Assembly (NCBI GenBank): GCA_013824715.1
Contig: PNOH01000039.1
Location: 1-42,118 of the forward strand
Direction of reading: 5' to 3'
DNA length: 42,118 bases
From: Odoribacter sp.
GTDB lineage: Bacteria; Bacteroidota; Bacteroidia; Bacteroidales; Prolixibacteraceae
How positions within the stretch are numbered: the first letter of the stretch is position 1; the number at the start of each line of letters is the position of its first letter. Under the pieces are notes generated by a model, which saw only the letters and a list, made by a program, of their open reading frames with translations, was not told the origin of the DNA and searched no databases. The position numbers and the translations under genes were made by a program. Below are positions 1-42,118 of this stretch, one piece after another.

Positions 1-1
1 A

Positions 2-1699
2 GATGCAGTTAATGAAGGGGCCGATGTTTTAAACTGTAGTTGGAGCTCAACTGTTAATAGCAGTACTTTAGCTGTTGCGTTTGCCTACGCGTACAGGACA
101 AACAGGATTACCGTGGCTACAATGGGGAACACGGGCGTTCAGGAAACCAGGTATCCCGGGGCTTTCCCCAATGTAATGGCTGTAGGGGCTACACAGAATG
201 ACGATACACATTCACCTTACTCAACCACAGGAACTCACATTGATGTGGTGGCGCCTGGCGGAATTCATCCTGCGGGATATACTAATGAAGAAGATATTAT
301 AACGACTACTACCAATAATAATTATTTATATACATCCGGAACTTCATTTGCCGCACCACAGGTGGCAGGCCTGGCATCGTTACTCGAAGGCTTTAACAGC
401 AATTTAGACAATGATGATATTAGGCAAATTATCCGGCTGAGTGCAGATGATATAAATGACAATGGTTTTGACAATGAATACGGGTTTGGCCGGATAAACG
501 CGGGGCGTGCCCTGGAGTTTCTACAGGCGCCAAATACTCTTAATCAATGGACCGCATCAGGTGGAACAGTATTCAGTTCAACGGGTACATATGCGGCTCA
601 GTTTATTGGTGCACCAGGGCTTTCCACTGCTAATTATATCGTAAAACGATATGAAGTTAGAAAAACAATCACTTTCCCGTCTAACTTTTTATGTGTCGTA
701 GGGGTCTGGGGCAGAGGGGTATCTACAACTGGTTGGAACCTTTCAAGTCCTAATTTTGGGGAAGGTTTTTGTGAAGTTGTTCCAGGAACTCAAACAAACA
801 CAGGTGTTACATTAAGAACGTATGTTTACGAAATTTGGAGCATTTCAGGTAGTTATCTTGGCTATTACCCCCAATCTCCCTCAAATGTGAGTTTTGCTTA
901 TTCTGTCTCAGGAATTCCATCCCCAACTATTTCCGGTCCTTCGCTTGTATGCACTTCGGGTGCAACATATACTCTTACGGGCCTTCCAGTAGGTTTAACT
1001 GGAACCTGGACTTGTACGAGTACAAACAACAACCTTGCAATCAATCCTACCACTGGTTATGCTTATGCAACGAATAGTACTTCCGGTCAAGGCACAATTT
1101 CATCAGTTATAAACACAGGCTGCGGTAATATTACTTTGCCTGCCAAAACTGTTTGGGTAGGCCCATACTCCAGTTCTAATTATCCGATTACAGGGCCAAG
1201 TTCAGCGCCGTGCAGGCAAAACGTATATTATTCAATCCCCACCTTAACCGGTGTCACTTCAATTAATTGGGTTTGGCCTAGTGGGTGGACTTATGTTTCG
1301 GGCCAAAACACGGCTTACCTTGCCTTGCAAACGGGTACAACAGGATCCAGTGGTACTGTTGCTGTTCAGGCTACCAATACGTGTGGTCCATCAGGTAGTT
1401 ATGCCACGAAATACACTTCGGTTACCGGGATTTGTGGGTATAGCTTATCTGTTTCGCCCAATCCGGTAAGCAACGAGGCAACAATCGAGTTAATCAGTAC
1501 TGTAGAAGAGAAAGCTACCGAAACCCCCGAATGGGAACTCGAAGTTTTCGGCCCGGGGCAGTTGCTTAAAACCAAAACCGGGAAACTGAAAGACAAAATT
1601 CACAAGCTAAACACTCAGGGTTGGCAGGATGGAGTCTATATCGTTCGCGCCATCGTAAACGGAGAACCTCTTACAGAAAAACTCGTGGTAAAACATTAA
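2..1699 (+). CDS. Secreted subtilisin-like S8 peptidase with type IX sorting domain (5' end outside window)
   Basis: This is the C-terminal part of a secreted serine protease. The frame is open from base 2, so the start, signal peptide and catalytic Asp/His lie upstream of the window. The GADVLNCSW stretch and the VATMGNTG oxyanion-Asn segment (around 110-135) are typical of subtilisins, and the catalytic Ser is in SGTSFAAP (Ser codon 344-346). After the peptidase domain come low-complexity Ser/Thr/Gly-rich regions with Ig- or PKD-like character (about 900-1420). The end carries a Por/type IX sorting domain: YSLSVSPNP start, beta-rich region, and a terminal YIVRAIVNG...EKLVV segment. It is therefore likely translocated by T9SS and either released or anchored at the surface. 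Substrate is unknown. It is closed by the terminator at 1725-1762. Confidence 0.9.
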   Translation, partial: DAVNEGADVLNCSWSSTVNSSTLAVAFAYAYRTNRITVATMGNTGVQETRYPGAFPNVMAVGATQNDDTHSPYSTTGTHIDVVAPGGIHPAGYTNEEDIITTTTNNNYLYTSGTSFAAPQVAGLASLLEGFNSNLDNDDIRQIIRLSADDINDNGFDNEYGFGRINAGRALEFLQAPNTLNQWTASGGTVFSSTGTYAAQFIGAPGLSTANYIVKRYEVRKTITFPSNFLCVVGVWGRGVSTTGWNLSSPNFGEGFCEVVPGTQTNTGVTLRTYVYEIWSISGSYLGYYPQSPSNVSFAYSVSGIPSPTISGPSLVCTSGATYTLTGLPVGLTGTWTCTSTNNNLAINPTTGYAYATNSTSGQGTISSVINTGCGNITLPAKTVWVGPYSSSNYPITGPSSAPCRQNVYYSIPTLTGVTSINWVWPSGWTYVSGQNTAYLALQTGTTGSSGTVAVQATNTCGPSGSYATKYTSVTGICGYSLSVSPNPVSNEATIELISTVEEKATETPEWELEVFGPGQLLKTKTGKLKDKIHKLNTQGWQDGVYIVRAIVNGEPLTEKLVVKH

Positions 1700-1724
1700 C
1701 GATTTGCCAACAACGAATATTTCT

Positions 1725-1762
1725 AGTCAGGGTTTCACTTCGAGTGAAGCCCTGACTTTTTT
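1725..1762 (+). terminator. Rho-independent terminator of the S8 peptidase gene
   Basis: AGTCAGGGTTTCACT pairs with AGTGAAGCCCTGACT across a TCG loop. This gives a 15-bp stem with one G-U pair, followed directly by a run of T. It starts 26 bases after the stop codon of the peptidase gene. Confidence 0.9.
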
Positions 1763-1890
1763 ATATTATATTGAGCAGTGGATGCAACCTTTTGGTGGCT
1801 TGTGAAATCTTAATTATCTGTTTATAACTAAGAGCAGTCTTAAAATAAAAAAATGTGATCCTTTTGTGATTTTAGCAAGGACAAACATTT

Positions 1891-1927
1891 AAAAACTCCG
1901 GAGTACAGGTTACTTCGGAGTTTTTTT
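1891..1927. terminator. Bidirectional terminator before the convergent antiporter gene
   Basis: AAAAACTCCGGAGTA pairs with TACTTCGGAGTTTTT around a CAGGT loop (15 bp, one G-U pair). There is a T tract on the plus side and another on the minus side. It lies 61 bases downstream of the minus-strand antiporter stop codon, so it probably ends that transcript. On the plus strand it is a second terminator about 130 bases after the one at 1725-1762. Confidence 0.88.
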
Positions 1928-1987
1928 GTGTTACTACCGGAAAAGATTACTACCAAAAATCAACTGGCGAAAAATATTTAGTACAAT

Positions 1988-3967
1988 TTATAAAATGATA
2001 TTGAACAGGTTGGTAGCATTCGCTATTTGCTCTGAGTTACCCAGTATATATGCAATATCGCCGCCGATCAGGCGTGTGTTTGAAGAAGGGTGATCAATCA
2101 GGTGGTCGTTTCGTTTCAGGGCAACAAGGGTAACCCCGCATCTGTTTCGTAATTGGGATTCAGCTAGTGTTTTTCCCGTCAGGTTTGATCGTTCATCAAC
2201 TCTCAGCGCAACAATTTCGATATTAGGAATATTTTTCAGGATATTTGATCTTTCATCCTCTTTCTTGTCGTAGAAAATTCCGTAGTGATCGTCCCTGATC
2301 CTGGCAATGGTTGTATCAATCTCATTCTGAGGCAACAGCATATTGGAAAGAACACGTTCGAAAAGATCAATCGCCGTTTCGAATTCCTCTGGAATTACCT
2401 GATTGGCACCCAAACGATAAAGCTCCTCTATATCTTCAACATGTTTTGTTCTTACCAATATCATCGCATGTTTATTGAGATGCCGCACCTTATCAACAAT
2501 CGCCATAGCGATAATCAGATCACCAACTGAGATCACAATGGTCTTGGCCGTATCAACATGCGCCTTATAAAGAATAGGCTCATTTTTAGCATCTCCGTAG
2601 ATAATCGACTCTCCTTTTTCTTGCCTCTTACGAACTAAAGCTGGATCGAAAACAATCGAGATGTATGGGATTTTATTGTATTTGGCCATGACAGAAAGGT
2701 TGATTGACCGCGAATCTTTTCCGATGAGTACAAGGTGGTTATTGAGTTTGGGGATTTCGATTTGTTGCAAAGGGAAGAGACCTTTGATTATAAACCCCGG
2801 AAGCGGTAATTTTAATAAAATGGTCGCCAAAGGATTTCCCAATTGGATCAATAAAGGCGAAACAGACATCGTGATAATCGCGACTGCAAGAAATAACTGG
2901 AAATAATAGTTCGTCAATATCTGGTAACTGACACCCAATTTTGCGAGAATAAAAGAGAACTCTCCCACCTGACTTAACGCAATACCAACCAGAATTGTCC
3001 CACGAAAGGTATGTCCCATCAGGAAAGCGACCAATCCTCCAACAATAAACTTAATCCCGATGACGAGTAAAACTGTTATTATGACAATTCCGATATTTTG
3101 GTAAACAAAACTAAGATCGAGCAACATGCCGATCGAGACAAAGAAAAAGCTTGTGAAAGTGTCTCGAAACGGAATAAGGTTGCCGAAGGCATTATCGCTA
3201 TATTCTGATTCTGAAACCATTAATCCTGCAAGGAAAGCCCCAAATGCAAGGGTAATGCCAAGTTGGGATGTTAGGAAAGCAATCGAAAGGCAGATCAGCA
3301 GTATGCTCATCAGGAACAATTCCTGATTTTTGGTCATCGCAATCCAGTGTAATATTTTTGGCATGAACCATTTGTTTCCAGTATAAACGAAAGCGACAAT
3401 CAGTACCGTCTTCATCGCCAAAGCGAAAAGTTCAGAACCAATATTGACTGTATTTCCATTTAAGAATGGTGTAAAAAGCAACAACGGGATTAATACAATA
3501 TCCTGAAAAATTAGGATCCCCACTACAGTTCGTCCATAGTTGGATGTCACCTCTGAACGATCCTGCAAGATTTTCAGAACGACTGCGGTACTGCTTAGAG
3601 CTATAAGAAAACCGATAAAAAGAGCGCCTTTCCAATCCAAATTGTAGCTTCGGCCAAGTACAATGGTTATCAGAGCCGTAATAGAAACCTGGAACAATCC
3701 GCCCAGAAAGACGATTCTCCTGATTTTTAAAAGATGTTTGAGACTGAACTCCATCCCAATGGTGAACATCAGGATCACTACCCCAAGTTCTGCCATTAGT
3801 TCAATCTCATGTTGTGATTGAATTATACCAAGTAAAAAAGGTCCAGCGACAATCCCAGTAAGCAGATACCCAACAAGCGTTGGTATCCTGATTTTTGTGA
3901 AAAGGAAATTCACAAAAGTCGAAAGCGCCAAAATGATCACAATATCTTTTAATATTTCGTAATTCAT
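1988..3967 (-). CDS. KefB-type cation:proton antiporter (CPA2) with TrkA-N/TrkA-C domains
   Basis: 659 residues. About residues 1-385 form a CPA2 Na+/H+-exchanger membrane domain with a dozen or so hydrophobic helices, including GYLLTGIVAGP near residue 33 and ALSSTAVVLKIL in the core. About residues 405-525 resemble the TrkA-N (RCK) domain, with IIYGDAKNEPIL and the LGANQVIPEEF signature of KefB-like proteins. About residues 575-655 form a TrkA-C domain. The family exchanges K+ or Na+ for H+ across the inner membrane, with gating by the cytosolic domain. The Rossmann glycine motif (usually GxGxxG) reads GKDSRS, so nucleotide binding may be altered or lost. A DUF3124 lipoprotein gene lies 58 bases upstream on the same strand, possibly in one operon. 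The ion is not predictable from sequence. Confidence 0.9.
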   Translation of the reverse strand: MNYEILKDIVIILALSTFVNFLFTKIRIPTLVGYLLTGIVAGPFLLGIIQSQHEIELMAELGVVILMFTIGMEFSLKHLLKIRRIVFLGGLFQVSITALITIVLGRSYNLDWKGALFIGFLIALSSTAVVLKILQDRSEVTSNYGRTVVGILIFQDIVLIPLLLFTPFLNGNTVNIGSELFALAMKTVLIVAFVYTGNKWFMPKILHWIAMTKNQELFLMSILLICLSIAFLTSQLGITLAFGAFLAGLMVSESEYSDNAFGNLIPFRDTFTSFFFVSIGMLLDLSFVYQNIGIVIITVLLVIGIKFIVGGLVAFLMGHTFRGTILVGIALSQVGEFSFILAKLGVSYQILTNYYFQLFLAVAIITMSVSPLLIQLGNPLATILLKLPLPGFIIKGLFPLQQIEIPKLNNHLVLIGKDSRSINLSVMAKYNKIPYISIVFDPALVRKRQEKGESIIYGDAKNEPILYKAHVDTAKTIVISVGDLIIAMAIVDKVRHLNKHAMILVRTKHVEDIEELYRLGANQVIPEEFETAIDLFERVLSNMLLPQNEIDTTIARIRDDHYGIFYDKKEDERSNILKNIPNIEIVALRVDERSNLTGKTLAESQLRNRCGVTLVALKRNDHLIDHPSSNTRLIGGDIAYILGNSEQIANATNLFNIIL

Positions 3968-4025
3968 ATTGACACTTAAATTTAAGAATATGAAGATTGT
4001 GAGTGCATTTCAAAATATAGCAGAC

Positions 4026-4562
4026 TTACTTTTTCTCCGTTCGTCTGATAACTTCTCCTTTCGCCGTGAACGATATTCCCTGCTGTGCGGCTGTTCCTAT
4101 CATAACCGATTGTACCAGTATTTGGTTTGAATAACTTTTACCTCCCCATTCCAAAATAAAACTGGCGCCGGCTCCCCCTTTTTTTTCCTTGTCCTCAATC
4201 ACGAATTCGATCGATTCGAGCGGTTTTAACAGGATGTGGGATGCTGAATAATTGCGCAATTGCTTTCCATACGAATCATTGAATATAGCAGACAAAACAT
4301 AGGCGCTGTCTGTCAGGGAAATATTTCTGACACTCAAGGTTGTGGTTAATAAGAATCGCTTTGTACCGTCGAGGTAATAAATATCGGAGTAAACAGGAAC
4401 ATAGATAATCTCTTTATATTTAAGCGCTGCCGTATCCAGTTTCACATAGGTATAGCTATGACTCGGATAATTGATCTTTACATTTGAAACTTTCTCCTTA
4501 TTTTGGCATGAAATACAGAGTGCAAGCAACAGAATGTGGAGAATAATGATCTTCATGGCCAA
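4026..4562 (-). CDS. DUF3124 family lipoprotein
   Basis: 178 residues with a short hydrophobic signal ending in LCISC, a lipobox, so the mature protein should be lipidated and envelope-bound. The rest matches the DUF3124 pattern as I remember it: YVPVYSDIYYLDG, FLLTTTLSVRN, an IEFVIEDKEKKGGAGASFILEW core and an ESVMIGT-like end (QSVMIGTAAQQGISF). No enzymatic function is known for the family. The start is one of two nearby Met codons (MAMKII), and the downstream one at 4556 is equally possible. It precedes the antiporter gene by 58 bases on the same strand and may be cotranscribed with it. Confidence 0.8.
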   Translation of the reverse strand: MAMKIIILHILLLALCISCQNKEKVSNVKINYPSHSYTYVKLDTAALKYKEIIYVPVYSDIYYLDGTKRFLLTTTLSVRNISLTDSAYVLSAIFNDSYGKQLRNYSASHILLKPLESIEFVIEDKEKKGGAGASFILEWGGKSYSNQILVQSVMIGTAAQQGISFTAKGEVIRRTEKK

Positions 4563-4616
4563 TTCTATTAGTTAATTCTTTGCAATTTATTAAAAATTGC
4601 TGATAATATTCTCTCA

Positions 4617-4645
4617 TTGAAGATGAAAAACCGTAGATACTTCTG
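4617..4645 (+). promoter_or_regulatory. Possible Bacteroidota-type promoter upstream of the NIPSNAP gene
   Basis: TTG at 4617-4619 and TACTTCTG at 4638-4645 resemble the Bacteroidota -33 (TTTG) and -7 (TAnnTTTG) elements, with 18 bases between them. The -7 match is imperfect. A TTTAGTACTT word follows at 4646-4655. Confidence 0.3.
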
Positions 4646-4695
4646 TTTAGTACTTGAAAAATCATATTTTTATACAAACTAAATTTCAATCAACT

Positions 4696-5475
4696 ATGGA
4701 ACGAAGAAACTTTTTAAAAGCCACTGCTGCTGTGGCAGCGGTAACCGCAACAGGCAGCGCCCTGAATGCAAAAAACGCATCCGCTCCGGGCGATGAATTT
4801 TACGAATTCAGAATTTACCAATTGACTCATGGCGGTGGCGGTAAAAGCACGCTAAAATCTTATTTTACTGATGCTTTGATGCCATTGTTTAAAAAATTCA
4901 ATGTCAGACTGGGAGCATTTGAAGAATTCGATAAGGAAGAACCTGCAAAGATTTATACACTCTTCGCCTACCCGTCGGCAGCGGTTTACTACGAGATGCA
5001 ACAGAACCTGGTAACCGATACCGATTATCTTGCTGCTGCAAAATCATACTTCGCACTTCCTGCTGCCAAACCAGTTTACGAAAGGTATGAAACTTTTTTG
5101 ATGGATGCTTTTGATGGAATCCCAAACCTTAAACTTCCTGCTAAAGACAGGGGTTTGTTTGAATTGCGCACCTACGAAAGTGATAACGAAGATGCTGCCC
5201 GTAGGAAAGTGGCCATGTTTAACGACGAAGAATTGCCCTTGTTCGAACAAGTCGGACTTCATCCCGTGTTTTTCGGTAAAATACTGGCAGGAAAATATAT
5301 GCCGGCGTTGATGTACATGCTCTGGTTTAAAGACATGGACGAGCGGGAAGCAAACTGGAAAAAATTTGTTGACAGTCAGGAATGGAAAACCATGTCGGGC
5401 AAAGCAATTTATGCCAATACAGTCAGCAAGGTGCGTAAAAAATTCCTTGTCCCGACCGACTACTCACAAATTTGA
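4696..5475 (+). CDS. Tat-exported NIPSNAP family protein
   Basis: 259 residues from the ATG at 4696. I chose it over an in-frame ATG at 4654 because it begins with a twin-arginine signal (MERRNFLKATAAVAAVTATG) of the kind common in exported Bacteroidota proteins. The mature part has two NIPSNAP-like ferredoxin-fold repeats. The first starts FYEFRIYQL and the second LFELRTYES (about residue 155). Each has the family pattern of an E-R-Y strand, an amphipathic helix and a hydrophobic strand. Function in bacteria is not established, and the related Dabb/EthD folds often bind or degrade aromatic or heme-like compounds. The stop overlaps the next start by one base (TGATG), so translation of the two genes is probably coupled. 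Confidence 0.85.
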   Translation: MERRNFLKATAAVAAVTATGSALNAKNASAPGDEFYEFRIYQLTHGGGGKSTLKSYFTDALMPLFKKFNVRLGAFEEFDKEEPAKIYTLFAYPSAAVYYEMQQNLVTDTDYLAAAKSYFALPAAKPVYERYETFLMDAFDGIPNLKLPAKDRGLFELRTYESDNEDAARRKVAMFNDEELPLFEQVGLHPVFFGKILAGKYMPALMYMLWFKDMDEREANWKKFVDSQEWKTMSGKAIYANTVSKVRKKFLVPTDYSQI

Positions 5476-5957
5476 TGAACCGTAGAAATACAACATTATG
5501 GGTTTGGGCAGTCATCATTTTCTGTGGTGGCTGCACCAATACCCGTTATCTGACCGACTCAAAAAGCATTGAACGCCAGCACGACATGCGGGCTCACCGA
5601 GCTGGCGTTAATTTAGGTGATGCGTTCTTAAATGTTATCAACCTCATTATTTCCGGAACTTTAAATTCAGGATTTGAAGTAACTCAAAGCGACCGGGCTT
5701 TTAAAAGGATTAAAATTCAGAATGAATCACCCGATTCATTGTTTATTAATATGGTAACCGACGTTGTTTGGAAGGAAACCGGCTATTGTGATATTATGGG
5801 GATTGCCCTTCCTCCAAAAGCCAGACAAAAGTTGCTGGTTCCCTACCCTGCAGCATACAATGTCTATTTCAGGACTTCCAGCTCAGAAGAAGAAAAACTG
5901 GAAATGCGAACCGACAACAAGCATAGGATTATTAAACTCAAACCAGGTATGAAGTAG
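5475..5957 (+). CDS. Small hypothetical lipoprotein
   Basis: 160 residues from the ATG at 5475, which shares one base with the stop of the NIPSNAP gene. A TTG directly before it is in frame but unlikely to be used. The N-terminus has a Trp-rich hydrophobic segment ending in FCGGC, a lipobox. The rest has a Ser/Ala-rich loop, an ISGTLNSGFEV segment and a beta-rich C-terminal half with the pattern LFINMVTDVVWKE. I do not recognise the family. The position suggests an envelope protein working with the Tat-exported NIPSNAP protein, but nothing in the sequence shows a reaction. Confidence 0.65.
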   Translation: MNRRNTTLWVWAVIIFCGGCTNTRYLTDSKSIERQHDMRAHRAGVNLGDAFLNVINLIISGTLNSGFEVTQSDRAFKRIKIQNESPDSLFINMVTDVVWKETGYCDIMGIALPPKARQKLLVPYPAAYNVYFRTSSSEEEKLEMRTDNKHRIIKLKPGMK

Positions 5958-6040
5958 CAAAGAATGGAGAAATGATCAATGGACTGTTTATAAGAGTTAT
6001 CATAGTTGTAATGGTTCTATAACGTTATGGCTCAGAATGA

Positions 6041-6514
6041 GTGTCCAAATCTATAATCACCGACATGCGTCTTGCTACAACGCGGGTGCCCAAATCGAAA
6101 ATTCCGGCAGGAACATTCGATCCCGATTACCAGTATGAAATTGAAGCAAGACCCGATTACCCGATGAGCCATTGGTTTGGACTCACGAAAGAACAGTTTC
6201 CTCCATCAGAAAGGCTTACTGCCGAACAGCTTGAACTGATGGCCAATGAATTTGAACAGCTTTGGGCGACTTACAGTTTTGAACCCGATTTTCCGGAAGT
6301 ATTACCTGCCAAACGCCGTTACGAACTGATGCGCGATTACCTCGATTACGAATGTTCGCATTGGCCTGGCGGCTGGGTACATCATTTCGAGTTTTGCGAT
6401 TATGAACCCGAAAATTGTCCTTTTGTCAGCGAGTTTTGCCATTGCAAAGATTTTGTTTATGACGATTTTAATGAAAACCCGGTAGTGAAAGATGATGATT
6501 CATTGCCATTTTAG
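6041..6514 (+). CDS. Hypothetical acidic, Trp/Cys-rich protein
   Basis: 157 residues if the GTG at 6041 is used. An in-frame stop lies directly before it, and an ATG at 6065 (MRLATTRVPKSKI) is the more conventional start, giving 149 residues. The protein is strongly acidic and aromatic, with many Asp/Glu, Tyr and Trp. It has a helical QLELMANEFEQLW segment and a Cys cluster near the C-terminus (ECSHW, EFCDYEPENC, EFCHC) that could bind a metal. There is no signal peptide or membrane segment, so it is probably cytoplasmic. I do not recognise the family. It is 114 bases upstream of the AAA ATPase gene on the same strand, with no sign of tight coupling. Confidence 0.6.
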   Translation: MSKSIITDMRLATTRVPKSKIPAGTFDPDYQYEIEARPDYPMSHWFGLTKEQFPPSERLTAEQLELMANEFEQLWATYSFEPDFPEVLPAKRRYELMRDYLDYECSHWPGGWVHHFEFCDYEPENCPFVSEFCHCKDFVYDDFNENPVVKDDDSLPF

Positions 6515-6628
6515 CACATCAAACCCAGAAAGCTGAAAGAATACTTAATTTTTATCTTTATATTCAGGAAATAATTATTATTTTTATCATGTAATTAAAG
6601 AAAGAATATAAATATTAAACATAAACAG

Positions 6629-7936
6629 ATGAAAGATATCATCAAGTCGTTAATTTTAGGGCTTCAAAATAGGCTGCCCATGCCGGTAATCAACCGTAAT
6701 CTTTCATTACCACTGGCTTCAGAAAAAATTATTACTGTAACTGGAGTCAGGCGCTGCGGCAAATCGTATATGCTTTTTGATACCATGAATAGGTTATTGA
6801 TGGAAGGAGTAACTAAAGACCGGATTCTTTTTATCAATTTTGATGATGAACGCCTGCAATTTACGCCTCAAAACCTGGATTTAATTCTGCAAGCATACCG
6901 GGAGCTTTACCCATCTGTTAATATGGCTGAAGTTTATTTCTTTTTTGATGAAATGCAGATGGCTGAGGGTTGGGAATCATTTGTGCGACGCGTTTATGAT
7001 ACTGAAAGCCGAAACATCTTTCTTTCCGGTTCAAATGCGAAATTACTTGCTTCCGAAATAGCAACTTCGCTTCGGGGTCGAACTTTACAATTCGAAGCAT
7101 TTCCGTTGAGCTTCGATGAATATGGCCGTTTTACAAAATTAGAATCCAATTGGTTTATGCCCGAAAATAGGGCGAATATTGAAAATGGGTTTATGCAATT
7201 CCTAACTAAAGGTGGATTCCCGGAATTGGTTTTGTCTGATTACCGCTTTTTTGAAGGAGCTGCACAGGAGTATTATCATGTCATGTTGTATAAAGACCTG
7301 ATTGAACGGTACGAGATTAAGAATATCCCTGTACTAAAATACCTTGTGTCAAGACTGCTCGTTAATCTGGGAAAACCCACATCCATCAATAAAATATACA
7401 ACGAGTTACGCTCGGCAGGACTGAAGGCTGACAAAAACATGCTTTATACAATTACCGATCATTTACAATCCATTTATTTCATCCAACGTGTTGGTAAATA
7501 CGACCTTTCGTTACTAAAAACAGAATTGGCAAATGAAAGAAAGACCTACTTTATTGACAATAGTTTTCTTACGGCACTGAGTTACAGTTTGAGTACCGAT
7601 TATGGCCGGTTACTTGAAAATATTGTTTTTCTGTGGCTTCGGACTAAATTTCCTTTTGGACGGGGCCTGTATTTTGCAAAAGGTAAAAAAGAGTGTGACT
7701 TTATACTGATCGACCGCGAAAAACCGTCAATTTTGATACAGGTAAGCTGGAAAATTGACCAGACTGAAACTTTACGTCGTGAGATAGATGGTTTGGTTGA
7801 ATTGGGCAACTACTTTAAATGCGATAATTTGATGATAGTTACAGCTTCAGATGATCGTGAACTGGAAGCCTCCGGGTTTCGGATTAAAGTGGTTCCCGCC
7901 TGGAAATTAATGCTGGAAAATAGTCCGATCATCTAA
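6629..7936 (+). CDS. AAA ATPase of the DUF4143 type
   Basis: 435 residues. The N-terminal half is a P-loop ATPase: Walker A GVRRCGKS at residues 39-46, Walker B VYFFFDE at 102-108, and a sensor-like IFLSGSNAKLL stretch followed by SLRGR. A winged-helix-like part follows, with SINKIYNELRSAGLKADKNML. The C-terminal DUF4143 part (from about residue 335, LENIVFLWLRTKF) has a PD-(D/E)xK-like trace: an E in LENIVF, ECDFIL, then ILIQVSW. These ATPases occur in many copies in Bacteroidota genomes and their role is unclear. It is distinct in sequence from the second ATPase at 34337-35677. The 5' leader is AT-rich and the start is the first ATG of the frame. Confidence 0.85.
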   Translation: MKDIIKSLILGLQNRLPMPVINRNLSLPLASEKIITVTGVRRCGKSYMLFDTMNRLLMEGVTKDRILFINFDDERLQFTPQNLDLILQAYRELYPSVNMAEVYFFFDEMQMAEGWESFVRRVYDTESRNIFLSGSNAKLLASEIATSLRGRTLQFEAFPLSFDEYGRFTKLESNWFMPENRANIENGFMQFLTKGGFPELVLSDYRFFEGAAQEYYHVMLYKDLIERYEIKNIPVLKYLVSRLLVNLGKPTSINKIYNELRSAGLKADKNMLYTITDHLQSIYFIQRVGKYDLSLLKTELANERKTYFIDNSFLTALSYSLSTDYGRLLENIVFLWLRTKFPFGRGLYFAKGKKECDFILIDREKPSILIQVSWKIDQTETLRREIDGLVELGNYFKCDNLMIVTASDDRELEASGFRIKVVPAWKLMLENSPII

Positions 7937-8060
7937 TATCATCCACATTGCTTATTAACTTTTCCAACATATGAACGTTGCCCCTTGTCCTGATGTTGCA
8001 GCTACTGGATCAGAGAGTCAGTTCCAGAACAAGAAGGATTAAGACAAATCACAGTTGGTT

Positions 8061-8199
8061 ATTGTCGTTAAGTTAGCGAAATTCTTCGTATTACCTTTGT
8101 GGCTTAGTGACTTTGTTGCAAGAAAAAATAACCACTAAGACTCAAAAACACAAAGTTTCTCGAAGAAAACAAACAATAAAACCTTAACTTAATGACATT
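8061..8199. repeat. Nested imperfect palindrome of the ACCACTAAGAC/ACAAAG type
   Basis: Outer arms at 8061-8076 and 8184-8199 match in inverted orientation at 13 of 16 positions (core TTAAGTTA). Inside these, TTCTTCG (8082-8088) faces CGAAGAA (8161-8167). The interior carries the words CTTTGTGGCTTAGTG (from 8095) and ACCACTAAGACTCAAAAAC (from 8131), which are related in opposite orientations. I remember similar ACCACTAAGACACAAAG elements as common non-coding intergenic repeats in environmental Bacteroidota. No transposase is present, so a MITE- or REP-like element is the best reading. Confidence 0.65.
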
Positions 8200-8378
8200 G
8201 CCCGTATGGGACAAAATGAGCAGGTAAATGGCAATTTTTCTACCCATATATTTTTCCTCCGGAAAATTTAAACATTCATTTATTTATCTGGAAAATATTC
8301 CTGAAATCGATTTTAAAAAAAAGTCTTTTATGACCGGTGTAAAATATTTATTACCTGGTAGAAATATGGCGTAAATGC

Positions 8379-8386
8379 TATCTTTG
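8379..8386 (+). promoter_or_regulatory. Possible -7 promoter element for the transketolase gene
   Basis: TATCTTTG matches the Bacteroidota -7 consensus TAnnTTTG and lies 46 bases before the transketolase ATG. A good -33 element is not evident, so the call is tentative. Confidence 0.35.
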
Positions 8387-8432
8387 CCGGGTATTTTTTG
8401 GTTATAAAAATAATCTTTCTAATTATACAAAA

Positions 8433-10463
8433 ATGCTAAAAAATCTCGTAACGAAAGCTGCTGACAATGTACGGATACTCTCGGCATCAATGGTTGAAAA
8501 AGCCAAATCAGGCCATCCGGGCGGTGCAATGGGCGGAGCCGACTTCATTACTGTCCTTTATTCAGAATTTCTGAATTACGATCCAGGTGATATGACCTGG
8601 ATTAACCGCGACCGTTTCTTTCTCGATCCGGGACACATGTCGCCCATGTTGTATTCTATCCTGGCGATGACTGGATATTACACGATGGAAGAATTGTCGA
8701 ATTTCCGTCAGTGGGGAAGCCCAACTCCCGGACATCCTGAAGTTGAACCTGCCAGAGGCGTTGAAAACACTTCCGGCCCACTCGGACAAGGCCATGTAAT
8801 GGCTGTAGGCGCTGCTATTGCCGAACGTTTTATGGTTGAGCGTTTTGGAGAATGGATGGCCCACAAAACTTATACTTTCATTTCCGACGGAGGTGTTCAG
8901 GAAGAAATTTCGCAGGGTGGCGGACGTATTGCCGGGTTCCTCGGACTAAGTAACCTGATCATGTTCTACGATTCGAATGACATTCAGCTTTCAACAGAAA
9001 CAAAGGACGTAACCAGCGAAGATACCGCGAAAAAATATGAAGCATGGGGTTGGAAAGTAGTTACCATTGAAGGTAACAACACCGACACTATCCGTGCTGT
9101 ATTGAAAGAAGCTCAGTCTGAGAAAGAAAAGCCTACTTTGATTATTGGTAAAACCATCATGGGTAAAGGCGCTTTGAAAGAAGACGGATCAAGTTTCGAA
9201 CGTCAGTGTGCTACTCACGGGATGCCTTTGGGTGAAGCAGGAGCTTCGTTTGAAAAATCAATCGAAAACCTCGGTGGCGATCCAAAGAACCCATTCGTTA
9301 TTTTCAACGATGTTCAGGCTCTGTTTGATGCCCGCAAAAAAGAACTGATTGCCGCAGCAGCTCATAAAAAAGCCACTCAGAAGGCCTGGGAAAAAGCAAA
9401 TCCTGTATTAGCAGCCAAACTGGCCAAATTCTTCAGCAAATCAACTCCTGAATTTGACTTCAGCAAAATTGTGCAAAAAGCCGGTTCAGCAACCCGTGCC
9501 GCTTCAAGCACCGTTCTGGCTGCATTTGCCGGTGAAGTTGAAAACATGGTCGTTTCTTCCGCCGACCTTTCAAACTCCGATAAAACTGACGGATTCCTGA
9601 AAAAAACCAAAGCATTCGCTAAAGGTGATTTCTCCGGTTCATTCTTCCAGGCTGGCGTTTGCGAATTGACGATGGCTTGTATCATGAACGGAATGGCCCT
9701 GCATGGCGGTATTATTCCTGTTTGCGGAACATTCTTTGTTTTCTCCGATTACATGAAACCAGCAGTGCGCATGGCTGCCCTGATGCAATTACCCGTAAAA
9801 TATGTCTGGACCCACGACGCGTTCCGCGTTGGTGAAGATGGACCAACCCACCAACCGGTTGAACAGGAAGCTCAGATCCGCCTGATGGAAAAATTAAAAA
9901 ACCACCATGGCAAAAACTCTACTTTAGTACTTCGTCCGGCCGATTGCGAAGAAACAACTGTGGCCTGGAAACTTGCGCTTGAAAATATTGATACTCCAAC
10001 AGCATTGATTTTGTCGCGCCAAAATATCAGGAATCTTCCGTCAAAAGGTGACCGTTACACTGAAGCTCAGCAGGCAGCTAAAGGAGCTTACACTGTAACC
10101 GATTCGGAAGGTACGCCCGATATAATTCTTCTGGCCAGCGGATCTGAAGTTGCCACCCTGGTTGAAGGCGCTGATCTGCTCGAAAAAGAAGGTATCAAAT
10201 GCCGGATCGTTTCTGTTCCGTCCGAAGGTTTGTTCCGCAGTCAGAATAAAGAATACCAGCAAAGCATATTACCTTCAGGAGTCAAGAAATTCGGTATGAC
10301 TGCCGGGCTACCTGTGAACCTGGAAGGTCTGGTTGGCGCCGATGGAAAAGTATTTGGTCTGGAATCATTTGGGTTTTCAGCCCCCTACACTATTTTGGAT
10401 GAAAAATTGGGTTTCACTGCTCAGAATGTTTACAAACAAGTAAAAGAAATACTCGATTATTAA
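8433..10463 (+). CDS. tkt: Transketolase
   Basis: 676 residues, full length for a single-chain transketolase. It transfers two-carbon ketol units between sugar phosphates in the non-oxidative pentose phosphate pathway, using thiamine diphosphate and Mg2+. Visible features are the N-terminal SGHPGGAMGGAD segment, the GPLGQGHVMAVG loop (about residues 112-123), and the TPP/Mg motif near residue 150. That motif reads SDGGVQEEIS rather than the more usual GDG...EG form. In the pyrimidine domain FRVGEDGPTHQPVEQ (about residues 468-482) is a strong transketolase signature. The C-terminal domain follows with ILLASGSEV. The gene stands alone and ends at a perfect hairpin shared with the convergent thrC gene. 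It would connect pentoses from plant glycans to glycolysis. Confidence 0.96.
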   Translation: MLKNLVTKAADNVRILSASMVEKAKSGHPGGAMGGADFITVLYSEFLNYDPGDMTWINRDRFFLDPGHMSPMLYSILAMTGYYTMEELSNFRQWGSPTPGHPEVEPARGVENTSGPLGQGHVMAVGAAIAERFMVERFGEWMAHKTYTFISDGGVQEEISQGGGRIAGFLGLSNLIMFYDSNDIQLSTETKDVTSEDTAKKYEAWGWKVVTIEGNNTDTIRAVLKEAQSEKEKPTLIIGKTIMGKGALKEDGSSFERQCATHGMPLGEAGASFEKSIENLGGDPKNPFVIFNDVQALFDARKKELIAAAAHKKATQKAWEKANPVLAAKLAKFFSKSTPEFDFSKIVQKAGSATRAASSTVLAAFAGEVENMVVSSADLSNSDKTDGFLKKTKAFAKGDFSGSFFQAGVCELTMACIMNGMALHGGIIPVCGTFFVFSDYMKPAVRMAALMQLPVKYVWTHDAFRVGEDGPTHQPVEQEAQIRLMEKLKNHHGKNSTLVLRPADCEETTVAWKLALENIDTPTALILSRQNIRNLPSKGDRYTEAQQAAKGAYTVTDSEGTPDIILLASGSEVATLVEGADLLEKEGIKCRIVSVPSEGLFRSQNKEYQQSILPSGVKKFGMTAGLPVNLEGLVGADGKVFGLESFGFSAPYTILDEKLGFTAQNVYKQVKEILDY

Positions 10464-10507
10464 CTTTTCCAAAGCTTTATTACAATTAATAAAGCTTTGG
10501 AAAAGTT
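10462..10507. terminator. Perfect 20-bp hairpin between transketolase and thrC genes
   Basis: The arms 10462-10481 and 10488-10507 are exact reverse complements (core CCAAAGCTTTATT) around an ACAATT loop. The left arm begins within the transketolase stop codon, and the thrC stop is 16 bases away on the other strand. There is no long T tract, but the symmetry and position suit a shared bidirectional terminator. Confidence 0.75.
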
Positions 10508-10522
10508 TACGCAAATAAACTC

Positions 10523-11824
10523 TTAGTTATTAAGCAAATAGTCTTTAAAATCGGCAAACTCGGCGCTTATACCAAATGAAAGTTTTTCACTTTTTAAAAA
10601 AGCAGCCAGTTTTTCAGGAAGGATTACGGTTCCTTTTCCCAATACTTCTTCTACCGTTTCGGTAAACTTAGCAGGATGAGCGGTTTCGAGAAAAACACCA
10701 ACTTCGCCAGGTCGCAGATCAGCTTTCAATGCCCGGTATCCAACTGCACCATGCGGATCGAGCATATATTTCTTTTCAGTATAAACCTGCTTCATAGTTT
10801 CGCGAATTTCATCATCCGAATAACGATACCCTACCATGTCGGCACAAATATCATGGTGCGAGTGATTGTATAAATCTAGAATGCGGACAAAGTTACTCGG
10901 ATCGCCAACATCCATCGCATTGGCAATGGTAGCGACAGATGGGCGTGGTTCATACTTTCCGGTTTTCAGGTAATTATAAACGACATCATTTTCGTTGTTT
11001 GCGGCAATAAAACGTTTAACAGGAAGTCCTAAAAATTTGGCAAATAGCCCGGCAGTCAGGTTACCAAAATTGCCGCTGGGGACTGAAAAGACTAGGTCGC
11101 TGTTAAGTTCAGTTTCGTGTAAACGGGCGTATGCATTAAAATAATAGAAGGCCTGTGGTAGAAAACGAGCTACATTAATCGAATTGGCCGAAGTTAAAAC
11201 CATATCTTCATTCAGTTCCTGATCCAAAAAGGCAGATTTCACCAAACGCTGGCAATCGTCGAAAGTGCCGTCAACCTCCAGGGCGGTGATGTTATTTCCG
11301 AGTGTGGTAAACTGTTTTTCCTGAATATTGCTCACCAGCCCCCTGGGGTATAGCACATAGACTTTTAAACCGGGAATATTAAGAAACCCATTGGCGACAG
11401 CGCTTCCGGTATCTCCTGAAGTAGCTACCAAAACATTAACTTCTTTACTAATCCCTTTCAGAAAATGTGCTAAAATACGGGCCATAAACCTCGCTCCTAC
11501 ATCCTTAAATGCCAGAGTTGGTCCATGAAATAATTCCAGTGAATAAATTTGATCGCTTATCCGAACAATGGGGCAATCGAAATTCAGGGAGTCAAAAACA
11601 ATTTCGTCAAGTACCTGTTCCGGAATATCTTCCCCAAAAAACTTATTGGCTACTTCAAATGAGATTTCCTGAAAACTCATCCGATGTATTCCCTTAAAAA
11701 ATTGAGGATGAAACTCCTCAATCCGCTCGGGCATAAACAATCCATTGTCGCTGGCTAATCCTTTTGTAACGGCTTCCATCAGGGATACTGAAGGAACAGT
11801 TTTGTTGGTGCTATAGAATTTCAT
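10523..11824 (-). CDS. thrC: Threonine synthase
   Basis: 433 residues. It converts O-phospho-homoserine to threonine and phosphate using PLP, the last step of threonine synthesis in the cytoplasm. The N-terminus MKFYSTNKTVPSVSLMEAV is typical of the bacterial thrC-1 class. The PLP lysine is K107 in GPTLAFKDVGARF, and the phosphate-binding loop is ATSGDTGSAVANGF (about residues 154-167). SVPSGNFGNLTAG and the late DPHGAVGY segment are also conserved. It is the last gene of the minus-strand run bcp-recA-thrA-apgM-thrC, 84 bases after apgM, and ends at the shared hairpin. Confidence 0.96.
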   Translation of the reverse strand: MKFYSTNKTVPSVSLMEAVTKGLASDNGLFMPERIEEFHPQFFKGIHRMSFQEISFEVANKFFGEDIPEQVLDEIVFDSLNFDCPIVRISDQIYSLELFHGPTLAFKDVGARFMARILAHFLKGISKEVNVLVATSGDTGSAVANGFLNIPGLKVYVLYPRGLVSNIQEKQFTTLGNNITALEVDGTFDDCQRLVKSAFLDQELNEDMVLTSANSINVARFLPQAFYYFNAYARLHETELNSDLVFSVPSGNFGNLTAGLFAKFLGLPVKRFIAANNENDVVYNYLKTGKYEPRPSVATIANAMDVGDPSNFVRILDLYNHSHHDICADMVGYRYSDDEIRETMKQVYTEKKYMLDPHGAVGYRALKADLRPGEVGVFLETAHPAKFTETVEEVLGKGTVILPEKLAAFLKSEKLSFGISAEFADFKDYLLNN

Positions 11825-11908
11825 TATACATTTAAGTTTGGTATTTCGCAGATAAAGTACGGTAAAATAACCGAATTAAGTAAGGATTCAGCTTGAAATA
11901 ATTATTAG

Positions 11909-13126
11909 TTAATTGATATTTTTACTTAAAAGTGTTCTCATAAACTGGTCGCCTTCCAAGGTACCGTACCATCCTTTTTCGACTTCAAATTCATCGTAGA
12001 ACTGTGTGTCATCAGGAGTTTCACCGGGCCGGTATATGATGAAAGGCACTGCATCGCGCGTGTGAATACGTGTGGCACAAGGAGTTGGATGATCGGGCAA
12101 AACGGCGATGGTAACCTGTTCGTCCATTTTTCTTGTTTCCTCAACCAGAAATTTCACTATTCGATGGTCAAGATATGTGATTGTTCTGATTTTTAACTCC
12201 ACATCGCCCTCATGACCAGCCTCATCGCTGGCTTCTACATGCAAATAGACCAAATCGTGATCTTTCAGGGCTTCGATAGTTGCCTTAGCTTTTCCTTCGT
12301 AGTTGGTATCGTATAAACCGGTTGCTCCCTCCACCTTAATTACATCCATTCCGGCATAAATACCAATTCCCTGAATGAGATCAACAGCAGAAATAACTGC
12401 TGATTTTTCAATCCCATACAACTCTTTAAAGGTTGACATTTGTGGTTTATAACCAGGCGACCATGGCCAGATGCTGTTGGCGACAGCTTTGCCTGCTTCT
12501 TTTCGTTTTATATTGATGGGGTGTTCGGCCAATAAAGCCTGTGAACGCAAAATCAGATAGTTCAGTAATTTGGCAGTTGAAACTGCCCCTTCATTTTCAG
12601 GCTCGATAAAGCAGGGACGGAATGGTTTTCCGGGCACATCATGCGGAGGTGTGCAAATTAATTGCTTTTTGCCACCTTTAATAATAAGTAAATTCCGGTA
12701 CGAAACTCCCGGATAAAAGCGGATGCTGTCATTTCCAAGTTTATTATTCAGGAATTCGATGAGTTCATACGCCTCAGCATTTGAGATATGTCCGGCTGAA
12801 TGATTCTTTATATTTTCATTTTCAATACAAATCAGGTTGCAACGAAGCGCCAAATCTCCATCTTCAAGATTGACTCCAATACTTGCGGCTTCGAGCACTC
12901 CCCTTCCCTCAAACACCGTATGCACATCGTAACCTAAAACCGACAGATTGGCAATTTCGCTGCCCGGATGCAGGTCTTGCGGAACAGTAATCAACCTCCC
13001 AGTGCGGCCAATTTTTGCCAGATTATCGATTGAAGGCTTATCAGCCATCTGCAGCGGGGTTTTTCCTCCATAATCTGCCAATGGCTCATCGGCCATTCCA
13101 TCTCCCAACACTATGATGTATTTCAT
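11909..13126 (-). CDS. apgM: ApgM-like alkaline-phosphatase superfamily protein, proposed homoserine kinase
   Basis: 405 residues of the archaeal-type cofactor-independent phosphoglycerate mutase family. Metal-site motifs are visible: YIIVLGDGMAD at the N-terminus, EGRGVLEAASIGV (about residues 73-85), HVEASDEAGHEGD and VLPDHPTPC in the C-terminal part. By sequence alone it could interconvert 3- and 2-phosphoglycerate. It sits 5 bases after thrA and 84 bases before thrC, and no thrB gene is visible in the window. From memory, a TIGRFAM subgroup (TIGR02535) of this family is described as a proposed homoserine kinase in such threonine operons. I infer that it phosphorylates homoserine here, but activity cannot be read from sequence. 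Confidence 0.88.
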   Translation of the reverse strand: MKYIIVLGDGMADEPLADYGGKTPLQMADKPSIDNLAKIGRTGRLITVPQDLHPGSEIANLSVLGYDVHTVFEGRGVLEAASIGVNLEDGDLALRCNLICIENENIKNHSAGHISNAEAYELIEFLNNKLGNDSIRFYPGVSYRNLLIIKGGKKQLICTPPHDVPGKPFRPCFIEPENEGAVSTAKLLNYLILRSQALLAEHPINIKRKEAGKAVANSIWPWSPGYKPQMSTFKELYGIEKSAVISAVDLIQGIGIYAGMDVIKVEGATGLYDTNYEGKAKATIEALKDHDLVYLHVEASDEAGHEGDVELKIRTITYLDHRIVKFLVEETRKMDEQVTIAVLPDHPTPCATRIHTRDAVPFIIYRPGETPDDTQFYDEFEVEKGWYGTLEGDQFMRTLLSKNIN

Positions 13127-13131
13127 GTTTT

Positions 13132-15561
13132 TTAAATATTCGACACACGTATAATATCGGCAAACACACCGGCAGCGGTAACAACTGCACCAGCGCCATA
13201 TCCTTTAATGATCATTGGAAACTCCTGATACCGTTCGGTAGTAAACATGACCAGATTGTTCGAGCCCTGCAAATCGGCAAACGGATGTCCGGCAGTTATT
13301 TCCTGTAATCCGATTTCGGCTTTCCCCTGATCGAACTTAGCGACAAACCTCCAGAAACGGCCAGCTTCTGCTAGTCTTTTCCTCTTCGTTTCAAATTCTT
13401 CATCCATTTCAGCAATAGTTTTCCAGAAATCATCAACGCTGCCTTCAAAATATTGATCAGGAATAAACGTGTTGATTTTTATATCTTTCATATCAAACTG
13501 GTAACCCGATTCACGGACCAGGATGAGTAGTTTGCGTGCCACATCAACCCCGCTCAGGTCTATGCGCGGATCGGGTTCAGCAAATCCTTTTTCTTTTGCC
13601 ATGAGGATGGTTTGACTTAAAGGAACATTTTCGCCGATGGTATTGAAAATGAAATTAAGGGTTCCTGACAAAACAGCTTCTATTTTCAGGATGGTGTCTC
13701 CTGAATTGACCAGGTCGTTTAAGGTGGTAATAATTGGCAAACCAGCGCCAACATTGGTTTCGAATAAAAATTTGACTCCTTTTCGTTTGGCTGTCTTCTT
13801 TAGAAGCGCATAATTCTCATATTCCGATGAAGCCGCCACTTTATTGGCAGTCACAATGGAAACGTTGGCATTCAACAATTCGGCGTATAAATCAGCAACC
13901 TTATCATTGGCTGTACAATCCACAAAAATAGAGTTGTACATATTCATACGGATAATTTCATCCTTGAATTCCTGAAGGCCCGAAATCTGTCCTTCTTCTG
14001 TCATTTTTTCGCGGAAAGTTTCAATATCAATGCCATCGCGGTCAAAAAGCATCCTTTTAGAATTTGCCACACCGGCAAGCTTTATTTTGAGGTGTTTCTC
14101 TTTCAGAAGTTTGGTTTGTTGCTGTTTAATCTGTTCGAGAAGATTTCCACCAACCAAACCAATACCCATCAGGAAGACGTTTAGTTCAACATTTTCAGAC
14201 AGGAAAAATGACTCATGAACAACATTTAAGGTTTTGCGCAGGTCGGATATTTTTACGACCCATGAAATATTTAATTCCGAAGCTCCCTGGGCAATGGCAA
14301 TAATGTTAATCCCGTTTTTGCCGATGGTGTGAAACAGTTTTCCGGCCACACCGGTAGCATGTTTCATGTTTTCGCCAACAATGGCCACAATAGCCAGATT
14401 GTCTTCAATCGTAATTTTATTGATCTGATCGAGATGTATTTCCCTCTCAAACTCTTGTCTGATTGCAGATTCGGCTTTCGATGAACTTAATGAATCGATG
14501 GCAAAGCTGATTGAATTTTCGGAAGATGCCTGCGATATGAGTATCACATTGATATTCTGACGCGCCAAAGCTCCAAAAAGCCGGGCAGAAATACCTGTAA
14601 CGCCTACCATTCCAAGTCCTTGAATAGTAATCAGGGTAATATTTGAAATGGATGAAATACCTTTTATCGGTAAATCTTTCCCGTTGAGTTTGCTTTCTGT
14701 AATCAGGGAACCTTCAGCCTCCGGATCCAATGTATTTTTAATACGGATTGGAATTCCTTTCTGATAAACCGGGAGGATGGTCGGAGGATAAATCACCTTG
14801 GCGCCAAAGTGCGAAAGCTCCATCGCTTCTGAGTAGCTCAGGGTTTTGATGGTGTACGCTTTGCTGATCACTCGCGGATCGGCAGTCATAAACCCATTGA
14901 CATCGGTCCAGATTTCGAGCGATGTGGCATCAACTGCTGCAGCCATTATGGCGCCGGTGTAATCAGAACCACCACGGCCAAGCGTAGTATATTCACCGGC
15001 ATCGTTGCCCGAAATAAAACCGGGAACGATGGCAATGCCTGAAAATGAAGTGAATGCCGAGTGTATAAGCTGGTTAGTCAGTTCAAAATTGACAATTGCT
15101 TTGCCGAAATCGCTGTTGGTACGAATAAGTTTACTTGAATCGAACCATTGGGCCGAGGGTACATAATCTGAAATAATTAACGACGACAGTCTTTCGCCAA
15201 AACCGATAATTTTATCCAGCGTTTTGGGGGTTAATTCACCAATGAGCGAAACTCCCTGAACAATTCGTTCAAGTTCTTCAAGCAAAACCTGAACCTTAGT
15301 TTTTATTTCAATTTGCTTTTCACCTTCAAATAATATTTCGATCACATTAAAGTGCCTCGTTTTGATTTCTGTTAATTCAGCCTGAAAGTAGCCGGTTCCG
15401 ATCGCAGCCATTTTTGCTGCACTCAAAATCTGATCGGTAATTCCACCTAAGGCCGACACCACGACGATCACATCATCGTCCTGTCCCATCAGGATTTCCT
15501 TAACCTTCTGAATATTTTCGGCGCTCCCCACAGAAGTACCTCCAAATTTTAAAACTTTCAT
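13132..15561 (-). CDS. thrA: Bifunctional aspartate kinase / homoserine dehydrogenase
   Basis: 809 residues from the ATG at 15561 (MKVLKFGGTSVGSAENI). An in-frame ATG 33 bases upstream would add an atypical leader, so I rejected it. Residues 1 to about 290 are the aspartate kinase, with KFGGTSVG and the LGRGGSDYTGA substrate loop. About residues 300-450 hold two ACT regulatory domains. From about residue 458 the homoserine dehydrogenase begins, with NAD(P)-binding MGIGLVGGNLL, TANKVA, and the catalytic region ETNVGAGLPI...LSGTLNFIFN. The protein catalyses the first and third steps from aspartate to threonine and methionine. The ACT domains imply feedback control by an end product. It is directly followed by apgM and thrC. 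Confidence 0.96.
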   Translation of the reverse strand: MKVLKFGGTSVGSAENIQKVKEILMGQDDDVIVVVSALGGITDQILSAAKMAAIGTGYFQAELTEIKTRHFNVIEILFEGEKQIEIKTKVQVLLEELERIVQGVSLIGELTPKTLDKIIGFGERLSSLIISDYVPSAQWFDSSKLIRTNSDFGKAIVNFELTNQLIHSAFTSFSGIAIVPGFISGNDAGEYTTLGRGGSDYTGAIMAAAVDATSLEIWTDVNGFMTADPRVISKAYTIKTLSYSEAMELSHFGAKVIYPPTILPVYQKGIPIRIKNTLDPEAEGSLITESKLNGKDLPIKGISSISNITLITIQGLGMVGVTGISARLFGALARQNINVILISQASSENSISFAIDSLSSSKAESAIRQEFEREIHLDQINKITIEDNLAIVAIVGENMKHATGVAGKLFHTIGKNGINIIAIAQGASELNISWVVKISDLRKTLNVVHESFFLSENVELNVFLMGIGLVGGNLLEQIKQQQTKLLKEKHLKIKLAGVANSKRMLFDRDGIDIETFREKMTEEGQISGLQEFKDEIIRMNMYNSIFVDCTANDKVADLYAELLNANVSIVTANKVAASSEYENYALLKKTAKRKGVKFLFETNVGAGLPIITTLNDLVNSGDTILKIEAVLSGTLNFIFNTIGENVPLSQTILMAKEKGFAEPDPRIDLSGVDVARKLLILVRESGYQFDMKDIKINTFIPDQYFEGSVDDFWKTIAEMDEEFETKRKRLAEAGRFWRFVAKFDQGKAEIGLQEITAGHPFADLQGSNNLVMFTTERYQEFPMIIKGYGAGAVVTAAGVFADIIRVSNI

Positions 15562-15634
15562 AACCTGATAAATTAAATCCGAATGAAACAGCACAGCTAG
15601 TTCACCCGGACATTTCTGTGTTTTTAATCTTTAT

Positions 15635-16660
15635 TTAATTTACCGTTGTAGTTGTGGTAATGGCTTCCAGAATTTTTGCCTCTAACTCCTGCGATAATTC
15701 AGGATTATCGCGAAGTACCGATTTGACCGATTCGCGTCCCTGACCCAGTTTCGTTTCACCATAACTGAACCATGAACCGCTCTTTTTAATAATATTGCAT
15801 TCAACACCCAGATCAACAATTTCACCTGTTTTCGAAATGCCTTCGCCATACATGATGTCGAATTCTGCCTTTTTAAATGGCGGGGCCACTTTATTCTTAA
15901 CAACTTTAACGCGGGTATGGTTTCCCTGGGCTTCTTCCCCATCTTTAATCTGTCCTATCCGGCGGATATCCAAACGAACTGAGGCATAAAATTTAAGGGC
16001 ATTACCACCCGTTGTTGTTTCAGGATTACCAAACATGACGCCAATTTTTTCGCGCAACTGGTTGATAAAGATCACGCATGTTTTGGTTTTACTGATATTT
16101 CCGGTCAGTTTCCGCAATGCCTGCGACATTAAACGCGCCTGAAGGCCCATTTTTGAGTCGCCCATTTCGCCTTCAATTTCAGCTTTTGGAGTCAATGCTG
16201 CCACAGAGTCAATCACAATAATATCCACAGCACCCGAACGAATCAGGCTATCGGCGATTTCGAGCGCTTGCTCACCATTATCGGGTTGCGAAATCAACAA
16301 CTCGTTGATATCAACGCCCAATTTGGTGGCATAACCCGGATCGAAAGCATGTTCTGCGTCAATAATAGCAGCAATTCCGCCAGCCTTTTGCGCTTCGGCA
16401 ATGGCATGAATGGCCAGTGTTGTTTTTCCTGAAGATTCAGGTCCGTAAATTTCGATGATCCTACCTTTTGGGTATCCACCAACTCCCATGGCGATATCCA
16501 GTCCGATTGAACCGGAGGATATGGAAGGGACATTTTCAACTATCCGGTCGCCTAATTTCATAATCGAGCCTTTGCCATAGCTTTTCTCAATTTTATCCAT
16601 GGTCAACTGCAAAGCTTTTAGCTTTTCCTTGTTCTGATTTGATTTTTCTTCGTTTGCCAT
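15635..16660 (-). CDS. recA: Recombinase RecA
   Basis: 341 residues, normal length. Walker [10 protein letters not shown] lies near residue 72 and Walker B is [19 protein letters not shown]. The L1/L2 region includes [21 protein letters not shown], and the [13 protein letters not shown] segment is diagnostic for RecA. It forms ATP-dependent filaments on single-stranded DNA for homologous recombination and triggers the SOS response. The start lies one base after the bcp stop, so the two genes are certainly cotranscribed, and thrA follows 73 bases later. I saw no obvious LexA box, and the gene may simply follow the bcp promoter. Confidence 0.98.
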
Positions 16661-16661
16661 A

Positions 16662-17129
16662 TTACTTGATATCTAATGTTTTAATAATTTGATCGGTGTG
16701 GTTTATGGTATCCACTTTATCGAATATCTCATGGATAATCCCATTTTCACCGATGATAAAGGTTGTGCGTAAAACACCCATATATTTTTTGCCATACATG
16801 CTTTTTTCTCCCCAGACACCATAGGCCTGCAGAATTTCAGTCTGAGGATCGGCTATCAGGTTAAATCCAAACTGAAATTTACCGGCAAACTTTTTATGCG
16901 ACGAAACGTTATCGGGACTAACACCCAAAACCTCGTAACCTTTTGAAAGCCACATCTGGTAATTATCGTTCAGGTTGCACGATTCGGCGGTACATCCAGG
17001 CGTGTTGTCTTTCGGATAGAAGAATAAAATAAGTTTCCTGCCTTTGAACCCGCTCAGCGAAATTTGTTCACCTTTTTGGTTCAGTCCTGAAAAATCAGGA
17101 GCCTGATCGCCAACTTTTAAAGTTGTCAT
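16662..17129 (-). CDS. bcp: Thiol peroxidase of the Bcp/PrxQ type
   Basis: 155 residues from the ATG at 17129 ([13 protein letters not shown]). In-frame Met codons further upstream give an unlikely extension. The peroxidatic Cys is C46 in [11 protein letters not shown], and the second Cys of the pair is C51, the atypical 2-Cys arrangement of PrxQ enzymes. [10 protein letters not shown], the middle GVSPDN segment and [10 protein letters not shown] are all family hallmarks. It reduces H2O2 and organic hydroperoxides with thioredoxin in the cytoplasm. It heads the minus-strand run ahead of recA, divergently from the gene at 17280. Confidence 0.94.
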
Positions 17130-17279
17130 TATTACTCGCATTAATTTCAACAAATATACTTGAAATATTTATATAAAGCGGAAGGAACGATTCGTTAACA
17201 TTAAAATAAACAAGACAAAACCTAATGGGAGCTTGGTACTTTTTAGTACTTTTAAACCCGAATTTATTCGTTGACCAAC

Positions 17280-18293
17280 ATGCTAATTTTTCTGAAAACA
17301 CTGCTTAAAATAAGCTTTCTGCTCCTATTCTTTTCATGGGCAAATAAAGAATTGCTGGCGTGTAAGGGAAACCCAAACATCCACTTTAAGAATGATTATT
17401 TGGTATTAGCCCATATTTTTTCGCCTGATTATTTTTTCATTCAGGAGCATACCAACGATACAATCCCGACTAAAAACAATGACGATAAGGTGATCAAGAC
17501 TGAAGAGGGATTCACTATTCCAAGCAGTTTGGCAGGTAATATTTTTACTTTTCAGGTAAATTCGGACATTACCTACCGAAATTTCAGCCATTTTGTAAAA
17601 AATCAATCGAGGAGAATATTTTTTCAGGCATGGCTATTGGAGAAGGAACTGCTTAATCTTACCAGCGAAACCGACAGCTTGCGCAAAATATATTCAAGTT
17701 CAGCCAGCGAACAAAAAGAAGCTATTTCAGTCCTAATCCTGAAAAATGAAAAACGGGTTATCAGCCTCAATCAGGAAATTCCGGTTTTGTACCAAAATGC
17801 CCGCGAAGAAGAAGATAAGTATTGGAAATCGGCTTCAGGAAACGAAATATTAAGGTTTCAGGTAAAGATAAAGATAATCAATGATAGCATTGAACAGGCA
17901 AACCACAAGTTCCGGGAACAAAACAAAGAAATCCATACATCAGTGGCCGACACGCTGATTTTAGATAATGATCCGCCCAAAGCGCCGGAGACAAAACATG
18001 AAATTAGTTCGGAAATAGTTTATAAAATACAAATCGGAGCTTACAAAGGTAAAATTCCTGATCCGGCCGGTAAACTGATAAAAAAACTGTCAACCATCAG
18101 AAAAGTAGAGAATTATACTGACGATAAAGGTATCAAAGTGTTTACCACCGGAAATTTAAGAAACTATAATGAAGCTTTAACTTTACAAAGTCAGGTCAAA
18201 CAGGAGGGTGTAAAGACTCCGATTATTGCAGCCTATCTTAAAGGAAAACGTATAACACTTTCTGAAGCCAGAAAATTAAACAATGAACTATGA
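17280..18293 (+). CDS. Exported protein with coiled coil and SPOR-like C-terminus
   Basis: 337 residues from the ATG at 17280; a TTG nine bases upstream is in frame but less likely. The N-terminus is a hydrophobic signal or anchor (LIFLKTLLKISFLLLFFSW). A central helical region (about residues 95-215) is rich in Lys, Glu and Gln with heptad-like spacing, suggesting a coiled coil. About residues 245-325 resemble a SPOR domain: VYKIQIGAYKGKIP, then KGIKVFTTGNLRNYNEAL and QVKQEGVKTPIIAAYLKGKRI. SPOR domains bind peptidoglycan lacking stem peptides, often at division sites. Specific function is unknown. Its stop overlaps the clpS start by four bases (ATGA), so translation is coupled. Confidence 0.75.
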   Translation: MLIFLKTLLKISFLLLFFSWANKELLACKGNPNIHFKNDYLVLAHIFSPDYFFIQEHTNDTIPTKNNDDKVIKTEEGFTIPSSLAGNIFTFQVNSDITYRNFSHFVKNQSRRIFFQAWLLEKELLNLTSETDSLRKIYSSSASEQKEAISVLILKNEKRVISLNQEIPVLYQNAREEEDKYWKSASGNEILRFQVKIKIINDSIEQANHKFREQNKEIHTSVADTLILDNDPPKAPETKHEISSEIVYKIQIGAYKGKIPDPAGKLIKKLSTIRKVENYTDDKGIKVFTTGNLRNYNEALTLQSQVKQEGVKTPIIAAYLKGKRITLSEARKLNNEL

Positions 18294-18571
18294 CCTCGAA
18301 AGAATTTCCACAAAAGGATCTCAATGAAGATTATGACCAGAAGAAATCGAATAATAGATTTCTTGTTTTACACAACGACGATTATCACACCTTCGACTAT
18401 GTAATTAATGCATTAATCGAAGTTTGTGAGCATGATTTCCTTCAGGCCGAACAATGCACTTTGCTCATTCATTATAAAGGTAAATGCGATGTAAAGAAAG
18501 GAAGTTTTTCGTATCTTAGACCAATGAAAAAAGCGCTGAGTCAAAAAGAGCTAAAAGCAACAATCGACTAA
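18290..18571 (+). CDS. clpS: ATP-dependent Clp protease adaptor ClpS
   Basis: 93 residues. It binds the N-domain of ClpA or ClpC and delivers N-degron proteins to the Clp protease. The hallmark VLHNDDYHTFDYVINALIEV (about residues 26-45) matches the ClpS N-degron pocket, where the Asn-Asp pair contacts the substrate N-terminus. The rest follows the usual pattern, EQCTLLIHYKGKCDVKKG, and the C-terminal helix is complete. The start overlaps the upstream gene by four bases, and NfeD follows 10 bases downstream, placing a protease adaptor in a membrane-organisation operon. Confidence 0.93.
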   Translation: MTSKEFPQKDLNEDYDQKKSNNRFLVLHNDDYHTFDYVINALIEVCEHDFLQAEQCTLLIHYKGKCDVKKGSFSYLRPMKKALSQKELKATID

Positions 18572-18581
18572 TCCCTATTCT

Positions 18582-19055
18582 ATGAATCTTTTAATTATCC
18601 TTTTTTTAATTTTTCTTGGAATTGTATTATTGCTGATCGAGTTTACCATTTTGCCCGGAATTACCATTGCCGGGATCGGGGGTGTACTTCTCTTCGGGTA
18701 CAGTATTTATCTGGCTTTTACCACTTACGGAACGCTTGCAGGATTTCTAACCCTGGGATTTGTTCTTGTGGTTGCACCTACTCTTGTAGTTAAGCTCTTC
18801 AAAGGAAAAGCCGGGAAGAAGATGGTTCTCAGTACGGTTCTCAACGGATTTGTTAATGAAATTAATCCGGAAAAGGTTAAAGTCGGAGATATTGGTGTAA
18901 CAGTTGGACGGCTAGCCCCGATGGGGAAAATAAAAGTCAACAATGAAGTAGTTGAAGCCAAATCAGCAGGAATGTTTTTGGATCCGGGAGAAAAAGTAAA
19001 AATTATACATATTGAAAAATCGCTCATAACTGTTGAACCTTTAAATTTAGAATAA
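18582..19055 (+). CDS. NfeD-like membrane protein
   Basis: 157 residues. Two or three N-terminal hydrophobic segments ([19 protein letters not shown], then [21 protein letters not shown] and [17 protein letters not shown]) precede a soluble C-terminal part of about 80 residues. That part reads [30 protein letters not shown] and matches the NfeD OB-fold domain. This is the short NfeD form without the ClpP-like protease domain. NfeD proteins are usually encoded beside SPFH proteins and thought to assist them. The stop and the floA start share one base (TAATG). Confidence 0.9.
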
Positions 19056-20041
19056 TGGAACAAATTGCAAATCTTGGAATTTTTGGTTTGATCGTCGGAA
19101 TTTTTATCCTTCTGATCATTATTTTGTATTACATTCCGGTTGGGCTCTGGTTTTCAGCCCTGGTTTCCGATGTGCGCATTTCGCTCATCCAGTTGTTCCT
19201 GATGCGTTTCCGGAAAGTTCCGCCATCAGTGATAGTTCGCGCCCTAATTGAAGGAACAAAAGCTGGCCTGGTGCTCAACCGCGATGAACTGGAAGCTCAT
19301 TTTCTGGCAGGCGGGCATGTGGAAAAGGTTGTTCATGCTTTAGTTTCGGCACAAAAGGCCAATATCGAACTTTCATTTAAAATGGCAACAGCCATTGACC
19401 TTGCGGGGCGCGATGTATTTCAGGCTGTGCAAATGTCGGTTAACCCCAAAGTGATTGATACCCCACCGGTTGCCGCAGTCGCGAAAGATGGCATCCAATT
19501 GATATGCAAGGCCAGGGTAACAGTTCGTGCCAATATTAAGCAATTGGTCGGAGGAGCCGGAGAAGAAACTGTACTTGCCCGTGTTGGTGAAGGAATTGTG
19601 TCTTCTATCGGATCATCACATACGCATAAAGCTGTACTTGAAAACCCTGATTCCATATCAAAAGTAGTATTGGGAAAAGGACTTGATGCAGGAACAGCAT
19701 TCGAAATCCTCTCGATAGACATCGCTGATATCGACATTGGCAAGAACATCGGCGCCGGCCTTCAAATGGACCAGGCGGAAGCCGATAAAAATATAGCCCA
19801 GGCCAAAGCTGAAGAACGCCGTGCCATGGCCGTTGCCCTCGAACAGGAAATGAAGGCAAAAGCACAGGAAGCCCGCGCTAAGGTAATTGATGCCGAAGCA
19901 CAAATTCCGATGGCCATTGCTGAAGCTTTCAGAAATGGGAACCTGGGAATTATGGATTATATGAAATACAAAAACATCATGGCCGACACTTCGATGCGCG
20001 AAGCGATTTCGAGCGAAGAACAAGATAAAAAGAAAAAATAA
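19055..20041 (+). CDS. floA: Flotillin-like protein FloA (UPF0365)
   Basis: 328 residues, the usual FloA length. An N-terminal hydrophobic segment ([25 protein letters not shown]) is a membrane hairpin. The SPFH-like domain follows, with [23 protein letters not shown], and a helical C-terminal part has Ala/Glu-rich repeats ([29 protein letters not shown], broken into heptads) ending EEQDKKKK. FloA scaffolds functional membrane microdomains and affects membrane fluidity, signalling and protease placement. It is translationally coupled to NfeD and ends at the terminator 20063-20096. Confidence 0.95.
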
Positions 20042-20062
20042 GAACTTAGATTGCTGAAATAC

Positions 20063-20096
20063 AAAACCTTGCCGTGAAAACGGTAAGGTTTTTTTT
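20063..20096 (+). terminator. Rho-independent terminator of the floA operon
   Basis: AAAACCTTGCCGT pairs with ACGGTAAGGTTTT across GAAA, with one G-U pair, and leads into eight T residues. It starts 22 bases after the floA stop codon. Confidence 0.92.
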
Positions 20097-20196
20097 ATGG
20101 TAGAATAAATTCGATCGTATAAAATCGCATCAAAATCTGTGCTTTTAAATAACTTATTTTTAGAGAATGGGGTACCGGATACCTGTTTTCAAATTA

Positions 20197-20550
20197 TTAA
20201 AATTTCCTTTGGCGTATATTATCCAATCCAATGACTGTCAACATACCTTCTAATTGTATATCTTTTGATTTAAAAAATTCGATCAAATATTCACCTGGTT
20301 CATTGGGTTGAAAATTTTCCCATCTTAAATAAATTACACCCGCTTTGGGTCTGTATCCTTTTTTGAAGATAAGCTCCCCATAATCCCGGTCAAATGTTAT
20401 AATCGTTCTATGTTCGTTTATTGCCAACTCTATGATTTCGCTATCAAGAATTCCAGCAAAATCATGACCTACAGCAATAATATCATATCCTGCATTCTCT
20501 AATATTTTGACACTTGATTCTGGAAAATTTTCATTTGCAAGCAGTTTCAT
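20197..20550 (-). CDS. DUF5615 PIN-like toxin
   Basis: 117 residues from the ATG at 20550; a TTG directly before it is not needed. The protein starts MKLLANENFPESSVKILENAGYD, then IAVGHDFAGILDSEIIELAINEHRTIITFDRDYGELIF in sequence order. This matches the DUF5615 family, whose fold is PIN-like with conserved acidic residues (ENF, DSEI, TFDRDYG). It would act as a ribonuclease toxin. The start shares one base with the stop of the DUF433 antitoxin gene, the typical order for a toxin-antitoxin pair. RNase activity is inferred from fold and context. Confidence 0.85.
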   Translation of the reverse strand: MKLLANENFPESSVKILENAGYDIIAVGHDFAGILDSEIIELAINEHRTIITFDRDYGELIFKKGYRPKAGVIYLRWENFQPNEPGEYLIEFFKSKDIQLEGMLTVIGLDNIRQRKF

Positions 20551-20789
20551 CAAGCCGACTTTAATGGTTCATTATAAAATAACCCATCTTTAAGAAATTC
20601 CTGAACATACCCAAAAACGGCCTGCAAACTCTCTTTGGAAAGTCGGGGATAATTTTCAAGGATTTGTTGCTCCGTCCACCCAGATGCAAGCAAATTAATG
20701 ATATGCTCTACAGATAGACGAGTCCCTTTTATAACAGGCTTTCCTGCTAAAATCTGATTGTTTGTTTCTATGTGGACTCTCCAATTCAT
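20550..20789 (-). CDS. DUF433 family antitoxin
   Basis: 79 residues. The segment NNQILAGKPVIKGTRLSVEHIINLLASGWTEQQILENYP, read in order, is the DUF433 helix-turn-helix signature and is complete at normal length. DUF433 proteins are usually the antitoxin and DNA-binding partner of DUF5615 or PIN-like toxins. It lies first in the module and probably autoregulates the pair. The one-base overlap with the downstream toxin suggests translational coupling. Confidence 0.88.
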   Translation of the reverse strand: MNWRVHIETNNQILAGKPVIKGTRLSVEHIINLLASGWTEQQILENYPRLSKESLQAVFGYVQEFLKDGLFYNEPLKSA

Positions 20790-21043
20790 ATTTCAAAGTT
20801 ACAATTTTTTAACTTATTACTGTCCGGAACATTTTAAAATAATCTCTGTAACATGGATTCCATCCTTCAGTATAGGAGTGAATATTTGCTTCTGCGAAAA
20901 CTTTGAATAAGAAAGGTGGAATCCCTTTATATCTCAAATGTCCGAAAAATTACATCTTTAGCACGATTTGTAATTGTATCTTTTTCAGGAAATAAAAGAA
21001 CATTCCCTATATTTACATGATCCCAAAACTGAATTCAATCGCT

Positions 21044-21943
21044 ATGAAACAAATAAAAACTTCTCTATACCTGTTTACAATATTTATTAGCTTTTCTTTT
21101 ATTTCAACTACCGTTTTTGCGCAGGGCATCTCAGAGATTTTTATTGGCACAAACGGAAAGTTATGCAATCTGGAACATGCCATTTATATTCAAAAAATAA
21201 AAACTAAATCGGCGAAAACGGCTACTGTTCAAACATTAAAACTTAAAGATGAGCAGTGGGAAAAAATATATTCAGAGAATTATAAAAAGGTAAATGATTC
21301 GACCTACCAGATCAAAGCTAACAGCGAAGAATTTACCGGAACCATTTACCGGACTTTCAGGCAACAGGCCGATAAAACATTCAGGTTTACGGATAACGTA
21401 AAAGGAGGGAAAATAAGGGAAGGTTTTGCTCAATCACTCATGCCCTTATTGTTACACGGCAAAGTTACCGAGTATTACAAAAGCGGAAATAAGAAATCGG
21501 TTTCAGAATACAACAATAACGAATTGGTTTCGAATGAGAATTGGAATGAGGATAGTACTAAATACATCGCCAATATCTTTTATTCAACCGATGTTGAACC
21601 GGCTTTTGTTCCCGGTACAAAAGTTATGAACCAACATTTGATTAAAGGTTTCAAAGATGCCGGAATCGATATTTCTGCCATTTCCGGATCAATGGTTATT
21701 GCCTTTGTAATCATGGAAGATGGAAAATTAGACGGATTAAAAATTATTAAAGGATTGGGCTCATCCATAAACACCGCCGCTTATGAGTCATTTCTAAGTT
21801 TAAAAGGGGAATGGAAACCGGCAAAATTGAATAACCAGAATGTACGGTATTATCTGGCTTTCCCAATCAATTTCATATACAAGCAACAATCATTCGAATT
21901 TGCCGAAATGCGGAAAGGCATTTTGCACTGGGGTGCGTATTAA
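21044..21943 (+). CDS. Exported protein with TonB_C-like C-terminal domain
   Basis: 299 residues from the ATG at 21044 (MKQIKTSLYLFTIFISFSF...), which begins a standard signal peptide ending near VFAQG. An in-frame ATG at 21017 would add nine odd residues. The central part contains an MORN-like stretch, VTEYYKSGNKKSVSEYNNNEL, as in Bacteroidota 'toxin-antitoxin system YwqK'-type repeats. The last about 100 residues (AFVIMEDGKLDGLKIIKGLGSSINTAAYESF... then WKPAKLNNQNVRYYLAFPINF) resemble a TonB C-terminal domain. There is no N-terminal anchor beyond the signal, so it probably acts in the periplasm. Its stop codon overlaps the truncated toxin gene on the other strand. Confidence 0.7.
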   Translation: MKQIKTSLYLFTIFISFSFISTTVFAQGISEIFIGTNGKLCNLEHAIYIQKIKTKSAKTATVQTLKLKDEQWEKIYSENYKKVNDSTYQIKANSEEFTGTIYRTFRQQADKTFRFTDNVKGGKIREGFAQSLMPLLLHGKVTEYYKSGNKKSVSEYNNNELVSNENWNEDSTKYIANIFYSTDVEPAFVPGTKVMNQHLIKGFKDAGIDISAISGSMVIAFVIMEDGKLDGLKIIKGLGSSINTAAYESFLSLKGEWKPAKLNNQNVRYYLAFPINFIYKQQSFEFAEMRKGILHWGAY

Positions 21944-22113
21944 TTAATGACTGCACAACATTTTCTGAATAAAAGGACTAACAAGTTTGGAATTTGGGCT
22001 AGATTTTTAAAATTTTCAACTTCTTCAAAAATGAGTTTTTCAACTTTCAGCCTTTCCTTTGCCGGAAGCTTGGCAAGTTCTTTCAAAAAGACTTTATTAA
22101 TCCCAATATTCAT
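21940..22113 (-). pseudogene. Truncated RelE/ParE-like toxin
   Basis: 57 codons from the ATG at 22113 to a TAA at 21940-21942. The protein starts MNIGINKVFLKELAKLPAKE and continues with KVEKLIFEEVENFKNLAQIPNL, the N-terminal half of RelE/ParE-family toxins of Bacteroidota. After NL the sequence becomes unrelated hydrophobic residues (LVLLFRKCCAVIN), and the core strands with the catalytic arginines are missing. The start overlaps the antitoxin stop by four bases (ATGA), as in an intact pair. I infer a deletion or rearrangement that removed the C-terminal half. It also overlaps the end of the plus-strand gene at 21044-21943. Frame and overlap are seen directly; inactivation is inferred. Confidence 0.7.
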
Positions 22114-22316
22114 TGCTTCTTATGAAGTAATGATTCATAATATGCTTTGGCTTCTGCTACAGAAAGAATATCGTCAGGATCATTTTCACTTATAAATTGA
22201 CCAAGAGCATAATCTTCCAACAACTGCTCCATTTTTTCAAAAGTCTGAATGTCAACCTGTACGGCAACCAGACGCTTTTTGCTGTCGGTAACGTAGGTTT
22301 TGTTTATTTCAAGCAT
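22110..22316 (-). CDS. RelB/Phd-like antitoxin of a broken toxin-antitoxin pair
   Basis: 68 residues. MLEINKTYVTDSKKRLVAVQ followed by DIQTFEKMEQLLEDYAL is the usual N-terminus of small antitoxins paired with RelE/ParE toxins in Bacteroidota. The C-terminal ILSVAEAKAYYESLLHKK is the flexible toxin-binding tail. It is complete, with its stop overlapping the toxin start by four bases. With the toxin truncated, it may survive as an orphan antitoxin able to neutralise toxins encoded elsewhere, or simply be decaying. Confidence 0.8.
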   Translation of the reverse strand: MLEINKTYVTDSKKRLVAVQVDIQTFEKMEQLLEDYALGQFISENDPDDILSVAEAKAYYESLLHKKQ

Positions 22317-22422
22317 GAAATTGAATTTTTCGTAAAGATAAGATATTCAGATCACAAGTTGAATATTAATAAAAGAAACCAGCAAATTTAATTCAAATCA
22401 TACTCTGACATTTTGAGCAAGT

Positions 22423-23898
22423 TTAAATTAATAATCCCAGATATCTGTCATAAGCCTCGTCCCAATCGAGTTCTTCGGATGGAATAAAATATACCAAATC
22501 AAATGAACTGGCAACAATCTGCCGGATTTCGCTTAGCGAGCCCACATAACCCAAAGCTTTGGCCTGAATCAGGATATTTCCAATCGCAGTGGCTTCGGCA
22601 GGGCCGGCAATAATCCTCAATCCTGTTGCATCAGCGGTAAGCTGGTTCAGAAAATGATTGTTGGCGCCACCTCCGATTATATGAATGATTTCAATTGGCT
22701 GATCGGATACCTCGCTGATTTGTCCAAGCGTATATCGGTATTTCAATGCAAGGCTATCGTAAATGCAACGGATAGTTTCGCCATGATCCTGAGGTGTTCC
22801 CTGAGCGGTTTGATAACAAAAATCACGGACTGCCTGGACCATATTTCCTGGATTCAGGAACATGGGATCGTCCGGATTGATAAGAAATTTAAAAGGCTCT
22901 GATTTCCTTGCCAGTTCAACCATTTCGGGCCAGGTGTATTTAAATCCTTCCTCTTCCCATATTCGCTGTAGTTCCTGAATGAGCCATAAGCCCATGATGT
23001 TTTTCAGGAACCGGGTCGTGCCATCTACCCCACCCTCGTTCGTAAAATTTAATAGCCGGGTTTGTTCCGAAATAATAGGGTGTTCGCTTTCGATGCCCAT
23101 AATAGACCATGTACCTGAACTGAGGTAAACAAAATTCTTTCCGGTGTTTGGCACCGAAACGATGGCCGAACCTGTGTCGTGAGCAGCTACGGCAATTACC
23201 GGAACAGATTTACTTCCGGTTTCGTGTATTATTTCATCCTTAATATTTCCGAGAATAGTGCCAGGTAAAATAATCTCATTGAGTATATCAGTTGGAATGC
23301 CCGCTTTTCCCAGAAACTCAATATTCCAGGAACAAGTTCCGGGAATAATCATCTGGCTGGTGCTTGCAATTGAAAACTCGCTCTTTATAATTCCTGAAAA
23401 CAGATAATTCAAAGCGTCGGGCATAAACAGGATGGAGTCAGTAATCTCCAAAAGTGAGGATTGATCTTTTACCATGGAAAACAGTTGAAAGATGCTGTTG
23501 AACTGCATAAACTGGATACCAGTCTGTGCATAAACCTCCTCGCGGGGAACAACCTGAAATAAATCTTCCATCGAAGTGTTGGTGCGCGGATCGCGGTAGG
23601 CAAAAGGAAGTGAAAGGATTAACCCTTCTTTGTTCAGGTGCACAAAATCAACGCCCCAGGTATCAATTCCAAGCGACTCAGGCTGAATTCCAAACTCTTT
23701 GACACACTTCTTTAATCCGGTTTTCAGTTCGTTGAATAAGCTGAAAATATTCCAGAAATAGTGCCCGTTAATTAATTGCATCTGGTTGGGAAAACGGTGT
23801 ATTTCTGTCAGTTCAAGCTTGTCATTTGCCAAACTCCCGAGGATGGCCCGTCCACTTGATGCGCCCAGATCGAAGGCTAAAAAGTATTTTTTGTTCAT
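22423..23898 (-). CDS. rhaB: Rhamnulokinase
   Basis: 491 residues of the FGGY carbohydrate kinase family. It phosphorylates L-rhamnulose to L-rhamnulose-1-phosphate using ATP. Visible features are the N-terminal ATP motif AFDLGASSGRAILG, the substrate-region GIDTWGVDFVHL (about residues 76-88), DPRTNTSMED, and the late ATP-binding IIHIIGGGANNHFLNQLTADATG (read in order). These distinguish it from xylulose and glycerol kinases, although fuculokinase is a remote alternative. It stands alone: no rhamnose isomerase, aldolase or transporter lies beside it. It probably handles rhamnose released from pectin, in line with the GH105-type hydrolase at 38507. Confidence 0.92.
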   Translation of the reverse strand: MNKKYFLAFDLGASSGRAILGSLANDKLELTEIHRFPNQMQLINGHYFWNIFSLFNELKTGLKKCVKEFGIQPESLGIDTWGVDFVHLNKEGLILSLPFAYRDPRTNTSMEDLFQVVPREEVYAQTGIQFMQFNSIFQLFSMVKDQSSLLEITDSILFMPDALNYLFSGIIKSEFSIASTSQMIIPGTCSWNIEFLGKAGIPTDILNEIILPGTILGNIKDEIIHETGSKSVPVIAVAAHDTGSAIVSVPNTGKNFVYLSSGTWSIMGIESEHPIISEQTRLLNFTNEGGVDGTTRFLKNIMGLWLIQELQRIWEEEGFKYTWPEMVELARKSEPFKFLINPDDPMFLNPGNMVQAVRDFCYQTAQGTPQDHGETIRCIYDSLALKYRYTLGQISEVSDQPIEIIHIIGGGANNHFLNQLTADATGLRIIAGPAEATAIGNILIQAKALGYVGSLSEIRQIVASSFDLVYFIPSEELDWDEAYDRYLGLLI

Positions 23899-24250
23899 TC
23901 GTTCAGTTTTTTATGTAACTGCAATTTTTTTCGTAAATACAATTCCGTCCGAAAGAAGATTTATACTTCGAAAAACTCTTTTGAAAGGACGGGTTTCATT
24001 GTTCCTTTCCTACCCGGGGTGCCACTTCTTCGTCGTTTTACCCCGGGCTACAAATATTTCACCCATACTGGGTTGAACCCCCAATTGCAACCAATCGGTG
24101 CTATTATGTTATGGGCTGAATCTTGCATAATGAGTGACTATTGCTGTTGACTGCGCCAAATCGCCTTGTCTGCCCATTCCATCTTCTCATTTTCTCATCT
24201 TCTCATTTTCTCATCTTCTCATTTTCTCATCTTCTCACTTTCTCATCTTC
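23899..24250. other. Gene-free stretch between rhaB and the CE15 esterase gene
   Basis: No gene is supported here. The stretch holds the CCCGGGG hairpin element (24009-24075) and the 8-bp tandem repeat array (24183-24254), listed separately. Plus-strand frames across it consist largely of translated repeat and look non-coding. Confidence 0.6.
24009..24075. repeat. CCCGGGGT hairpin element (probable dispersed intergenic repeat)
   Basis: CCCGGGGT at 24013-24020 pairs exactly with ACCCCGGG at 24040-24047 around a 19-base loop. A second small hairpin, CCCATACTGGG, lies at 24062-24072. I remember similar strings with GTGCCAC and GGGCTACAAATATTTCACCC from non-coding repeats of environmental bacteria. 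Other copies cannot be checked here. Confidence 0.5.
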
Positions 24251-24254
24251 TCAT
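24183..24254. repeat. Tandem repeat of nine 8-bp units, CTTCTCAT/TTTCTCAT alternating
   Basis: Nine units alternate CTTCTCAT and TTTCTCAT with a single variant base at 24238. The array abuts and includes the stop codon of the CE15 esterase gene (TGA at 24251-24253 on the minus strand). It is a microsatellite-like array that could change length by slippage. Confidence 0.95.
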
Positions 24255-25528
24255 TTTCCTCCAAAATGCTTATCAGCGAACCTGATGTATTGCTGCCAAT
24301 CGTAAAATGTCAAGTCATGCTTTCCGGAGCGGATGTGGTATCCAATCGTGCCCATTACCGGTTCGTTTACCTTTGGCATTTCTTTCGCCGGAAGTCCGTC
24401 CAGTCCCAGCAACTCATAAACAGCCGAGGCATATTTCGCTGACAAAAACTCGCCTTTCGGGTCGGCCCATGGATCACCTTCAGCGCTGGCTACATACAGC
24501 GGACGCGGAGCAATGAGAGCTAAAAGCATGTGCTGATCAACAGGAAGGAGTTCTTCTTTATTGTTGTATTTCGGAAAATTATCGCAAAACCAGTGAGGGA
24601 AAGAAGTATTGATGATCAGGACAGTTTCGCCAAAAATACGCTTCGAAAGAGCAGCGCCGCCACAACCAGATTCGTTGGAAATAACCATCGCAAAACGTTG
24701 ATCGGTGGCGCCTGCCCACAAGGCTGCTTTTCCCAACCTGGAATGACCCAAAACAGCCACTTTTTTTGCATCAACCAACGGATCTTTTTCCAGATAGTCC
24801 ATTACTCTTGACAATCCCCAGGCCCATGCAGCAATCGAACCCCATTCATCAATTTTAGGTTTTGTCTGCTTTGCCTGATAAAAAAACGGATGGATTCCAT
24901 CCGAAAAATCGTTTTTATCAGGATCAACATCACCGTAATAAATCGTAACCAATCCATATCCGGCTTTAATCATTTCTTCAACAGGCCAGCGGTCGGATGC
25001 TGATGCCCTCGACTGTTCAGTAACCTGATTATTTATAATTCCGACTGAAGGGTTATTCGCCACCCATGATTCGGTCAGCCTGATGTTTGGGTCGTTGTAA
25101 ACAGCATGGTTTCCGGTAAAATTACAGGCCAGAAAAACCGGAACTTTCCGGTCTGTTTTGGGTAAATACATCAAAATATTCACTTCCAGATTGCGGTCGT
25201 GATTTCTGAAAAACAAGGACAATTGTTTACGGATGGCCAAACCATTGACCGCGTTTGCTGAAGTTTCCCAAACCTTTACTTCTGAAATACCCTGATTCCC
25301 GGGAACTTTTCCATAAACTTCTTCAGTGAATACCTTCAGGATATCAGGACGCTGCTTTTTGAACCAGGTTTTTTCTGATTTGACTTTTCCTCCGTTAAAC
25401 CGGGTTAAAACATCGGGGATTTGATATTCTGGAACTTTAGATTCATCGTAAATGGCATTTTCCCGTTGGGCAAAAGCTTCAATATGAAGAAGGAGATAAA
25501 TGAAAAGTAAAAAAACTGTTGGTTTCAT
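24251..25528 (-). CDS. CE15-type glucuronoyl esterase-like protein
   Basis: 425 residues with a signal peptide (MKPTVFLLFIYLLLHIEAFA). It is an alpha/beta hydrolase of the CE15 glucuronoyl esterase type, which cleaves ester links between glucuronic acid of xylan and lignin alcohols. The nucleophile is S263 in VLGHSRLGKAALWAG, the acid is probably E286 in SNESGCGG, and the His is H404 in SGKHDLTFYDWQ. EEVYGKVPG and PVFLACNFTGNH are typical of the bacterial family. It should act in the periplasm or outside the cell. The stop codon lies inside a tandem repeat. An acetyl xylan esterase role cannot be excluded. Confidence 0.88.
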   Translation of the reverse strand: MKPTVFLLFIYLLLHIEAFAQRENAIYDESKVPEYQIPDVLTRFNGGKVKSEKTWFKKQRPDILKVFTEEVYGKVPGNQGISEVKVWETSANAVNGLAIRKQLSLFFRNHDRNLEVNILMYLPKTDRKVPVFLACNFTGNHAVYNDPNIRLTESWVANNPSVGIINNQVTEQSRASASDRWPVEEMIKAGYGLVTIYYGDVDPDKNDFSDGIHPFFYQAKQTKPKIDEWGSIAAWAWGLSRVMDYLEKDPLVDAKKVAVLGHSRLGKAALWAGATDQRFAMVISNESGCGGAALSKRIFGETVLIINTSFPHWFCDNFPKYNNKEELLPVDQHMLLALIAPRPLYVASAEGDPWADPKGEFLSAKYASAVYELLGLDGLPAKEMPKVNEPVMGTIGYHIRSGKHDLTFYDWQQYIRFADKHFGGK

Positions 25529-25769
25529 GATTTGGCTGGTATGAGATTATTCAATAAAGATAAAAATCTTTACTCAAAATATCTGCAGCAACCGGATTTT
25601 AAGGCGAAATCAGTGAAACAGGAAAAATGACAGGTAACGCAAAGTTCACAAGGAAATCAGGTATCCGATTGAAAAATTGAATATTGAATTCGATTATTTA
25701 GATATGAATACCAGCTAAAAGTTAAATACCCTACCTGAAAAAATACTAATATTTTTAACCATCCGAATT

Positions 25770-26849
25770 TCAATTCGGATAATTGAGCGGTTCAACTTCG
25801 CCGGTAGCCACCCTTAAAGCATTCATGGCAAGCGCCTCCAGTTCATCTTCGCCCGGATAAATATGTACAGCAGAGATAAACTCCACTTTTTTACTGATGT
25901 ATTGTGTCAGATACTGATTGTAAGCCAGTCCTCCCGTAAGTAAAATAGCATCAACTTTTCCATTCAGTGCAACTGCCATCTCGCCGATTGATTTGGCAAC
26001 CTGATAGCCTAATGCATCCTGAACTTTCCGGGCCAGGGTATCTCCACTTTTTGATCGGGTTTCAACATCCAGGGCATCATTGGTACCCAGATAAGCCACA
26101 TAGCCACCTTCGCCAATGACCATGCGCCGGATTTCGTCTTTCTCGTATTTATTACTGAAACAAAGCTCAATTAGCTGGCCAACAGGCAAAGTTCCACTTC
26201 GTTCGGGACTAAAAGGGCCTTCGCCATCCAATGCGTTGTTTACATCAATAACCCGGCCATTCAGGTGTGCCCCAACCGATATTCCTCCGCCGAGGTGAGC
26301 CACAATCAGGCTTAGTGTTTCATAGCTGCGTCCGATTTTTCGGGCATGAAGCCGTGCAGTCGCTTTCTGATTAAGGGCATGAAAGATAGAACGGCGCTCA
26401 AATGCAGGATGTCCTGAAAACCGGGCAATGTCATCCAACTCGTCAACCACAACCGGATCGGCCACATAGGCATGGGCTCCGGGTATCTGAAGGGCAATGT
26501 AATCGGCAATGAGTGGGCCGAGGTTACTGGCATGTTGACCATAAATGCCCGCCCGTGCATGTTCCAGCATCCGGTTATTTACCAGATAAACTCCTGATTT
26601 TAAGGGATAAGTCAATCCACCCCGGCCAATGATGTATTTTATTTTATCCACATCAAAACCTTCTTCAACCAAAGCATCAATAATCAGCCCCTTCCTGAAT
26701 TCAAACTGATCGATGATGTTTTCGTAAAGCGATAATTCTTCAATGGAATGGCGTAAAGTTTTCTTCAGCTTACACACTCCTTCAAAGTAAACTGCAAACT
26801 TGGTTGAAGTGGAACCTGGATTGATCGCCAATATTCGGATTTCGCTCAT
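25770..26849 (-). CDS. buk: Butyrate kinase
   Basis: 359 residues. It transfers phosphate between butyryl-phosphate and ADP to form butyrate and ATP in fermentation, or works in reverse. The N-terminus RILAINPGSTSTKFAVY and the middle IVAHLGGGISVGAHLNGRVIDV (read in order) are the family signatures. Length and the HALNQKATAR segment fit butyrate or branched-chain acid kinase rather than acetate kinase, which is present separately at 27953. It follows ptb after 9 bases, forming a ptb-buk operon. Confidence 0.93.
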   Translation of the reverse strand: MSEIRILAINPGSTSTKFAVYFEGVCKLKKTLRHSIEELSLYENIIDQFEFRKGLIIDALVEEGFDVDKIKYIIGRGGLTYPLKSGVYLVNNRMLEHARAGIYGQHASNLGPLIADYIALQIPGAHAYVADPVVVDELDDIARFSGHPAFERRSIFHALNQKATARLHARKIGRSYETLSLIVAHLGGGISVGAHLNGRVIDVNNALDGEGPFSPERSGTLPVGQLIELCFSNKYEKDEIRRMVIGEGGYVAYLGTNDALDVETRSKSGDTLARKVQDALGYQVAKSIGEMAVALNGKVDAILLTGGLAYNQYLTQYISKKVEFISAVHIYPGEDELEALAMNALRVATGEVEPLNYPN

Positions 26850-26858
26850 GAATCAGTT

Positions 26859-27764
26859 TTATTTATTTAACAACGCAGCAAGCGCAATTGAGTTCAGTTT
26901 TGTTCGGATACTGTCGCCCCTGGATGATAAAACAATGGGCACATTGGCTCCCATAACCACTGCAGCCTGTTCAGCATGACACAATTTGGCGTTCATCTTA
27001 TAGAATACATTACCCGCATCAATGTTTGGGAACAGCAAACAATCGGCATCGCCGGCAACTTCAGAGGTGATATTTTTTATTTGAGCCGATTCCTTATCAA
27101 GCGCCACATCAAGAGCAATGGGCCCAAAAACCACGGCAGGTTCAAATTGTCCGTTTTCTGCGGCTTTCATTACTTCAACCGCATCAGAGCACGAAACCAA
27201 AGATAACAAAACCTGTTCAGTTGGGGTAATCAGGGCAATTTTTGGCTTGGAAATTCCCAGATCAAGAGCCATTTTCTTTAAATAATGGGTCATGGCTATT
27301 TTCTGCGGAACAGTGGGATAAGGAATAATCGCCACATCACTTACGATCAGTAGCTTGTGATAATTCGGATTGTCGACCACTGTGACGTGACTTAATACCC
27401 CGCCCACAGGCAACAATCCAGCCTCTTTGTTCAGAATGGCCCTCATGAATTTATCGCTGCTGATTAATCCTTTCATCAGGATACATCCTGATGTTTTTAC
27501 CACTAATTGTACAGCCAGGCGGGCAGCTTCCTCATCAGTTCCGGCCTGAATGATATGAAATAAGCTATCATCAATCTGATGAGCTGCACATTGCTTTATG
27601 ATTTCATCACGATTACCAGTAACAACAGCCGATACAATTCCCATTGTCACAGCTTCAGCAATTGCTTCCAGGCTGTGACCATCAACAGCATTAACAGCCA
27701 CGAGGGTTCTTCTTTCTGCTGAACGGATGTATTCAAATAAATCGCCAAGTCTCTCCAGTTTCAT
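26859..27764 (-). CDS. ptb: Phosphate butyryltransferase
   Basis: 301 residues of the phosphate acetyl/butyryltransferase family. It converts butyryl-CoA and phosphate to butyryl-phosphate and CoA. The family pattern is visible in ILMKGLISSDKFMRAILNKEAGL (in order), GGVLSHVTVVDNPNYHKLLIVSDVAIIPYPT and the C-terminal PNIDAGNVFYKMNAKLCHAEQAAVVMGANVPIVLSSRGDS. The length fits Ptb rather than the longer Pta. It precedes buk by 9 bases. Upstream lies an inverted repeat TGGTAA-AA-TTACCA at 27783-27796, 19 bases before the start, which could be an operator. Confidence 0.92.
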   Translation of the reverse strand: MKLERLGDLFEYIRSAERRTLVAVNAVDGHSLEAIAEAVTMGIVSAVVTGNRDEIIKQCAAHQIDDSLFHIIQAGTDEEAARLAVQLVVKTSGCILMKGLISSDKFMRAILNKEAGLLPVGGVLSHVTVVDNPNYHKLLIVSDVAIIPYPTVPQKIAMTHYLKKMALDLGISKPKIALITPTEQVLLSLVSCSDAVEVMKAAENGQFEPAVVFGPIALDVALDKESAQIKNITSEVAGDADCLLFPNIDAGNVFYKMNAKLCHAEQAAVVMGANVPIVLSSRGDSIRTKLNSIALAALLNK

Positions 27765-27782
27765 TTCCTGTATTTTTTATGT

Positions 27783-27796
27783 TGGTAAAATTACCA
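27783..27796. promoter_or_regulatory. Small inverted repeat in the ptb leader
   Basis: TGGTAA and TTACCA flank two A residues 19 bases upstream of the ptb start codon. It may be an operator. No regulator gene is nearby, so this rests on symmetry alone. Confidence 0.25.
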
Positions 27797-27854
27797 CTTC
27801 GCAACCGATAAATACATAACAAACATCAACATCCAAAATGTTTTTAAACCGTTG

Positions 27855-27893
27855 AAAAACAAAACGTCCGATGTTCTTTAACACCAGACGTTT
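27855..27893 (-). terminator. Terminator after ackA
   Basis: On the minus strand, AAACGTC and GACGTTT form the outer stem with further pairing inside (GGTGTT with AACATC). A T-rich run TTTTGTTTTTC follows. It lies about 60 bases past the ackA stop and separates the pta-hbd-ackA unit from the ptb-buk unit. Confidence 0.75.
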
Positions 27894-27952
27894 CAATATG
27901 GTCACGAAAAAAGCAACTTGCTTTTAGTTTAAAGGGACAGAACAAATTCTAC

Positions 27953-29161
27953 TTACGATTTATTTTGGCTTATTACAATCTCTTCGGTATCCAATGCAAT
28001 CATTAATTCTTCTTCAGTTGGAACAACCATGATTTTAACTCTGGAGTCAGGTGTACTGATCATTCCTTCGCTTCGGAATCTTTTGTTTTTCTCATAATCC
28101 AATGAAATTCCCATAAAATCAAGCTCGCCGCAAATACCTTCACGGGTAGCACCTGCATTTTCACCAATTCCCCCGGTCAAAATCAGGATATCTAGCCCTC
28201 CCATAGCGGCAATGTAGGAGCCGATGTATTTTTTTACTTTGTAATTATATACATCGAGAGCCAATTTAGCCCTTTCGTTTCCGCTTGCTTTGGCCATTTC
28301 TATTTCGCGCATATCCGACGAAACACCTGAAATGCCCAACATTCCAGCATGTTTATTAAACAAAGTGCTGGCCGACCGAATTCCTATTTCTTCTTTTTCC
28401 ATGATGTAATAAACCACGCCAACGTCAAGGTCGCCACAACGGGTTCCCATCACTAAACCTTCAATGGGAGTGAATCCCATAGAGGTATCAAATGATTTTC
28501 CGTTTTTAATGGCAGCAACCGAAGCGCCATTACCCAAATGGCATGAAATAATTTTTTGGGTATGTAAATCAACCCCAAGCAAATCGCATGCACGTTTGCT
28601 TACATAACGATGACTGGTTCCGTGAAAGCCATAACGGCGAATGCCATATTTTTTATATAAGGCATACGGAATTCCATACATGTATGCTTTGGGTTCCATC
28701 GTTTGATGAAAAGCTGTATCGAAAACACCGACTTGCTGAATGCCGGGAACTAATTCTTCTATAGCCCTGATTCCCTTCAAATTCGGCGGATTATGAAGTG
28801 GTGCGATATCATTACACTTGGTGATTTCCTGCAAAATTTCTTCAGTTAATAAGGCACTCGCATTAAAATGTTCGCCTCCGTGAACAACCCGGTGACCTAC
28901 GGCATCAATTTCATCGAGCCCCTTGATACAGCCATGTTTTTCACTGGTTAGTATTCCCAAAATGAATTCTACGCCAATTTTATGATCCAGTATTTCACCT
29001 TCGAAAACAACAACCTGCCCATCCTGACGGACATGCTTGAGAAAACTTCCTTTCATCCCCAGCTTTTCAACGCCACCTTTGGCAACCACTGATCGGTCAA
29101 CCATGTTGAAAAGCTGATATTTGATGGAACTGCTTCCACAATTTAATACAAGAATCTTCAT
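27953..29161 (-). CDS. ackA: Acetate kinase
   Basis: 402 residues. It makes ATP from acetyl-phosphate, releasing acetate, and is reversible. Signatures are MKILVLNCGSSSIKYQLF at the N-terminus, VGHRVVHGGEHF (about residues 84-95), the catalytic-loop Arg in RRYGFHGTSHRYVS, HLGNGASVAAIKNG, and GFTPIEGLVMGTRCGD. The late ILTGGIGENAG is the nucleotide site. It is the last gene of the pta-hbd-ackA run, 33 bases after hbd. Confidence 0.97.
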   Translation of the reverse strand: MKILVLNCGSSSIKYQLFNMVDRSVVAKGGVEKLGMKGSFLKHVRQDGQVVVFEGEILDHKIGVEFILGILTSEKHGCIKGLDEIDAVGHRVVHGGEHFNASALLTEEILQEITKCNDIAPLHNPPNLKGIRAIEELVPGIQQVGVFDTAFHQTMEPKAYMYGIPYALYKKYGIRRYGFHGTSHRYVSKRACDLLGVDLHTQKIISCHLGNGASVAAIKNGKSFDTSMGFTPIEGLVMGTRCGDLDVGVVYYIMEKEEIGIRSASTLFNKHAGMLGISGVSSDMREIEMAKASGNERAKLALDVYNYKVKKYIGSYIAAMGGLDILILTGGIGENAGATREGICGELDFMGISLDYEKNKRFRSEGMISTPDSRVKIMVVPTEEELMIALDTEEIVISQNKS

Positions 29162-29194
29162 TCTATTACCTTTTTTTTGATGCTTAGTTGGAAA

Positions 29195-30169
29195 TCAGCA
29201 ACGTTGATTATTCAGTTGAACTATTTTTTTTCCATTCTCATCATATTTATAAAATCCTTCACCCGACTCCATTCCAAGATGTTTGGCACGAACCAGTTTA
29301 CGGAGGAAAGGATTCGGTTTGTACCGGATGTCGCCAAACTCATTGTAAATATTGTCCATCCAACGAAGAATTTTATCGAGACCCATCTTATCAGCTAATT
29401 CGAATGGGCCAAGACGCATACCAAATCCGATTTTCATGGTCTGATCAATATCATCGATATTTGAAATTCCCTCCATTAAAATTTCACACGCTTCATTCAG
29501 GAGTACCACATAAATCCGGACACTTACCAAACCTGCCGATTCCTGCACAGGTACAATTTTTCGATTGATAAGCGTGACAAACTTGCATACTTTCTGGTAC
29601 GATTCATCAGTAGTATATAAACCTCTGACCACTTCTACGATGCGGGCTTCCTGTGAATTGATAAAAAAGTGTAAACTGACACAACGGTCACGATACTGCA
29701 AATCCGAAGAAAGTTCGGTGATAACAATGGTGGTTGAGTGAGTGGCTATGATACATTCAGGTTCAACTACCGCCTCAATTTTGTGCAAAATTTCTTTTCT
29801 TTCCTTAATTTTTCCACCACGGTCAACAGCTCGTATGGCTTCAATAACGAAATCACACCCTACAAGATCCTGATAATCAAGCGAGCCCTTTATCCTGGAT
29901 AAAATAGCACGTTTTTCACCCTGAGTAATACCCCAATGTTCAATCCGTTCATCCAATACTTTTTCGATGTTTTTATAGGCTTCAATAATTTTGTCGTCAG
30001 AAACTTCAATAAAAACAACTTCTATTCCGTAAAAACTGGCCACACGGGCAATATTCTGACCGACCAGGCCACAACCAATTACTCCAATTTTGGAAAACAG
30101 TGTTCGGCTAACATTCTTTTTACTTAACCCAAACTCTTCAATTGGTTCATAAATCACTTCGCTCGGCAT
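29195..30169 (-). CDS. 3-hydroxyacyl-CoA dehydrogenase-like protein with altered Asn site
   Basis: 324 residues of the 3-hydroxybutyryl-CoA dehydrogenase family, which oxidises or reduces 3-hydroxyacyl-CoA with NAD(P). The Rossmann motif GVIGCGLVGQNIA (residues 29-41) follows an N-terminal extension of about 25 residues. The catalytic His is H167 in SLHFF and its Glu partner E179 in IVEVV. Where the family usually has VNRI, this protein reads SVRI (residues 216-219), so the active-site Asn is replaced by V217. The end, ESGEGFYKYDENGK, is typical. It sits between pta and ackA with gaps of 21 and 33 bases, unusual for that pair. It may serve butyryl-CoA formation for ptb-buk, or have another substrate. 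Confidence 0.85.
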   Translation of the reverse strand: MPSEVIYEPIEEFGLSKKNVSRTLFSKIGVIGCGLVGQNIARVASFYGIEVVFIEVSDDKIIEAYKNIEKVLDERIEHWGITQGEKRAILSRIKGSLDYQDLVGCDFVIEAIRAVDRGGKIKERKEILHKIEAVVEPECIIATHSTTIVITELSSDLQYRDRCVSLHFFINSQEARIVEVVRGLYTTDESYQKVCKFVTLINRKIVPVQESAGLVSVRIYVVLLNEACEILMEGISNIDDIDQTMKIGFGMRLGPFELADKMGLDKILRWMDNIYNEFGDIRYKPNPFLRKLVRAKHLGMESGEGFYKYDENGKKIVQLNNQRC

Positions 30170-30190
30170 ATCTGTTTATATTGAATTTGA

Positions 30191-31195
30191 TTAATCGAAA
30201 AGCGCCGCGGCCTGATTGGCTGTAATGGCTACCATATTGACGATATCGCTCACCGAACAGCCCCTCGAAAGGTCGTTGATCGGAGCAGCCATGCCCTGAA
30301 GAACCGGACCCACTGCTTCAGCTTTTGCCAGTCGTTGTACAAGTTTGTACCCAATATTAGCAGATTCAAGTCCCGGAAAAACCAGGATATTTGCACGACC
30401 GGCTACTTCGCTGTTTGGCGCTTTCAATCGTCCAACTTCAGGAATTAAAGCCGCATCGAGTTGTAATTCACCATCAATTTTTAATTCCGGATCCATTTCA
30501 CGGGCAATACGGGTGGCGTTCACCACTTTATCAACCAAAGGATGCTGAGCGCTGCCCATGGTCGAGAAACTCAACATGGCAACACGCGGATCCATGCCCA
30601 CAATGGCTTTGGCAGTTCTTGCTGTAGTAACAGCGATTTCGGCCAACTGGCGCTCATCCGGATCGGGCATTACTGCACAATCGGCAAAGACCAGAATCCC
30701 ATCATGACCAAAATGCGGATCGTTCACAAACATCAGGAACGCTCCTGAAACGACACTCACACCAGGTAAAGTTTTGATATATTGGAAAGCCGGCCGAAGT
30801 ACATCACTGGTTGAATTAATGGCCCCGGCGAGTTCCCCGTCAGCATCACCGTTTTTAATCATCAGTGGGGCAAAAAACAGCGGATCGTTCAACAATTCGA
30901 GCGCTGCCTCATGGGTAAGACCTTTTTCTTTACGGATTTCTACCATCAACCCGGCATACTTTTCACGTCTCGGATCAGTTTTAGGATCAACAATGGTAAC
31001 TCCTTCAATAGTAACTCCAAGTTCTTCAGCAGCCTGATTAATTTCCTCCGGTTGACCCAGAAGAATGATCTGAGCCAGCTTTTGATTCAATATTATTTCT
31101 GTTGCCCGCAGGGTTCTGGGTTCCGTTCCCTCAGGTAAAACAATCCTTTTTTGGTATTTTTGGGCATTCTGATAGACGCGTTTTAGAATTTCCAT
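30191..31195 (-). CDS. pta: Phosphate acetyltransferase
   Basis: 334 residues from the ATG at 31195 (MEILKRVYQNAQKYQKRIVL). An in-frame ATG 45 bases further upstream is less typical. It interconverts acetyl-CoA and acetyl-phosphate. Features are RIVLPEGTEPRTLRA at the N-terminus, DGELAGAINSTSDVLRPA (about residues 132-149), VFADCAVMPDPDERQLAEIA (in order), and the C-terminal NILVFPGLESANIGYKLVQRL. This is the short, catalytic-only Pta type. It is the first gene of the pta-hbd-ackA operon and is divergent from the large oxidoreductase at 31407. Confidence 0.95.
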   Translation of the reverse strand: MEILKRVYQNAQKYQKRIVLPEGTEPRTLRATEIILNQKLAQIILLGQPEEINQAAEELGVTIEGVTIVDPKTDPRREKYAGLMVEIRKEKGLTHEAALELLNDPLFFAPLMIKNGDADGELAGAINSTSDVLRPAFQYIKTLPGVSVVSGAFLMFVNDPHFGHDGILVFADCAVMPDPDERQLAEIAVTTARTAKAIVGMDPRVAMLSFSTMGSAQHPLVDKVVNATRIAREMDPELKIDGELQLDAALIPEVGRLKAPNSEVAGRANILVFPGLESANIGYKLVQRLAKAEAVGPVLQGMAAPINDLSRGCSVSDIVNMVAITANQAAALFD

Positions 31196-31406
31196 CGTTG
31201 GTTTAAAGTTTAAACTATCAGGTAAAATGTTCGACAGCAAAAGTACTTAAAATATGAGGAGCTTGTCAATATCCTGAGAAAAATATACTGAAAACTGACA
31301 AAATTCATTATTCCCAAATAGAATGAAAACAAGTATTTATTTTGAGAACAAATGATTGACAAACTTCATGTGAATTAAATTTACTTATTTTTGAAAAACT
31401 TCAACC

Positions 31407-34343
31407 ATGAAACCTTCCGATCCCTTTTTCCCGCTCAAACAATCGCTCGATGGCGATGTATTTACCGATCAGGTGCAGAAAGTGATTTATGCCACTGATG
31501 CATCGTCGTACCGCGAAATTCCCCAGGCAGTTACACGCCCGAAGAACAAGGAAGACATCCGAAAAATCATCGGCTTTGCCCGTCAAATGGGAACTTCTGT
31601 GATTCCACGTGCCGGGGGAACTTCGCTTGCCGGCCAGGTGGTAGGTCCGGGAATTGTGGTTGACATTTCGAAATACCTGAATAAAATTGGCGAATTAAAT
31701 ATTGAAAACAATTGGATTGAAGTAGAACCAGGCGTTGTGCTTGCCGAACTCAACCAGTTTCTTTCGAAGCATGGTGTACAGTTTGCCCCTGAAACCTCTA
31801 CCGCAAACCGTTGCTGCATCGGAGGAATGCTTGGAAATAATTCGTGTGGACTGCATTCGCTGATTTATGGCAGCTTTCGGGAACATATTCTGGAAGTGGA
31901 AGGTATTCTGTCTGACGGATCAGATGTGACTTTCGGAGCGCTTACAATTGAGGAATTTCAGGCCAAATGCTCGGATAATCCTGAACTTCTGGAAACCCAA
32001 GTCTATCGGAATATTCAGGAAACACTGGCCAATGAATTTAATCAGCAGGAAATCCGAAATGAGTTTCCCGATCCGAAAGTGACCCGCCGGAACAATGGAT
32101 ATGCACTGGATATGCTGCTCGAAACCGATCCGTTTACAGGCAATGGAGAATCGTTTAATTTCTGCAAACTGCTGGCCGGATCGGAAGGAACACTGGTATT
32201 TATCACTAAAATGAGGCTGAAAATTGTTCCACTTCCACCCCAGTTTCAGGGATTGGTTTGTGCGCATTTTAATTCGCTGGAAGATGCTTTCTATGGAAAT
32301 ATTGTTGCGTTGAAGCATAAGCCGGATGCGATTGAATTAACCGATGATATTACCCTGAACTGCACACTCGAAAACATTGAACAACGCAAAAACCGCTTTT
32401 TCATTGAAGGAAATCCTAAAGCAATTCTGACCATTGAGTTCTCGGCAGATTCAGAAAAGGAAATTCAGGAGAAAGCCGGTAAGTTAGAAGAAAGCTTAAG
32501 AAAAGAAGGCTACGGTTACCATTTTCCGCTATTCACTGATAAGGAAAGCATCCGCAAAATCTGGGAACTTCGGAAGGCCGGACTGGGCTTGCTTTCGAAT
32601 ATTCCGGGCGACAAACGCAATGTGACCGTGATTGAGGATACAGCCGTTGCACCTGATTATTTGCCCGCTTACATCCGCGAGTTCGACCAGATTATTGCCA
32701 GATATGATTTAACTTGCGTGTATTACGGTCACATTGCCACCGGCGAGTTACACCTTCGTCCGCTCCTGAATTTGAAAGATCCGGAAGATGTAAAAATCTA
32801 TCATTCGCTGGCAAAAGAAGTTGCCGAACTGGTTAAAAAATTCCGTGGTTCGCTAAGCGGCGAGCATGGCGACGGTCGTTTGCGCGGTGAATTTATCCCG
32901 CTGATGCTTGGCCAGCACAATTACGAATTGATCCGCAAACTGAAATACACCTGGGATCCTCAAAACATACTGAACCCGGGGAAAATTGTGGATACGCCTC
33001 CAATTACCAAAGATTTGCGCTTAATGATGGGGCAACCATCATTCAAAGCAAATACCATGTTTGATTATGCGCCGCACGGTGATTTACTGCGCTCTGTCGA
33101 AATGTGTAACGGGTCGGGGGACTGCCGCAAAAGCAACCTGATTGGCGGAACGATGTGCCCATCGTACATGGCAACTGGCGACGAGGATAAAACGACCCGC
33201 GCCCGTGCCAATGTGCTGCGCGAATACCTGACCCGGCCACAAAAAGCGAATGTTTTCGATTCGGAGGAAGTGATGCAGGTACTTGATTTGTGCCTTTCGT
33301 GCAAAGCCTGCAAATCGGAGTGTCCGTCGAATATAGACATGGCCAAATTTAAAACCGAATTTTTGCAGCAATACTACGATCAGCATGGTTTCCCTTTGCG
33401 TTCGTTGCTGATTGCTTACTTGCCACGGATCAACCGTTTGGGCATGGTATTCGTGCCAATCACCAACTGGATTACCAATACCAGCATATTTAAAAGAATC
33501 ATCGGTTTTGCTCCCGAAAGGAAAATACCCGAACTATCGAAACTAAGTCTGAGAAAATGGTATCGTAAACCTATTTCATTAAGCAGCAACAAAATTGGAA
33601 AAGTATATTTGTTTGCCGATGAGTTTACCAATTTCAATGAAAGCCACATCGGAATTAAAGCCATTTTGCTGCTGAATAAACTGGGTTACGAAGTGATAAT
33701 TCCGAAACATCTGGAAAGTGGACGGACTTACCTATCGAAAGGATTGCTGCGCAAAGCCAAAGAAATTGCCAACTTCAATGTTGAACGACTCTCCAAAATC
33801 GTTTCGGACGAAACTCCGCTGATCGGAATTGAACCTTCAGCTATTCTCACTTTCAGGGATGAATATCCGGAACTGGTTGATTCTGAACTTCAGGAAAAAG
33901 CAAGGACTTTGGCAAAAAACGCACTTTTGCTGGAAGAATTTTTGGTTCAGGAAATTGACAAAGGAAACATCCGGAGCAAACAGTTTTGTGCAGAAGCGAA
34001 AGTCATCAAACTTCACGGACATTGTCAGCAAAAAGCGGTAGCTTCTACCCTACCCACCCGAAAAATACTTGAATTGCCAGCCAATTATACCGTTCAGGAA
34101 ATAAAAAGCGGGTGCTGCGGAATGGCCGGTTCGTTCGGATACGAAAAAGAACATTACGAATTGAGTATGCAAATCGGCGAGCTTGATTTATTTCCTGCTG
34201 TGCGAAAAGCCACATCAGAAGAAATTATTGTTGCTCCCGGAACTTCGTGCCGCCACCACATTGAGGATGGAACGGGCCGAAAAGCGCTGCACCCGGTCGA
34301 GGTTTTGTGGGAGGCGGCGTTGAAATTGCACTGGATTTACTGA
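31407..34343 (+). CDS. FAD-linked oxidase / Fe-S fusion 2-hydroxyacid dehydrogenase (YdiJ/GlpC-like)
   Basis: 978 residues. N-terminal FAD-binding domain (about residues 20-225), with AGGTSLAGQVVG and ANRCCIGGMLGNNSCG. FAD-oxidase C-terminal domain (about residues 245-530), with GHIATGELHLRPLLN and SGEHGDGRLRGEF. Ferredoxin-like domain with two Cys clusters: CNGSGDCRKSNLIGGTMCP near residue 567 and CLSCKACKSECP near residue 628. CCG heterodisulfide-reductase-like domain at about 830-945, with HGHCQQKA and SGCCGMAGSFGYEKEHYE. Such fusions oxidise 2-hydroxyacids (D-lactate, glycolate, 2-hydroxyglutarate) and pass electrons to quinone or another carrier. The exact substrate is not clear. The last four residues (HWIY) are replaced relative to the diverged 3' copy at 35821-36038, and the stop overlaps the convergent ATPase gene by 7 bases. 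Confidence 0.93.
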   Translation: MKPSDPFFPLKQSLDGDVFTDQVQKVIYATDASSYREIPQAVTRPKNKEDIRKIIGFARQMGTSVIPRAGGTSLAGQVVGPGIVVDISKYLNKIGELNIENNWIEVEPGVVLAELNQFLSKHGVQFAPETSTANRCCIGGMLGNNSCGLHSLIYGSFREHILEVEGILSDGSDVTFGALTIEEFQAKCSDNPELLETQVYRNIQETLANEFNQQEIRNEFPDPKVTRRNNGYALDMLLETDPFTGNGESFNFCKLLAGSEGTLVFITKMRLKIVPLPPQFQGLVCAHFNSLEDAFYGNIVALKHKPDAIELTDDITLNCTLENIEQRKNRFFIEGNPKAILTIEFSADSEKEIQEKAGKLEESLRKEGYGYHFPLFTDKESIRKIWELRKAGLGLLSNIPGDKRNVTVIEDTAVAPDYLPAYIREFDQIIARYDLTCVYYGHIATGELHLRPLLNLKDPEDVKIYHSLAKEVAELVKKFRGSLSGEHGDGRLRGEFIPLMLGQHNYELIRKLKYTWDPQNILNPGKIVDTPPITKDLRLMMGQPSFKANTMFDYAPHGDLLRSVEMCNGSGDCRKSNLIGGTMCPSYMATGDEDKTTRARANVLREYLTRPQKANVFDSEEVMQVLDLCLSCKACKSECPSNIDMAKFKTEFLQQYYDQHGFPLRSLLIAYLPRINRLGMVFVPITNWITNTSIFKRIIGFAPERKIPELSKLSLRKWYRKPISLSSNKIGKVYLFADEFTNFNESHIGIKAILLLNKLGYEVIIPKHLESGRTYLSKGLLRKAKEIANFNVERLSKIVSDETPLIGIEPSAILTFRDEYPELVDSELQEKARTLAKNALLLEEFLVQEIDKGNIRSKQFCAEAKVIKLHGHCQQKAVASTLPTRKILELPANYTVQEIKSGCCGMAGSFGYEKEHYELSMQIGELDLFPAVRKATSEEIIVAPGTSCRHHIEDGTGRKALHPVEVLWEAALKLHWIY
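34111..34326 (+). repeat. Direct repeat, copy A: 3' end of the FAD/Fe-S oxidoreductase gene
   Basis: This 216-base segment aligns without gaps to 35821-36036. I counted 36 mismatches by hand, about 83% identity, most at third codon positions. It starts within the GCCG motif and ends four codons before the stop. Downstream of it the two sequences are unrelated. Confidence 0.9.
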
Positions 34344-35677
34344 TCACATCTTTCAATGATCTGGTTTAATTGTGAAACCAGATAATACGGTACATTAAGC
34401 AACCTGAATTTTTTACCAGTGGCTGTTTGAATTTCGGATTCAGAAAATGGTTGGTTCCAGATTCTGATAGCCAGTTGGTGTGGAGCCTGATCCATAAAGA
34501 GATGAAGAGATTTCAACGTACTTCCAACACCCGATTTTACTTCAACCGGAATCAAGCGGCCAGCGTTTGAAAGCAAATAATCTAACTCTGCATTTGAGTT
34601 TTTAGCTTCACGCACCCAGAAAGATCGTTGGGTTAAAACGCTGTAATCTTCTGCAATCAACTCTTGCCCAACAATGTGTTCGGCTACAAGGCCACGCCAA
34701 ACAGAACTCAGTTCTTTTGCACCAAAAACTTCGTATTGAACTCCTACTGCGTAATTCATCAAACCGGTATCGAGCCAGTGAAGCCGGGGAGATTTTTTAT
34801 AATCTGGCAGAAATGGCACACTCGACGAACCCGTTGGGTAAACCATTTCAATTAGCATGGTTTTTTCGAGTATCCGGAAAGCTTCCGATATCTCACGCGA
34901 ACGATAATCTGATTCGCCAAAGCGTTCAAATTTGATACGTTGGCAACTATACCTGAAACCTGTGCGCAGGATATGCCTGATATGCTGCACAGAACTGTTT
35001 TTTATTGCGTATTTTTCAACATCGTCAATATACCCGGCAATCAGCGATTGATATTCAGAATTTAGGCCTACCAAGTCTTTGTTGCTGGCATAATTGGCCA
35101 CAATGGCCGGCATACCACCAATCAATGTATAACGGTTAAAAAGAGATTGTAGCTTTTCATGAGCATATTGAGGAATGGGCCATTTCGACAAAATATCAGA
35201 CGATGCCTGTTCTCTGGTCGCTGTTAAGAATTCGTTGAACGAACATGGCCTCACAGCCAGATATTCGACCCGGCCTACCGGGAATGAAATGTGCCTGTCA
35301 ATGACCGATTCTAACAGTGAACCTGCTGCAATCACATAAATTTCAGGCGCATCTTCGTAGAAATAACGAAGCAAGGCAACTGCCTGCGGCGAGTTTTGAA
35401 TCTCGTCAATAAAAATTAGCGTATTTTTCCCTCCTTTTTTTTCCCCTTTCAGAAAAAAAATAGCATCGAGCTTCTCACTAAACGAAGCCGGCGATTCAAA
35501 AACAGCCTTTTCTTCTGCTTTTTCTAAATTCAGGTAAATATAACAAGCGTATTTTTTTGCAAAAAAATTCACCAATGTTGTCTTTCCAACCTGACGGGCA
35601 CCGCGTAATACCAAGGGCTTTCTGTTATCCTTGAGCGACCATTCTTCGAGTTTGTCAATTATCTTTCTGTAAAACAT
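34337..35677 (-). CDS. AAA ATPase with DUF4143-type C-terminal domain
   Basis: 446 residues. Walker A GARQVGKTT lies at residues 26-34 and Walker B TLIFIDEIQ at about 86-94 (D91, E92). A sensor-like VIAAGSLLES follows. The C-terminal domain (from about residue 320, SSVWRGLVAEHIVGQEL) has PD-(D/E)xK-like features: an E before VGQE, AELDYLL and LIPVEVKSG. It belongs to the AAA_14/DUF4143 group, of uncertain function, found in many copies in Bacteroidota. It differs from the ATPase at 6629. It is convergent with the oxidoreductase, overlapping its stop codon, and is flanked by the two copies of that gene's 3' end. Three TCACAAA words precede its start. Confidence 0.88.
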   Translation of the reverse strand: MFYRKIIDKLEEWSLKDNRKPLVLRGARQVGKTTLVNFFAKKYACYIYLNLEKAEEKAVFESPASFSEKLDAIFFLKGEKKGGKNTLIFIDEIQNSPQAVALLRYFYEDAPEIYVIAAGSLLESVIDRHISFPVGRVEYLAVRPCSFNEFLTATREQASSDILSKWPIPQYAHEKLQSLFNRYTLIGGMPAIVANYASNKDLVGLNSEYQSLIAGYIDDVEKYAIKNSSVQHIRHILRTGFRYSCQRIKFERFGESDYRSREISEAFRILEKTMLIEMVYPTGSSSVPFLPDYKKSPRLHWLDTGLMNYAVGVQYEVFGAKELSSVWRGLVAEHIVGQELIAEDYSVLTQRSFWVREAKNSNAELDYLLSNAGRLIPVEVKSGVGSTLKSLHLFMDQAPHQLAIRIWNQPFSESEIQTATGKKFRLLNVPYYLVSQLNQIIERCDQ

Positions 35678-35696
35678 AGCATTAGTATAATAAATG

Positions 35697-35736
35697 TCAC
35701 AAATCCAATCACAAATCTACTGAATATTGTCACAAA
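35697..35736. promoter_or_regulatory. Three TCACAAA words upstream of the AAA ATPase gene
   Basis: TCACAAA occurs at 35697-35703, 35709-35715 and 35730-35736, reading TTTGTGA toward the minus-strand ATPase gene that starts at 35677. Starts are 12 and 21 bases apart. They could be regulator sites, but no partner is visible. Confidence 0.3.
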
Positions 35737-35820
35737 AATAACCATATAAATTACTAATGATGTATTAAAACCAATCATAAGTGAATTATTAACATTCTAA
35801 TTCAGATCACATTTATTACG

Positions 35821-36038
35821 GATGCCGCGGAATGGCCGGATCGTTTGGTTACGAAAACGAACACTACGAATTAAGCATGCAAATCGGTGAACTGGATTTA
35901 TTTCCTGCAGTAAGGAAATCCTCTTCCGAAGAAATAATTGTTGCTCCGGGAACGTCGTGCCGCCATCACATTGAAGACGGAACAGGACGAAAAGCGCTGC
36001 ACCCGGTAAAGGTGCTGTGGGATGCAGTATTGAAATGA
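35821..36038 (+). pseudogene. Diverged 3' remnant of the FAD/Fe-S oxidoreductase gene (repeat copy B)
   Basis: The frame encodes the last about 70 residues of the oxidoreductase: GMAGSFGYENEHYELSMQIG, then EIIVAPGTSCRHHIEDGTGRK and HPVKVLWDAVLK before a TGA. The Cys motif reads GCRG instead of GCCG. Homology begins abruptly at 35821 and upstream sequence is AT-rich and unrelated. The protein level is highly conserved against copy A while many codons differ silently, so it was under selection until recently. It is either the displaced original end of the gene or what is left of a second copy. No own start region is evident. Confidence 0.85.
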
Positions 36039-36183
36039 CCAAATTATTTGTTTACAAGACAATTTGCAAAGGCCATTTTTATTCCTGAAATGAACCCACT
36101 TACAATGTTCAAATGACCTTAATATCTTGTATATTTACCAATTATATTCGAGTCCGATTTCTAACCTTTAAAATTTACCTCAC

Positions 36184-37080
36184 ATGTTTATTATCTTTTT
36201 TGGAATTGCAGTTATCATAATTGGTTTTGTAATTGCAAATAACGAATCGCCTGCCAGGCCATATAGCGCCATGATCAGAATTATCGGATTTCTAATTGTT
36301 CTGGTAGGTGCAGGTTTATCCTCTGTTAAACAAATTGAACCCGGTGATGTCGGAGTTCAGAAACTCTTCGGAAAAGTAAACAAAAATGTTCTTGAAAGCG
36401 GATTGAATGTAATTAACCCGCTGGTTGAAGTAGTAACTTTTGATGTGCGCACACAGAATTATACCATGTCGGGTGTGCACGATGAAGGCCAAAAAGCCGG
36501 GGACGATGCCATTCGGGTATTGTCAGCCGACGGACTAGAAGTAATCATCGACCTTACTGTTCTCTATAAGGTTATTCCTAACGAAGCCCCGCGCATATTA
36601 AGCGAAATCGGGACCGATTACCGGAATGTAATTGTTCGTCCGATCTGCCGGACAAAAATTCGGGACAATGCGGTCTATTATGATGCAATCGCATTGTATT
36701 CAACCAAGCGTGACGAATTTCAGGCCCGCATTTTTAAAACGATCGAAAGTGATTTTACCGGCAGGGGATTAATACTTGAACAACTGCTGGTTCGTAATAT
36801 AACCCTTCCGGAATCCGTAAAAGCTACGATCGAATCAAAAATCAACGCTGAACAGGAAGCTCAGAAAATGACTTTCGTGCTCCAGAAAGAAACACAGGAG
36901 GCCGAACGTAAACGGGTGGAAGCTCAGGGCATAGCCGATTACCAGAAGATTTTAAGTACCGGACTTAGCGATAAGCTACTGCAATACGAAATGATCAAAG
37001 CTATTGCCACCTCGCCCAATGCCAAGCTCATTATCATGGACAGCAAAAAAGGCAGTCCGATTATTGTGGATGGCAAATAG
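36184..37080 (+). CDS. Prohibitin-like SPFH domain protein
   Basis: 298 residues. Two N-terminal hydrophobic segments (MFIIFFGIAVIIIGFVIA and MIRIIGFLIVLVGAGL) anchor it in the inner membrane. The SPFH/prohibitin domain follows, with IEPGDVGVQKLFGKVNKNVLESGLNVINPL in order, then LTVLYKVIPNEAPRI and IVRPICRTKIRDNA. A helical region has the prohibitin pattern LPESVKATIESKINAEQEAQKM, ending in EAERKRVEAQGIADYQ. Bacterial prohibitins form membrane rings that regulate proteases such as FtsH. It appears to be a single-gene unit ending at the terminator 37130-37180. FloA at 19055 is a second, distantly related SPFH-type scaffold. Confidence 0.9.
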   Translation: MFIIFFGIAVIIIGFVIANNESPARPYSAMIRIIGFLIVLVGAGLSSVKQIEPGDVGVQKLFGKVNKNVLESGLNVINPLVEVVTFDVRTQNYTMSGVHDEGQKAGDDAIRVLSADGLEVIIDLTVLYKVIPNEAPRILSEIGTDYRNVIVRPICRTKIRDNAVYYDAIALYSTKRDEFQARIFKTIESDFTGRGLILEQLLVRNITLPESVKATIESKINAEQEAQKMTFVLQKETQEAERKRVEAQGIADYQKILSTGLSDKLLQYEMIKAIATSPNAKLIIMDSKKGSPIIVDGK

Positions 37081-37129
37081 GCGAACTGAGCTTTCCATAC
37101 TTTGAAAAAATATTTGCCATACAGGTAAG

Positions 37130-37180
37130 AATGCAACAGGATCAGGCTTAAAAAACCAAATTCTGTTGCATTTTCTTTTT
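37130..37180 (+). terminator. Terminator after the prohibitin-like gene
   Basis: AATGCAACAG (37130-37139) pairs with CTGTTGCATT (37163-37172) over a 23-base loop, followed by TTCTTTTT. It lies between convergent genes and may serve both directions, with the minus-strand side less clear. Confidence 0.8.
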
Positions 37181-37185
37181 GCCCT

Positions 37186-38436
37186 TTACCGATGTCTGAT
37201 GTCGTAAACCATCAGCGCCTCGTTGTGCCTGATGTACAATTTTCCATCAACAATTACCGGATGCGCCCAGTGCTGTGCTGTTCCGAGCGGAACCTTAAAT
37301 TTGCTGATAATGCGGAATTCTTCAGGAGTACCTTCGGCCAAAGCCATTTCGCCATCCTTTTCGGCATAACAGTAGAAAAGTCCGTCGGCAGAAACCACCG
37401 CGCCGCCACCAAGCTCTTTGGCGATGTATTTGGTTAGCCCGGTTTTGACATCAATGCAAAACCATTTGGGTTGCAGGTAAGCTCCTCCATAGATGTAGCC
37501 GTCTTTCAAAATAATGCCGCCCGACAGGTTGATGAATTCCTTATTGCGCCAGGCAATTTCAGCCTTTTTCCCATCTGGTGATAGTTTCAGCGAAACCAGT
37601 CCCGAGCTGTCTTTACGCGAGGCGCTTGAAATAATCAGGTTTCCATCGAAATAAACCGGTGTGTTGGCATGTATCTTATTGTCCTGAAATTGATGTACCC
37701 GCCAGTACATTTCACCGGTAATGGCATCCAATCCAACAATGGAAGAGACGGTGAGATTGGCAATCAGCTTGTGCCCGTTGTGGTTGAACACGATCGGCGA
37801 GCAATAGGTAGCTTGTTCCTGATAGCCCGGGCTTGCCCATATTTTTTGCCCGGTGAACCGGTTCAGGGCAATCATGTTATTTTCTTTTCCTCCCGGTGTA
37901 CAATAGAGTTTGTCACCATCAATCAGGAGCGATTCAGAAAAACCAAACTGAACGGAGTCGGCTTTCATGTCTTTAAAGAAATCTACACTCCAAACGGTTT
38001 CGCCTGTTTCGGCTTTCATACAATATACAGCACCATTACCACTTTCCACATAAACCAGATCACCCGAAACTGTAGGCGTTGAGCGGGCCCCGGGAAAAAT
38101 ACCTGTCCAGTCTTTTCCGTAGTTCTTTTTCCAGAGCATCTTCCCTTTGGTATCGAAAGCAAAAAGATAGCCTTCCGAATTTAGGGTATCCGGAATTCCG
38201 GTTACAAATACTTTATCACCGGCTACCGCCACACTTCCCTGTCCTGTTCCGAGCCCTTCGAACGACCAAAGCAGTTTGGGGCCTTCGGCTGGCCACTGTT
38301 TCAACAAATTGCTTTCAGGAAAAATTCCATCACGGTTCGGGCCACGCCACTGCGACTGAGCTGTAGCTGTAGCTGTAGTAATACCTGAAGTTATCGCAAT
38401 CAGGATAACAAAGCAGACTAGATTCTTCAAATTCAT
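37186..38436 (-). CDS. Exported PQQ-like beta-propeller repeat protein
   Basis: 416 residues with a signal peptide (MNLKNLVCFVILIAITSG). Its end contains a Thr/Ala-rich stretch encoded by a CTGTAG hexamer repeated three times around 38360-38380. The mature part consists of propeller blades with the PQQ_2/BamB-like pattern: QWRGPNRDGIFPE, LLWSFEGLGTGQGSVAVAGDKVFVTG, LFAFDTKGKMLWKKNYG and similar WxxxxG repeats. Such proteins in Bacteroidota are often annotated as outer-membrane assembly factor-like or as PQQ enzymes. I see no catalytic signature, so a binding or scaffold role is more likely. It is followed upstream by the GH105-type gene on the same strand, 70 bases away. Confidence 0.85.
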   Translation of the reverse strand: MNLKNLVCFVILIAITSGITTATATAQSQWRGPNRDGIFPESNLLKQWPAEGPKLLWSFEGLGTGQGSVAVAGDKVFVTGIPDTLNSEGYLFAFDTKGKMLWKKNYGKDWTGIFPGARSTPTVSGDLVYVESGNGAVYCMKAETGETVWSVDFFKDMKADSVQFGFSESLLIDGDKLYCTPGGKENNMIALNRFTGQKIWASPGYQEQATYCSPIVFNHNGHKLIANLTVSSIVGLDAITGEMYWRVHQFQDNKIHANTPVYFDGNLIISSASRKDSSGLVSLKLSPDGKKAEIAWRNKEFINLSGGIILKDGYIYGGAYLQPKWFCIDVKTGLTKYIAKELGGGAVVSADGLFYCYAEKDGEMALAEGTPEEFRIISKFKVPLGTAQHWAHPVIVDGKLYIRHNEALMVYDIRHR

Positions 38437-38506
38437 TTTCTTCGGATTAAAAGATTTTATGGATGAGTACCACCAACATGCTTTTCATTACCAGCTATCT
38501 GTTCTG

Positions 38507-39646
38507 TTATTTACAGAGTTTATACACTTCACTTCCGGCCAGGAGGAAACAGCCCAGGCCATAATCTTCAAAGTCGGGTTTGCTGTCATAAGTAACGGGC
38601 TGTCCATCGGATGGTTGTTTTCCTGTTCCCTGAACGAAACCTAAAAATCCATCTGGATGAACAGCTTCATTGGCCATCGAGTTCCAGCCTTTGGTAATGG
38701 CGGGCATGAATTTTTTCGCGCTCAGCAGGCCATTGTTCACGCCCCAGGCCATTCCGTAAATAAACAATGCTGTTCCAGTGGTTTCTTTTCCGCCAAAATT
38801 AGCTGGATCGTGCAAACTGGCATTCCAGAATCCATCTTCGCGCTGAATGGGCAACAACGCTTTCATCATTTCCATATAGGTTTTTTTGTATTCCCTGAAG
38901 TGCGGGTCGTTGGGCGTAATTTCCATCACACGTACCAGTGCAGCAACCACCCAGCCGTTTCCACGCGACCAGTAGCAATCTTGGCTATTGGGTTCTTTGT
39001 ACGGAGGCAAGAAGTCCTTGTCGCGCCACCATAGTTTATCCTTTGCATTGTACAAACCCTGTGTAACTTTACAATCTATATACATCTGGTACATTCTTTC
39101 TGAATATCGTTTTTCGCCTGTAATCCTCCCTAACTTGGCAAACACCGGCATTGCCATTTGCAAGGCATCAATCCAGTTCCAGTCGTTAATTTTCTCGCTG
39201 CTCATCATCAGATTAATAGATTCCTGAATTTCTTTGATACGCTCCGGTTTTTTGTCTATTTCATAAAGATCAAGGTAAGTTTGACCGCAACACTGATTGT
39301 CGGCGTTGCGGGTTTCAATGCCACCACGCAATCCCCATTTGTGCGCTTCGCCCCACGATACAGCATAATCCAGATAGGTTTTATCCGGATTCAGGCCATA
39401 CAAAGCCATCAGTCCTTCGTAATAAACGGCTCGTGTCCAAATGTTGCTTGGGCGTTCGCGGTTGGTGATGATGCTTTTACCGGTGTCGGGCCATTTCTGC
39501 ATGAAATAAGCATTGGCCAGCGCCATTTTGTCCATCACTTCCTTTTTCGCCGGAAGTTTTTGTCCATTCGCTGAGCCAAAGGCCAGTACACAAACAAGAA
39601 ATAAAATGGCTCTAAAACGAATAGTTTGGGAAATAAAATTTTTCAT
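38507..39646 (-). CDS. GH88/GH105-type unsaturated glycuronyl hydrolase
   Basis: 379 residues with a signal peptide (ISQTIRFRAILFLVCVLAFGSANG). The fold is an (alpha/alpha)6 barrel of the GH105/GH88 group, which releases 4,5-unsaturated uronic acids from oligosaccharides made by pectate or rhamnogalacturonan lyases. Visible motifs are WTRAVYYEGLMALYG, the likely catalytic Asp D160 in WNWIDALQMAMPVF, and YWSRGNGWVVAALVRVME (about residues 225-242). The late TGTALFIYGMAWGVNNGLL is also typical. Export places it in the periplasm or at the surface. It is grouped on the minus strand with the GH65-like lipoprotein, and a rhamnulokinase lies at 22423, so rhamnogalacturonan use is plausible. Confidence 0.9.
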   Translation of the reverse strand: MKNFISQTIRFRAILFLVCVLAFGSANGQKLPAKKEVMDKMALANAYFMQKWPDTGKSIITNRERPSNIWTRAVYYEGLMALYGLNPDKTYLDYAVSWGEAHKWGLRGGIETRNADNQCCGQTYLDLYEIDKKPERIKEIQESINLMMSSEKINDWNWIDALQMAMPVFAKLGRITGEKRYSERMYQMYIDCKVTQGLYNAKDKLWWRDKDFLPPYKEPNSQDCYWSRGNGWVVAALVRVMEITPNDPHFREYKKTYMEMMKALLPIQREDGFWNASLHDPANFGGKETTGTALFIYGMAWGVNNGLLSAKKFMPAITKGWNSMANEAVHPDGFLGFVQGTGKQPSDGQPVTYDSKPDFEDYGLGCFLLAGSEVYKLCK

Positions 39647-39810
39647 TGGGCAACTGTTTTAATTTAGATTATTGCGAGATGAATTGTTTTGAAACCTTAT
39701 GTGCCAGAGAAACCATAGCAGAACCAGAAGGTGGAATAATGTTAACCTGATTACCTTATTAGTTGTATTTTCGTAAAACATTATTTTCTTTTCGAAAAGA
39801 TATGTTTAAA

Positions 39811-39850
39811 GAGAAGCCCTTCCGGGGAGAGGTTGGAGAGGGGCTTCCTA
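39811..39850 (-). repeat. GAAGCCC hairpin element after the GH65-like gene
   Basis: GAAGCCC (39813-39819) and GGGCTTC (39841-39847) form a stem around a GGGGAGAGG-rich loop, overlapping the stop codon of the lipoprotein gene. From memory, similar CTCTCCAACCTCTCCCC strings recur between genes in environmental Bacteroidota. It may also act as a weak terminator, as the minus-strand T run is poor. Confidence 0.5.
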
Positions 39851-42001
39851 AAAATCTTTCTTCAAATCTTCCCATTTTACCGCCCATTTCCCATCTTCTG
39901 GAAAACCCGGATTTTCGGTCGTGCAACCTTCCCATCCTGCACACATCAGCGAAACAGCTTTCAGTAACCCACCGTTGCCGGGCAAATAAATGCGCAGGGG
40001 TTCGCTCTGGTAATTGTGCCCGTTTTTCAGATAGGTATTTTTCTGAACATCTTTCAGTAAAGCTTCTATCGCAATTTCGGGTTCGTTCAGGCGGGTGGCG
40101 CACATCGCAACCATGGGGTAATCCCAGCCCCAGGTGGATGGCCAGTCCCATTTTTGCATGACTACTTTCAACGTGTTGAGCATCACTTCAGGATCAATTT
40201 TGTCCCATAAAGGCAAAATCCCCAGTGTTCCGGTTACCATCGGATGGTCTTTCATGGCTGCCGGATTGGAATAGGAATCAGGCGCATTTGCTATTCCCAA
40301 ATAAAGGCCATTTTCCTGAACAGGAGCCGGAAGTCCGTTCAAAACTTCATCCCAATGCGAATCGGTAGTTTGGTTCAACCGTTTGCGCCATTCCTGAGCA
40401 ACAGACAACCCCCAATGCCAATAAGCCAACTCGAAAGGTGGATTCATGGTCGTCACGCGGTTCCAGTGTTCCTGCGCCGGAATGAGCGGAGGAACCAAAT
40501 GATATACTTTTCCTGTTGAGTCGGGCACGGCAAAATCGGCCATAAAATCGGCCGTGGCAAAAATCAGGTTTTTGTATTTATTCAGAATTTCAGGAGAAGG
40601 ATTGCTGCGGTACAACTGCTCGGCCATGTAAATAATGTGCGGTTGCTGCCAGATGAGGAAACTTCCTACACCCGACGGACTATTTTGTCCCTCAGTACCA
40701 ACCATCTTTGGCCAGCGCACTCCTTTAAACCCTTGCAGTTTGGCGGTTTCCAGCGCTTTGTGATAAATGGTTTGGTACCAATCCAGTTGTTTTTCCAGAT
40801 ATTCCGGATGGTTCCAGTTGGCAAAATGGGCGGTGTGCCACCAATGCATCTCGAGATGAAATTTGCCGTACCAACTGTTATAAACCAATCCGGTTTCCTG
40901 CGGCGGCAATGAACCCGAGCTCTGAATTTTGGTCAAATATTGAGACAACACAAACCGGCGTTCAAGCTCTTTGGCACGAGGGTCGGTACAGGCTGAGAAG
41001 TCAACCACACCGCTGGTTATCCAGAAGTTTTTCCAGTTTTCGAGGTTATTGGTTTCGGTTTCGGCAAAAGTTGGCAATGCCTCGGGGTTTTCTTCCGGAG
41101 AAAATAAACAACTAAATGAAATGGTGCCGGATTTGGAAGAAAGCACAAAATGATGTTTTTCGGTTTCATCGAGATTTGCGGTTTCTTCCCACTGAAGTTT
41201 CACCTGATAATGATCGTTATCCAATGTCCGAAGAATTTTTGCCGAATTTTCGTTCACCTTTTCAAGTTGAGACTGGTGCTCATCCGGAGAAGTAAAATCA
41301 TAGCCCGAATGGGTGTTAACAGCCACTGCATAAGGGAAAATCCATTCCACTTTCAGTTGCCCTTTTTCAATGAGCGGAGAGCTAATCTTAGCAGAAACCA
41401 TATCCTTTTCCTGATGACAGAAAACCTCCACTTTTACCGGCTGACCCTCTACCGAAAACTCGCTGCTGATGCGGCCTTCCCAAAGATTGAGTTGTTGCTT
41501 TGGACTTTGAATATCGGTCAGTTTGACTTCGGTGCCATCGGCTTTTTTCAGGAGTAAGCGGATTACGCCAAGCTGAAGTCGCTGGGGATTTTCACGAAAA
41601 TAGCTGGCAGCACCAGCATCGCGTCCGTTTCCGGGAAACTGAACCAGATAAGGAACTTTCCGTCCGCGATAATCGAAATATTTGGTACATTCTGCCAAGG
41701 TGTAATTTTCGGTATTGGGGAAAGTGTGCCAGCCCCAGTTCGATTGGGTTCCAAGTGTAACACCATTCTCATATTCTTTGTAAAAAGTTTGAAGCCCGGT
41801 AATATCAGTCGTAAAAGTAAATTCACCGTTTCCAACCGACAAGCTGGCCAGCGTATCGAGCTGCTCAACCAATACATTATTACGGTTGACCAGAGCCAAC
41901 CGGTCGATCTTGGCAGGTTTTTGTATGGATCGGCATCCGGCAAAAACCAATGCAATCAGGAGTAATTTAGTCTTTGAACCACATAGACACATAGGACACA
42001 T
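39848..42001 (-). CDS. GH65-like glycosidase lipoprotein
   Basis: 717 residues. The hydrophobic signal KLLLIALVFAGC ends in a lipobox, so it should be a lipoprotein. The first eight or nine residues (MCPMCLCGS) are encoded by an intergenic repeat, and the ATG at 41992 is an alternative start. The mature protein begins with a beta-rich domain containing SLSVGNGEFTFTTDITGLQTF, then a large (alpha/alpha)6 region with HWWHTAHFANWNHPEYL, GFKGVRWPKMVGTEGQNSPSG (read in order), WQQPHIIYMAEQLY and WDWPSTWGWDYPM. This matches GH65-like clan members, sometimes of unknown substrate. The E in MVGTEGQ is a candidate catalytic residue but cannot be proven. It is on the minus strand next to the GH105 and PQQ-like genes. 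Confidence 0.8.
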   Translation of the reverse strand: MCPMCLCGSKTKLLLIALVFAGCRSIQKPAKIDRLALVNRNNVLVEQLDTLASLSVGNGEFTFTTDITGLQTFYKEYENGVTLGTQSNWGWHTFPNTENYTLAECTKYFDYRGRKVPYLVQFPGNGRDAGAASYFRENPQRLQLGVIRLLLKKADGTEVKLTDIQSPKQQLNLWEGRISSEFSVEGQPVKVEVFCHQEKDMVSAKISSPLIEKGQLKVEWIFPYAVAVNTHSGYDFTSPDEHQSQLEKVNENSAKILRTLDNDHYQVKLQWEETANLDETEKHHFVLSSKSGTISFSCLFSPEENPEALPTFAETETNNLENWKNFWITSGVVDFSACTDPRAKELERRFVLSQYLTKIQSSGSLPPQETGLVYNSWYGKFHLEMHWWHTAHFANWNHPEYLEKQLDWYQTIYHKALETAKLQGFKGVRWPKMVGTEGQNSPSGVGSFLIWQQPHIIYMAEQLYRSNPSPEILNKYKNLIFATADFMADFAVPDSTGKVYHLVPPLIPAQEHWNRVTTMNPPFELAYWHWGLSVAQEWRKRLNQTTDSHWDEVLNGLPAPVQENGLYLGIANAPDSYSNPAAMKDHPMVTGTLGILPLWDKIDPEVMLNTLKVVMQKWDWPSTWGWDYPMVAMCATRLNEPEIAIEALLKDVQKNTYLKNGHNYQSEPLRIYLPGNGGLLKAVSLMCAGWEGCTTENPGFPEDGKWAVKWEDLKKDF

Positions 42002-42092
42002 AGATTTATTTTAAAACTAATCTTAACCACAGGGACAGAGGGAACACAGAGTTTTTTAATCTTTTCTATGTGTCCTATGTGCCTATATGGTT
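41977..42092. repeat. Inverted repeat of the ACCACATAGAC type at the right edge
   Basis: Arms at 41977-42004 and 42065-42092 match in inverted orientation at 26 of 28 positions (core CACATAGGACACATAGA). Between them, at 42025-42051, lies a related word in the same orientation as the left arm, beginning AACCACAGGGACAGAGGG. The left arm contains the start codon of the GH65-like lipoprotein gene. It has the same layout as the palindrome at 8061-8199. Confidence 0.8.
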
Positions 42093-42118
42093 TATTTAAT
42101 ATGAGTATCCGCTTGATT

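What the first reader, a model, noticed from the sequence alone, without database searches (positions are those of the whole stretch)
34111..36038. AAA ATPase gene bounded by two copies of its neighbour's 3' end
The FAD/Fe-S oxidoreductase ends at 34343 with the last 216 homologous bases at 34111-34326. The same 216 bases recur at 35821-36036 in the same orientation, 83% identical by my count, with the protein almost unchanged. Between them lies one convergent AAA/DUF4143 ATPase gene whose stop overlaps the oxidoreductase stop. This is the layout expected if a module entered at the gene's 3' end and restored it with a diverged tail carried by the incoming DNA, displacing the original end. The last residues of the current gene (HWIY) are new. 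No integrase is visible, so a homologous-recombination capture from a relative is an alternative. If real, this ATPase class could be part of a simple 3'-end-targeted mobile unit.
Basis: partly seen in the sequence, partly recalled or inferred. Interest (0 to 1): 0.75.

Follow-up and report, generated by a model that had tools for sequence, protein, structure and literature searches.

The report
Captured defence ATPase with own repeat array
A candidate phage-defence gene was spliced in at the end of a metabolic gene by recombination with a relative, and genes of its family carry a private array of three DNA repeats, 33 bases apart, that the protein itself probably recognises.

Summary
Positions 34109-34326 and 35819-36036 are direct copies of one gene end (83%), flanking a convergent AAA/DUF4143 ATPase. 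The congener G010 has the uninterrupted gene, joined to the DNA that here follows copy B. The copies differ almost only silently (dS 1.1, dN 0.04), so they diverged in two lineages and met by recombination. A same-genus genome (G014) has a doubled end of the same gene around a different cargo. Clear doubled neighbour genes were found at only 3 of 104 ATPase loci. Homologous capture is supported; a 3'-end-targeting mobile unit is not.

The larger result lies beside it. The ATPase belongs to candidate defence family PDC-S01 (E 4e-180). Its relatives carry three direct repeats of 33-bp period just before the start codon: 86 of 101 loci exceed all shuffles, against 3 of 378 unrelated control genes. 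What it shares with its closest homologs is array plus ORF only. One half of the repeat motif varies and follows two residues (359-360) in a loop of the C-terminal PD-(D/E)XK-like domain: rank 1 of 383 column pairs, but only moderate success on held-out loci. Likeliest meaning: the ATPase binds its own array. My searches found no report of this.

The parts
31407..34343 (+). FAD/Fe-S oxidoreductase (FAD_binding_4, FAD-oxidase_C, Fer4); its 3' end is the recombination site; it reads four residues (HWIY) into the cassette
33100..34326 (+). 3' third of the gene, 71-88% identical to G010 per 100 bp against about 91% upstream (25681-31308): probable imported tract, limits approximate (some earlier bins of the gene are also only 86-89%)
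34109..34326 (+). copy A of the 3' end (in the complete gene)
34337..35677 (-). AAA_14-DUF4143 ATPase, PADLOC PDC-S01; D366, E379 and K381 invariant in 42 homologs
34351..35778 (-). stretch of array+ATPase alignable to the closest homolog L087 (34353-35777 to L088)
34592..34606 (-). codons 358-362 (A K N S N), candidate recognition loop before D366
35696..35779 (-). array of three direct repeats with 33-bp period before the ATPase start (18-bp cores 35762-35779, 35729-35746, 35696-35713)
35819..36038 (+). copy B: truncated 3' end with stop at 36036-36038, joined to ancestral downstream DNA
36184..37080 (+). Band_7 gene that lies directly downstream of the uninterrupted oxidoreductase in G010

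Best explanation
A compact cassette (33-bp repeat array plus one PDC-S01 ATPase gene) was captured at the 3' end of the oxidoreductase gene by recombination with DNA of a related lineage. Homology inside the oxidoreductase served as the anchor, so the gene stayed whole but acquired a foreign 3' third (copy A). The other end of the incoming DNA was joined without homology inside a second oxidoreductase 3' end, leaving the truncated copy B beside the original downstream DNA. Shown: the doubled end, the empty version in G010, two-lineage silent divergence, and a comparable case with another cargo in the same genus. Inferred: order of events, donor, mechanism. The cassette's array is most likely a binding site of the ATPase itself, read through a loop next to the C-terminal PD-(D/E)XK-like site; three sites at 33-bp steps before the start codon would repress the gene until the ATPase is engaged. 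Shown: the array, its period, its near-restriction to this family, and the residue-motif covariation. Inferred: binding and autorepression.
For: Empty allele with downstream DNA 92% identical to that after copy B. A vs B dS 1.12, dN 0.044. G014 has the gene, a different 164-aa cargo and a second 143-bp tail (88.8%); G006 aligns without the interruption. Homology to L087/L088 spans array+ORF only. Array: mean 3-copy score 40.9 at period 33 vs 20.9-26.0 at all other periods 20-49; 86 of 101 loci exceed all 505 dinucleotide shuffles; 3 of 378 non-family control genes, 7 of 10 further family members. Fixed phase to the start codon in 61 of 86. Motif identity 0.81 within arrays, 0.54 between. Residues 359-360 rank 1 of 383 adjacent column pairs for the left half-motif at matched protein identity (0.214; mean 0.012, s.d. 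0.041); at 35-42% identity 0.74 (21 pairs) vs 0.40 (707 pairs), right half not affected. In 23 same-genus genomes a 16-mer array core occurs 24 times, 23 of them beside such an ATPase.
Against: Copy B is no closer to G010 than copy A is by much (83.8 vs 82.4%), so its status as resident tail rests on the flank. No donor found: of 129 ATPase loci held, only the window has the oxidoreductase next to the ATPase (L105 has a 48% relative about 9 kb away; 78 of the 110 loci have both flanks of 1.4 kb or more). No microhomology could be tested without a donor. Self-recognition: rules fixed before the held-out loci were seen scored 15 of 25 (permutation p 0.04) against 77 of 79 in training; K-G was right in 1 of 4; head-to-head 13 better, 6 worse, 7 ties; leave-one-out 20, 10, 4. 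Below 35% protein identity the two residues do not predict the motif (0.23 vs 0.19). The C/G motif classes changed only 3 times on the tree, so shared ancestry is part of the signal. 15 of 101 loci do not exceed the shuffles, some with mixed 32/33 spacing.
Confidence: 0.58

Rival explanations
1. Site-directed mobile unit: the array+ATPase cassette targets gene 3' ends and carries a replacement tail, as some integrative islands do.
For: Cassette boundaries are tight between distant loci. Direct repeats flank ATPases more often than other ORFs (11 of 64 vs 23 of 381, Fisher p 0.004). L095 and L096 also have a partial copy of a neighbour gene on the array side and another copy on the other.
Against: In L095 and L096 the doubled part is a 5' region. 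Most of the other flanking repeats look intergenic (by eye). No constant target-site repeat, no integrase in the unit. The doubled tail in G014 has a non-ATPase cargo.
Confidence: 0.12
2. Tandem duplication of the gene's 3' end within this genome, later split by the ATPase and decayed.
For: Same orientation, same gene; an 8-bp repeat GATCACAT (34342 and 35805) lies just inside both junctions.
Against: dS 1.1 with dN 0.04 between the copies means divergence under selection, not decay; G010, about 91% identical in the upstream flank, has one copy. Shared 8-mers are common in such windows (own 48%, mismatched 37.5%).
Confidence: 0.06
3. A larger segment (3' third of the gene, ATPase and copy B together) was imported in one homologous exchange from an unsampled relative in which the capture had already happened.
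For: Both copies differ from G010 by 16-18%; only the last stretch of copy B (bin from 34300 to the end, 96%) returns to G010-like identity.
Against: No such relative among the 22 other congeners searched for the ATPase; G010's own tail may be recombinant (its last 106 bp are 91.5% identical to G009 and G011).
Confidence: 0.3
4. The array is a promoter or RNA element read by a host factor, not by the ATPase.
For: Sequences like the Bacteroidota -7 element (TAnnTTTG; recalled, not tested) often lie in or near it; the right half-motif is nearly constant.
Against: Two ATPases in one genome carry different arrays (L096/L121, L087/L102); the left half follows residues 359-360 and the right half does not; the array is rare before other genes (3 of 378).
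Confidence: 0.25

Closest known systems
PDC-S01 (PADLOC phage-defence candidate; ATPase fused to a PD-(D/E)XK domain; PMC12988326, passages seen)
   Same: Whole-length profile match, E 3.6e-180; AAA_14 + DUF4143
   Different: That paper's main text has no hit for direct repeat, operator, promoter or autoregul; the 33-bp array and the loop-motif covariation are not mentioned in the passages seen
Homology-facilitated illegitimate recombination and displaced 3' ends in T6SS effector arrays and Rhs loci (PMC5361080, passages seen)
   Same: Anchor in a conserved gene, new cargo, old 3' end displaced downstream
   Different: Here the anchor gene is metabolic and kept whole, and the cargo is a convergent candidate defence ATPase
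Archaeal ATPases PABY2304 (2qen) and SSO1545 (2fna); then Orc1/Cdc6
   Same: Best Foldseek matches of the predicted model, E 3.8e-9 and 3.2e-7
   Different: TM-score over the query only 0.43-0.46; no nuclease structure among the 50 listed
Iteron arrays before replication initiators (recalled)
   Same: Phased direct repeats just upstream of an AAA+ ATPase gene
   Different: 33-bp period, mostly three copies, chromosomal single gene, no replication function known

Membership tests
PDC-S01 | whole-length profile match | tested here: met
   PDLC04788, residues 1-443 on profile 1-443 of 448, E 3.6e-180
PDC-S01 | protects cells from phage | not testable with these tools
AAA_14-DUF4143 ATPase | both Pfam domains above the gathering score | tested here: met
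   91.5 vs 27.0 and 60.6 vs 28.1 bits
PD-(D/E)XK nuclease | conserved D...ExK | tested here: met
   D366, E379, K381 invariant in 42 sequences; that this is the catalytic motif is from recalled knowledge
PD-(D/E)XK nuclease | match to a solved member | tested here: inconclusive
   only Cas4 4r5q at E 0.15 over profile 313-414; the 50 Foldseek rows listed are AAA+ proteins
integrative or transposable element | integrase or transposase in the unit | tested here: not met
   the unit is array plus one ATPase ORF
integrative or transposable element | constant target-site repeat or att site | tested here: not met
   9 of 104 loci (one, L129, a slicing artefact) share 11 bp or more across the unit, mismatched control 1.5%; lengths and places vary
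homology-facilitated illegitimate recombination | one homologous end, one non-homologous end | tested here: met
   gene continuous through copy A; copy B starts inside the gene
homology-facilitated illegitimate recombination | microhomology at the non-homologous end (recalled) | tested here: inconclusive
   no donor sequence found

The most novel reading that the evidence does not exclude
PDC-S01 ATPases are self-addressing units: the C-terminal PD-(D/E)XK-like domain reads the left half of its own 33-bp-phased array through residues 358-362, under a simple residue-to-base code. The array is both operator and processing site, so that a nicked or cut array makes the array+ATPase cassette recombine into new places, leaving partial neighbour copies on the array side, as in the window, L095 and L096. 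One of the commonest candidate defence genes of prokaryotes would then be a minimal, integrase-free mobile gene with its own address label.
Probability: 0.15. Interest if true: 0.88.

Novelty: new variant of a known kind. Interest (0 to 1): 0.6.

Why it matters
PDC-S01 is called the fourth most common defence system across prokaryotes, with validation pending for most such candidates (PMC12988326, passages). A private, sequence-predictable binding array gives a direct handle on it: which DNA it binds, how it is kept silent, which residues set specificity. The doubled gene end is a clean example of how such a gene can be captured at the end of a core gene without an integrase in the unit.

Tried and rejected
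Dedicated 3'-end targeting: 104 of 110 fetched ATPase loci (L057-L166; six had under 100 nt on one side) were scanned for flanking direct repeats. Coding neighbour copies were clear only in the window, L095 and L096; most other hits look intergenic (by eye). L127 is distant paralogs; L109 and L142 repeat the array itself. In the controlled count only 64 ATPases with 600 nt on both sides were used, so L096 was not among them.

Target-site duplication: the 8-bp GATCACAT at both junctions was tested against mismatched left/right windows and is not unusual.

Naming the resident copy by tail similarity: both copies and G010 are mutually about 83% identical, so this failed.

metG hotspot: array+ATPase lies downstream of metG in G012, G013 and G019, and terminator-like repeats recur there. 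I first took these as duplicated ends, but short terminator matches may be convergent, so they are not counted.

Fixed recognition rules: 15 of 25 on held-out loci against 77 of 79 in training. Of 74 held-out loci 73 gave a protein and 61 an array; 38 were kept as well phased and 23 dropped because the conserved right half did not place them; some dropped ones (the genus group with CCCTAAC repeats) were visibly misphased. In training 77 of 86 arrays were kept. The phase window 21-29 was chosen after seeing the distribution.

Literature (open-licence library only): DUF4143 1 paper, COG1373 7, PDC-S01 3, AAA_14/PF13635 571 hits of which the 30 listed are irrelevant, repeat/operator terms 0, guilt-by-embedding/PDC, STAND/MNS. 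No listing or passage I saw reports the array; I read no paper in full.

Full report
The observation. Two direct copies of 218 nt, 34109-34326 and 35819-36036, are 83% identical; no third place matches in the 4.6-Mb assembly. The first is the 3' end of a 978-aa FAD/Fe-S oxidoreductase (31407-34343), the second a truncated 3' end with its stop at 36036-36038. Between them lies one convergent ORF, 34337-35677 (-), with AAA_14 and DUF4143 domains. The complete gene ends HWIY; none of 18 same-genus relatives does.

The empty site. In G010, the congener most similar here, the oxidoreductase is followed by the Band_7 gene, and the DNA after its stop is 92% identical to the DNA after copy B. Window and G010 are 91.4% identical at 25681-31308, 90.9% at 35819-37079 and 88.1% at 37193-38506. 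Inside the gene, identity falls to 71-88% per 100 bp from about 33.1 kb to the cassette, though some earlier bins are also only 86-89%. Both tails are nearly equally far from G010 (A 82.4%, B 83.8%) and from each other (83.3%). G010's own last 106 bp are 91.5% identical to G009 and G011, so its tail may be recombinant too. The flank shows that the insertion is derived; the tails do not say which one is resident.

Origin of the two tails. Of 35 differences in 71 codons, 28 are synonymous and 28 are in third positions: dS 1.12, dN 0.044. They diverged as functional gene ends in different lineages. Duplication in place followed by decay is very unlikely.

The same gene end was used elsewhere. Among the 23 same-genus genomes (G000-G022, within the 61), partial second tails were found in three: the window's own, G014 and G002. 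In G014 the gene is followed by a 164-aa ORF of another kind and then a 143-bp second tail (88.8% identical; dS 0.38, dN 0.06), beyond which the sequence aligns to what follows the uninterrupted gene in G006. In G002 the full gene was not found (assembly 76% complete) and the fragment lies beside transposase- and recombinase-like ORFs (by eye). The process is therefore not tied to the ATPase.

Is the ATPase a mobile unit? Homology with its closest relatives, L087 and L088 (82% and 81% protein identity), covers only window 34351-35778 or so: the ORF plus about 100 bp upstream. Among five 53-55% identical congeners, pairs at different loci (L192 or L193 against L195 or L196) share from 81-82 nt upstream to 14-30 nt beyond the match end; other pairs also share a flank. 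So a compact cassette exists. Direct repeats flank 11 of 64 ATPases against 23 of 381 other ORFs in the same loci (Fisher p 0.004), mostly intergenic by eye. Clear coding copies are in L096 (5' part of an epimerase-like gene) and L095 (5' part of a WG-repeat-like gene; names by eye), both with the shorter piece on the array side, as in the window. No constant target-site repeat was seen. No donor with the oxidoreductase next to such an ATPase was found among 129 ATPase loci. Capture by recombination explains this better than a targeting enzyme. Displaced 3' ends after anchored illegitimate recombination are proposed for T6SS and Rhs loci (PMC5361080, passages), and transformation can create duplications (PMC3784515, abstract and outline).

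The array. The 100 bp upstream of the ATPase hold three direct repeats. In 101 family loci (of 110; duplicates and short upstreams dropped) the mean best three-copy score is 40.9 at period 33 and 20.9-26.0 at every other period from 20 to 49; 86 of 101 exceed the best of 505 dinucleotide shuffles. Among 388 control upstream regions, 7 of 10 that belong to further family members have it and 3 of 378 others do. The third copy keeps a narrow phase to the start codon in 61 of 86 loci, 23.5 expected. Similar 33-bp arrays stand before several more distant family members of the genus, though not all; of the 17 own-genome loci most score low at 33. The motif is 20 bp: a variable left half (CCCTCAC, CCCTGAC, CCGTCAT, GATTGGT and others) and a nearly constant right half, TTTnTTACAA. 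Copies agree at 0.81 within an array and 0.54 between arrays; spacers at 0.51. Two ATPases in one genome can have different arrays (L096/L121, L087/L102). The 16-mer TTGCCTTGACTTTTTG occurs 24 times in 23 same-genus genomes, 23 times upstream of such an ATPase; the exception is in G011. G020 has two array copies without an ATPase at the metG locus. The window's core GATTGGNTTTNTNACA has one match in its genome, in the array itself.

What reads it. The model (pLDDT 89.7) is closest in the PDB to the archaeal ATPases PABY2304 and SSO1545 and then to Orc1/Cdc6. D366, E379 and K381 are invariant in 42 sequences, and PDC-S01 is described as ATPase plus PD-(D/E)XK (PMC12988326, passages). The columns most informative about motif class are 358, 360 and 362, a loop just before D366. 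KE goes with CAC, KQ with GAC or TAC, TD/AD with CAA, AE/NE with CAT, KN mostly with TTGG. In a scan of 383 adjacent column pairs at matched protein identity, 359-360 ranks first (0.214; mean 0.012, s.d. 0.041). At 35-42% identity, pairs with the same residues share 0.74 of the left half (21 pairs) vs 0.40 (707 pairs), while the right half is alike (0.68 vs 0.72); below 35% there is no effect (0.23 vs 0.19). That scan pools training and held-out loci.

Limits of that claim. Rules noted before the new loci were seen scored 77 of 79 in training, as expected, and 15 of 25 in 38 well-phased held-out loci (permutation p 0.04). Same-loop partners predicted the held-out motif better than the nearest other protein in 13, worse in 6, tied in 7; leave-one-out in training gave 20, 10 and 4. 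The class changed only three times on the tree. The covariation is partly shared ancestry; binding has not been shown.

Verdict. The new point is a phased repeat array, nearly restricted to this family among the genes tested and probably read by the ATPase itself, in one of the most widespread candidate defence families. After checking against the calls I lowered the main confidence from 0.60 to 0.58 and interest from 0.62 to 0.60, because the lack of effect below 35% identity and the low scores of most own-genome paralogs had been left out.

Noticed in passing
window 7292-7750 (+), and 15 further places in the genome: A second DUF4143 ATPase in the window; 17 DUF4143 matches in the genome in all, 15 over the cut-off.
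   Followed up: partly
L225-L246 (metG 3' flank in 22 same-genus genomes): The DNA after the metG terminator differs between many of the genomes (toxin-like, ABC transporter, PDC-S01 and other genes; about nine share a backbone), with terminator-like repeats between cargoes: an insertion hotspot.
   Followed up: partly
L233 around 1743: Two array copies without an ATPase downstream of metG in G020: a remnant or solo array.
   Followed up: partly
L004, L005 (own genome): Other DUF4143 ATPases have upstream repeats of period 32; L005 scores 54 of 54 with palindrome-like units.
   Followed up: no
L109 3443-3597, L142 3494-3550: The array (in L109 with upstream flank) recurs downstream of the ATPase, in the same orientation.
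   Followed up: no
L051 4563-4696: Oxidoreductase tail fragment in G002 beside a transposase-like ORF and three tyrosine-recombinase-like ORFs (named by eye, not searched).
   Followed up: no
phage records MT835779 16573-17901; plasmid NZ_CP085933 144505-145845: Relatives at 50-51% identity on one human-gut phage record and one Segatella copri plasmid; in all 12 phage and 83 plasmid records match.
   Followed up: no
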